From the NCBI GenBank assembly GCA_001692895.1, contig KV748202.1, positions 1,426,001 to 1,490,000 of the forward strand: a stretch of 64,000 nt of DNA, written 5' to 3'. Below are positions 1 to 64,000 of the stretch, one piece after another (the stretch's first letter is position 1; each line of letters begins with the position of its first letter). The notes beneath the pieces are model-generated. The model had not been told where the DNA came from and searched no databases. It saw nothing but the letters and a program-made list of their open reading frames with translations. The DNA comes from Cenococcum geophilum 1.58 (lineage: Eukaryota > Ascomycota > Dothideomycetes > Gloniales > Gloniaceae). Made by a program: the position numbers and the translations under genes.

Positions 1-960
1 GCCGAGCAATATATGCGAAACCTATCTCCGTAGCAATTTCTAGAGTATATTAAGGATATTTATATAGTGGCTTTTTTAAGAGATATATGCTGTGATGCAA
101 ATCAGCGCACATTTAATTATTTAGAGCTATTTGCTAACGCATATTAGCTAGTAGCGACGTTATCTTCTGCGGATATATTAAGCTTTGCCGCTAATAACTA
201 TAATATAGAGTTCTTTAATTATATCCGGTTCCTGTAGGTTATTAATACTTATAAGCTTTTAAAATACGCCATTAAGTATGCGGATATCGGACTACTAAAG
301 CGTATAATCCCCCGCCTTTGCTTATACTTTACTAGAAGCTTATTAAACAACTATATATATAATATACTAATCTTATAATAACTAGTTAGAATAAGCGCTT
401 ATAATCTAGTGCCCTAACGGGCTATCCTTACTAATAGTTTAGTTAACCTTTAAGGGCAACTAGATAGCTTCTTTAAGACGGATCGCCTTAATAAACTGCT
501 AAATCTTTAACTTAAGGAGTTGCTCTAGACGCGCGGGAATTTGACGTTTAGCATAGACGAGCTGTTTAAGTGGAGTATTCTTATAATAAGTTATATTAGC
601 GCGCTCCCCGATATTTTTAAGCGTATATTTAGCGAGCGTATAAACAGCGAATATACAACTAAGTCTCTAGCGCTGGATATCCGCTATCTTACAGATTAGA
701 TTAGGAAGGATTTAATTATATAATATAGGCGGCACTTAGCGGATTTTAAGGCTCCTTTAATTCTATAGCGCGGATATAAGAAACTTACGAAGGACGGCGT
801 AAATATATTTAACGCCTTCCTATTAACTGCAGCCGGTTTACCATTTAATCCCCTTATATATAGCTTTGGTGATATTAACGAGAATATAGAGGTACTAGAA
901 GAAGCTGCTAAATATATTTATATAGTTTGTTGTCCTAATATTATACCTATATCTCTACTA
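1..960 (+). pseudogene. Decayed coding relic resembling fungal DUF6589 proteins
   Basis: Reading the plus strand through the many in-frame stops gives a protein-like stretch that resembles, from memory, the fungal DUF6589 family, whose function is unknown and which often occurs in repeats. The stretches recalling it are near 280-350 (KYADIGLLKR-like) and 400-520 (RAILTNSLVN-like, then DRLNKLLNL-like). The stops look like CAA/CAG changed to TAA/TAG, as RIP does. The relic starts before the window, so the 5' end is missing, and similarity fades near 960. The family call is by eye only; that it is decayed protein-coding repeat DNA is much surer. Confidence 0.4.
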
Positions 961-1354
961 ATGTATATAATAGTTAGTATATAAGTTACTTAATAAATGC
1001 TAAGAGTAATAGTAATCTATTGTTTTAATTGCGGATATACTTCTATTGTGCGTTAGCGTGTATAGAATATTAGGTTTAAAGCACTTATTATTCTTTAATT
1101 TAGATTAGAGCGGCTCTTATAGGGCGGTATTATTAATTTTAATATGTAGATGTCTTATATTAGCGATTTACTATATAACCCTTATAAGGGCGGATTTAAT
1201 AAGGCTATAGATAATATACCGGAGGACTTTTAAATGCTTAGGCTTATAGTACGTTTCTATCTTAATATATTAATCGAGTTCTTTTTATTAATATTAACTC
1301 TAGCCGGCGTATAATCTTAGTGCGTAGTATATAACGTAGCAGTGGGCTGTTTTA

Positions 1355-3350
1355 TAGTGCAGATATATAAACACCTTTATCTTAGCTTACGCGGATATTG
1401 TTATCTTAGTTTATACGGACATTATTACCTTAGCTTATACGGATATTATAATATTAATTAAGTATATCTATTAAATATAAAGCAGAGACTTAATTCCTAT
1501 ATATATAGTAGCAAAAAGGTATAAGCTACTATTTGATTATTATAAACTAGCAATAACAGCTAACCCGCAGTAATAGCTAACTTATATCTACCCATATTTA
1601 ATATCTAGTAGCCTAGTATTATATATAAGTGTAATAACACTACGCCTTAAGAACGCAAGCTTATCCTTTATCTTACTTAGAGAATCTTTAAACTTATTAA
1701 ACCGGCGATCTATAGCTCGAACATCTTTTGCTATATTAGTTACCCGTTTACGAACTATATTAATATATATAGAAATAGTAATTACTAAATATACCCTAAT
1801 AGACCTAGCGCTAGCGGAAGCGGTAGTAGTAATAGTAGCACCTAGCGTGCTAGTAATTAGCGAAAGGGTTAAAGGAGCGGCAGTAGAGTAGGTGCCCCTA
1901 TATCTGTGCGTACTGCTATAAGTAGGAGTCTTAATAGGAGGGGAGGTCTTAGTAGGGGAAGGCGTAATAACGTGGGCGGGGATAGTACGAGAATAAAGCT
2001 ATATGGATATTAGCAATATCTATATTGTTAAGATGCGGATAGTATACCTTTTTAGTAAGTGTTTTAGCCAGACTACTAGGAGAAGCTAATTGCGTACGTT
2101 TTTTGCCCTAAGGTATAACTGGCTTTAGATTTAATAAACTTTTCTATACGCGTGTTAGCTAACAGAATAATAATATACTATTAGCACGTACCTTTCTGTA
2201 TGACCTACTACCTATATAATATCTTAAGTACGTACCCCTAAAATGTGGCCTAGAGTCCTTCTTGTAAACACGATGTTTATAGCTATACTTCTTATATAGA
2301 GTATATAGCGGATTACGTAGCTTACTAAAGCTACCCTTAATATTCTAGATGTGTGTTAATATCCGCTAGTGACTTTCCTTTATATTATCCCAAATACTAG
2401 CTTTTAGAGTATACTATTTATTCGCTAATGGTACTTAGATAGGAAGGCGCTTATTTATATTAGGAGTACTACGGAGATTATAAGGGCTGCGGAGATTTTA
2501 AGGGCTATGGAGATTATGAGGGCTGTGAAGATTGCGAGAGTCAGCGTTATTAAGGTCTTTATCTTTATTACTATTTAAAGATTTGCTATCCGAAGGAACC
2601 TTATATATAGTGTTTAGGTTACTATAAGAGGTAAATTAGTAGATAAGATACTAATATATACGATTTAATGGCTATCTTAAGCTTTATATTTATATTAGTA
2701 GCCTTTTTAGCCTACTTTTTAAGAAAAGAAGATAAATGAGCCTTATTAAGCCTCTTTTTAGAAGTATTAGGCGGTAGTAGTAGAGAGGCGGATAGTAAAG
2801 TAGTGGATGGTAAAGTAGCCTATGGCAAAGATGTAGGTAGTGGAAAGGTATCTAGTAAAAAGGTAAGTAGGTATTTAGTGGATTTTGCTCTATCCTTATT
2901 ATCGTTATCTACTAAATTCTATAAAGAGCGCCTCGGTATATATTTCCTAAAATTATATTAGCTATAGGCATAATTTAGTATTAGAAAGCTTACTCTTTAG
3001 GAATAGAGCCTAAAGGCTTAGTAAGAGCAGCTATAGCATGCTTAGCAGCATTAAACTCCTTATTATTAACGTTGTGTATATTAAGTTCCTTAACCGCCTA
3101 GTTGCTATTATTTATATTAATATTATTTAGAGGTGTAAATAAAGGTATTATAGATTATAGTATTCTAAGGGATAGTATATAAAATAATAATAATAAAGTT
3201 TACGATGCGGTGCTATAAGGTAGAAGGTTAGTAGAGGAAGAAGAGGTACGGAGGTTAATTAAGGTAAATATCCACGCTGCTAATTTTATTAAATTAGCTT
3301 ACTAATAAATAATCGCTGCTATAGTAACTTACCTTAGTAAATATTAACGG
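1355..3350. repeat. Direct repeat unit, copy 1 (about 2 kb, unclassified)
   Basis: This segment is repeated in the same orientation immediately downstream (3351-4908, continuing at 11405-11731). The shared stretches include the start (CTTTATCTTAGCTTA), the middle (GTACGTTTTTTG, TATTAGCACGTACC) and the end (CTTACCTTAGTAAATATTAAC). Copies differ mainly by C/T and G/A changes. I see no terminal inverted repeats and no recognised domain. Weak coding-like composition lies on the minus strand with many stops. It could be a tandemly duplicated RIP-degraded gene or part of an unknown element. Confidence 0.6.
1381..1452. repeat. 24-bp tandem repeat, three units
   Basis: Three consecutive 24-bp units begin at 1381, 1405 and 1429, each starting CTTAG(C/T)TTA followed by CGGA(T/C)ATT. 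The second copy of the larger 2-kb unit has only one such unit (near 3372), so the array length differs between the two copies. Confidence 0.7.
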
Positions 3351-4908
3351 TGCGTGGATATAAATATCTTTATCTTAGCTTATACGGATATTATAATATT
3401 AATTAAGGATATCTATTAAATATAAGACAGAGACTTAATTTCTATATACGTAACAGCAGAGAGGTAAAAGTTACTATTTTATTACTCTAAACCTATAATA
3501 ATAGCCAACCCGCAGTAATAGCCAACCTATATTTACTTAAGTTTTATATTTAATAATTTAGCGTTGTATATAAATATAGTAATACTACGCCTTATAAACG
3601 TAAGCTTATCCTTTATCTTACTTAGAGAACCTTTAAGCTTACTTAACCAGTAGTCTATAGCCCGAACATTTTTTACTACCTTAGCCACCTATTTATAAAC
3701 TATATTAACGCGTATAGAAATAGCAATTGCTAAATATACCCTAACATTTTCTGTGCTAGTAGGAGTAATAGTACTAGAAGCAGTACTAGGTGTGCTAGGA
3801 ATTAGTAAGGGGGTAGAAGGAGCAGCGACAGAGTAGGTGCCTTTATAGCTGTGTATATTGCTATAAGTAGAAGTTTTAGGGGGAGGGGAGGTCTCTAGAG
3901 GGGGGATGGTGCGGGTATAAAGCTATGCAGATATTAGTAATATCCATATTATTAAAATATAGATATTATACCTTCTTAGTAGGCGTTTTAGCTAGATTAC
4001 TAGCAAAAGCTAATTGCGTACGTTTTTTGCGCTAAAGTATAACCGGCTTTAATATTAGTAAACTATTTTATATACGTATTAGCTAATAGGATAGTAGTAT
4101 ACTATTAGCACGTACCTTTTTATACGACCTACTACTTAAGTAATATCTTAAGCATGTACCTCTAAAATAAGGCCTAGAGTTCTGCTTATAAACGCGATAT
4201 TTATAGTCTTGCTTAATGTATAGAGCGTATAGCGGATCGTATAGTATATTAGAGTTACCCTTAATATTCTAAACGTGGGTATATATCCGCTAAAAAGCTT
4301 CTTTTATATTTTCTTAAGCACTAGCTTTTAGGGTGTACTATTTATTTACTAATAGCACTTAAGTAGGAAGGCGCTTATTTGTATTAATATCTAACGTTAT
4401 AGCTTAGGCTATATAGAGCTTATAAGGGCTGCGGAGATTATAAAAGGATAAAGGAGAGCTTTTGGGAAAGTCGGCGTTATTAAGATTACTCCTTTTATTA
4501 TTATCTAAAATCTCTAATATTTCTATTGGGTTACTATAAGAGGTAAATTAATAGATAAGATACTAAAATAGTATAGCTAACATATACGATTTAAAGGCTA
4601 TCTTATACTTAATATTTTGCGTAGTAATTTTATTAGCCTACCTCTTAAGAGAAGCAGAAGTATAATAATAATTCAACTTTTTAAAGGTAGCAGGCGGAGA
4701 AATAAGCGGCTTAAAGGTAGGCGGTAAAGAGGTAAGTAGTAAAGAGGTAGGCAGTAAAGAGGTAAGCGGATTTCTAGCGGATTTCGTAATAGTATTATTA
4801 TAGTGCTCTGCTATATCCAATAAAGAGTACTTTAGTATATATTTCCTAAAATTATATTAGCTATAGGTATAATTTAGTATTAAAAGGCTTACCCTTTAGG
4901 TAGAGATC

Positions 4909-5101
4909 TGTTACGGGACTAAGGCAATAGCTACAAAGCGTATGTATTTAGGGAGTCTATAAGACGTTACGCGATCAATCGTAAGGGTTAAGGGCGTAAG
5001 GAGGTAATATACTCTCGCGTAGCTGACATAAGCTGTACGTAAGGTGTACGCGAGAGTACGGGGTTCTCCTATAGAGGCCCCTACGGTTGGGTTCCGTAAC
5101 A
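4909..5101 (-). repeat. LTR (3' LTR of the minus-strand element)
   Basis: 193 bp, TGTTACGG... to ...CCGTAACA. It matches six other LTR copies in the window and is followed inward by a conserved C-rich run (ACTACCCCCC) also seen beside the LTRs at 17115 and 42440. Confidence 0.9.
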
Positions 5102-5344
5102 CTACCCCCCCTCCTATTAAGGCGGAGCTTTGGCGACGCTGTGGTTACTATATATATATAGGGGGAAATGCTTAGGGTATCTAGAAGAAGAAATATTGTT
5201 ATAGGTGTAATAGGCTTATATAGGTGCTTCTAACTTAAAGCTTATAGGTTGCTATTATGTAAAGGTACTAGGCTATAAAGGGGAAGGAGGCTATTAGGGA
5301 CTTAGTAAGGTATAAGGGTGTTATTAAGGCGCTAGTAGTAAGCG

Positions 5345-5391
5345 AGCTAATAACGATTTTTTATCCCGGGGATGGAAAATCCTAATTAGCT
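5345..5391. repeat. Imperfect palindrome inside a gypsy copy
   Basis: Two 23-bp arms (AGCTAATAAC... and ...TAATTAGCT, 4 mismatches) surround a CCCGGGG centre. A related hairpin lies at 17477-17503 at the equivalent place in another copy, but none is seen in the copy at 36287-42631. It could be a structured 3' element or a small insertion. Confidence 0.5.
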
Positions 5392-8300
5392 AGCTTGTTC
5401 TTAGCGTTTAGAATTTAACTAATTAGATAACTTTAACCGGCGGTTAAAGTTTCTTAATATTTTATTAGAGTAGTTACGTAACAGTAATATATAATAATTT
5501 AGCTGTAACGGCTCCTATAGGGGATTAGGTACGAAATCTCTACTTAGGCCTAGTTTCTGTAGGTTTATATAGTAGAAATTACTAATTAGATCTTTTACGT
5601 TTTTAAAATCTTCCTATAGTTGCTATTCTGGCTAATCTATATTAAATCCTATATAGGTAGCTTTATAGTAGAGCCGCCGTCTTCTACCTTTACTAAAGTA
5701 TTTAGAGTTAATAATTTGTTTAACGGTTTACTTCTTATAGTTCTTATCTTCGTTCTTATCTCGGATTAGTACTAGTAGGGGTTTAGGCTATATTTATTCA
5801 AGTAAAGGGTTAGGCTAGTAAAGGTGTAGTAGCTATAGGTAAAATATAGGCTATATCCTATAGGTGGCTAAGATAGGTAGGAGCTCTAGTTTATATATAG
5901 CTCCTTTATTAATAACTCGTTTAATCTAATAGGGGCTAAGGTTCTTATAATTAAGTGACTTTATAGGTCTGTATATAGAGATATTATATATATCTAACTA
6001 TACCTAGTCGCTAACACGCATCTTAGGTGGTGGTATTTTGTAATAATTAGTGAAGTAAGCTTATTTCGCTTAGGCCTAGGCTATTTTTCCTTTATAGTAG
6101 TTAAGTAGGTCTTTTATATAGTTTATATATTAATTGGCAAGTAGCATCTTAAGGCGTTTTCTATATAGTAGTTTCTTATTAATAGGCTCTAGTAGCTCTA
6201 TACCGGATTATAGGTAATATCCTTTATTCGCAAAAAATGGGGTAAGTCCTATAGTGGCTAAGATATAATTATTTGCTATAAATTTACTTAACGGAAGGTG
6301 GTCTACCTAGTTATCCTAACTATAGGCGACTACCTATTATAAGTACGCCTTTATACTAGCGTTAGCGTTTTTTAGTTATCCTGTAGTTTTGTAGTAGAAG
6401 GATATAGATATCTTAACGGAGATACTAAGGCGTTAGTAGATCCGCCTCTATACGTTAGAGTTAAATTATATACCTTAGTTAGATGTAATAGAGTTAGGTA
6501 ACCTATATAGTCGGTAAACTTTATAAAGGAAGGCGTTGGCAACGTCGCTTATAGCTACGCCTTTAGTTAGGACGTAGTGGCGTTCTTTTATAAGTCGGTA
6601 TATTATTATAAGGATGTTCTTATAGGTTTGGCTATATCGTTTATAAGGCGGTAGGTTAATAACGAAATCTATAGCGATATCTGCCTATTAGCGTATAGGT
6701 ACTAGTAGAGGGTATAGTAGTCCTTAGTACTTTATATAAAATGCTTTAGCACGTTTATAGTTATAGTAGGCGCTTATAAAGCGTTTAACTAAGTCTATTA
6801 TTTTGGGCTAGAAGTAGTATCGGCTAAGGAGCTTATAGGTTCCTCCTTTACCTAGGTGGCTGCTTAATTAGAGGTTATAGGCTATTTAGATTAGTTGCTG
6901 TTATAGGTCTTCTAAGTTAGGGATAAATAGACGGCCTCTATAATAGAGCCTGTTCTCTTTTACTTCTAAGGCTGCTATATTAATTTAGCCTAAGCTTTGG
7001 AGGTTGGTAGGTAGTATATAGGTACTAGTAATCTTTGCGGCAATTAGTTAATACAGTAATAGGTTAATAGAGGTGTTATATGCTGTAGTAATAAGTTTGT
7101 TAATTTTAGGGGGTAACTTTAGTTCTGTAGTATAAAGCTAAGGGGCGGTTGGTTTTATCTTAGGTAATATACCTAGGGCTAAGTTTCGTGCTTTTAGGAT
7201 TATTTATTATTGGAATTAATTATAAGGGTTATCTTCTAACTAAGGAAGGTTTTGTAAACGGCGTATTAGGCTATTAGGCTTAGTACCTTATACTTCCGGC
7301 CTATATACGATTTTAAAGTTAAAATTAGAGAGGAATTTGTTCTAGCGTGCTTAGCGTTAATTTAGTTATTTTATAGTTATAAAGTACTTAAGGTTATAAT
7401 AATCCGTAAGGACCTTAGTTGGCTAGTTAAGTTCTACTAAGGAGAGTTCTAGTTAAAATTCCTTAAACGCTTATATAATTGCGAGGAGTTCCTTATTATA
7501 GATCTTATAGTTATATTTTTATAGTATAAGCTTAAACAAGTAAAATGCGACTAGGTGGAGGAGACCGTTATTACTTATTTAGGAGAGGACGCCCGCGTTA
7601 ATATGGTTTAAGAAGTTAATCTTAAGATAGAGTTATTGTTCTGGTATAAAGTAAGCTAGGATAAGTGCTTTAGTAAATATATCTTTTAAGTCTTGGAACG
7701 CCTTTTTATATTTAGGCGTCTAGATAAAACGTAGATATATTTTTCTTTCTTTTACAGAAAGGCGCTTTGTTCGCATTATTGCTATAAATAGTGCTATAAT
7801 ACTTAAGAAGTTGTATATAAATTTCTAATAAAAGTTAGCGAAACTAAGGAAGGCTTATATATCCTTACTATAGGTAGGGGTTTGCTATTTGGTAATTATA
7901 TATACTTTTTTAGGGTCTATACGGATACCCTTAATAGTAATAATTAGTTTAAGGTATTTTACTTCTATAACTAAGAATTTATACTTTTTTAAATTAATAT
8001 AAAGTCCTATATCTTTAAGGCGCTATAGGACCTTTTAAACGTGCTTAGTATGCTTAAAAGGGTTATTACTATAAATAAGTATATCGTCTAGGTACGCGGA
8101 GTAGAAGTTATTAAGGTAGTTCCGTAAGGCGTTATTAATATAGCTTTAAAAGCTGCCTGGGCCGTTGTATACGCTAAAAGGTATAATAGTATATTTAAAT
8201 TAGCTAAAGCACGATACGAATGCGGTTTTCTATTTATTACCTTCCTATATTTAAAGGCGGTTAAAGGCGGCAATAATATTAAGCTTAGTATAGATTTTGG

Positions 8301-11211
8301 CTTAGTTAAGCCGTTTAAGGGTTTTATATATAAGTGGTATGGGGTATTAGTTTTTAATTGTAATAGCGTTAAGTCCTTTATAGTTAACATAGAATTAAAT
8401 ACCTCTTTCTGGCTTTTTAGTAAGGAGGATAGGGGTAGCTGCTAGGGATATGCTGGAATAAATAAACCCTTTATTAAGGTGCTCGTTAATATACTTTTTA
8501 ATAACTAGGAGTTTGTCTTTTAATATTAAATAGGGTTTTTTATAGGGTAGCGTTTTTCCTTATTTAATATTAATAGTATAGTTGTTAGGTTAATATAGGG
8601 GGAGTATATCTACGCTTTTTTATAAGTATATATTAATAAAGTTATGGTATCTCTTAGGGAGGAGCTTATAGAGTTCCTTATTAGTAAGTCCTTTTTTAAG
8701 CTTTATAAACTTCTTAAAGTCTAAAGGTGAAAGTCCGTAGAGTTCTACAGGGGTATTATTTTTTAAAAGGTTAACTATATTTATTTTATTACTATAGAGG
8801 ACGTAATTCTAATCTTTATTAAGCTTATATAGTTATAATTAAGAGGCTACGGTAACGGTCTAGCCTTTCCTATATACTATATGGTAGAAGGCCACGGCAC
8901 TTATATAGTAGTAGTTAGTTATAGGTGGGGTAATAAGGGTTTCCTTAGGTTAATATCCTAGGGAGTAGATAGAGGCGGCTAGGCTATACCCTAGGTAAGT
9001 CCCTCTACAGTATTTAGAGTTAAAGGTTACTTCTTTCTTTTACTAGTTAATAGCGGGGTTATATTATTTAAGCTAGTTTATTCTAAGGATAATAGGGTAG
9101 TTTATAAGTGGTATAATATAGGCCTAAAGCTCCTCCTGGTGTCTGTTTATGTTTAGGTAAAGTTGTGCTATATAGGTAATCTTTTATATAATATAACTAT
9201 TATTAGTAAGTTATAGGGCGCGGGCTTTAGTAAGGGTTAAGGTAGGTAGGTTATAAGTATATATAAATTAGGTATCTATAAATTTATTAATAGCTCCGCA
9301 GTTAATTATAGAATAGGTTTTATATTATTTTTTAGTAATAGTTCCCTCTATAGGTAAGACTACTTGCTTTTATCCTTCTATTCTTACTAAGCTATCTATT
9401 AAGTAAGCTAATATATAGATCCCTTTATTATTAGAGTGTCTTAACCTACGACTTAGGGCTAGGACTTTACGTTTTCCGCTTCCGTGTCTAATTCTACTAC
9501 TATTACTATATCTTTATCTTATGCGGTAGTGGCGCGTAGCGATATATTTGGTGTCTAGGGTATAGGGTTAAGTATTTAACGGTAGCTGTTAAACCTAGCT
9601 ATTAGGTAGTTTAAGCTATAGCTATAATAGCCTTCTTAATAGTATCTATAGTAATACCTTAGCTTCTGGAGTAGCTCGCGCTTTCCATTTAGTAGCTTCT
9701 TTAGAAAGGCTGGTATAGAGAGGTTAATATTAGGACCAGTGGTGTTATTTGGGGTAGTAGGTATTAGTAGTTTAGTAGGTCCAGAGGGCTTCTATAGGGA
9801 GGTCTTTAGGTAAAGGTTTATAGTAGTAATCTAGTTTAGCTGTTATTTAATCTTTTATAGGGCTGCTACTATATTATAAACGTTGTTATGGTTATAGCTA
9901 GCGGCTGCGTAACTAAGGCAATAAGTAACTTTTTTAAGAAGATCTTTTTGGTCTTTAGTGTTGTCTTAGGTAAGAACTTTAGTATATTCTAGAATTTAAT
10001 ATAGAACTTATTAAATAATTTAATAGGACTTATTTTTAGGGCGCGTAGTTTAGCTTAACTAGTGGCTACTAGGTTATAGTTACGGTATATTTAGTTAAGG
10101 TTATTAAGGACTTCCTAGTAGGACTACTATTTTTAAGGACTGCTAGTTTTCTATTAAGCGAAAAGCCTATTAAACGGGATGCCCTTTATTTATCCGATAA
10201 TATAGCTAATCTTAGTATCTTCTATGGGGAAAAGGCAGGCGCTCTAGGTTAGTTTCTTGTGGATTTATATCTTTTAGTAGCTATATTCCTTACGGTTACC
10301 CTTAAAGATTAGGGAATTAGAGTAGCGTATATTAAACCCTATAGTAGTAGTTTAGGTTCGATTATTATAGCTTTTATTATTACTACTGCTGTAGTAGGGG
10401 TTCCTATTAGGTAAAGCTGCTTAACGCTAACCTTCTATTAAGTATTAAGTAGGTAAAATTGCTAGGGGCGTAAAAACTTAGGTAGCGTTATATGCAGTAG
10501 AGAGGTATTTAATATTGTTATAAATATGCTCGTTAAGTTAAGATTATAGGTATTTAATTATACCCTCTCTTTTAGTAACTATAGTAATAAGTATAATTTC
10601 GGCCTTCTTTAATTATTAGATATTGCGTTTAGACGTACAGAGGTTATCTTTAATCTTTTAGCGTATATTGTTAACGAGCGCCTTATAAGCTTATAGGTCT
10701 TAGATAATATTATAATCTTAAATAGTACGCATCTTAGCTTATATAAGCTTTAGATAGTAGTTTTATAAAAGGTAATAGTATTTATTAGGTTCTTATACTA
10801 CTATTTTTATAAATATCTCGGCGTCTCGTATCTTAATCTTAATAGGTAGTAGCCCTTTAGCTTATTTGTCCGTAGTTATATAGTTAATAAAGGATAAGAT
10901 ATTATTAATATCCCCCTTATAGTTATTGTAGTCTTTTAAGCCACTAGGCTTCCTTTTAGGGGTTAAGGCTAGGGCTAATAAATTAAATCCTTCTAGGATT
11001 AATTGGTGTTGTAGTTTTAATATAGGTATTAGGTTATTCTTTAAGTTTAATATAGTAGCTAGTAAGAAATTTCGTCTTACTATTATTAATTCTTTAGAAG
11101 TATAAAGTAAGGTAACTTATAAATACGCTGCTTCTAGCAGCGTCTGCGGTATTATAGAGATGTAGAATTAGTTATAGGCTAAGCGTTAGTAAAGAAAAAG
11201 GCGTAACGTAA

Positions 11212-11404
11212 TGTTATAGGACCGGGGCAATGGCTACAAAGCGTATGTATTTAGGGAGTCTATAAGACGTTACGCGATCGATCGTAAAGGTCGAGGGCGT
11301 AAGGAGGTGATATACCCTCGCGTAGCTGACATAAGCTGTACGCGAGGTGTATGCGAAAGCACGGGGTTCTCCTATGGAGGCCCCTGCGGTCGGGTTCCGT
11401 GACA
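11212..11404 (-). repeat. LTR (5' LTR of the minus-strand element)
   Basis: 193 bp, ending CCGTGACA and followed directly by the AGATC duplication. It pairs with 4909-5101. Confidence 0.9.
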
Positions 11405-11731
11405 AGATCCTAAAGGATTAGTAAAAGAAAGAGTATCCTTAAAAGCGTCCTTAATTATTTTATTGTTAATATTGCGTATATTAAGCTCCTTAACTAAATA
11501 GCTATTAGACGTATTTAGAGGTATAAATAAAGGCACTATAGATAGTGGTATGCTAATGGATAGTAGATAAAACAACAACGGTAAAGTTTATAGTACGGTG
11601 CTGTAAGGTAGAAGGTTAATAGAAGAAGAGGTACGGAAGTTAATTAAAGGTAAATATCCGCGCTACCGATTTTATTAAATTAGCTTACTAATAAATAATC
11701 GCCGCTATAACTTACCTTAGTAAATATTAAC

Positions 11732-11998
11732 CACTTTATATACGCTTATTTATAACGCGTAAATCCTTTATAGTTAAGTTACTACTAATTAAACTAAGTG
11801 GGCGCCGTCTAGTTAACTTACGAAGTAATATTAATATAGAATTACTGCTTAGCTAAGGTGCTGGAAAAGGGTTATAAGCGGATATTAGGTTTACTTAGTA
11901 AGCGGATTTCTTACTTTTCAAGTACGCAGATACGTCCTTTTATTTTCTCTTACTGTGAGGTGGACCTAATAGCTGCGTTATATCTAAAACTAAGGGCG
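11732..11998. other. AT-rich stretch, nothing recognised
   Basis: RIP-like base composition between the end of the 2-kb repeat and the minisatellite. I see no open frame, terminal repeat or family match. Confidence 0.5.
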
Positions 11999-12304
11999 GA
12001 GATTAAGTACTAGGCTATAGGTTCTAAGCTGCGCGTAGCTTAAAGAGTAGAGATTAAATATTAGGCTGTAAACTCTAAGCCGCACCTAATTTAGAAGGCG
12101 GGGATTAAGTATTAGTACGCGAATTCTGAACTGCGCCTAGTTTAGAGGGTAGAGATTAAGTATTAGCCTATAAACCCTCGGCCTTAGAGTTTTCTAGAAG
12201 CGGAGATTTAGTATTATAACTTAAATCCTAAGCCTTAGGATTTTCTAGGAGCGAAGATCTAATACTATATTACGAATTCTAAATTTCCGGATTTCCTACT
12301 ACCT
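11999..12304. repeat. 51-bp minisatellite, six units
   Basis: Units begin at 11999, 12050, 12101, 12152, 12203 and 12254, an exact 51-bp period. Each begins (G/A)(A/G)GAT(T/C) and carries a TCTAAG/CCTAAG-like middle. Since 51 is 17 codons, the array may once have coded for a 17-residue repeat; that is inference. Units differ mostly by transitions. The array lies directly against the truncated end of the gypsy copy that begins near 12308. Confidence 0.8.
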
Positions 12305-15300
12305 AGGGTAATGTATAACGGTTTAACTCTATAAGGGCTTCTATAGAGGATTAGGTATAAAGTCTTTACTTAGGCCCAGTTTCTATGGGTTCGCGTAGTA
12401 AAAGTCGCTAATTAGATCCTTTGCATTTTTAAAGTCTTCCTATAGTTGCTATTCTGGCTAATTTATATTAAATCCTATATATATAGCTCTATAGTAGAGC
12501 CGTCGTCCTCTGCCTTTACTAAAGTATTTAGAGTTAATAATTTGTTTAACGGTTTACTTCTTATAGTTCTTATCTTTATTTTTATCTTAGATTAGTACTA
12601 GTAGGGGTTTAGGCTATATCTGCCCTAGTAAGGGGTTAGGCTAATAGAGGTGTAGTAGCTATAGGTGAAATATAGGCTATATCCTATAGGTGGCTAGGGT
12701 AGGTAGGAGTTCTAGCTTATATATAGCTCCCCTATTAATAACTTATTTAATTAAATAGAGGCCAAGGTTCTTATAATTAAGTGACTTTATAGGCCTTTAT
12801 ATAGAGATATTACGTATATTTAGCTATACCTAGTCACTAACACGCATCTCTAGTAGTGGCGCTCTATAACGGTTAGCGAAATAAGCCTACTTTGCTTAAG
12901 CCTAGGCCATTTCTCCCTTATAGTAGTTAAGTAGATTTTTTATACGGTCTATATACTAGTTAGCAAGTAGCATCTTAAGGCGTTTTTTATATAGTAGTTT
13001 CTTATTAATAGGTTCTGGTGGCTTTATACTAGATTAGGGGTAATAACCCTTATTCGCAAAGAACGGGGTAAGTCCTATAGTGGTTAAGACGTAATTATTT
13101 ACTACGAATTTACTTAGTAGGAGGTAATCTACCTAGTTATCTTAACTATAGGCGACTACTTATTATAGGTACGCTTTTATACTAGTATTAGCGTTTTTTA
13201 GTTACCTAGTAGTTTTATAATAGAAGGATATAAATACCTTAACAGAGATGCTAAGGTATTAGTAGATTTGTTTTTATACATCGGAGTTAAATTATATGCC
13301 TTAGTTGGACGTAATTGAGTTAGGTAACCTATATAGTTAGTAAACTTTATAAAGAAAGGCGTTAGTAACGTTGCTAACGGCTACGCCTTTAGTTAGGACG
13401 TAGTGGCGCTCTTTTATAAGTCGGTATATTATTATAAGGATATTCTTATAGGTACGGCCGTATCGTTTATAAGGTAATAGGTTAATAATAAAATCTATAG
13501 CGATATCTGCCTATTGTTATATAGGTACTAGTAGAGGGTATAATAGTCCTCAGTACTTTATATTAAAGGCCTTAACGCGCTTATAACCGTAGTAGGCGCC
13601 TATAAAGTATTTAACTAAGTCTATTATTTTTAGCTAAAAGTAGTATTAGCTAAGAAGCTTATAGGTTCCTCCTTTGCTTAGGTGCCGCTTAATTAGAGGT
13701 TATAGGCTATTTAGATTAGTTACCGTTATAAATTTTCTAAATTAGGGATAAATAGGCGGCCTCTATAATAGAGCCTATTCTCTTTTACTTCTAAGGCTGC
13801 TATATTAATCTAGCCTAAGCTTTAGAGGTTAGTAGGCAGCGTATAGGTGCTAGTAGTCTTTACGGTAATAAGTTAATACAGTAATAGGTTAATAGAGGTA
13901 TTATATACCATAATAATAAGCTTATTAGTTTTAGGAGGTAACTTTAGTTCTATAGTATAAAGCTAAGGTATAGTTAGCTCTATTATAGGTAGTATGCCTA
14001 GGGCTAAATTTCGTGCTTTTAGGATCGTCTATTATTAGAACTAATTATAGGGGTTATTTTTAGACAAAGGAAGGTCTTATAAGTGGCGTATTAGGCTATT
14101 AGGTTTGGTACCTTATACTCCTAGTCTATATATAATTTTAAAGTTAAAACTAGAGAGGAACTCGTTCTAATATACTTAGCGTTAGTTTAGCTACTTTATA
14201 GTTATAAAGTACTTAAGGTTATAATAGTCCGTTAGGACTTTAGTTAGCTAGTTAGGCTCTATTAAGAAGAGTTTTAGTTAGAATTCTTTAAACGCTTATA
14301 TAATTATAAGGAGTTCTTTATTATAGATTTTATAGTTATACTCTTATAGTATAAGCTTAGACGAGTAGAATGTAACTAGGTAAAGGAGACCGTTATTACC
14401 TATCTAGGAAAGGACGCCTACGTTAACGTGGTCTAAGGAGTCGGTTTTAAGGTAGAGTTATTATCCTAGTATAAAGTAAGCTAGGATAAGTGCTTTAGTA
14501 AAGGCATTTTTAAGGTCTTAAAACGCCTTTTTTTACTTAGGCGTCTAGGTAAAGCGTAAGTGCGTTTTTCTTCCTTTTATAGAAAGGCCCTTTATTTATA
14601 TTATTGCTATAAATAGTGCTACTACGCCTAAGAAGTTATATATAAATTTCTAATAGAAGTTAGCAAAATTAAGGAAGGCTTATATGTCCTTAATATAGTT
14701 AGGGGCTTACTATTTAGTAATTATACGTACCTTCCTGGGGTCTGTATAGACACCCTTAGTAATAATAATTAGTTTAAGGTATTTTACTTCTATAACTAAG
14801 AATTTGCACTTCTTTAAATTAATATAAAGTTCTACGTCTCTAAGGCGCTATAGGACCTTTTAAATGTGTTTAGTATACTTAGAAGGGTTATTACTATAAA
14901 TAAGTATGTTATTTAGGTACACAGAGCAGAAGTTATTAAGGTAGTCCTATAAGGCGTTATTAATATAGCTTTAGAAGGTGCCTAGGCCATTATATACACT
15001 AAAGGGTATAACGGTATATTTAAATTGGCTAAAGCGCAATACGAATACAGTTTTTTATTTATTACCTTCCCGTATTTAGAGATAGTTAAAGGCAGTAATA
15101 ATATTAAGCTTAGTATAGATTTTAGCTTAACTAAGCCGCTTAAGGGTTTTATATATAAGCGGTACTAGATATCGGTTTTTAATTATAATAGCGTTAAGTC
15201 CTCTATAGTTAATATAGAATTAAATACCTCCTCCTAGCTTCTTAGTAAAAAGGATAGGGGCGGCTGCTAGTGATATACTAGGACAAATAAATCCTTTATT

Positions 15301-16198
15301 AAGGTACTTATTAATATACTTTTTTATAACTAAAAGTTTGTTTTTTAATATTAGGTAGGGTCTCTTATAAAGTAGCATTTTTCCTTATTTAATGTTAATG
15401 GTATAGTTATTAGGTTAATATAGGGGGAGTATATCTACGCCCTTTTATAAGTATATATTAGTAAAGTTATAGTACCTCTTAGGGAGAAGCTTGCGGAGTT
15501 CTTTATTAGTAAGTCCTTTTTCAAGCTTTATAAACTTCTTAAAGTCTGAAGGTAAAAGTCTGTAGAGTTCTATAGGGGCGTTATCTTCTAAAAGGTTAAC
15601 TATATTTATCCTATTACTATAGAGGATATAGTCCTATTCTTTATTAAGCTTATATAGTTATAATTAGGAAGCTATAGTAACGGTCTAGCCTTTTCTACGT
15701 GCTATATAGTAGAAGGCTAGGGCACTTATATAGTAGTAGTTAGCTATAAGTAGAGTAATAAGGGGTTCCTTAGGTTAATATCCTAGGGAGTAAATAGAGG
15801 TAGCTAGGCTATGCCCTAGGCAAGTCTCTCTATAGTATTTAGAGTTAAAGGTTACTTCTCTTTTCTTCTAGTTAATAGTAGGGTTATATTATTTAAGCTA
15901 GTTTATTTTAAGGATAATAGGGTAGTTAGTAAGTAGTATAATATAGGCCTAGAGTTCTTTCTAGTGCCTATTTATATCTAGGTGGAGTTATACTATATAG
16001 GTAATCTTCTGTATAGTATAACTACCGTTAGCGAGTTATAGGGCATAGGCTTTAGTAAGGGGTAAGGTAAGTAGGTTATAAGTATATACAAATTAAGTAT
16101 TTATAAATTTATTAATAGCTCTATAATTAATTATAGAACGGCTTTTATATTATTTTTTAGCAGTAGTTCCTATTATAGGTAAAACTATCTATTTCCGT

Positions 16199-16252
16199 NT
16201 ATTTATCTTTATANAGTTATNTATTAAGTAAGCCNATATANAGATCCCTNNN
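16199..16252. other. Cluster of ambiguous bases
   Basis: N calls occur at 16199, 16214, 16221, 16235, 16241 and 16250-16252. Single Ns also occur at 51143 and 51732 (in DCP2) and at 56870 (in a repeat array). They mark low-quality consensus. Confidence 0.95.
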
Positions 16253-17114
16253 TTATTAGGGCGTCCTAACCTATAACTTAGGGCTAGGACTTAGCGTTTT
16301 TTACTTCTATATTTAACTCTACCGCTATTACTACGTCTTTATTTTATACGGTAGTGGCGTATAATAATATATTTAGTGTTTAGGGTATTAGGTTAGGTAT
16401 TAGGCGGCGGCCATTAAACCTAGCTATTAGGTAGTTTAGGTTATTATAATAATAGCCTTTTTAACGGTGTCTATAGCAGTGTTCTAGTTTTTAGAGTAGC
16501 TCGCGCTCTCTATCTAGGAGTTTTTATAAAAAGGTTAGTATAGAGAAATCAATATTAGTTCTAGTAGTACTTGAGGTAGTAGGCGTTAGTGGCTTAGTAT
16601 ATGTAGGTTTAATAGGCCTAGAGGGCTTCTATAAAGAGGTCTTTAAATAAGGGTTAGTAGTAGTAATCTAATTTAGTTATTATTCGATCTTCTATAGAGT
16701 TACTACTATATTATAAACATTATTGTAGTTATAGCTAGCGGCTACGTAACTAAGGCTATAAGTAACTTTTTTAAGGAGGTCCTCTTAGTCTTTAGTATTA
16801 TCTTAGGTAAGGGCTCCAGTATATTCCTAAAATTTAATATAGAATTTATTAAATAATTTAGTAGGGCTTATCTTTAGGGCACGTAGTTTAGCTTAGTTGG
16901 TAGCTAGTAGGTTATAGTTACGGTATATTAGGTTAAGATTATTAAGGACTTTTTAGTGGAACTACTACTTCTAGGGGCTACTAGTTTCCTATTAGGCGAA
17001 GAGTCTATTAAATAGTATACCCTTTATTCGCCTAATAATGTAGCTAATCTTAGTGTCTTCTGTAAGAAAAACGTAGGCGCTCTAAGTTAGTTTTTTGTAA
17101 ATTTACATTTTCTA

Positions 17115-17319
17115 TGTTACGGGGCGCGGAACAGTGGCTGCTAAACGTATGTATTTGAGGAGTCTACAAGACGTTCCGCGATCGATCGTGAGGATCGAGG
17201 GCGTAGGAAGGTGATATACTACGCGTGGCTGACGTAAGCTGTACGCGAAGCGTACGCGAGGGCACGGGGTTCTGCTAGGGAGGCTCCTATAGAGGCTCCT
17301 GCGGCGGCGTTCCGTGACA
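17115..17319 (-). repeat. LTR, 205-bp subfamily (3' LTR)
   Basis: Starts TGTTACGGGGCGCGG and ends CCGTGACA. It is followed inward by the family's C-rich run and a TATATATA stretch. Confidence 0.9.
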
Positions 17320-17476
17320 CTACCCCCCCTCTTATAGAGGCGGAGCTCCGGCGACGCTGTGGTTACTATATATATATAAAAGGAACGCTTAAGGTATAGA
17401 GAAGGAAAAGAAATAACGCTAAAGGGGTTTATGGTGTAGAGTTCTGCTAGCTCTAATCGTTAAATGGATTAATTAG

Positions 17477-17503
17477 GATTTTCTATCCCCGGGATAGAAA
17501 ATC
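17477..17503. repeat. Near-perfect palindrome with CCCCGGG centre
   Basis: 13-bp arms GATTTTCTATCCC and GGGATAGAAAATC flank a single central C. It sits just inside the 3' LTR of this gypsy copy and corresponds to the weaker palindrome at 5345-5391. Confidence 0.7.
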
Positions 17504-20500
17504 GCTATTAGCTTAGTAGAAGGCGGTAAGTTAAACTAATATCTTTATAGCCCGTAGTGACATTATATAATAAGGCTTGGCACCTAAAAGTTTAACTAAT
17601 TAGATAACTTTAACCGGCGGTTAAAGTTCCTAAACATCTTACCGATTTTTTAGTTATGTAATAGCAATCTACGGCAATCTAATAGTAATTTGCCCTTATG
17701 TAGTAATATATAACGGTTAAACTCTATAAGGGCTCCTATAGAGGATTAGGTACGAAATCTCTGCTTAGGCCCAGTTTCTATAGGTTTGCATAGTAAAAGT
17801 CGCTAATTAGGTCCTTTGCATTTTTAAAGTCTTCCTATAGTTACTATTCTGGCTAATCTATATTAAATCTTATATAGATAGCTCTATAGTAAAGCCGCCT
17901 TCCTCTGCCTTTACTAAAGTATTTAGAGTTAATAATTCGTTTAATAGTCTACTCCTTATAGTTCTTGTCTTTATTCTTATCTCGGATTAGTACTAGTAGG
18001 GATTTAGGCTATATTTATTCCGGTAAGGAGTTAGGCTAGTAAAGGTGTAGTAGCTATAAGTAAAATATAGGCCATATCCCGCGGGTAGCTAGGGTAGGCG
18101 GGAGCTCTAGCTTATATACGGCTCCTCTATTAATAACTCGTTTAATCTAATAGGGGCTAAGATTCTTATAATTAAGTGACTTTATAGGCCTTTATATAGA
18201 GATATTATATGTATTTAGCTATACCTAGTCACCAATACGTATCTTTAGTAGTGGCGTTCTATAATAATTAGCGAAGTAGGCCTACTTTGCTTAAGCCCAG
18301 GCCATTTCTCCCCTATAGTAGTTAAGTAGATTTTTTATACGGTCTATATACTAGTTAGTAAGTAGTATCTTAAGGCGTTTTCTATATAGCAGTTTCTTAT
18401 TAATAGGTTCTGGTAGCTCTATGCCGGATTAGGGGTAATAACCCTTATTCGCGAAGAATGGAGTAAGTCCTATAGTGGCTAAGACGTAGTTATTAGCTGT
18501 AAACTTGCTTAGTAGGAGGTAATCTACCTAGTTATCCTGGCCGTAGGTAACAACCTATTATAAGTACGCCTTTATACTGGCGTTAGCGTTTTCTAGCTAT
18601 CCTATAGTCTTATAGTAAAAGGATATAAATATCTTAACAGAGATACTAAGACGTTAATAGATCCGTCTCTATAGGTCAGAGTTAAATTATATGCCCCGGT
18701 CGGACGTAATAGAGTTAGGTATCCTATATAGTTAGTAAACTTCGCGAAAAAAAGGGTCTGCGACGTTATTAACGGCTATACCTTTAGTTAGGACGTAGTA
18801 ACGTTCCTTTATAAGTTGGTATATTATTATTAGGATATTCTTATAGGTACGGCCATGCCGTTTATAGGGTGGTAGGTTAGTAATAAAGTCTATAGCTATA
18901 TCTACCTACCGCCGTATAGGGATTAGTAGCGGGTGTAGTAGTCCTTAGTACTTAATACGAAAGGCCTTAGCGCGCTTATAGCCGTAGTAGGCGCTTATAA
19001 AGCGTTTAACTAAGTCTATTATCTTAGGCCAGAAGTAGTATCGGCTAAGGAGTTCGTAAGTTCCTTTTTTACCTAAGTAACCGCTTAACTAGAGGTTATA
19101 GGCTATCTAAATTAGTTACCGTTGTAGGTCTTCTAAATTAGGGACAAATAGACGGCCTCTATAGTAGAGTCTGTTCTCCTTTACTTCTAAGGCTACTATA
19201 TTAATTTAACCTAAGTTTTGGAGGCTAGTAGGTGGCTTACGGACGCTAGTAGTTTTCGTGGTAATAAGCTAGTATAATAACGGGTTAATAAAGATGTTAT
19301 ATATAGTAGTAATAAGCTTATTAATTTTAGGGGGCGGCTTTAAGTCTATAGCGTGAAGCTAAGGTGTAGATAGTTTTATTATAGGTAGCATACTAGGGGC
19401 TAGGTTCCTTACTTTTAGGATTATCTACTATTAGAACTAATTATAGGGGTTATTTTCTAACTAAGGAAGATCTTACAAGCGGCGTATTAGGCTATTAGGT
19501 TTTATGCCTTATACCTCCGGCCTATATACGATTTTAAAGTTAAACCTAAAGAGTAACTTATTCTTATATGCTTAGCATTAGTTTAGCTGCTTTATAGTTA
19601 TAAAGTACTTAAGGTTGCAATAATCCGTAAGGACTTTAGTTGGCTAGTTAGGTTCTACTAAGGAGAGTTCTAGTTAGAATTCTTTAAACGCTTATATAAT
19701 TGTAAGAAGTTCTTTATTATAAATCTTATAGTTATACTTTTATAGTATAAGCTTAGACAAGTAGAATGTAACTAGGTAGAGGAGACTATTATTACCCATC
19801 TAGGAGAGGACGCCTGCGTTAACGTGGTTTAAGGAGTTGGTTTTAAGATAGAGTTGTTGTCCTAATATAAAGTAAGCTAGGATAGGTGCTTTAGTAAAGG
19901 CATTTTTAAGGTCTTAGAACGCCTTCTCGCAGTTAGGCATCTAGGTAAAGTATAGGTACGTTTTTCTTCCTTTTACAGAAAGGCCTTTTGTTTGCATTAT
20001 TACTATAAGTAGTACTACTATACCTAAGAAGTTGTATATAAATTTCTAATAGAAGTTAGCGAAACTAAGAAAGGCTTATACGTCCTTAATGCAGTTAGGG
20101 GCTTGCTATTTAGTAATTATGCGTACCTTCTTAGGGTCTATATAAACACCCTTAGTAGTAACAATTAGTTTAAGGTATTTTACTTCTATAACTAAGAATT
20201 TATACTTCTTTAAATTAATATAAAGTTCTACTTCCCTAAGGCGCTATAAAACCTTTTAAACGTCCTCGGTATACTTAGAAGGGTTATCGCTATAAATAAG
20301 TATATTGTCCAGGTACGCCGAGCAGAAGTCATTAAGGTAGTCCCGTAAGGCGTTATTAATATAGCTTTAGAAAGTGCCTAGACCATTATATACGCTAAAG
20401 GGTATAATGGTATATTTAAATTAGCCGAAGCGTAATATAAATGCGGTTTTCTATTTATTACCTTCCTGTATTCAGAGATAGTTAAAGGCGGCGATAATAT

Positions 20501-22190
20501 TAAGCTTAGTATAAATTTTGGCTTAACTAAGCCGCTTAAGGGTCTTATATATAAGCGGTACTAGGTATTAGTTCTTAATTATAATAGCGTTAAGTCCTTT
20601 ATAGTTAATATAGAATTAAATACCTTCTCCTAGCTTCTTGGTAAGAAGGATGGGGGCGGCTATTAGTAATATACTAGGGCGAATAAACCCTTTATTAAGG
20701 TGCTTATTAATATACTTTTTTATAACTAAAAGTTCGTCTTTTAATATTAGGTAGGGTCTTTTATAAGGTAGCATTTTTCCTTATTTAATTTTAATAGTAT
20801 AGTCGTTAGGTTAATATAGGGGAAATATATCTGCGCCCTTTTATAAGCATATATTAATAAAGTTGTAGTACCTTTTAGGGAGGAGCTTATGGAGTTCCTT
20901 ATTAGTAAGTCCCTTTTTAAGCTTTATAAACTTCTTAAAGTCTAAGGTTAAGAGTTTATTAAGTTTTATAGGCGTATCATCCTCTAGGAGGTCCACTAGA
21001 TCTATCCTATTACTATAGAGGACGTAATTCTATTCTTTATTAAGTTTATATAGCTATAAGTAAGAGGCTGCTATAATAACCTAGCTCTTCCTTCGTGCTA
21101 TATAATAGAAGGCTACGGCACTAACGTGGTAATAGTTGGTTGTAGGTAGTGTAATTAGAGGTTCTTTGGGTTAATATCCTAGGGAGTAGGTAAAGGCGGC
21201 TAGGCTATACCCTAGGTAGGTCTCTCTATAGTAGTTAGAGTTAAAGGTTACTTCTTTTTTCTTCCAGTTAATAATAGGGTTATACTACTCGAGCTAGTTT
21301 ATTCTAAGGATAATAGGGTAATTGGTAAGTAGTATAACGTAGGCCTAAAGCTCTTTTTAGTGTCCGTTTATATTTAGGTAGAGTTATGCTATATAAGTAA
21401 TCTTTTATGCAGTATAACTACCGTTAGTAAGTTATAGGGCGCGGGCTTTAGTAAGGGGTAAGGTCGGTAGGTTATGTTTATATATAAATTAGGTATTTAT
21501 AAATTTATTAGTAGCTCTACAGTTAATTATAGAACAGTCTTTATATTATTTTTTAGCAGTTATTCCTATTATAGGTAAAACTATCTATTTCCGTCTGTCT
21601 ATTCTTACTAAGTTATTTATTAAGTAGGCCGATATATAGATCCCTTTATCGTTAGAGTATCCTAGCTTGCGACTTAGGGCTAGGACTAAGCATTTCCCAC
21701 TACTTCCGCTACTGCTGCTTCTTTATCTTATACGGTAACGGTACGTAGTAAGGTATTTGGTATTTAAGGTATAAAGTTAGGTGTTAGGCAGCAATTACTA
21801 AACCCAGCTATTAGGTAGTTTGGGTTTTCGTAATAATAGCCTTCTTAACAGCATCTATAGCAGCGCCCTAGCTTCTAAAGTAGCTTACGCTCTCCGTCTA
21901 GGAGTTTATATAGGAAGGTTAGTATAGAGAGGTTAATATTAGCTTTGGTAATAGTATTAGTAGTAGGCGTTGGTAACCTAGTATATATAGGTATAGTTAG
22001 CCCAAAGGGCTTTTATATAGGAGCTTTTGGGTAAGGGTTAGTAGTAGAGATTTAACCTAGCCGTTATTTAATCTTCTATAGGGCTACTACTATGTTATAA
22101 ACATTATTATAATTATAACTAGCGGTAGCGTAACTAAGATAATAGGTTACCTTTTTAAGGAGGTCTTCCTAGTCTTTAGCGTCGTTTTAG

Positions 22191-22611
22191 TATAATAAAG
22201 TCTTGTAGCAGGAACTACAATGGACTCGTTAATGGGCTAGGTATGTAGGTATTATAAGTAAGTCAATAACGTAATAATAACTGGTGGAGTGGTTGCCTAA
22301 TAGATTAACTCCAATTGTATTTTAAGAATTACTATAAGGAAGGAACTATCTAGGTAGGGATTAAGGGTCCTTAAATACACAACCGTACTCCTAAGAAAGT
22401 TGTTACTCTATCTGCTCTGCCTGCTCTATTCGCTCTATTATAGATTTTATAGATTATATAGATTATATAGATTATATTACGTAACTCTACTTACTATTCC
22501 TCGTCATATGGTTCTACGGGTTCCATTTTAGACCGTACTTATATTAACTAACTAGCTTCCTCTAACTCCTCTTTAAGTAGTTATAATATTATACTTAAAG
22601 CGTTCGTAACA
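22191..22611 (-). repeat. 421-bp LTR (3' LTR)
   Basis: Starts TATAATAAAG and ends CGTTCGTAACA. It contains a short AGATTATAT-type tandem run near 22450-22480. Confidence 0.88.
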
Positions 22612-25600
22612 CTATCTCCCTCCTCTTTATCTTCATCCTTAAAGATACCTAGTATCTCTAAGTTGTTTACTAGAGGTATAATATCTATCTAATTAATTTA
22701 GTTAATATTGTTACTTATAATGCCTAAAGCACCTTCTTCTTCTTTAACTCTTTATTATATATATACAGTCTCTTCCATACTATTACTTAGTGAAGTAATG
22801 CTATCTATATGTTCTTGTTACGCGAAAGAGGGGTTAGTCTATATTACGTTAGCAAGTTCTTTATCTTAGTAGCCCTCTTCCTATATAGAGTACACTAAAG
22901 TAAACATTTAATTGTCTTATAATGTTTGCTTGGTTTCTAACGCTAAGTATATATATTTTATAACTCTTAATAGTCTCTAAGTTCCCTAAGTAATTTATTA
23001 TAGGGTCTTATATTTAATTTGCCGCTACAAAGCTTAATAGTAAGCTATCCTTGGCGCTGCTTGTGGTCTAATATACCTTAGAAGAGTCTATATGTATTCT
23101 TAAAGCTTAGCGTCTAGCTTATGCCTATCTTTAGCGTTTAGAACATGTCCGTAAAAAGGTTCGTTTAAAGAAATAAAAACTTATTTAATAAGGTTTATAG
23201 GAACTTAGTAATAAAAGAATAGATTCTCTTTTAATAAAGAAGGAAACAACTCTAAGTAGTTTAGCAGTCGCTCTTCCTAGGTCCCCCTTAGGTAACTTAT
23301 TCTTTAGTAATTCCTCTTTATTAATATTACCTAACCTTTTTTTTTCTAATACTCCTATACTTTTCCTATAGCGTTTTTTAGGTTCTCTAATGGTTCCTAG
23401 GTAGTCTTATTATAGCCTATCTACTTTACTTTATACTATATTTTATCGTCTACGTCCTTATAACTAACGATCTTTAAAACTTACTATTTGTCTTCCTCTT
23501 ATCCTCTATACGTGTCTACTTTATAGGCTAGTGGCTTAATACTCCCGTATACTAGCTCTAGTATTATAATATGCTGTATAGGGTAGATCTTTATCCTAGC
23601 TGGTAGATTTAACTTAAATATAACCGGTGAAATTTTCTATATAATTTCGAAAGGTCCTAGTCTAATATAGTCTAACTTCTTGCTTAGTTATCAACTCTTA
23701 AAATTTTTATATAGTAGCTATACTTTATCTCCCTCCTTAAGATCTAGTCCCTTAGATCTCTTAGTATTATAGTACTTTTTCATCCTTTACTGTACCACCT
23801 TAGCTGTTTCCGTAAGGTCTATATAAAGATTTATTAAACTCTTTATTCTTTACTTAGCTATACTACTTATCTTCTTTACTTAACGTAGTAATAATAAGGT
23901 CCTTAGCTTATATCCATAATTCGCCTTAAATAGTAACATGCCTATTCCTTCTTATAGTGTTATATTGTATATAAACTATATAACTAGTAATAGCAATACC
24001 TAATTATTCTATGCATAATTAATATAATGCCTTAGATATTATTCTAGTGTCTAATTTAATCTTTCTATTTAACCGTCTGTCTGTGGATAATATATAGTAG
24101 AAGTTACTACTTAAACTCCTTATTCTGCTAAGAATACTTCCTAAAATATTACTATAAATCTTAGATCTCTGTCCAATATAATCTTATTTAGTGCTCTATA
24201 TCTTATAAATACTTCTTTAATATAGATTCTAGTAATATCTTCCGCTAATATTTCTTTTAAACATGCTATAAAGTATCCCTACTTTATAAGCTTGTCTACT
24301 ATCACTAAAATCGCGTTATAATCTTGTTTGGTAATAGGATTTCTTAACTTTAGTAACTTAATAATAAAGTCCTATAATATAACCTCCTATAGTCTCTCTG
24401 GTATTTTAATAGGTTATAGCTCTCTATATAGCTTATACCTTATTGGTTTATTTCTTTAGTAATCTAAATATTCTTTTATAACTTACCTAGCTAGTCCCTA
24501 GATTCTATTAATAATATATTTCTTTTAAAGTCTTAACACTAAGCCTATAGCTTTATTATGTTTTTAAGTTAGTCCTTTATAAAATAACTTAATAAACTCC
24601 TTTGTAATAGATCTTGGTACGTATATCGCTTCTTAGTTTTTATACTACTCTAAGTCTAAATCCTCTATTTATGTATCTAGGATTTTTTATATCTAATTAC
24701 TTTCTAGTAATTTATGGGTCTTTTCTTCTTATATTACTGCGATTCTTAGATAATTATACCTAATTAATCTATCTATATCCCTTCGCAACAAAGCCCCTAA
24801 TAGCTTTTTATTATTTTATAGTTTAGCCTTTTTACTTAGAGCGTCTGCTCGTGCATTCTCTATACCCTTGGTATACTAAATCTTAAAATAGTATTCTATA
24901 AGTATCTCCGCCCATCTAACCTATTTGCGATTAAGTTCTTTCGTTATTAGGAACCCTATTAGGTTCTTATAATCCGTTTTAATTATAAATAGTTTTTCTG
25001 TACCTTATAAGAATAATCTCTATTTTTTTAGTGCTATAACTATACCTAATAACTCCTTATTATAGATGTTATAGTTTAGTTCCGGTAGTATTATCTTTTA
25101 ATTATAGTATGCCACTAGGTGCTATCTATCTTTATATTTCTATAGAAAGTACGCTCCTAGTGTATAGTTTAATACATCTATCTTAACCACTATCTTTAAC
25201 TATAATTAATAGATTTTAAGAACTGGCTCCTAGGTAAACAACTATTTAACTCTCTTAAATAGTTCCTTTTGTTCCTTTCCCTATATCTATAGTTCTTCCT
25301 TCTTTATTAATCTTATAAGTGGCTTAATATTCTTTAACTATTAAGCTATAAACCTTCTATAGTAGTTATAGAACCCTAGAAATAACCTTAACTATGTTAT
25401 ATTTTCTAGTTCTTACTAATTTACTATAGCCTTAATATTCTTTAGATCTATACTAAGTTGGCCTAGTTTAATAATAAATTCTATAAAATCTGTCTTCTTA
25501 GTAAAGAATTTATATTTCTTAATTACTACTAGCATCTATTCTTCTTATAGTTTCTTTAAAACTTATTTAACGTATTCTCTATATTCTTCCTTACTTATTA

Positions 25601-28600
25601 AGTAGATAATAATATCGTTAAGGTATACTATAATAAATTCATCTAGGTGTTCCCTTAATATGTTGTTGGTGCGCTTCTAAAACATTGCTAGTGCGTTTAT
25701 AAGCCTAAATTGCATAACTAGTAGTTTATATAGTCCTTTCTTTAACCTAAAGGCTGCCTTTTATTTATCGCCTTCCTTAATTCTAATCTAATGGTACGCC
25801 TATCTTAGATCTATTTTTGTAAAGATTTACGCATTGCTAATTTTATCTTAGATTTCACTAATTAAGGATAAAGGATACCTATCCTTCCTAGTGATGCTGT
25901 TTAACTGTCTATAGTTAATATATAGCCTAAGTTTTCTATTCTTCTTTGGTACGAATAGTACTAAATATCCCGCTAATAACTGCGATAGTCTAATATATCC
26001 TTTTTAAAGATTTTCCTAGATAAACTCCTTAAGTGCCTATAACTCTTTTTTTATTAACTTATAAGTTGGGTAAAACCTTAAACTTATTTCTAGTTCTAGC
26101 TCTATCTTATAGTCCTATACTATATAATCTAATAGCTTTTTATTTTCTAGTAACTATAGCTTCTTGCTATACTTATAGTATTTCTTTAGTATATAGCTTA
26201 ATCCTTAATTAGTCTCCTTATATATTGCTCCAACTTAGTACTATACTAGCTTAGTTTATTATCGCACCTTATATTATTATATATCTCTAATATTAACCTA
26301 ACCTATAACCTAATTAATCTTTAGATTATATTCCTATAACTAAGGCATTCCTAATACTACCTTATTATTCCCTAATAGTAATATATTAAAAGATATCTTA
26401 ACTTATCTCCCTTTAATAGTTATCTAAATTGGTCCTATTTTAAGATTAATAATGCCTCCTCTATAGGCTATTAGATCTCCTAAAATTGTTACTAATAAAT
26501 AAGGGTGCTCTTTTTACCTATATAGTAGCCCTATCCTTTTAACTACTGCTAGTAAGATATGGTTTTATATTACTCTACTATCTACTAACGCTTTAAACTG
26601 TTAATCTTACTAATTAACTCTTAGGTTTAGGTATTGTCCTTAAATTCCTTTAAGGGTCTAAGGCTCTACTACTGGCTCCCTCTAGTCCTATAGGCCTCTA
26701 CTTTTCCTAACTATTAGCTACTTAATTCTGTTATACTTAGCTTATTCTTTAGCTAATACCTAGTTTACTTTTTATCTTTAATATACTATAGATAGGTATT
26801 CTCTAGATATTTCTACTATTATTATCTATTTAAGTATTCTTCCATAAGGAATCTTTTTAGTTAAAGTATTAAGTTTCCTTTCTCTTAGACTTCTACTAAA
26901 TGCTAGCCGTATATATACTTAGCATTCCTATACTATTATTTATCTGTTATCCAGTATATCCTTATAGGGTATTTCCAATTCTTTTTCTTTAGATTCTTGT
27001 ATATCTTATATATATCGTCTACGCATATAATCTATAATAGCGTATAGTATACTAGGTGCTTTAGGTTAACTCTTAACTTGTCTTTATCTTTAAGTTTAAA
27101 CCTTTATTGCACTAATCTAAACATTATAACTTTATTTATAGGTATTAAAACGCGCTTCTCGCTTCTCTAGTCCTCTAATTATTCCTTTAGATCCTTCGAT
27201 ATTATAATTAAGGCTCCCTTAATATAATTTATCGCTTTTTCCGTAATTAGGTAGTCTTAGATAACTTTTTTATCTAACTATATATAGAAATTTTCCCACT
27301 TATTATTGTGTCGTTGCCTATACTACTTTTAGTATAGCTACTAGAGTATATACAGTTTGTCCGTAAAGAAGTATCTTCTTATTACTATATTATAACAGCC
27401 TTTTATATATTATTCTTTAAACCTAGTAGGAATTCCTAGATTCTCTTTATTTTCCAGTTTAATAAGCCACTTAGCTCTTAGTATGCCTATTCTTAGCCTA
27501 TTGGTAATTCTTTATATAGGTACTCTGTCCCTTATATAACCTAGTATACTAGATCTTATATCTAGTTTCTTTTCTTACTATATAATAATTCTTGCTCTAA
27601 ACTCGTTTATAGTTTCTTATTATTTACGTCTTGTAATTAGATCCTTAAAGTTCTCTTACTTCTTAATCGCTGTATTAACTTTTTAATCTTTAGGTTAAAT
27701 ACTACGTTTACCTAGTAAGTCTTCTAGGTCTATATATCTGTCTTCTAATCTAACTACTGTTTATACTGCAGATTCCCTAATCTATAGCGAAGTCTCTTAC
27801 TTCTTTCTTGCGGGTATCTTTATTCATACTCCGAATTCTTAACCCCTTGGATTCTTTAACCCTAAGCTTACTTCTTTCTTAAGCTGCGCTCTAGCCTTAG
27901 TTTAACTAGGCTTTACTAGTGTCCTTATCTTATCTTAAGAGTCCTAGATCTTACTTATCTCGTCTTAAGAGTCTTATACCTTTAGGAAACTTCGTCCTAA
28001 GCTTATTTGTATATTACTAAACTAAGCTATTACTCTATCCCATCGGTTTTTGTCTATTATGGGTCCTTAAGCATACCTTATCTTATCTTAAGAATCTTAG
28101 TCGTCTCTTATCTCGTCTTAAAAATCTTAAGCCTTTAGCCTTTTGCCTTTATTAAGTAGTGAGCTAGCACTAGCAGTTGTCTACTTGCTTAATTATTTCT
28201 AGATATTACTCCTTCCGTCTTATAAAGCAATAGATGCCGTATCTAATGGTGTTATAATACCCGTTACTAAACCTTGCTTTATAGCGGTCTTAGTCTCTAC
28301 TTCTATTACGTTATTAAGGTTTAGATACCCCTAGTTAGTTCCTTTACTATCCTTATCGCTATTAATTAATAAGTACTCCGACTTTATTATTATTATTACT
28401 AATTATTATCTATATATTGCTATAATATCTTAATCTAGCTTATAGAGTCGATCTTATTCTTCGTCTAACTCTTTAGTTCCTTTAAATTCTTTTAACTCTA
28501 GCTCTTGTAGCTAATAGCTTGTACCGTACTTAGCGTCTTTATAAATTTAGTATACGTTATTATAACAAAACGTAAAACTTCTAATTAAATATTCTTTTGT

Positions 28601-29777
28601 TTCTCATAGTATACTATCGTTCCTTTATATGTCTATATTATATACTACTAGTCTAGTTCCCTTTACTACGTAATAACTCTAACTACTTCTATAGTCTTTA
28701 GCGAAATAACCCTATTTTCTATAATTTATATAAGCTCCCTCTTTAAACTATTGCTTTTGTTATAGAGTCCGCTTAAATGTCTTCTATTACTAAGATCCTT
28801 AGTTTGGCCTATACTTCTTAGTCCTATAATTACTTAATCCTTAACCTCTAGGTTTCTATAGTTTCTTACTCTATCTCTTATAGGTTTCTTTAGTACCACT
28901 TAGGTCTATTAGCTTTGCGTTATATTATATTTTTTAATTTAGCTTAGGTTATTGCGTACTCTACGTCTTATATAACTATAGAACTCTATCCTAGCCTTTC
29001 TTAGCCTGTTCCCTTTAGTAGATTCTATTATTAATCTTTATCGCTTAATCTATTAGTTCCCTTAGGGTGTCTATATCTTCTATTAGGATAATTACGTCCT
29101 AGACTTTAGCCTTAAGTCCCTATTTATACTATGCTATAAGCGCCTTATTATTCCACTTAACTTATATTACTAGCGTTTAGAACTGCGTTATATACTTAAT
29201 TGCTAAGGTTTATTGCATAATGTCTTGGGGTTTTCTTTCTACTATGGTTGTTGCCTCCGGATCTCCAAATATTTGTATAAGTCGCTCTATAAACCCTCCC
29301 CAACTTAAGAATATAAACCGTACCTCTTAGTTTATTATTGTTATTCTATTTACTTATATCTTTATAAGGTAAGGCTTAAACCATTTAAGTACTCTTCCTA
29401 ATAAGAATAATCCTGCGTATACTACTTAATCTATAGTTATTACCAGTTTTATTCCCTTTTGCGCAACCTTAAAGTTTATTTATATAAGAAATCCTTTAAG
29501 CTTTAATCTCTCCCCTAAGAATCTTTTAATTAATAGTAACTTAACCTTTGCTGCTCCTATCCTATTAATCCTATTTTTAAGTGCTGCGTTATCTCCCGTT
29601 AACTGGTTAACTATTACTTATAACTATCCTACTGTTATAGGTTGTTGTGAATTAGTGTCTGCTATACTGGTGTTGTTACCTAATCCTAACGTAGTTGCCG
29701 CCGTTAATGGCGTCATGGTAGCTGCTTTTGGTAGTATATTATTTAACTTATTAAAACTATAACTGTGGTAGTAATTA

Positions 29778-30198
29778 TATAACGAAGTCTTATAGCAGAA
29801 ACTATAATAGACTTATTAATGGGCTAGGTATATAGGTATTATAAGTAAGTTAACAACGTAATAATAACTGGTAGAGTGGTTGCCTAACAGATTAACTCTA
29901 ATTATATTTTGAAAATTATTACGAGGAAGGAACTATCTAGGTAGGGACTGAGGGTCCTTAAATACACAACCGTACTCCTAAGAAAGTTGTTGCTTTATCT
30001 GCTCTGCCTACTCTATTCGCTCTATTATAGATCTTATAAATTACATAGATTACACAGATCACATCACGTGACTCTACTTACTATTCCTCGTTATATAGTT
30101 CTACGGGTTCTATTCTGGACCGTGCTTATATTAACCAACTAGCTTCCTCCAACTCCTCTCTAAGTAGTTATAACATCGTACTTAAAGCGTTCGTAATA
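29778..30198 (-). repeat. 421-bp LTR (5' LTR)
   Basis: Starts TATAACGAAG and ends CGTTCGTAATA. It retains more C and CpA sites than its partner, for example around 30040-30070. Confidence 0.88.
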
Positions 30199-31513
30199 CT
30201 TAGGAGAGGACTTTAGTGTATTCCTAGAACTTAATATAGAACTCGTTAAATGACTTAATAGGACTTATCTTTAGGGCGCGTAGTTTAGCTCGACTAGTAG
30301 CTACTAGGTCGTAGTCGCGATATATTAGGTTAAGATTGTTAAGAACCTTATAGTAGGACTACCACTTCTAGGGGCTATTGGTCTCCTATTAGGCGAAAAA
30401 TCTATTAAATAGGGTACCTTTTATACGTCCAATAATATAACCAATCTTGGTATCCTCCCTAAAAAAAGGCAGGCGCTCTAGGTTAGTTTCTCGCGGATTT
30501 ATATCTTTTAGTGGCTGTATTCCTTACGGTCTCCCTAAAAGACTAGGGGATTAGGGTATTGTGTATTAGATCCCGCAATTATAGCTTAAATTCAGTCGCT
30601 ATTATAGGGGTCATCCCTATTAGGTAAAGCTGCTTAACGCTGACTTTTAGCTAAGTATTAGGTGGGTAAGGTTACCAGAGGTATAGAGACTTAGGTAGTA
30701 TAGTACGTAGTAAGGAGGTACTTAGTATTATTATAGATATACTCGTTAAGCTAAGACTATAGGTATTTAATTATGCCCTCCTTTTTAGTAACCTAGGCAA
30801 TAAATATAATCTTAGCTTTCTTTAATTATTAAATATCGCGCTTAGATATACGGAGGTTATCTTTAGTCTCTTAGCGTATGTTATTAGTAAGTGCCTCACT
30901 AGCTTATAAGTCTTAGATAATATTATAATCTTAGGCAGTACGCAGTTTAGCTTATATAAGCTTTAGGTAGTAGTTCTATAGAAAGCGGTAGTATTTATTA
31001 GGTTCTTATACTACTATTTATATAAATATCTCAGCGTCTTATATTTTAATTTTAATAGGTAGCTACCCTTCTGGTTACTTTTCCGTGGCTATATAATTAA
31101 TAAAGGATAAGACGTTACCGGTGTCTATCTTATTAAGGTCGTTACTGTGGCCACCTATACTAATAGGGGTATACCTATCCTACTAGGCTAGTTAACTCTT
31201 ATTATCTTTAAGGTAGTGCTAGGTACTTAGGGGTACTTATAGTTATAACTCTTCTAAGCCGCTAGGCTTACCCTTAGGGGTTAAGGCTAGGGTTAATAAA
31301 TTAAATTCTTCTAGGATTAATTAGCGTTGTAGGTTGGGTTAGGGTATTGGGTTACTCTTTAGGCTTAATATAGTGGCTAGTAAGGAATATTGTCTTACTA
31401 TTATAGTGCAAAGGTTGCTCGTAGATACGCTGCTTCTAGTAGCGCCTATAGTATCGTAGAGACGTAGAATTAGTTATAGGCTAGGTGTCGGTAGTAAAAA
31501 AGGCGTAATGTAA

Positions 31514-31718
31514 TGTCACGGGGCGCGGAACAGTGGCTGCTAAACGTATGTATTTGAGGAGTCTACAAGACGTTGCGCGATCGATCGTGAGGATTAAGGG
31601 CGTAGGAAGGTGATATACTACGCGTAGCTGACGTAAGCTGTACGCGAAACGTACGCGAGGGCACGGGGTTCCGTTAGGGAGGCTCCTATAGAGGCTCCTG
31701 CGGCGGCGTTCCGTGACA
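31514..31718 (-). repeat. LTR, 205-bp subfamily (5' LTR)
   Basis: Starts TGTCACGGGGCGCGG and ends CCGTGACA, followed by the TTCTA duplication. It is the partner of 17115-17319. Confidence 0.9.
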
Positions 31719-32618
31719 TTCTAGTAGCTATATTCCTTATAGTCTCCCTTAAAGACTAGGGGATTAGGGTAGCGTATATTAGACCCTATAGTAGTAGTTT
31801 AGGTCTAATTATTATAGCTTTTATTATTACTGCTCTAGTAGGGGTTCCTATTAGGTAAAGCTGCTTAGCGCTAGCCCTCTATTAAGCGTTAAATAGGTAA
31901 AGTTACCGGGGGTATAAAGACTTAGGTAGCGTTATATGTAATAAAGAGGTGTCTAGCGTTATTATAAATATGCTCGTTAAGCTAAGATTATAGGTATTTA
32001 ATTATACCTTCTCTTTTAGTAACTATAGTAATTAGTACAATCTTAGCCTTCTTTAATTATTAGATGTTGCGTTTAGATATATAGAGGTTATCTTTAGTTT
32101 CTTAACGTATATTATTAATAAGCGCCTTATAAGCTTATAGGTCTTAGATAATATTATAATCTTAGGTAGTACGCATCTTAGCTTATATAAGCTTTAGGTA
32201 GTAGTTCTATAAAAGGCGGTAGTATTTATTAGGGTCTTATACTACTATTTTTATAAACATCTCAGCGTCTTATATTTTAATTTTAATAGGTAGTAGCCCT
32301 TCTGTTTACTTATCCGTAATTATATAGTTAATAAAAGATAAGATATTATTAGTGTCCGTCTCCTTAGGGGTTAAGGCTAAGGCTAATAAATTAAATTCTT
32401 CTGGGATTAATTAGCGTTATAAGTTAAGTATAGGTATTGGATTATTCTTTAGGTTTAATATAGTAGCTAGTAAGGAATATTATTTTACTATTATAGGTTC
32501 CTTAGAAGTATAAAGTAAGGTAATTTATAAACACGCTACTTTTAGCAGCGCTTATAGTATTATAGAAATGTAGAATTAGTTATAGGCTAAGCGTTAGTAG
32601 TAAAAAGGCGTAATATAA

Positions 32619-32812
32619 TGTTATGGGTCGCGGGGCAGTGGCTATAAAGCGTATGTATTTAAGGAGTCTACAAGACGTTGCGCGATCAATCGTAAGGGTT
32701 AAGGGCGTAAGGAGGTAATATACCTACGCGTAGCTGATATAAGCTATACGCGAGGTGTACGTAAAAGCACGGGACTCTCCTATGGAGGCCCCTGCGGTGG
32801 GGTTCCGTAACA
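32619..32812 (-). repeat. LTR (5' LTR of the outermost nested gypsy copy)
   Basis: 194 bp, TGTTATGGGTCGCGG... to ...CCGTAACA, same family as the other six LTR copies. The next five bases are CTTCT; the matching duplication on the left is lost with the missing LTR. Confidence 0.85.
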
Positions 32813-33850
32813 CTTCTATAGACAATTTATTAATAGCTTCTTATATATTGTCGGTCTGTTAACGGCCCTTATAAAAAAAACGGAAGTTTAAATTTACTAA
32901 TTCTCTATTACTTTAACCTACAACTTTATATAGTAGTAGAAGTAGACTCTTCTAACTATATAATAGCTAGAGTTATTATAAGGTAATAGGCTCCACACTA
33001 CTTAGCTATAGTATAAAGCCTAAAAGATAAGCAAGTAACTGGTAAGATGCTAAGTATAACTGTGCAGAACAATATATATAGGCGAGGTAACTTTATTACC
33101 TAATAGTTATACCTTAATATAATAAGCTAAAAGAGTTATACCTAGTAGCTTACTTTTTAAAACAAATAACCCTAGCTAGATATAACTATAAAATATATAA
33201 TAAAGAACTACTAGTAATTATATATTACTTTAACTAATAGTAACTTAAACTAGAAAGCCGCCTTCTTAATTAAAGTCCTTAGTAACTATAAAAGCCTATA
33301 ATACGTTATAACTATAACGCAACTAAGCTATTAGTAAGCTTAATAGTCTAAATACCTATTTTATTTTTATTTTATATTTATATATTAGCCTAAAATACTA
33401 AACTAGAAGTATAATATAATAACCTACCGGTTATAAGATATGGAGGCTAAAGATAAAGCCTACATATACTAAAACTAGATATTACCCCGTCTTAATCTAT
33501 TTAAATGGCTATTAAATAGCTATGTCCTAAATGTCTTAATAATAACTAAACGTATAATTAAATAATAAGTTTATCTAAGACGTTATAAAAATACTTTATA
33601 ATAGCGTTTAACGATTTAATAAGGTGTCTTTTAGTAAGTACTTATTATAAGATAGACGTCTATATTGTTAAAACTAAATAGTTATACCTAACTATATTAA
33701 GTTAAAGATTAAGCTCCTTAAACACGTTTATAACTTCCTAGTAGGAGGCTACCTAGGTTGTAGTAAGACCTTAGATATACTCTAATAAGAGTATTACTAG
33801 CATAGTTAGAGATATAAATATACCGTATAAGTCGAAATATTATACGTGTA
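32813..33850 (+). mobile_element. Ty3/gypsy pol fragment, plus strand, broken
   Basis: The plus strand shows an RNase H-like stretch around 33130-33300 and an integrase zinc-finger-like stretch around 33710-33850, in the usual gypsy order. No LTRs belonging to it are seen in the window. It is a partial, heavily decayed copy of a family different from the 192-205 bp LTR family. The left edge is set by the LTR ending at 32812; the right edge is uncertain. Confidence 0.6.
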
Positions 33851-34527
33851 TATGGTGTATTATATAGTGTAATATATTATATAAGTGTAAGCTTATATAA
33901 TATATATTATAATCCTTAACGTCCTCCCGGCCGTCGTCCTTATCGTCGCCGAATCTATATATATCTAGTTCTTAGCACTTTTTTAGATAGGCGACGACCT
34001 TCTAACAACTATTTAAGTGCTATATTTTCTGGCAGTGAATATAGACAACCTTTAGGTGGGTTTTACTACGGAGTTTATAGGCAGCAACCTCCTTCCAGTA
34101 TAGATCAGCTGTAGAGCCTGCCATTTAGTAAACGATTTGATTGAAAACACTATACCAAGGCTCGTAATAGAGACGAGCATACCGCTTAAAGAGTGCGATA
34201 AACGGCGTTGCAAATACTGTAGGCGAGCCATCCAAATGAAAGACTCTTCATTATACCGTTTACTAAGTATATGGCCTGTGCAATATACAGTATAAGCCTC
34301 TAAAATACACGTGTAAGTGTAAGCTTATACCCCTAAGCATAGTATATATATTATATCTTATCTTTCTACTTAGCACACTATAGAGAGAATATATAGGACA
34401 ACGCTCTAATATTAGGTTCTAGAGACAATATAGATAGGGTTTGTAAGTCCAGTAAGCTAATGTAAGGGATCTTTATCCCTTACTCGGGCTTGCAGCCCTC
34501 CTTCCCTCCTTATCGGTTCGTCTCTAT
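33851..34527. other. Mixed-composition stretch, unclassified
   Basis: Base composition shifts from RIP-like to ordinary over this stretch. AAGTGTAAGCTTATA occurs twice in the same orientation (near 33888 and 34314), with looser similarity just upstream of each. I could not define an element, a target duplication or a gene. A short pyrimidine-rich stretch precedes the hAT element at 34536. Confidence 0.4.
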
Positions 34528-34535
34528 ACTAGGGT

Positions 34536-35394
34536 CAGACTTGCTATTAAGCAAACAAGCCAAGCCGGAAAGCCTTAGCTTGCTAGCCTGAAACCTTTCG
34601 CACCTAAAGCTGGCTTACTTAAAGGCCTGTTTAATTTTATAGATATTTTAGAGTAATATACAAAATTAAGCCTCCGAGCTACCGGTTTAGCTAAAAAGCT
34701 CCTCCGCAGCCCCGATTTATAGTCATTGTAATATAAGATAGCATAGAGGTAACGTAATAGGAAGTTCGTGTGGCTGAGGGCGTCTATTGAAAGGCTTGGC
34801 ATAGTGGTAGGGAAGGTTTCGGTGGGAAGGCTTTAGTAGAGAGATCCTGCTGTTAACTCCAACAATTAGCTACCAGTTATACCAATCCCGGTGAACTTAT
34901 TTCCTCATCTACTAGATCCTTTAAAGCCCATTCTTAAATAGCTGCGATTATACTATAAAGCAGCAATACTATTAGGGCGAAGCTTCGAGAGACGCGGTTC
35001 TAGTAGATCACCAGCTTCACTAAACGCCCGTTCGTAGTCGTCGCTTATAGCTAGTATAATTAATATATCAAGAGCCATCCATGTGAGCTTCGGCTGAGTC
35101 GTTCGCTAATGGGTGATCGTCTGGTAGTCTTCCAAGCTTCGTATTCGTCTGACGTCGATAGAGCTTTGAGCCACGTGGCTGGTGTATTACCTAAATAGTC
35201 CTGTTTGCTTCATTTGCATACTCAGAAATATCCAAAATCGATTATCTACAACTCCAAAAATCTATCACGAACTTCAGACCTTTACCAAAATTTTATATAT
35301 ATATTTCCTACCAAGCGGGCAAGCAAGCAAGCAAGCAAGCAGGCCCTCTTTTGGCTTGCTGGCTTGCCCTTCGGCTTGCTTAATAGCAAGCCTG
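34536..35394 (-). mobile_element. Internally deleted hAT transposon
   Basis: The ends are CAGACTTGCTATTAAGCAA (left) and the reverse complement of CAGGCTTGCTATTAAGCAAG (right). They are flanked by a perfect 8-bp duplication ACTAGGGT (34528-34535 and 35395-35402), as hAT elements make. At 859 bp it is far shorter than an autonomous hAT (usually 2.5-4 kb) but keeps the transposase C-terminus. Subterminal GCTTGC motifs, including an (AAGC)n run at 35322-35342, are dense near both ends, as is common where hAT transposases bind. Confidence 0.88.
34905..35090 (-). pseudogene. hAT transposase C-terminal (dimerisation, hATC) remnant
   Basis: Minus-strand translation from about 35084 gives a stretch typical of the hAT C-terminal dimerisation domain: MALDILIILAI, then the ERAFSEAGDLL block, then LSKLRPNSIAAL and a YLRMG-like end. 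An in-frame stop falls after IAAL, near 34955. Only about 60 residues remain; the rest of the transposase is missing because of the internal deletion, so this copy could move only with help in trans. Confidence 0.75.
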
Positions 35395-35910
35395 ACTAGG
35401 GTATTGCCATACCTACTCTTTACCATATTGTTCTCTTCCATCGACTCTCCTGTGACTCATGCTCGGATTGCCTGCTCCAGTGATGTCAATGGTTAGGTTA
35501 CTCTTTGGATTGGTTCGGTTTAACCAAAATCTTGAGAGTAACCGGTTCGTCGATTTGATTGGCTCAATTTGGATCGGTTATTAGATATTTTGATAAACCG
35601 GTTATCTAGTAAAACCAGATAGCTCCGGCTACAATACAAAAACGAGCCTCTGCACGAGCCTGTATAAGCCCCTACTGAGCCTTACCCTACGGGGACAAGC
35701 GCTACCCCTAAATAGGGCTAGCTTCTGCCAAGGCCAAAAAACACGCTAAAACACGTAAATAAACACTTGAAAGACGTGTTATCCGTGGCCTGCGTAGCTG
35801 CGCCTTGACCACCTACCCTCTCGGGTAGGTGGTGGACATCCTAATCGCCAGGACACCTCAATCGCCAGGGTTTAAAAAGAATTAATTATATAGCACCACT
35901 ATAGTAATAA

Positions 35911-36286
35911 TTACAAGTCTTCCTGCTGCTTACGCGCTTTATCCCATTCACTATATTCATCCCTAGAGTCATTAGGAGTCTCAGGCTCTAGTGTTAGTAT
36001 TTTAGCCTACTTTTTACGCTTATTTGCGAGCTTCTTTTTATTAGATTTCTTCCTCTTTTTAGCTAGTGAACGACCCTCTGCAACTGTAATTACCCTAAAC
36101 TTCTGTATAACCTTTCTAGCATTAGCCTTCTGCTTTTGGCGTCGCTTATTCTTAGCCTTAGTCTCCTTTAGCTGCCATTTAAGATATTTAAACGCCTGGA
36201 GCTGAATCTCTGCCCCGTATAGATATTTCTGTATAGCCTTATTTAGGTCCTTATTCTCCTATTCCTGCCAATTCTACCTAATGTAT
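35911..36286 (-). pseudogene. Fot1/pogo transposase, C-terminal part
   Basis: This continues the frame from 42632 after the gypsy insertion: a helical charged segment (LNKAIQKYLY, then LKWQLKETKAKNKRRQ), a Lys/Arg-rich tail (KKRKKSNKKK) and an acidic end, stopping at 35911-35913. Three internal stops (TAG, TAG, TAG) resemble RIP changes of CAG. The basic tail could be a nuclear-localisation signal; that is inference. Confidence 0.75.
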
Positions 36287-36478
36287 TGTCACGGAACCCC
36301 ACCGCAGGGGCCTCCATAGGAGAGCCCCGTGCTCTCGCGTACACCTCGCGTACAGCTTATGTCAGCTACGCGTAGGTATATCACCTCCTTACGCCCTTAA
36401 CCCTTACGATCGATCGCGTAACGTCTTGTAGACTCCTCGAATACATACGTCTTATAGCCACTACCCCGTCTCGTGACA
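36287..36478 (+). repeat. LTR (5' LTR)
   Basis: 192 bp, TGTCACGGAACCCC... to ...GTCTCGTGACA. It is the reverse complement of the LTR form seen in the 1-33 kb block. Confidence 0.93.
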
Positions 36479-39400
36479 TTACGTTGCGCCTTTTTACTAC
36501 TAACACCCAGCCTATAACTAATTCTACGTCTCTGTAATACTATAGGCGCTACTAGAAGTAATGTGCCTATAAGTTACCTTACTTTATACTTCTAAGGAAC
36601 CCATAATAGTAAGATAATATTCCTTACTAGCTACTATATTAAACCTAAAGAATAATCTAATACCTACACTTAACCTACGACGCCAATTAATCCCAGGAGA
36701 ATTTGATTTATTAGCCCTAGCCTTAACCCCTAAGGAGATGGACACTAATAATGTCTTATTTTTTATTGATTATATAACTACGGACAAGCAAGCGGAAGGG
36801 CTACTACTTATTAAAATTGAAATATGAGACGCTAAGATATTTGTAAAAATGGTAGTATAAGAACCTAATAAATACTACTGCCTTCTATAGAACTACTACC
36901 TAAAGCTTATATAAGCCGAGATGCGTACTACCTAAGATTGTGATATTATCTAAGACCTATAAGCTCGCAAGGCGCTCGCCAATAATACGCGTTAAGAAAC
37001 TAAAGACGACCTCTGCGTATCTAAACGCGACGTCTAATAGTTAAAGAAGGCTAAGATTGTACTTATTGCTACGGTTACTAAAAGAGAAGGTATAATTAAA
37101 TACCTATAATTTTAGCTTAACGAGTATATTTATAATAACGCTAGATACCTCTTTACTGTATATAACGCCACTTAAGTCTCTATACCCCTAGCAACTTTAC
37201 CTACTTAATGCTTAATAGAGAGTTAGCGCTAAGCAGCCTTACCTAATAGGAACCCCTACTAAAGTAATAATAAAAGCTATAACGACTAAACCTAAGCTAC
37301 TACTATAGGGTCTAATATATGTTACCCTAATCCCCTAGTTTTTTAGGGAGACCGCAAAGAATATAGCCACTAGAAGATATAAATCCGCGAGAAACTAACT
37401 TAGAGCGCCTACCTTTTTCCTATAGAAGACACTAAGATTGGCTATATTATTGGGCGAATAAAGGGTATACTATTTAATAGACTCTTCGCCTAATAGGAGA
37501 CCAATAGCCCCTGGAAGTGGCAGTCCTACTAAGAAGTCCTTAACGATCTTGACCTAATATACCGCGATTATAACCTACTGGCCACTAACCAAGCTAAACT
37601 ACGTGCCCTAAAGATAAGCCCTACTAAATTATTTAATAAGTTCTATATTAAATTCTAGGAATATACTGGAGCCCTCGCCCGAGACGATACTAAAGACTAG
37701 GAAGATCTCCTTAAAAAAGTCACTTATCGCCTTAGTTACGCAGCCGCTAGCTATAACTATAATAATGTTTATAATATGGTAGCAGCTATACGGAAGATTA
37801 AATGACAACTAAATTAGATTGCTACTGTAAACCTCTGCCCGAAGACCTCTCTATAGAAGCCCTCCGGACCTACTAAACCACTAACGCCTACTACCCTAAG
37901 TAACACTACTGGTCCTAATATTAACCTTTTTATACTAACCTTCCTATAGAAGCTACTAGATAGAGAACGCGAGCTACTTTAAAAGCTAAAGCGTTACTAT
38001 AGATGTTGTTAAGAAGGCTATTATAGCTATAGCCTAAACTGCCTAATAGCTAGGTTTAGCAGCCGCTGCCTAATACCTAACCTAGTACCTTAAATACTAA
38101 ATATGTTACTATATACTACTACCGTATAAGATAAAGACGTAATAATAGTAGTAGAGTTGGATATGGAAACGGAAAACGCCAAGTCCTAGCCCTAAGTCGT
38201 AGGTTAGGACGCCCTGACGATAAGGGGATCTATATATTGGCCTGCTTAATAGATAACTTAGTAAAGATAAATGGACGGAAATAGATAGTTTTATCTATAA
38301 TAGGAACTACTGCTAAAAAACAATATAAAAGCCGTTCTATAATTGATTGCGAAGCTACTAATAAATTTATAGATACCTAATTTGTGCGTACTTATAACCT
38401 ACCTACCTTACCCCTTACTAAAGCCCGCGCCCTATAACTTGCTAACGGTAGTTATACCGTATAGAAGATTACCTATATAGTATAACTTTACCTAGATATA
38501 AATAGGCACTAGGAAGAACTTTGGGCCTATGTTATACTACTTGCTAACTACCCTATTATCCTTAAAATAAACTAGCTTGAATAATATAACCCCGCTATTA
38601 ACTAGAAAAAGAGAGAAGTAACCTTTAACTCTAAATACTGTAGAGAGACCTGCCTAGGATATGGCCTAGCCGCCTTTATCTACTCCCTAGGATACTAACC
38701 TAAGGAACCCCTTATTATCCTACCTACGACTAACTGCTACCACGTAAGTGCCGCGGCCTTCTACCGTATAGTATGTAGGAAAGGCTGGACTGTTACCGCA
38801 GCCTCCTAATTATAACTATATAAGCTTAATAAAGAATAGGACTATGTCCTCTATAGTAATAGGATAGATATAATTAACCTTTTAGAAAACGATGCCCCTG
38901 TAGAACTCTATAGACTTTTATCTTTAGACTTTAAGAAGTTTATAAAGCTTAAAAAAGGACTTACTAATGAGGAACTCCGTAAGCTCCTCCCTAAGAGGTA
39001 TTATAACTTTATTAATGTATACTTATAAAAGAGCGTAGATACACTCCCCCTATATTGACCTAATAACTATGCTATTAATATTAAATAAGGAAAAATGCTA
39101 CCTTATAAGAGACCCTACCTAATATTAAAAGATGAACTTCTAGTTGTTAAAAAGTATATTAATAAACACCTTGATAAAGGGTTTATTCGCCCTAGCATGT
39201 CCCTAGTAGCTACCCCTATCCTCCTTACTAAGAAGCTAGGAGGAGGTATTTAATTCTACATTAACTATAGAGGACTTAACGCTATTATAATTAAGAACTG
39301 ATACCCCATACCGCTTATATGTAAGACTCTTAAGCGGCTTAGCTAAGCCAAAATCTATACTAAGCTTAATATTATCGCCGCCTTTAACCGCCTCCGAATA

Positions 39401-42400
39401 TAAGAAGGTAACGAATAGAAAACCGTATTTATATTGCGCTTTGGCCAATTTGAATATACTGTTATACCCTTTAGCGTATATAACGGCCCAGGCAGCTTCT
39501 AAAGCTATATTAATAACGCCTTATAGGACTACTTTAACGACTTCTACTCTACGTACCTAGACGATATACTTATTTATAGTAATAACCCTTTTAAGTATAC
39601 CGAGCATGTTCGAAAGGTCCTATAGCGCCTTAGGGATATAGGACTTTATATTGATTTAAAGAAGTACAAATTCTTAGTTATAGAAGTAAAATACCTTAGA
39701 CTAATTATTACTACTAAGGGTGTCTATATAGACCCTAAGAAGGTACGCACAATTACCGAATAGTAAACCCCTAACTATATTAAAGATATATAAGCTTTCC
39801 TTAGTTTCGCTAACTTCTATTAAAAATTTATATACAACTTCTTAGGTATTATAGCACTACTTATAGCAATGATATAAATAAAGGGCCTTTTTATAAAAGG
39901 AAGAAAAATACATCTATATTTTATCTGGATGCCTAAATATAAGAAGGTATTCTAAGACCTTAAAGATGCTTTTACTAAAGCACCTATTCTAGCTTACTTT
40001 ATACTAGGATGATAACTTTATTTTAAGACTAACTCCTTAGACCACGTTAACGCAGGCGTCCTCTTCTAGATGGGTGACGACGGTCTCCTCCACCTAATTA
40101 CATTCTATTTATCTAAGCTTATACTATAAGAATATAACTATAAGATCTATAATAAGGAACTTCTCGCGATTATATAAGCGTTTAAGGAATTTTAATTAGA
40201 ACTCTTTTTAGTAGAACCTAACTAGCTAACTAAAGTCCTTACGGATTATCATAACCTTAAGTACTTTATAACTATAAAATAGCTAAACCGACGCCAAGCA
40301 CGCTGGAATAAGTTCCTCTTTAGTTTTAACTTTAAAATCGTATATAGGCTAGGAGTATAAGGTACTAAGCCTAATAGCCTAACACGCCGCTTATAAGATC
40401 TTCCTTAGTCTAAAGATGACCCCCACAACCAGTTCCAATAATAGACAATCCTAAAAGCACGGAATTTGGCCCTAGGTATGCTACCTACGATAGAGCTAAC
40501 TGTACCTTAGCTCTATACTATAGAACTAGAATTACCTCCCGAAATTAATAAGCTTATTACCATGGCATATAATACCTTTGTTAACCCATTACTATATTAA
40601 CTTATTGCCGTAAAGACCGCCGGCACCTATACGCTGCTGACTAAACTTTAAAGCTTAGGCTAGATTAATATAGTAGCCTTAAAAGTAAAAGAGAATAGGC
40701 TCTATTATAGAGGCCGTCTATTTATCTTTAACTTAGAAAATTTATAATGGTAACTAATCTAAATGGCCTATAACCTCTAATTAAGCGGCTACCTAGGCAG
40801 AGGAGGAACCTATAAGCTTCTTAGCCGATACTACTTCTGGCCTAAAATAATAGACTTAGTTAAACGCTTTATAGGCGCCTACTACGGTTATAAGCGCGCT
40901 AAGGCCTTTAATATAAAGTACTAAGGACTACTGCATCCTCTACTAGTACCTATATAACAATGGGCAGATATCGCTATAGATTTCGTTATTAACCTACTAC
41001 CCTATAAGTGACATAGCTATACCTATAAGAATATCCTTATGATAATATACTAACTTATAAAAGAGCGCCACTATGTCCTAACTAAAGGCGTAGCCGTTAG
41101 CGACGTTACTAATGCCTTTTTTCGCGAAATTTATTGATTATATAGGTTACCTGACTTAATTACGTCCGATTAAGGTATATAGTTTAGCTCTAATATATAG
41201 AGACAAATCTACTAACGCCTTGGTATCTCCGTTAAGATATCTACATTCTTTTACTACAAAACTGCTAGGTAACTAGAAAACGCTAATGCTAGCATAAAAG
41301 CGTACCTATAATAGGTAGTCGCCTATAGTTAAGATAACTGGGTAGATTATCTCCTACTAGGTGAATTTATAGTAAATAACTATGTCTTAACTACTACAGG
41401 ACTTACCCCGTTCTTTATAAATAAGGGATATTACCCCTAATCCGGTATAAAACTATTAGAACCTATTAATAAGAAACTGCCATATGGAAAACGCCTTAAG
41501 ATGCTACTTACTAACTAGTATACAGACTATATAAAAAATCTACTTAACTACTGTAAGGGAGAAATGGCCTAGGCTTAAGCAAAGCAGGCCTACTTCGCCA
41601 ACCGTTATAGAACGCTACCACCGGAGATGCGTGTTGGCGACTAGGTATAGCTAGATGCACGCAATATCTCTACGTAGAGGCCTATAAAGTCACTTAATTA
41701 TAAGAACCTCGGCCCCTACCTAATTAAATGAGTTATTGACAGGGGAGCCGTATATAAGCTAGAGCTCCCGCCTACCCTAGCCACCCGCGGGATATAGCCT
41801 GTATTTTACCTATAGCTACTATACCTTCATTAGCCTAACCCCTTACCGGGGCAGATATAGCCTAAACCCCCACTAGTACTAATTTAAGATAAGAACGAAG
41901 ACGAGAACCATAAGGAGTAGACCGTTAAATGAATTATTAACTTTAAATACTTTAGTAAAGGTAAAAGACGACGGCTCTACTATAGAGCTATATATATAGG
42001 ATTCGACATAAACTAGCTAGAATGGCAACTATAGGAAGTCTTTAAAAATATAAAGGATTTAATTAGCGACTTTTACTACGCGAACCTATAGAAACCGGGC
42101 CTAAGTAGAGATTTTATACCTAATCCTCTATAGGAGCCTTTATAGAGTTAAACCGTTATATATTATTACGTAGGGGCAAATTACCGTTAGATTGCCGTTA
42201 GATTGCGGCAAAGTATAATTATATAACTAGAATATTGTTGAGATGTCCAGGAACTTTAACCGGCGGTTGAAGTTGTCTAATTGGTTGGATTCTTAGATGC
42301 TAAGCCTTATTATATAACGTTGTTTTAAGCCTTTAGTAATACCCCCCTTTTCTTCTTTTCTATACCCTAAGTATCCCTTTTATATGTATATAGTAACCAC

Positions 42401-42439
42401 AGCATCGCCGGAGCTCCGCCTCTATAGGAGGGGGGGTAG

Positions 42440-42631
42440 TGTTACGGAACCCCACCGCAGGGGCCTCCATAGGAGAGCCCCGTGCTCTCGCGTACACCTC
42501 GTGTACAGCTTATGTCAGCTACGCGTAGGTATATCACCTCCTTACGCCCTCGACCCTTACGATCGATCGCGCAACGTCTTGTAGACTCCTCGAATATATA
42601 CGTCTTGTAGCCACTGCCCCGTCCCGTGACA
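42440..42631 (+). repeat. LTR (3' LTR)
   Basis: 192 bp, TGTTACGGAACCCC... to ...GTCCCGTGACA. It is preceded by the G-rich run TAGGAGGGGGGGTAG conserved beside other copies. A short open frame at 42384-42584 lies across it and is not a gene. Confidence 0.93.
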
Positions 42632-43879
42632 TGTATGAAGCTAGGTCGCTTGCCTGCCTAAGTGTTTTTAGTGTTATAATATTAATAGTTATTAACTATA
42701 GATCCTTCTCTAGTGTAGCCTTACGTGGTAGAGGTAGTTTATTAAGTACCTTCTTTGGGTTAAATGGGTAAAGGCCAGTCTCTGTGAATGCCGCTTTAAT
42801 TATTGCTTTCTTAAATGTGCGTTTCCGTACGTCAGGAATAAGGTAAAGAAAATCCATCTTATTAATCTTAAATGCGCTAGTGTGGTAAGCCTGGTTTAGT
42901 GCTTAAATGGCTGAAACACAACTATATTAAGCGGCTGCATCTTATGTATAAGATGTAAGGGAAAGCAGGCTAGTAAGATCTTACGATTAATACAGTATTG
43001 CGTAAATTCTAGCGTCTTGTGAGAGCCGTGGCCGTTAAGAATAAGGAGTTTGTATACACCCTTTGTCCGATTTTGCGTATAAAGATTAAAGTATTTAATC
43101 CATTTAAGCGCGATCTCGTTATTTATATACGCCGTATTACTAATACCGATAATGTAGCTATCGGGAATCACCGTCTCTAAGTACCAGCGTATCTGGTAGG
43201 TCTTACCTTTAAAGATAATAAGAGGTGGGATAACGTGGCCGTCTGTGTAAATTGTCTTTGTAACCGTAACAGATTTACGGCTAAATGCCTTACCTACCTC
43301 ACACCGTGCTGCCTTATTATAAATAATAAGTACCTTCTCTTTCTTTCCTTGCCCTATACGTACGCCTAATTCGTCCATATTATATATATCTTTATGCTAT
43401 ACGGCGTACTTCTTAATGTCCCTCCCTAACGCGTTAAACCACTCTTTTATAAGAACAGGATCTTTAGCGGCCTATCTCTTTGCCTCTTTAGGTACCTTAG
43501 TCCTAAGCGTAACCTTTTGGCGCTTACAGAAGCGTGTAGCCCATTTGGTGCCGCAGGTAGGTGGTGGTTTAGTAGGATCTATATGACGGTCGGCAAGGAT
43601 ATAATTAACGTGTCATTCGAGTAGAGAAATGCCAGGGCGTTGACTAATATCGTTTAGCCGTGTTATCCATAGCATAATGCCTTCTTCTTCGGTGTCGTTA
43701 AGTAGCCTATTTGTTGCAGGTCGATCTAATCAAGACGTTCGTCCAGCAACGCGATTCTTGACGCGACCGTATAGGTCAGGGTTCTTACGCGTTGCCTCTG
43801 CAATTGAGGGATATTCGCCATTGCAGATAGCTTAAGCAAGGCAAGCGACCTGGTTTTCAGTAGACAGATAATCGCTCAT
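42632..43879 (-). pseudogene. Fot1/pogo transposase, N-terminal and DDE part
   Basis: The frame starts with ATG at 43879 (MSDYLSTENQ). It runs through a CENP-B-like DNA-binding region (RKNPDLYGRV, about residues 30-45) and then the DDE_1 catalytic region, open as one 160-codon piece at 42896-43378. The first catalytic Asp lies in NMDELG. The second site reads ILNGHGSH and the third QPLNIVVF, where the family has Asp, so both look like Asp-to-Asn changes. Each fits a C-to-T change at CpA on the plus strand, as do about seven TAA/TAG codons in the frame (five before 43380, two after 42896). Family role: cut-and-paste transposition at TA. Inactive here. Confidence 0.85.
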
Positions 43880-44186
43880 ATTGGTGGTTGTGTAGTAATT
43901 GAATAATTGAGAAAGTTGATTAATTATGGCGATTGAGGTGTCCTGGCGATTAGGATGTCCACCACCTACCCGAGAGGGTAGGTGGTCAAGGCGCAGCTAC
44001 GCAGGCCACGGATATTTGGTTAATCTGGTTTAACCAGTTCTATAACCGGTTCAAGCCTCAAAATTGTATTTTGGATTGGTTTTGGCCTCATTCCTGAAAC
44101 CTAACCTAACCGTTGACATCACTGGCCTGCTCCCTACAGTACACCTGGGCAGTATGCCTTACAGCTAACGCCCATATTTAAAGCTA

Positions 44187-44560
44187 GGGGCTCGTTCGGT
44201 TACAAAACCGTCAGATTGAATATGAACTGAAAGTCCGGCAGAAAGGACACGTTCCTTCCTAATTTGTTACGCGTCTATAACTTTAACGAAAGCCTCTGTA
44301 TTAAACTAGAATCTGTAATAGGAGCTTCGAGCTACATATTAAAATGACGCCGAGAGCTCTATTTCATAGGCCAGATATAGTAAAGTTGCCAGCCTTTTAG
44401 AGTGTTTTTTGGGCGGTGAAAGGAACATCAACAATTCTGTGGCTCGGTTCTGATTCTGAAGAGTTTAACCGAACGATTGCCTCATAATTATATTTGAGCT
44501 CCATATCGGTTAAATATGGAGCCTCCATATTGAATATGAAGTTGTCACCGAACGACCCCC
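44187..44560. mobile_element. Possible MITE with about 17-bp terminal inverted repeats
   Basis: The left end GGGGCTCGTTCGGTTAC pairs with the reverse complement of the right end, GGGGGTCGTTCGGTGAC. Further internal similarity (GAATATGAA motifs) lies near both ends, and CCATATTGAATATG/AAATATGGAG palindromes lie near the right end. The G-rich start recalls PIF/Harbinger MITEs, but the adjacent triplets (CTA and AGA) do not form a target duplication, so the boundaries or the class may be wrong. Confidence 0.4.
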
Positions 44561-44682
44561 AGAATGGTAGAAATTATGAAACAAAGAGGCCAGAAAGATG
44601 ATATGAAGAACCTTCAAGTACAGATTTGTTATGGATGGACGGAGCGTGCATAGCTGCTTTGTAATGTAACATTGCCGGGTTC
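44561..44682. other. Gap between MITE-like repeat and dioxygenase stop codon
   Basis: Probably the 3' untranslated region of the dioxygenase gene on the minus strand. No distinct motif is seen. Confidence 0.4.
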
Positions 44683-45977
44683 TTATCCACTTCCCTTTGC
44701 TGGTACCGCCCTCTGCTTGATTCCGGCTACTTTTTTCTTCTGCTTATCTCTTTCCTCCACATTAGTATTGATATTGAAATGCGAGCTCTTGATCTGCTCG
44801 AACATTTGCCCAGCCGTAATCCCTTTGATCGGCGTCTGAAAATCGCCAGTGATTGACGTAGTCAAATTGTCCGTGTCTATCGTTACCTGATCATGTGCGC
44901 GGAGAACAAAGACAATAGAATAACGATATTTCGGATCCTTTTGACCAGAGGGTTGTGATGGTGGAGAAGGGCTTGGAGGAACGCCATAAGACCGCACCTG
45001 ATGACCTCCTGCGCGGTAGCGGAAGTTTGAGAGACGCTCAAGCTGTCGACCTACAAGTAAAGATGCTGATGGTTGTTGATAGGTTTTCTCAATCGGGAAC
45101 CATGATCTTGAGGGAATGTCCCAGACCTCTAAGCCCGGAGTGGCCCCCATGACCATACTGAGGAGGCCAAGATCGCTGTGGGCTTTTAAGGTAGTAAGTG
45201 AATGAACGGAAAAGAAAAGTGAGGGTTGAGAGGTTGAGCAAGGTTAGACATAGAAGCATGAGCGAGTAGTTGGAATTGTAAATAACGATGAATGGAAAAT
45301 AAAAGAAAACCCTGGGACGAAAAGGTTATGTCGCACTTACGTTCTGCAACAATTTTAGCTTCCTCACCTTCATACCGAAACAGCCTTAACATAGTCTGTG
45401 TTTTGTCCTCTTTCGTCTCCCCTAACCGTTTACACGGCCCCACAAACCTCCTCAACCCGCCCTCGCCCTCTCCTACATCCATCTCCAAACTCTCACTCAC
45501 TCTTCCCAGCATTCCGTCCATTAGATCCCCTGCCGCCGCCCAGCACTGCTTCGCAGCATCCCTTAGAATCTCCGGCGTACCCTCGACAGTTCGAATGGTA
45601 ATGAATTCCTTTTCACCCTCAATCCTCGACCAACCTTCCTCAGAGCCGAGCTTTGTCTTCCAGTTCTCTTTCTCCTCAATTGGCTGGTCGAAAAACGTTT
45701 TGCTAGACTCAAAGAGATTTTCGAAGCCTTGCTGGAGTGGGTGTTGCGACGGGCATTCTGAGCTAGGCACGGGGAATGAGACCGTGGCCCAGCCTTGAAG
45801 TGCTAGATTTGGGGTATGCTTGGACAGAACTAGAGGAAGAGAAGAGGGCCGTAAAGGCGGCCGAGGGTCAATGGGGAAATTTTGGGTTTGAGCTTTTGAT
45901 TTGGGACGTAGATGTGAAATAATGCGGGAGAGTAGAGGGGCATGGTTTGAGGGCTGCGGAGATGTTTCTATCGCCAT
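44683..45977 (-). CDS. 2-oxoglutarate/Fe(II)-dependent dioxygenase (isopenicillin N synthase-like)
   Basis: Two exons, 45977-45341 and 45182-44683, with a 158-bp GT-AG intron, give 378 residues. Splicing restores the iron-binding motif across the junction: His214-Ser-Asp216 in PHSDLGLLS, then His273 in AGGHQVRSY, and Arg299-x-Ser301 (RYS) for the 2-oxoglutarate carboxylate. The spacing fits the 2OG-Fe(II) oxygenase fold. The N-terminal half has the family's FFDQPIEEKENW-like region. Such enzymes hydroxylate, desaturate or cyclise small molecules; the substrate cannot be told from sequence. There are no clustered biosynthetic genes, so a secondary-metabolite role is not supported. The C-terminal tail (KQKKKVAGIKQR) is basic. 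It is the first host gene beyond the transposon zone. Confidence 0.85.
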
Positions 45978-46325
45978 AATGTTATATAGAGAAGTGATGC
46001 AAAGCGAATAGAACGTTATACTGTACGTAGTGATAGAGAGTTGCTCAGTACTGAAGTTCGAGTGTCAAGGCTGGAGAATAAAGTTGGCGCCCGCGGGTTA
46101 TCTCATAAATCATACGCTCCGTAGAATTTGGTTACGGGGCAGGGAAAGCACGGGCATTCGGCTCCCTATCACCCTCAAATTCTCCCTCGAGCGTCTAAGA
46201 GCTTATGGGAGTCGTTTTGGTATAAACTAAATGTTTTAAAAATCGAATTTTGCGTATTTCTATGAGCCACGTCCTACCTACCGGAGTTGTTATATATTTT
46301 ATTAACATATCTATATAAGTGTATA
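45978..46325. other. Upstream region of the dioxygenase gene
   Basis: 348 bp between the dioxygenase start codon and a MITE. It presumably holds the gene's promoter; no motif stands out. The plus-strand frame at 46030-46230 shows no coding character. Confidence 0.4.
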
Positions 46326-46469
46326 CTATCCCATCACCCGACAGGGTACTACGTTATCGATAAGGGTGTGAACCGTGCATATAACACCGAGGAACTGTAC
46401 TCAATCCATGCCTCCTTATTGGCCAAATTCTTATCGATAGCGCAGGACGATTGACGGGTCATGGGATAG
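46326..46469. mobile_element. Mariner-type MITE, 144 bp
   Basis: The ends CTATCCCATCACCCG and the reverse complement of CTATCCCATGACCCG are flanked by TA (46324-46325 and 46470-46471). TATCGATA lies subterminally at both ends, giving looser inverted similarity over about 50 bp. The right half shares an ATTGGC...ATTCTTATCGATA stretch with the MITE at 56176-57306, so the two are probably one family. There is no coding capacity. Confidence 0.75.
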
Positions 46470-46797
46470 TATTTTTACAATAACTGGACGTTATAAAAGG
46501 GTCGAGATACGGCAGTGAAAAATGAGATTTTTGGTATATTTTGACGCTCCGTTACCACTAAAGCTAGACCCATACGCTCTCAGACTCGGTGGAGAATTCG
46601 TTGGTGATAAGGAGCAATATGCCCGCCGGTGCGCACCAACGGGTCTGATTTATGAGATAACCAGCGAGTTAAAGTGAGATGTATATCACGTGATGATGTA
46701 ACATAGCCTCGACATACATAGCCCCTGTTGACGTCGTTCGTGGTCCAAGCCACGACCCGGATATTTAGCGTCTGGAGAATGATATCGGAGGCTGATT
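46470..46797. other. Intergenic stretch, nothing recognised
   Basis: 328 bp of ordinary composition between a MITE and a Mutator-like element. It contains a CACGTGATG site. The minus-strand frame at 46580-46948 crosses into the repeat and is not credible. Confidence 0.4.
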
Positions 46798-46807
46798 CGC
46801 TATAGCA

Positions 46808-47591
46808 CGGGGTGCAGCTCGCAGGGGTCACGGAAAAGTTGAACGGGGTCACCGATGGGGATCGGCAAAAGCTGAACGGGGTCACCGATGGAGCGCCGGA
46901 AAAAGGTCGCCACACTTTTACCCATACAGAACACGCATCGGTAGCCACGATTTACCTTTAGCGACCGCATGCACCAAATATGCGGTGCATATACCAAGCA
47001 TATGCATATATAACTACAAGATACGCATAGCAAATGAGAATATATTGCAGTGGTTAAATGGCTTGTTAGGAGTGCATATGCTAAGCATATACATAGCATA
47101 TACAGGTACCACAGTGCAGCCTACCTTTATAGAATATTAAGTATATTGCATATGCTAAACATATACTATAGTGTAGCCTATCTTTATAGAATAGTAAGTG
47201 TATATACATTGCATATGCTAAGCATATACAAATATAATAATACAGCCTACCTTTTAAAGAATTAGTAGGGTATATGCTAAGCATATACTAAGCATATACA
47301 AATACAATAGCGCAGTCTACCTTTTAAAGAATTGGTAGGGTATATGCTATGCATATGCTATAACAACTTAGCTCACATATTTAATACTATAGTTAGTGGG
47401 CTGCATATATAGGGTATATAATATTCTCTACTTATTAAATACTTTAAATTATAAAAAAATATGTTTGTATATGCGCTACATATGCATAAAGCTCAGCGGG
47501 CTCAGAAGTTGAGCGTGGTCAGAAAGGTTATGACCCCGTTGAACTTTCTGACCCCGCCGAGTTTTTCCGTGACCCCCCCGAGCTGTAAGCC
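46808..47591. mobile_element. Non-autonomous Mutator-like element, 784 bp
   Basis: The left end (GTGCAGCTCGCAGGGGTCACGG) and the reverse complement of the right end share CAGCTCG(C/G)(A/G)GGGGTCACGG and a following CGGGGTCA. Both sides are flanked by CGCTATAGCA (46798-46807 and 47592-47601), a 10-bp duplication within the 9-11 bp range of Mutator-like elements. Its core GCTATAGC is self-complementary, so part of it could instead belong to the inverted repeat. The left end carries a short tandem duplication of a 33-bp GAACGGGGTCACCGATGG-containing unit. No transposase is present. Confidence 0.6.
47073..47350. repeat. Tandem repeat of about 62-75 bp, four units, with TGCTAAGCATATAC palindromes
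   Basis: Units start near 47073, 47147, 47210 and 47272. Each has ATATGCTAAGCATATAC followed by an AG(C/T)CTACCTTTTAAAGAATT-like segment. The motif is close to self-complementary. The array sits inside the Mutator-like element and accounts for the short open frames at 47050-47284, which are not genes. Confidence 0.7.
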
Positions 47592-47652
47592 CGCTATAGC
47601 AACCTTCACCATGGAGCTATATTGGTGACGTACATTCATCCTCTTTTCTCCC

Positions 47653-49029
47653 CTATTCACGATCTCTTAGCCACTGAGGAACTATCGGCTTAATTCTAAC
47701 GCTTTTATGCCTCCCTTCTGCGTCTTGTTCACCCCATTGCATTCCAAACTCCATGCCCGGCCTCCAACTACCTCCCTCTGCACTGACCTTCATATCGGTC
47801 ATCATCTCGAGCCTACAAAGCGCCAGTCCTACATTGCTAATGCCTGCAAGAAATTTACCTGTGGCGCGGCCTTTTTTCACTGTGCCATCTTCATCTAGTT
47901 GTTTGATATCTGTGCCGGCAGGAATGTGCTCATTGTGTACTGGTTCCCCAGTTTTTTGGAGACTCCAATTAGGATCATAACCCGCCAATAGCAATGCTTC
48001 AGACAATTCCTCAGTTTTGTGATATAACTGCACGGGTAAAATTCTTTTCCTCACAACCCCAGTATGTTTCGTCCGGATCGTCAGTTCCTGACCTACGTAG
48101 CATCCCTTCCTAAAGTCAATCCCATGCATAAGATCGATATTTGATTCCATAGGGAGCGCGCTCGCAGGGGGCATTTCCTTCGGTCCCTCAGGTATGCCGT
48201 ACAAATATCTTCGTATATGGTAAGATGTCGCGTCTACAATTGGGAACTCGTTCATTTCCCCGGACGATATGAGGTTCGAGGACTCCGACTTTGGAAGGAC
48301 AATACGCCAGCCAAAGCCGGGAGCGCGAGGGTCACAAATAGCAACTGTGTAGGAGCTGGGATCGCTAGCGGAATCATCTAGGGCTGGCCAAGGTGGCTCA
48401 GAAGCCCGGGCCTCGGATTCAGTAGCGCCATTATCCTGCCAGCCGGCCCATACACTGGCCTCGGCCTCCTCCACCAATCGAATCTCAATTTTAGACCTCA
48501 ATTTGTGCCTTTTCAAATGCTTGAATAGATTCCCGGCCTCGGTGCCATCCACTTCGATAAAGCAAGCCCATCCTGATGACCCCTGAGATGGGTCCGGGTA
48601 AATGAAAGAATCCCACATTATGCGGCCACGCGCATCGAGGAAGGCAGAGTACCACGGCGTAATGACCTTCGGGTTGACATTATTGGTAGTAAGGCCCTGT
48701 AGGAATTTGGGAGCATCTGTGCCGGACAGGTATATCAAGCGACGGTGGAAAAGCTCGGCGATGCCGGCGGGAGGTAGGGATTTTGGAGGACCGGGTTGGT
48801 TGAAATATGCGCGACGAGATGACATAGTCGCATTACTGCTTGGTCGGCAGTACTTGAGAGTTGGCTTAAAGGCGTTATAACGATAGGAGGCGGCTGGGAA
48901 GGTGGCATTACGCCGAGCGCGGGGGGAGATTGCAGTGCTGAATCGAGACCGGGCAGTAGAAGCGCGACGAAGGCATCGAGTGCATACGAAGGGGGTTGAC
49001 GAGCTATAGAAAGCCATGGTTATAGCCAT
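47653..49029 (-). CDS. IBA57: IBA57-type mitochondrial iron-sulfur assembly factor (CAF17)
   Basis: Single exon, 458 residues. The protein belongs to the GcvT/YgfZ folate-binding family. The signature KGCYVGQE is at residues 308-315, preceded by the MHGIDFRKG context, and the N-terminal region (LIYLSGTDAPKFLQGLTTN, about 98-116) matches the family. An Arg/Ser-rich, acid-poor N-terminus of about 70 residues fits a mitochondrial targeting sequence. IBA57 works with ISA1/ISA2 in maturing [4Fe-4S] clusters for aconitase and lipoate synthase in the matrix. There are two close ATGs (residues 1 and 5); I kept the first. Upstream it faces the pseudogene at 49458 head to head. The length is usual for filamentous fungi. 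Confidence 0.93.
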   Translation of the reverse strand: MAITMAFYSSSTPFVCTRCLRRASTARSRFSTAISPRARRNATFPAASYRYNAFKPTLKYCRPSSNATMSSRRAYFNQPGPPKSLPPAGIAELFHRRLIYLSGTDAPKFLQGLTTNNVNPKVITPWYSAFLDARGRIMWDSFIYPDPSQGSSGWACFIEVDGTEAGNLFKHLKRHKLRSKIEIRLVEEAEASVWAGWQDNGATESEARASEPPWPALDDSASDPSSYTVAICDPRAPGFGWRIVLPKSESSNLISSGEMNEFPIVDATSYHIRRYLYGIPEGPKEMPPASALPMESNIDLMHGIDFRKGCYVGQELTIRTKHTGVVRKRILPVQLYHKTEELSEALLLAGYDPNWSLQKTGEPVHNEHIPAGTDIKQLDEDGTVKKGRATGKFLAGISNVGLALCRLEMMTDMKVSAEGGSWRPGMEFGMQWGEQDAEGRHKSVRIKPIVPQWLRDRE

Positions 49030-49457
49030 TGGAAGGAGGTAAAGAGAGTCGATGGGGTAATTATGCGAGCTATGATGGAGACATGGAAGCTCTGGGGTTC
49101 AAAGTTTGCATCATCGGCTTTGTCGTCCTTGGCACCTCCGCGGCCATCTGTCATCCCCTCCAGAGACGACTCCACCCGCTAATTTACTTCCATTGAGTGC
49201 TATAGCTACTGTCGTTCCTTATAACTCTTCAGTAGATTCCTATAAAAGCTTCTAGAAATATGCTTAATATGCGAGAGTTCTACCTTGCCGTTCACTTCAG
49301 CTCAGAACACCTCAAATTGATGATTGGCCCAATCTGTGAACAGCCACAATAGCTCCTTAGAGCTGAAACTCACAAGCCCTGGAGGCTTAGAGGCTTAAAC
49401 AACGTCAATTCACATCCCACCGGGCGGGTCAGGTGTCTTTTCTTCTTCTCTCGATTT
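49030..49457. promoter_or_regulatory. Divergent upstream region of IBA57 and the membrane-protein pseudogene
   Basis: 428 bp between two divergent starts. It should contain the IBA57 promoter; it includes a pyrimidine-rich CTTTTCTTCTTCTCTC stretch just before 49458, typical of fungal 5' leaders. No specific binding site is assigned. Confidence 0.4.
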
Positions 49458-50675
49458 TTGTATACTCATCAGTCTTCTAGAAGTCCGGTCTACTTCATCT
49501 GCTTGCTTGTCCTCAGCGCACTTTTCCATAGAGCCAACTCTTCAGTCCTCAACACAAGTACAACAATAGCTAGCTCCCCCAGCGCAGCTTCACTGGCCGC
49601 GACTTCCATAACTGGACGATGGACACTAACACCTTTGAGTCTACCAATCACTTCAGTGCCGCCTGATCCGCGAGGAATATCCCGCGTCAGCGGCTTCTAC
49701 GGACCTGGTACTCGGGCAGCATGGTCCTTAACTCTCGCAGCTTCATGGTTTGGGCTACCTAGCCACCCCAAGCTAGATTCGACCTGAACACTTGGATATA
49801 CTTGCTAGGGACGGACTGGGCAGCGGTTGACCTTATCCACATTCTCGTTCTCTGCAAACTTTTAAAGAGGAGCAATGCTAGCTCGGAAGTCTTCGATGCA
49901 GAGATAGGCTCAATTGGCGCGGCCTTCTCGATCGCCTTCTAGGGTACCGCGCATGCTCTGAAGCAACTGATTATCTGCTTTCAGCTCCAACGTGTTCCTA
50001 GGCAACGGGTGGGGACCATAGCCATCGGACTCCTTCTCCCGACTGTCTCGCCATGTGTCGTATTCCTCGCTGCCGACTTTGCCAAAGTCCCCGCGCTGTA
50101 TTGGCGCGGTATGGACGCTGATGGCCATTCCCTATACCCTCAGGTCTCTTGTTTAATAGGAGCCTGGTACTTAATAATCGCCCTCCTCGGCGCCTTGTAT
50201 ATTTTATTCCAGGTACTATGCGATCCTCCAAGAAACACATCTAAGCAATTAGCTACCTCTTTACACGACCTCTGGTCTTGCATATCCCCTTACATTGGCC
50301 GGTCAGTAAAGACATTACTCGGCCTAGGAATCTTCCTTATCATATTATTCGCCATAACAGACATCCAGTGGATACTTTCCGCAGCTATTTCTACCTTTCT
50401 CAATCCTGGCCTACGCCTCGTACGCGTACTGTTTCCTTCCAGCTGTACTTTTCATGAGCGCCTGCTACGTCACCAGAGCATATCTCACGTTCGGGTCCGC
50501 TCCTGCGCAGTCCCGCTTCTTCATGCCCTGTGCCCCACAGTCGGTTTTGGACTCCGATCAAGCTTTTGCTCTTCCGGGCGGTCTAGTTACGTTTTTTGGC
50601 GGTAAAGTTGCATCGTCCTTTCTCCGATCCGGGAAACAGAAACGGGGGAGTAGGGGAATCGTGTACGGCCGCTAG
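49458..50675 (+). pseudogene. Broken multi-pass membrane-protein gene, family unknown
   Basis: The gene begins at 49458 with a signal-peptide-like start (MYTHQSSRSPVYFICLLVLS) and at least six later hydrophobic segments, including around 50020-50090, 50145-50215 and 50310-50370. The protein-like reading changes frame near 49770 (into a frame with NTWIYLLGTDWAAVDL) and again near 50402 (into a frame with ILAYASYAYCFLP). An in-frame TAG lies near 49940 before GTAHALKQ. No GT-AG intron of plausible size explains either shift. It is either a recent pseudogene or three sequencing errors. A Pezizomycotina-specific membrane protein is likely; I do not recognise a named family. Confidence 0.65.
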
Positions 50676-51033
50676 GGCCGCTAGGGTAGCTTTTCGTGCC
50701 AGATGGTCAACGCAAGAATTCATAGCAGCGCATTCAATGCAAATGGATATTTCTTCATCCCAGCACCCACCCTAACATCTCGCATCAAATGAAGGGCCTC
50801 GAGCCGAGGGTAAATGCGAGCTGGTGGAGTTTCTATCTTAGGAAGATACATCGTGTATATATAACCTCAGGGGAGGAGAGTGGTTCTTCCTAACTTAAAA
50901 CCTATCTGATGCAACCACCCATTCCAGCCCTCACCCAGCAACCCCAAACCCTAAAAATACCGCAACTAAACCCTCAAACCCAGGTATCAATGCTTCCACC
51001 CATCCCCACGTTAAAAAAAACCCACTCCACCAC
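50676..51033. other. Intergenic stretch between convergent genes
   Basis: 358 bp between the pseudogene's end and the DCP2 stop codon, presumably 3' regions of both. CGGCCGCTAGGG-type sequence repeats once near 50666-50685. Confidence 0.4.
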
Positions 51034-54000
51034 TCACCTCTTTCCCCTCGCTACATCCTCCAAAAACCCGAGCAAAAACGACTTATCCACCGAACTCATC
51101 CCCACCCCATTCCCCTCCCCCAGCACCCCCGCAGCCTTCCCCNCCCCCTCGCCCAACCCCCCAACAGTCGCACTCGCCCCAACCGGCGCCCCATCCCCAA
51201 TACTGCTAATCCGACTCCGACTTGCCAACGCCGCCGGACTGCCCTGGACACTGCTCTTGTCCGGCAGCGGACTGACCGGACTCCTGATCCCAGACGTAGC
51301 CACGCGCGGGGTACCGGGCGCCATTCCCGCGATTCCTACGGCGGCAGCGGCGGTGGTAGCAGCGGTAGTGGTGGTGTTAGTAGCGGGCTTGCTAAACAGC
51401 GACAGCAGCGCCGACTTCTGGTCCGAGGGCAGCGACCCGCGGCGGTCGAATGCCGACGCAGGGATATTCTGGATAGGCGTCGGGACAGTCGCGGCGTGGC
51501 GGATGAGCGGAGACGAAGGGAGAAGCGCGTGTGCTGCCTGCAGGCCTTGCGGACCTTGCGGACCTTGCGGCGGGCGGCGCAGGATCTGCGGGTGGAAGGG
51601 GGACGGCTTGGGCGAGGGGGTTAGGCGGGGTGCCTGGATGGGGGGTGTGCGGGACGGGCTGTGGATGCCCTGGGACGCGGTAAGGGGCCGCGAGAGGATG
51701 GAGATGGGTGGGAGGGGCTTGTTTTCTAGCTNCATGGAGGGTGAGATGCCTTCGTGCGTGTGTCCGTTTGTCTCGGGCTGTCTTGTCTGCCGCCGGACGG
51801 TCTCAAAATCGGGGGCGTTCAGCGGACCAGAGACAGTTGCGGAGGTGAGGCTTGGCTTGCGCGGCTGTTGGTGGTCCATGATGCCCAGACGAGGTAACTT
51901 CGCTGTCAGGGTTGCCGTTTTGTGACCCACTCGCGGAACCATACCCTTTGCAGGTGACGGTTGTCTAGGAAGCCCAGGACTTGGGTGCGCTGCGAGTTCG
52001 ATTGGTTCGGGTTCTAAAGCATCTGGGCGAGCCGCAATTGAGGGAGGGGTTGAAATAGACACGGATGGGGAACGGAAAAGGTTCAGAAGTGCATCCTGGT
52101 GTGCATTTCTAGGCTTGGGTGCTGCTGGTTGCGTTACTGGAGATTGATCGCTGAACACAGCACGCGGCGATTGGACTGAAGATATCTCGAAAGGTAATTG
52201 TCCCGATGACGGAGAGACTGCTTCTGGAATATGAGATGTTTGGGAGGCTTGCGGTACGTTCGCGTTACTGAATCGATCGGCGAATTGCTCGATCTTGGGA
52301 TTTTTTGGTGTAGACGTTGATTTATCGCTGCTCTTAAACGCATTTAAAAGAGTCAATGTATGAGCCGTAAGTTTTGGAGGCGGCAATTTAGACGCCGGAG
52401 GAATTGCTGGACCATGCAGACCAGGAAATTGTGGAGCTTGCGCAAATTGTGGATCACCGGTCCGTTGATATGGCCGTGGTGTTTCCTGACCGAAGGATGA
52501 TGGGATATTTGGGCCGTGTGACGAGGAGAATACTGGATGTTGAAAATTTGCGGGTTGTGGCGGCCGGTATGCCTGATATTGGGTATGGAAACCATTTTGG
52601 TGTTGGGCAGGAAGATATTCAGATGGCTGCGGGTGATGTAAGTTTGGAGGGAGTGGTTGCGAGGAACGACCAGGTGAGAAAGGAAGCGCTGGCGGAGATG
52701 CCATGCTCGAAAACGGTGGTGGTTGAGGGTGATGGTGATGTGGGCTTCTGGGTTGGGCAGGTTGAGTATTGATTTGCTCGAAGGATCTCACTGGAGGATC
52801 GGCTGGTTGGGCATGAGAAGGACCGGAGCTACCCTGGAGCATTGCTAGAAGTGGATTCTGCTCTTTCTGCTGGGCGACCGGGACTGATTGTTCTGAGGGC
52901 ATCGGACGACCAACACTCAACAGACGCTTCAACTCTGCGGCCGGATCCGGTGTGGCTTCTGCATAAATAGATACCTCAGGCAGGTTATCTGACGCTCTAT
53001 GGCTACGGCTGAGATTGGCCAGAAGCTGAGTGGAATCATCTTCCTCTGGAGGTTGTTTTGGAAGGGGAGGTCCCTCATCCGCTGTGAGAGTTCCTATCCT
53101 AACTGCGTCATCGTCCGCTTCAGTTTCTTCCAGGTCAGTCTCAGCACTGACGGGGGGTGGTGCCAAGTGAATTCCTCTTTCAGCTTGCATTCCGTCGAGT
53201 TTGCGCTGTTGTTTAATCCAGTGCCTTAAGGGCCCCAAGAAAGGCGCGACCATGTAGAACATATTATCCTTCAGTAAATCTTCTCCATTGCCTTGCTGCT
53301 GATGTTGCTGTTGTCTATTCCTCTTTAGCGTTGGTAAATTTGAAAGCTTGTACCATGAAATTTTCTGAGTTGAGGTCAGTAAGGACATCGGGTACAGAGC
53401 AACCCTATACTAACGCTGATCTCTTTGCGAGTTCTCGGCTCAAAATAAGTATCCATTGGCACTCCTCTGAATACATAGAGACGCATATGTTGTTCCCTCA
53501 TTGATACTTCGATGTACTTCATATCTGACTCATCCCTGACGAGACCGGCTTCCTTGATGTCAAAACCCGTCTCTTCATAGACCTCTCGTATAGCGCAATC
53601 AAGGTCCTTCTCATCCTTATTTATTTTGCCTCTTGGGAAACTCCATTTTGCGCCCTTTTTCCAGCCTTTTACTAAAACGGCATGATCCATGGTATCATTA
53701 AGCATTATCGCGCCACGCACCGGCACCCGTGTCTTGTAGGCCAGGAACTCAGAATAGGCCTGGGTATGATGGTAGGAAGAGAATTCGGACAGCAGAGGGC
53801 AATGCTGAAATATCAGGAGGCAGAACTTCTTGAGGTTCATGGAGGGCAAGGTGGGGTCGAGGGGTCGGATGAAGTCCTCGTAGAACCATTGTGCCTCTTC
53901 GACTTGGAAACATATTCGCTCAACGGACTCGAGTTCTTCTTGGGGTAGGTTGATGATGAAGCGCACGCATAGGTCGTCCAGCCCTTGTTTACAGCATTTG

Positions 54001-54194
54001 TTAGCATTGGGAGTATGCCGAAGATAGGCCACAAGTGTCGCGCGACAAGACCGGCAGGCCGATGTGATCAGCGGGCTGTGCAGAGGGCGGGGAGAAGCAG
54101 TGAGACGGGACTAGAACTGGAGTGGGACCCAGGTGAGTAGGGGAACGGGCCGTGTGTACTTACAGTCAACTAGCTGCATCTTTGTCTCCATCAT
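51034..54194 (-). CDS. DCP2: mRNA-decapping enzyme catalytic subunit Dcp2
   Basis: Three exons, 54194-54164, 53983-53415 and 53364-51034, with GT-AG introns of 180 and 50 bp, give 976 residues. Exon 1 codes only for the first ten residues; splicing restores QLVDWLDDLCVRF, the family start. Domains: helical N-terminal regulatory (Box A) domain about 11-95, Nudix hydrolase about 96-225 with an exact Nudix box G129-x5-E-x7-REVYEETGF ending at 151, Box B (KISWYKLSNLPT) about 201-212, then a long Pro/Gln/Ser-rich disordered tail that ends FLLGFLEDVARGKR. Dcp2 removes the m7G cap with Dcp1 in cytoplasmic mRNA decay. Ns at 51143 and 51732 leave two residues unknown. A second ATG follows the first immediately. 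Confidence 0.95.
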
Positions 54195-55020
54195 GTTGAC
54201 CAGTGTCCTGCAGCATATCCTCGCAAAACACGTATCGCGATCGGAAAGGGCAGCTGCTGAGGAGCGGAGAGAGCAGATAGCAGACGGTCTAGGTCGCGGG
54301 AGATCAGTGACGAGAACCCCACAACCACGTAAGCTTGCAATGACGATGGCGGGTTGAATAGTCACGCTGGGGACGGGAGTTTTTGGTGGTGGTGGTGGTA
54401 GTGGATAGCTGGTGTACCTCAGCACCCGCGAGAACGCCATGAAAAGCGCCACAAGTGGCGGTGTGGCTGCCAAGCAGTGGCGAGTGTTCTCGGTTGGGCG
54501 AGGCAGCACGGGCGGATGACGCCGACTTGCATGATTCTCAGCCGTTTGGCTAGCGGTGTCGGCAGTGTGGCAGTGTGGTCAATCCAGCTTCTCCCCAAAA
54601 ATCAAGGCATGACGGCCGATCCCGTCACCAATCCCATCACCCATCCCAATTCCCAATCATGGCCACCCGAAATAATAAAAGGCCTATCGCTGGCCCATCC
54701 TTTTCCTTCTTTTACCTTTGTACTCTACTTCGCTGTTGCAGTCGCTGACTATTCATAGCAGCGCGTTTCGCTGAGACGCCCGTTTCAGAAATTCCGGAGC
54801 CGACCACTCGCTGCCAACCACTCTCAATTCGTCTCAAAACAGAACCGCATTAAACCGTTAACCCGAAAAGAAACATCCTTCACCCAAATTCTTTAAAAAG
54901 AGACTGACTACTTGACCTTTGGAAATCTCTACATTCCTATCTTTCACTTTTAAAAAAGCAACGTTTGATCTACTCGTCAACAATTCCACAAATCCTCTTC
55001 AACACAAGCTAAACACACAA
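54195..55020. promoter_or_regulatory. Divergent promoter region, DCP2 / DUF4112 gene
   Basis: 826 bp between two divergent start codons. It contains a CCACCACCACCACC-type microsatellite near 54385-54400, AATAATAAAAGG at 54671 as a possible TATA-like site, and an A/C-rich leader before 55021. The open frames here show no coding character. Confidence 0.4.
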
Positions 55021-55965
55021 ATGGCGAACGCAATCGGAAAATATGCTGCAAAGAAGCTGCTCCGGAAGCAGATGGCGAAATACAAGACCAAGGAAGTCTC
55101 AGGCGACCAGGTAAGCACTTCCATCTTCCTATGGTTCCAACAATACTAACAAATGACGTACAGGACCCTTACTTTGCCCGTATTGAAGTCCCAGGCAAGC
55201 CCGGAAAGTTCAAGAAAGTGAAGAAGCAGGTCCCAGACTATATCCCAGAGCACGATGCTGTCATCCTGGCCAAAATGCGCTCGCGCTCCTATAAGCTCGA
55301 CATGTGCCTGTTCAACTTTATGGGGATCCGATTTGGCTGGAGCAGCGTTGTGGGCATAATTCCTGCGTAAGTATTACATGCTCCCTACTTGAGGAAGCAA
55401 TTCCGAGAAACACAAGCTAACAGATCTTCTCTCCAGTGCCGGCGACGCCATCGATATGCTATTAGCACTGATGCTCGTTCACAGCTGCATGAAAGTTCAT
55501 TGCGGACTCAGCAACCGCACCGCCATAATGATGTGGACAAACGTCGTTCTCGACTTCGCTGTCGGCCTCGTTCCCTTCATTGGCGACCTTGCCGACGCTG
55601 CTTTCAAAGCCAATACGCGTAACCTGCGCCTCCTTGAGAAAGCCCTCGATAGAGCCTACAAGCCTAGGGCACAGCTAGAAGCAGAAGACAGACTGCCGAA
55701 GAATGAGCGACCACAACCTGCGACGGTATACGAGGACTTTAGCGACGAGGAGTATGACCGCAGAGGCACGCCGCCTACCTATGAGGAACACGCAGGAGTG
55801 AGAGCTCCAGCTCCAGCGAGAATACCGACTGAGACTCGAGGAGGCGTCCCTGCAGACACAAGGGGAAAGGGCTGGCTGAGCAGCGGCAGTCGGAAGGAAA
55901 GGCAGCCAGATATCGAGATGGGGCGGCTCTCAAGGGATAACACAAAGAAGAGCTCTCGGCGTTAA
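55021..55965 (+). CDS. DUF4112 domain protein (small membrane protein)
   Basis: Three exons, 55021-55110, 55164-55366 and 55437-55965, give 273 residues. Both introns (53 and 70 bp) are GT-AG, with TACTAAC and GCTAAC branch sites. Splicing restores IIPAAGDAIDM across the second junction. The DUF4112 region is about residues 70-165: a hydrophobic start, then LDFAVGLVPFIGDLADAAFKANTRN, characteristic of the family. It has two probable membrane segments (about 75-112 and 123-145). The C-terminal tail of about 100 residues is polar and acidic, with a PPTYEE motif that could bind WW domains (inference). The function of DUF4112 proteins is unknown; many fungi carry one. Confidence 0.9.
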
Positions 55966-56175
55966 GAGAGTTGCGGAGTGTGGAAAATTGGGCTTTCCGA
56001 CTGCATCGTTCATAGCGACGGCGTTCTAGTGACGGCGCGATTCTTCTCTTTAATTATAATCCTCAATTGATACCCTCAGAACGACATGGCGACACTTCTA
56101 ACTTTTCTTAGCATGGTAGATGCTCTGTGCAGATAGCAATCGACCAAAAATTTACGTATTCCTATACTAATTTTA
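55966..56175. other. 3' region of the DUF4112 gene
   Basis: 210 bp before a MITE, probably including the 3' untranslated region (TTTAATTATAATCC near 56051). Nothing else is seen. Confidence 0.4.
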
Positions 56176-56235
56176 TCTCTTAACCCGCTGGCGTCCACGG
56201 GGTAAGTGGTCCGTGCAGAACACCGAATCTAAACC

Positions 56236-57219
56236 CAGACCTGCGGAGGATAAATTATCCTATCCGGTCGGGCGGATAATAATCCTATCCGAAGATAGCC
56301 CGGATATCGGATAATATCCGGATATATCTAGATAAGGCTTGGCATCCGTAGAATTTCAACTATCTTTTATTTCTATCGTACGACGCTATAAATATGGCTA
56401 GTACTGGTGAAATTCACTCTGCGGAGACTCTTTACGGAGCTCTGCGGAGGCTCTGCAGAGGCTCTGCACGAAGCTCTGCACGAAGCTCTGCACGAAGCTC
56501 TGCACGAAGCTCTGCACGAAGCTCTGCACGAGGCTCTACAGAAGCTCTACACGAAGCTCTGTATACGGAGGCTCTACACGAAGCTCTGTACAAAACTTTT
56601 ATATGGAGCCTCCGTAGTAGACCCGTCGTACGCAAAACCGTCGTACGCAGAGCCGTCGTGCAGAACCTCCGTATACAGAGCTTCGTGCAGAGCCTCCGTA
56701 TACAGAGCTTCGTGTAGAGCTTCTGCAGAGCTTCGTGCAGGGCTTCGTGCAGAGCTTCGTGCAGAGCTTCGTGCAGAGAGAGCTTCGTGCAGAGCTTCGT
56801 GCAGAGCAGAGCTTCGCGCAGAGCCTCCGCAGAGCTTCATACAGAGCCTCCGCAGAGCTTCGTACAGAGNCTCCGCAGAGCTTCGTGCAGAGCTTTTGCT
56901 GAGCTTTGGTAGAGCTCCGTGCGGGGCTCCCCCTAAGCCTTATTCCGCAGAGCTCTTGTAAGCTTTATATCTATATAATATTAGTTATCCTTAGGATATT
57001 TAGATAAAAGTGGTACCGTTTTAAAGCGCTATACAAGCTCTATTAATCTATACAAATAGAAAAATTATTTATTTAATATTGGGGGGTGCATTACAAGTGT
57101 AAGCATATTAAGGGGATTTTGCCAAGACTATCCGGAGACTATCCGGATAGTCTCCGGATACTATTAGCTGATAGGTCTATTATCCGAGAGGCCTATCCGG
57201 CCTATCCTCCGCAGGTCTG
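56236..57219. mobile_element. Non-autonomous hAT element, 984 bp, with head-to-head 12-bp arrays
   Basis: The ends are CAGACCTGCGGAGGATA and its inverted copy, with the perfect 8-bp duplication TCTAAACC (56228-56235 and 57220-57227). TATCCGG/CCGGATA motifs are dense in the outer 150 bp of both ends, as expected of hAT subterminal transposase sites. There is no transposase. The middle holds two arrays of one 12-bp unit in opposite orientation (described separately). It lies inside a mariner-type MITE. Confidence 0.88.
56430..56910. repeat. Two inverted arrays of a 12-bp repeat (GCTCTGCACGAA)
   Basis: The left arm (about 56430-56590) holds perfect units at 56461, 56473, 56485, 56497 and 56509, with variants on both sides. 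The right arm (about 56640-56910) holds the reverse complement, TTCGTGCAGAGC, with some 14-base and 6-base offsets and variants such as CTCCGCAGAGC. The single strand could fold into a hairpin with arms over 150 bases. The 12-bp period keeps all frames open and explains four overlapping open frames on both strands (56394-56961), none a likely gene. An N at 56870 suggests assembly trouble here. Confidence 0.85.
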
Positions 57220-57400
57220 TCTAAACCATGCGAAAAGTTGATTACGTTAATTTAATTGGCTGATTCTTATCGATAATGCGTGGACGAATTTCAGCGGGTT
57301 AAGGGATACGTGAAAATACATTCAAGCAGGCCCTTAAGTCACTTTCTTAAAACTAATTCCTCAAAAGATGTAAACACTAATCTTCCAGCTATCCCTCTCT

Positions 57401-59511
57401 TCAACCACTATGGGGAATAAACCCCGTCCAAGCCACCATGTCATACGTCCCCGCCGGACTGCTCCTCAAACTAGCAAAGCCCTCCACAAGCACGAACAAC
57501 CGCGCCACAGGATACAAGCCCCACAACACCACCGTCACAACGCCCAAAATCGCCGCAGGAGACGTAAAAACCACGTCTGAGACAACCCTCCTAACAAGCG
57601 CCCATCCCCTATACCTCGTCGCCGCCCCCGGCGCAACCATATTCCCGACATTCGATATCGCTATCCAGACGAGAGTCAGCACCGGCGCGCCAGCCATGGC
57701 GAGCCCCGCGGCCCGCCACATCCACATCTCGACCACGGACGGGAAGTGGAACGGCCAGGCGGCGATATGCAGGCCGCCGTACACGGCGCTCATAGCAGCG
57801 AAGGTCTTGATCTGAGTGCCGTGCAAGCGGTCGCGGCCCGCGTTGTCCGCGTCGTCGGCGTCCCTGTAGGGCATGCCGTCGATGCGGAGGTTGCTGCGGG
57901 CGACGACGACGTAGTCGATCGGCAGCCGGACAGCGACGGAGCGGTGGTAGTGTGTCTCGTAGTCCGGGTCGGCGGGGTCGGAATCAGGGATGAGCACGTC
58001 GTAGCGCTCTGCCTTGTCTAGCCACTGGAAGTGATGACCTTTGGATTTGAGGAGGGCGAGGGCGCGGTTGGCGCGGGTCTGGTGCTCGAGCGCTTGTCTT
58101 GTTCTGGGGGGGGTGCGAGACGGTGGGGGCGTGATGTGGCGGGGTGTTTCTGGATCCTTTTTGAAATCGGGGAATTTAGTGTACCAGAATTGTTTAACGT
58201 AAGTTACGATGGAAGAACGGTGGACCAGGTTTTTGGTGGTGCCTTCAACTTCTGATAAGCCGATTGTTGACATCTGAGAGCACTTCCACTCGTCGCCCGG
58301 GAATTTATACCGAGAGGCCTTCTTCTGAGTCAGTCTGTGGAAAATGGCAGTGTGGTGGACGCATTCAGACAGGAAAAGGTGGGATGCAATCGTACCGTTT
58401 GGTCTTCTAATGCAAACAGAGCTGCCATATCTACCACTTTCTCGTTCGTGCAGATTATTGGGTTTCCAACGTTGTATGGCTTATCAAACCACAGAAAATA
58501 CATGCAGAAAGCACACAACACATGCGTTAGGACGTGTAACTCAAGGAGACTTAACGGTAACTTCTGAGCCAGGCGGGCTATGCTCTGAACGAAGAACCAG
58601 CCGGCTTGAATGCAGACCAGAACCTTTGCAAAGGTGTCGGCTTTGCTTTTGTCCGTCACTACCTCTGGAGACTCCTCAGGCAGTATACCAAGCTTTGCTA
58701 GGAATCTTATCCCGGCAGGTGTGAAGGTTAGCGTTGGCCGATGCGAGAACGAAGAAGAGTCAACAGCAAACCCTCCGCATAAAGCGAAGAAGGCTTGCTC
58801 CATGGTCCACTGCTTCGGGCTTCTTTGTTTTTCACTTTTTGCTTGATTCGGTTCATCTACACCCTGGGCACTCCAGTTGCTGCTCTCGTCGCCTTGAGGA
58901 TTAGAGCTTTCATTAACTCCGAGCGGCAACTCATCATTACCATTCTCTGCACTTTGTCGCACGGAGGCCTGCTCTCTGGTACTCTCTGATTCAGATCCAG
59001 AGGCATCTTCGCCAGGTGTATTCTCAACTTTCGGGCATGCGAGGCATTGCTTATGATCATGATCATTCTGTCATATGAGCGATGGCTTGAGAAAGACAAG
59101 GTTACAATAGCTTACGAGCTTTGCGCCTGACCCATTGAATGCTACACTTCCAAGTTCGTTCACTTCTTCTCTCAACTGCCTTGTAGTCCACCACTGCTCC
59201 CAGGCGCAGAATAGCACCACTTCCGGCACGAATATCGTAATTGTCATCCACATAATCCGGCGTCCAAAGTTTCGTATATCAGAGGTCTTAGGAAGTACAT
59301 TTGGATGATATGCTGTCCATGCGCAAAGCGATAGTGTCGTTAAACAGGATATCAATAAGTCAAAAGTTCCCCGCACATGGGGAGTATTAACCCAACCAGA
59401 AGGAGAATTAGAATTGATAGAGCCATTGTTTGAACGAGCTTCAAAAATAGGATGTGCAGAGACTACTAAATGCCTAGGTAAAACATAAAAGAAATAAAGT
59501 AAAAAAGACAT
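57401..59511 (-). CDS. Multi-pass membrane protein of an uncharacterised fungal family
   Basis: Three exons, 59511-59116, 59067-58396 and 58324-57401, with GT-AG introns of 48 and 71 bp, all phase 0, give 663 residues. Features in order: a hydrophobic signal-like start (MSFLLYFFYVLP), a GTFDLLISCLTTLSLCAWTAYHPNV segment, an IMWMTITIFVPEVVLFCAWEQWW segment, a polar Ser/Asn/Glu-rich loop (about 133-185), a WTMEQAFFALCGGFAVD block, two helices ending FCMYFLWFDKPYNV, and C-terminal helices ending TGFIPHSG. From memory this arrangement is common across Pezizomycotina, where proteins are annotated only as hypothetical; function and membrane are unknown. The start is the first ATG in the exon-1 frame. 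Donor GTACGA in intron 2 is less typical. Confidence 0.8.
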
Positions 59512-59927
59512 GACGAGAAACTGCTAGGGATCCAAGCGACAAACTGATGCCACTTCCAGGCATCTTTAAGATGTCTAGAGAGGACAGTACGCAACAGCCA
59601 GGATGCTGAAACACTATGCAGACATCTTGTGGCTTTCCTAATCCAATGGCTTCGCGCCGTATTAGATGCATGCATGTGGCGCGGTGATTCGGCGCTTCGA
59701 GCGTTTTAGGATCAGCGCTACAAGGGTGCGCACACCTCCTTACATAGGCTACTATCTTCCACGATGTATAAGCCAAAATTTTGTTGTACAGATGATTTCA
59801 AAACAAAATCGTACTTTTACAATCCTTTGCCTCTCATCTCAGCGCTTCCAATCGAAGCACTTAAAAAAAATTTGGTCAAGAAACCCTCAAGCAACAGGTA
59901 CGAGGCCGTCTGTCTCTCCTGAGGGCC
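59512..59927. other. Spacer between membrane-protein gene start and CTU2 stop
   Basis: 416 bp between two tandem minus-strand genes. It should hold the CTU2 3' end and the promoter of the membrane-protein gene. The open frames here (59474-59776, 59666-60067) look like chance frames. Confidence 0.4.
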
Positions 59928-61169
59928 TCAAGGTAACAGCACTGTTGCTTGCGGGACAGACCTTGTACATCCGTAGCAAAAGCCGTTCCCAGATAGCTCA
60001 GATGAAGTGCCCACAGAATCTTGTTGATTGCCACCCCAACCATGGATTCCAAAATTTCCATTGGTGACAGGCATACTGCACAGCTTGCAACGCTGGCCCG
60101 TGCTCTGGGAAGGCGGTGCTTGCAATTTACTGGTTGTTCGCACGACATTGGCTACAATGCTAGGATAGTTTTCTTCCACAGATTCAAAATACTGCTTCAT
60201 CAAATCGTCAATCGTGGTATTTTTTGAGCTCGCGGAGGGTTGGCCTGAGCCAGAAGACTGATGTATTAGTGAAGAGAATGATGGATTCGCCATATTGGCA
60301 TGCGCAACGAGTTCCTTTTTCAGCAAATCTTGAAGTGGATAGTTAAATGCGATCCCATAAGGTGATTCGCCGTCAATCACTTGCCATGGCAGCGAAAAAC
60401 CTCGGCCTTTAGCAGTTTCAGCCAGCGTTTTCTCAGCTAGCCTAGTAGTGCAATCTCCCCAGAGGACTCCTTCACATCCCTTTTCCCCTGCAATCTTGGC
60501 AATAAGCCTTGTACGGAGAACAGATATGACATCTGACCGAGCTGTAGCAGATGGAAGCGATTTCATTAGATACTCTAATCTTTGCTCTGCAGAAAGGGGT
60601 TGCGCATCTGCTTTGGCAACTGCAGGCAGAAACTCGCGAAGATCAACCTCACTACTAGTACCGTCACTTGCAAGGATACTCGAGAGAGATACTGTGGTAC
60701 AGCAATGATCCGAAAACTGGTCCCTGAGAAGTGATACAAGTTGCGGCTCGGGTGAGGCTCTCTCTACGGCAGAAGTATCGACGAACAATACTTGCAACTC
60801 GAAGCCCGTTCGTCCTGTCCTGTCTTTCTGATTCGAGAGGTGATGATCAAGAACATGAAGCAGGGTAAGTGAGGACACCCCGAAAGAAATGGGCAAAAGG
60901 AGCTTTCGGGACCGATCTACTCCTGAAAATCGCACTCGGAAAGATTCCATTCTTTTTATAACCTTTGTATGAACATATTTGATAAAACAGTCTCTGTAAT
61001 TAGTCAGTCGTCTCAGTTAGTACTTTAGAGACGCAAGCTGTTCAGAACAGGTCCTCACACACCTGCAAAGAGGCTCTCTGCGGACCACAAGGGAGGCTTC
61101 TGCCGTTCGACACCTCCTGCAAGTCTGCCCTGCCGCAGCGCTTTCCTGAGGAAGATGCTTGCCTGACAT
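59928..61169 (-). CDS. CTU2: Cytoplasmic tRNA 2-thiolation protein 2 (Ncs2/Ctu2)
   Basis: Two exons, 61169-61063 and 60993-59928, with a 69-bp GT-AG intron, give 390 residues, the usual size. Exon 1 adds the zinc-binding start: C17-x2-C20 (TCRRC) and C35-x2-C38, the second pair completed by splicing (LCRDCF), followed by KVIKRMESFRVRF. The body has LLLPISFGVSSLTLLHVLDHH (nucleotide-binding-type region, about 60) and GVLWGDCTTRLAEKTL. The C-terminus has CKLC and CYGC pairs. With Ncs6/Ctu1 it thiolates U34 of Lys, Glu and Gln tRNAs in the cytosol using Urm1-carried sulfur. The last residues (QATVLLP) look unlike the family end, so a small final intron is possible. Head to head with the next gene. 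Confidence 0.92.
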
Positions 61170-61506
61170 CTCGCGGCACCTTACTGCTGTGCTCCGAGTG
61201 CAAAGTATAAGTTGGAAGGTAGCGCAGCAGCAGCAACAACTGCGCCTTGCAACGACTAAAAGATTCTTAACTAGGTTCGGGTTATCGATTTTCCGGCGAC
61301 TCAGTCGAGCCAGTTTACGCTCTGGCGGCGGCAGCCCAGCGCAACGTCTACACCAGCCTGGTTATGACCATCCTTTTTCTCATTTCATTACTTATGTGAA
61401 GCTGCAGCTTCTTTGAAATCTGCCACAGTCGCCATCCAGAACCCGACCACATCAGGTATCACGATCTAGTCTTAAGATTCAGCCTCAACGGCCCTTCAAG
61501 GGTACT
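61170..61506. promoter_or_regulatory. Divergent promoter region, CTU2 / PTM1-like gene
   Basis: 337 bp separating two divergent starts. It contains CAGCAGCAGCAACAAC near 61227 and TTTACGCTCTGGCGGCGGCAG near 61314. No TATA box or known site is clear. Confidence 0.4.
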
Positions 61507-63350
61507 ATGAAGCAATGGATACAGCTCCTGGCTCTACTTTTGACTTTTGTCATAGCAGTTGTGAATGCTGCTGAAGTGAAGCTGGTACGTTTCCGAATCT
61601 TTCCGCATAACCCTACCGCTAATCATCAACCAGACTCAAGATGAACCCCAGAAATGCTCCGGCATGTACAGCAAGAAATCCTGGGGAGGAAACGTCGAAC
61701 CTTTCATCCTCGTCAAATTCCTTAAGGCCGACCAAAACGATGAGGCCCCCGATCCAATAGTCAGCATAGTAATATGGGAATGGAAAGATTCAAATCTTAT
61801 CGGGAAGCCTCCGGATGCTCCTCAGGACGACGTATGGTTGTACGCCCTTCAGGCAATATCGAGGCTAATAACTCTGTGGTACAGCGAAAGTTTATTTGTA
61901 ATGACGAAGCTATTGGAGCAAATCTCTGCAATTCCACACACAAGGGGGAATTTATACTTGCCGACAATGCCGACACAATATCGAAAAACTTCATCCGGAC
62001 AGCAGCTATCCACCTCAAGGCGAAGGACATGATGCCAATCAACTACCCAGTAGCTTCTAATGCGCCCGGAACCTCAAATCCACTTCGAACAGGCTACTAT
62101 TGTGTTGCTACTGCTCCATTCACTGAGGGCCAGAAGTATACCGCAATTCTCGAATTCCGTAATGCCTACGGCGAGCTCCCCGCCGCGCAAATTGCCAAGC
62201 TGCCCTTCTACGGCGGCATTACAATTGTATATGCTGTTATTGGAATATTCTGGGGTTTCCTCTATGTCCAGAATCGACATGATATTCTCGCCGTCCAGAA
62301 CTATATCACTGCAATTATTGCATTCCTTGTGCTCGAAATGCTCATGACCTGGGGTTTCTACGATTACCAGAATCGGCATGGCAATAATGTGGGCGCAAAG
62401 GTCCTCATGATTGTTGTAGCTGTTCTTAATGCTTTCCGGAACTCCTTTTCTTTCTTTCTGCTTCTGATCGTTTGTATGGGCTACGGTGTGGTGAAGCCCA
62501 CTCTAGGCAAGACGATGACAATAGTCCGATGGCTGGCTGTCGCGCACTTTGTTTTTGGTGTGGTCTATGCCGTGGCGTCCCTAACCATCCGGCCAGACGA
62601 TGCGGGCCCCCTCGTACTACTTGTGATCCTTCCACTTTCCGCTACACTCACAGCTTTCTATATTTGGACACTCAATTCGCTGAATATGACGATGAAGGAT
62701 CTTACGGACCGAAAGCAGCACGTGAAGGCGGGCATGTACAAGAAGCTATGGTGGTGCATATTGACTAGCATCATCGTAATATTCGGTTTTTTCTTCATCA
62801 ACAGCTTTACTTTCGCCGGCGCCCGGGATCCAGACTTTGCTCCAACTCACTGGCAGACAAGGTGGTTTGTGCTGGATGGGTGGCTCAATATAGTGTACCT
62901 TGCCGATGTCGCCTTCATAGCGTACATGTGGCGACCGACTGCGAACAATAGGCGATTCGCCATGAGTGACGAAGTACGTTCTTTTGTTTTCTATATCTGC
63001 TACTTCTTTTCTAACTCTCCTGCCTTTGTTAGATTGCCCAAGACGATGAAGGCTTTGAAATCGCCTCTCTTCGCGACTCATTTGACGAGGAAGAGGGCCC
63101 TTCCACAAACCCTCCAGCCTATGATCCTGCACCGCGCTCCAACCGGAATGCCAGCCAAAATGCCAACCGGGACATCTCACCCCTCCCTGCACCGAAGCCA
63201 CAGAAGCCCATGCCACCTCCAAGAGAAAGCTTAGACGGAGATACAATATTCGCTGTTGGCGAGGATGATAAATGGAGTGACGATGAAATGGAACCCGCGA
63301 GTCCAGCTGACGGTGATGAGAGGAGACGGTTGACAGGCAAGCATGATTAA
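61507..63350 (+). CDS. PTM1/LUSTR-type seven-transmembrane protein (GOST family)
   Basis: Four exons, 61507-61584, 61634-61831, 61885-62973 and 63033-63350, with GT-AG introns of 49, 53 and 59 bp, all phase 0, give 560 residues. Signal peptide about 1-21 (MKQWIQLLALLLTFVIAVV). A luminal domain follows (KCSGMYSKKSWGG, VIWEWKDSNLIG, then RKFICND made by splicing), ending near residue 165. Seven helices follow, from PFYGGITIVYAVIGIFWGFLY through WLNIVYLADVAFIAYMW. The cytosolic tail has EIAQDDEGFEIASL, DTIFAVGEDDKWSDDE and ends LTGKHD. Relatives (yeast Ptm1, human GPR107/108, TMEM87) are Golgi/endosomal trafficking proteins. The middle intron is easily missed because it only shifts frame. Confidence 0.92.
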
Positions 63351-63869
63351 GCCGTAATCGTGCCCGGGAAGGTAGCCCAATCAAATCACAAATTTTAGGG
63401 TATTAGGATAAGCAAAGTTTAACACTTTTCCAATTTTTCGGTGCAAACCTATCCTCCTATTCGCTTTCCTACTCGATCAGAAGTTCTTTGGTCGTGTGCT
63501 TTTAGTTGTGTCAAGCATTGGTGGCGTTTTGGTGGCATGGGGTTGGGACTCTTGAGTATCAAAACTGTAGACTATACCGGTTTTTGTGACATTTCATTCA
63601 GTGAACTTTTACTAGTGCACATGAATGAACTGTAGAGCGGACACCGGCTTACCCGGCATTCCTGCTGTGAAGTGCAATCTCAACCACTTCCCGTTTCTGT
63701 TTGTCCCCTCTAGTCATGCATCCATTTGGCTGGAACAAAACACCCCTATTTAACCCCATCCTCCCCCACTCTCCATCTTCACTCAACCCAACTCATCTTC
63801 TGTTCACAAACCAAGCTCACTCCGTTGCCAACTCTAACTCACCCATAAACCATCATATCCAGAAGTCGA
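63351..63869. other. Intergenic stretch between two plus-strand genes
   Basis: 519 bp with the 3' end of the PTM1-like gene and, near 63690-63869, a C/T-rich segment (CCCCATCCTCCCCCACTC) like a fungal core promoter and 5' leader. The frames at 63441-63635 and 63701-63925 show no coding character. Confidence 0.45.
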
Positions 63870-64000
63870 AATGGGGCTTGGGGTCTCGGTCTTTTTCAAT
63901 CGGATTACAACTACGACGTAATTGACGAGCCCACGAACGAATCCGGTCTGCGTCCTAATGACAACGACTGGCAATGGCTCCTGCATCCCAAAGACCCAGA
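63870..64000 (+). CDS. Start of an unrecognised gene, cut by the window edge
   Basis: An ATG at 63871 (MGLGVSVFF) follows a promoter-like pyrimidine stretch. A clearly protein-like frame follows from about 63883 to the edge: LGLFQSDYNYDVIDE, then NESGLRPNDNDWQWLLHPKDP. The two are in different frames, one base apart, with a GGGG run between, so either a base-call error, a very early frameshift or another start is involved. No family is recognised. Confidence 0.4.

Follow-up and report, generated by a model that had tools for sequence, protein, structure and literature searches.

A nest of five mobile-element insertions at four nesting levels was found at 34461-44163 of the 64-kb stretch of DNA analysed here (the window), and transition divergence ranks its three inner layers in the reverse of nest order. 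The nest is genuine and the order of insertion is certain. Taken as a whole, the reading that ordered insertions and a burst of the gypsy family were followed by RIP-like mutation, copy by copy, is given a probability of roughly 0.93. The first arrival was a solo LTR, which then took in a hAT MITE and, in a separate event, a second hAT derivative; a Fot1-like element moved into the MITE at a TA, and a Ty3/gypsy element came last, into the Fot1-like element. This last arrival would stem from a burst of near-identical copies free of the stops seen in it today. RIP-like C to T changes (CpA above CpG) would have arisen afterwards in each copy, with a heavy toll on the gypsy interior, which is long and high-copy, and a much lighter one on the LTRs, the Fot1-like element and the MITE. 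The mutagen is probably RIP itself, acting after insertion.

Architecture of the nest

The outermost unit (34461-44163, + strand) is flanked by the duplication GCTAA, with the left copy at 34456-34460 and the right copy at 44164-44168 (+ strand). It is broken into three pieces (34461-34535, 35403-35477 and 44133-44163) that together read TGTAAGGG...CCTTACA and measure 181 bp, this length being what is left once the inserted elements and the second TSD copies are subtracted. Two hAT elements lie inside it. The second hAT derivative (859 bp, 34536-35394, - strand) is delimited by ACTAGGGT at 34528-34535 and 35395-35402 (+ strand), and the hAT-type MITE (35478-44124, + strand; pieces 35478-35781 and 44015-44124) by the 8-bp duplication GCCTGCTC at 35470-35477 and 44125-44132 (+ strand). 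Since both are placed side by side in one LTR, their relative order is not fixed by nesting. Within the MITE, a TA at 35780-35781 and again at 44013-44014 (+ strand) encloses the Fot1-like element (35782-44012, - strand; pieces 35782-36286 and 42637-44012). This element is in turn opened by the gypsy element, with TGTAT at 36282-36286 and 42632-42636 (+ strand), a 5' LTR (36287-36478), an internal region (36479-42439) and a 3' LTR (42440-42631), all on the + strand and each LTR of 192 bp. The terminal matches are 22/23 for the hAT MITE TIRs, 86/86 for the Fot1 TIRs and 183/192 for the gypsy LTRs (TG...CA).

With inserts and second TSD copies set aside, the MITE measures 414 bp, the Fot1-like element 1,881 bp and the gypsy element 6,345 bp, the sizes given by the original prediction. 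The three nested pairs of duplications that it had placed at the element ends were all recovered, with the six junctions exact to the base, and its argument that nesting alone sets the order of insertion, without any dating model, is upheld. It had also described a three-level nest. The inner three levels stand, but the description was incomplete, as at least one further level (the solo LTR) lies outside them and a hAT derivative sits beside the MITE. The classes assigned to the three layers (hAT, Fot1 and Ty3/gypsy) are supported by the TSD lengths, the termini and matches to DDE_1, RVT_1 and Integrase_H2C2.

Identity of the inner elements

The hAT MITE combines an 8-bp TSD with CAG-type TIRs and has at least 40 scored matches in the genome. 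Both of its ends are shared with a sister MITE family of about 782 bp (L102), and 23 other places match the L102 query at 90-97% over most of its first ~395 bases. An ABC-transporter-like frame (by a reading of the frame) follows the TIR in L102, and gene capture by the hAT family was considered and rejected: the frame is flank, because the other full-length matches end at about base 395 and the remainder matches L102 alone among the 40 scored. The second hAT derivative shows an 8-bp TSD, TIRs and hAT transposase homology. Its ends match as CAG(A/G)CTTGCTATTAAGC, and its relatives (full-length rows) start at query base 4-8, matching its boundary (base 7 corresponds to 34536). What is left of the C-terminal dimerisation domain of a hAT transposase (PF05699) lies at 34956-35105 on the - strand, with an E value of 2.4e-5 and 24.4 bits against a cut-off of 21.4.

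In the Fot1-like element both a TA target duplication and TIRs are present. Its transposase, on the - strand, is interrupted by stops, and a stop-free stretch matches DDE_1 (PF03184, E 1.5e-19). At what are presumably the catalytic Asp positions of this transposase (42899-43396, - strand), two read Asn in the window copy (LNGHGSH and PLN).

The gypsy element is bounded by a pair of LTRs, with TG...CA as their ends, and by a 5-bp TSD, and its internal region carries 163 stops in the pol frame. With the stops read as X, RVT_1 is matched at 39080-40060 (E 6.4e-18), upstream of an integrase zinc-binding stretch (Integrase_H2C2) at 40781-40921, which was recovered from a stop-free piece with an E value of 1.5e-5, exactly at the cut-off. 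The stop-free pieces of the reverse transcriptase gave no Pfam match; altogether, three of the ten pieces given to Pfam matched above or at the curated cut-off. Inspection by eye of 36479-36540 for a primer binding site revealed no obvious tRNA-type TGG start.

The outermost unit

The MITE is surrounded by DNA that is also repetitive, and the locus L010 holds a relative of this surrounding repeat with a single GCCTGCTC. A search with L010 as query gave 713 first-look candidates, of which the best 40 were scored and 12 places were fetched (L089-L100), the L010 place itself among them. These are units of 258-265 bp, TGTAAGGG...TTACA or CTCACA, surrounded by exact 5-bp duplications in 11 of the 12 (L097 is without one), and the window unit is a short variant of 181 bp. 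Over 176-177 aligned bases it differs from them by 12-20 transitions and 12-14 transversions, in a sample that, having been found from L010, may not hold the nearest relatives of the window copy.

A further locus, L101 (G000:C42:664300-668800), shows an LTR-interior-LTR-interior-LTR tandem of the same family, with a 2321-bp match at 99.2%. Because three units surround a shared interior there, the outer unit is taken for an LTR and its copy in the window, at the outermost level, for a probable solo LTR. Instead of an LTR remnant it could be a small independent element from some other class with 5-bp duplications, for which relatives consisting of single units with 5-bp TSDs (11/12 sampled) are equally expected. 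This alternative has a small chance, as it is opposed by the TG...CA ends of the unit and by L101, where the three tandem units lie about their interior as in LTR-interior-LTR.

The locus L090 has an LTR of the outer family sitting within a copy of the gypsy family; in the window it is the gypsy copy that lies inside the outer LTR. The two nestings are opposite, and both families were therefore active over overlapping times.

Mutation spectrum of the gypsy family

Comparison of the window gypsy element with 19 other copies gave 347-402 transitions over 3956-3981 aligned bases. Transversions numbered 0 in 14 of these copies, 1 in four, and 32 in L064, whose BLAST match lacks the final 129 bases and which was excluded from later counts. 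Another set, of 19 loci picked by LTR similarity, yielded 2984 transitions as against 12 transversions over 32083 bases. The two sets were taken as the best out of 2031 and 1541 first-look candidates, respectively, so that older members could be missed. The 5' and 3' LTRs of the window copy differ at 9 sites, all of them transitions, placed in CpA (5), CpG (3) and CpC (1) contexts. At sites where one or more of 19 copies retain a C, the T/A share is 0.68 for CpA, 0.36 for CpG, 0.06 for CpT and 0.04 for CpC. C-to-T transitions in repeats with a preference for CpA, as RIP produces them, are thus what is found; with the polarity (C before T) assumed, this is the RIP spectrum. RIP depends on a sexual cycle and on methyltransferases of the RID/DIM-2 type.

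In the pol frame, 22 stops are fixed in all 19 copies, close to the value of about 20.8 expected from saturation (beta-binomial fit to the variable sites); an intact source therefore suffices, and the stops need not have been inherited as a set. A perfectly star-like family is not fully supported. The spread of pairwise distances (20.2) exceeds all of 200 free shuffles (at most 17.8), and the leading eigenvalue (0.0734) lies above the maximum of 50 free shuffles (0.0732). When the shuffles keep the mutational load of each copy within its strand class, the spread is marginally above 200 of 200 (20.20 against at most 20.19), and the other two measures are ordinary, with the leading eigenvalue reached in 37/200 and the closest pair in 44/200. 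The gypsy copies thus appear nearly independent, and a slight shared history is possible. Among the 19 copies, the window copy (36479-42439) ranks first in C-to-T load (313) and last but one in G-to-A load (147), which represents a mutational strand bias.

Distribution of RIP along the elements

The gypsy LTRs are much less mutated than the interior. For CpA, the mutated share is 0.24 in the LTRs (14 sites) against 0.68 in the interior (405 sites; rank test over sites, 5e-8), which places the LTR load at about one third of the internal one. For CpG it is 0.085 (40 sites) against 0.36 (428 sites; rank test over sites, 5e-11). The sample for this contrast comprised 21 LTRs from ten copies chosen by interior similarity together with the window copy (L084 being without LTR); the boundary profiles drawn from copies chosen by LTR similarity are biased to little-mutated LTRs and are not its basis. 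Inside the element the CpA profile is flat from 37.5 to 41.5 kb (0.61-0.73). Among ten other gypsy copies, nine LTR pairs could be compared, with 4-21 transitions each; transversions were 0 in five pairs, 1 in one, and 6, 6 and 12 in three with ends left unaligned by BLAST.

These data bear on the timing of mutation. Alternatively, RIP might have struck the gypsy copy before its move, so that an element already dead was mobilised in trans by an intact relative. Such a history would fit a youngest layer that is the most mutated one, LTRs that differ at only 9/192 sites around a heavily CpA-depleted interior, and the slight excess structure among the copies. It is nevertheless quite improbable, as the mutated sites vary between copies, the 22 fixed stops correspond to saturation alone, and the sparing of the LTRs is common across copies, so that the window copy is not singled out. 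RIP-like mutation after insertion remains the preferred reading.

A spill-over of RIP from the gypsy element into the flanking Fot1-like sequence was rejected. Window-specific CpA changes there amount to 2/28 on the left and 16/92 on the right, with no distance trend, against a mean of 0.68 in the gypsy element. Two MITE copies of 405-430 bp (L015 and L016) are strongly CpA-mutated (0.43-0.86), and six other MITEs are not; both lie close to the length limit of ~400 bp quoted for RIP in PMC4522978. In the same paper, one element of M. graminicola is described with a RIPed interior yet identical LTRs, and Z. tritici MITEs are stated to be less affected by RIP in PMC9970103.

It may tentatively be proposed, with considerable doubt, that RIP falls by element and region and not by age, the gypsy interior being heavily struck, its own LTRs about three times less (CpA), with no visible spill-over. 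If this were general, RIP would recognise or spare the edges of repeats, LTR-based ages in RIP fungi would be wrong in both directions, and nests combined with transversion counts would offer a usable replacement clock.

Unfilled related sites

The genome used for comparison (177 Mb in 162 contigs) contains the window, and the unfilled sites described here are related copies elsewhere in this same genome, not the orthologous locus. For the MITE, nine other loci were compared, taken from the best 40 scored of 59 first-look candidates. At the position of the Fot1-like element, a single, uninterrupted TA is seen in seven of the nine; of the other two, L017 is without the right half and L018 ends before the site. 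For the Fot1-like element, nine other loci were fetched (best 40 scored of 49 candidates) and seven were tested, L027 and L028 being fragments that were left out. All seven carry one target-like 5-mer (TGTAT, TGTAC, TATAT or TATAC) at the position of the gypsy element. The MITE site is empty, with one GCCTGCTC, in all 12 sampled relatives of the outer LTR (L089-L100).

The relatives also show duplications of their own. Among the nine MITE loci these are exact over 8 bp in four, 7/8 bases in one, absent in one and with an end not placed in three. TA is found at both ends of 5/7 Fot1 relatives, the other two having one end unplaced. Ten other gypsy copies include seven with an exact 5-bp TSD, one with 4/5 bases, one with none and one with no recognisable second LTR. 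Throughout, each element has uninterrupted relatives that its outer and inner pieces match from one end to the other.

Chance duplication is no serious rival, because 8+5 bases match at ends fixed independently by the TIRs and LTRs, with a probability of about 4^-13 by simple arithmetic; a scan of the genome for the GCCTGCTC pattern (1481 + 1520 matches) was uninformative. Junctions that are assembly joins, making the nest an artefact, have a negligible chance: high-copy repeats are the usual setting for misjoins, and the gypsy (2031 first-look candidates) and outer LTR (713) families are of this kind, but five independent and exact TSD pairs of class-typical lengths (8, 8, 5, 5 and 2) at exact ends, together with the unbroken relatives, speak against misjoins as they do against chance.

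Genomic setting

The nest had been described as lying at the edge between AT-rich repeats and genes, and this is borne out by GC content and RIP-type dinucleotides in 2-kb bins, as well as by the Pfam genes to its right. From 1 to 34000 the bins have a GC content of 0.27-0.38 and RIP-type dinucleotides. From 44001 on the GC content is 0.43-0.58, with a composite RIP index below zero in 9/10 bins and of +0.11 in one. Genes with Pfam matches appear from about 47.7 kb on, namely CAF17-like (47656-49029), DCP2 with NUDIX (53379-54032), CTU2 (59931-60950) and PTM1/GOST (61774-63231). A weak, sub-threshold match to DIOX_N lies at 45189-45977, and two of the seven frames to the right of the nest (45189-63231) had no Pfam match. 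Just right of the nest, an inverted-repeat unit (44187-44560) has arms of 19 nt that are 89% complementary; no clear target duplication was seen around it by eye.

Nest order and divergence

Measured against its nearest relatives, the MITE shows 10 transitions in 386 bases (L011) and 13 in 414 (L010), the Fot1-like element 165/1878 (L026) and 142/1865 (L020), and the gypsy element 8.7-10.1%. Transition divergence is thus about 2.6-3.1% for the hAT layer, about 7.6-8.8% for Fot1 and about 8.7-10.1% for gypsy; the outer LTR stands outside this inversion. Transversions are 2/386 (L011) and 3/414 (L010) for the MITE, 10/1878 (L026) and 11/1865 (L020) for Fot1, and 0-1 in about 3970 bases for gypsy. 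They place the gypsy element as by far the youngest, in agreement with nesting, and rank neither hAT nor Fot1 as the older of the two. The youngest element can therefore be the most mutated one, and plain mutation counts would misorder the layers, a warning that total divergence is unsafe for dating transposable-element copies in RIP genomes. With its certain order, the locus provides a calibrator and a test bed for the action of RIP at repeat edges.

Comparison with known systems

The MITE resembles other hAT MITEs in its 8-bp TSD, CAGTG-type TIR, length of 414 bp and lack of a transposase. The Fot1-like element, with its TA target, TIRs, DDE_1 transposase and length of about 1.9 kb, resembles the Fot1/pogo group of Tc1/mariner. 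The TIRs of Fusarium Fot1 are roughly 44 bp; those of the window element are longer (86 bp), and the window copy is broken by stops. As a Ty3/gypsy family under RIP, the window family is comparable to crapaud of Podospora anserina, presented in PMC10787394 as an LTR family of high copy number that has seen both bursts and RIP. It differs from crapaud as described there in its short 192-bp LTRs and in the almost complete lack of transversions among the sampled copies.

Nested transposons are common, and nested RIP-mutated clusters in fungi are already known from PMC4522978. There, in the RIP-marked genome of Mycosphaerella graminicola (Zymoseptoria tritici), clusters of 2-7 nested elements with TSDs are described, with a caution from the authors that ages estimated from LTRs come out too high under RIP. 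The present nest differs from the clusters described there in that every level is matched by an unfilled relative within its own genome, that the middle levels consist of hAT and Fot1-like elements, and that transversions are used beside the nest order. The structure is of an ordinary kind, and its proof is unusually complete.
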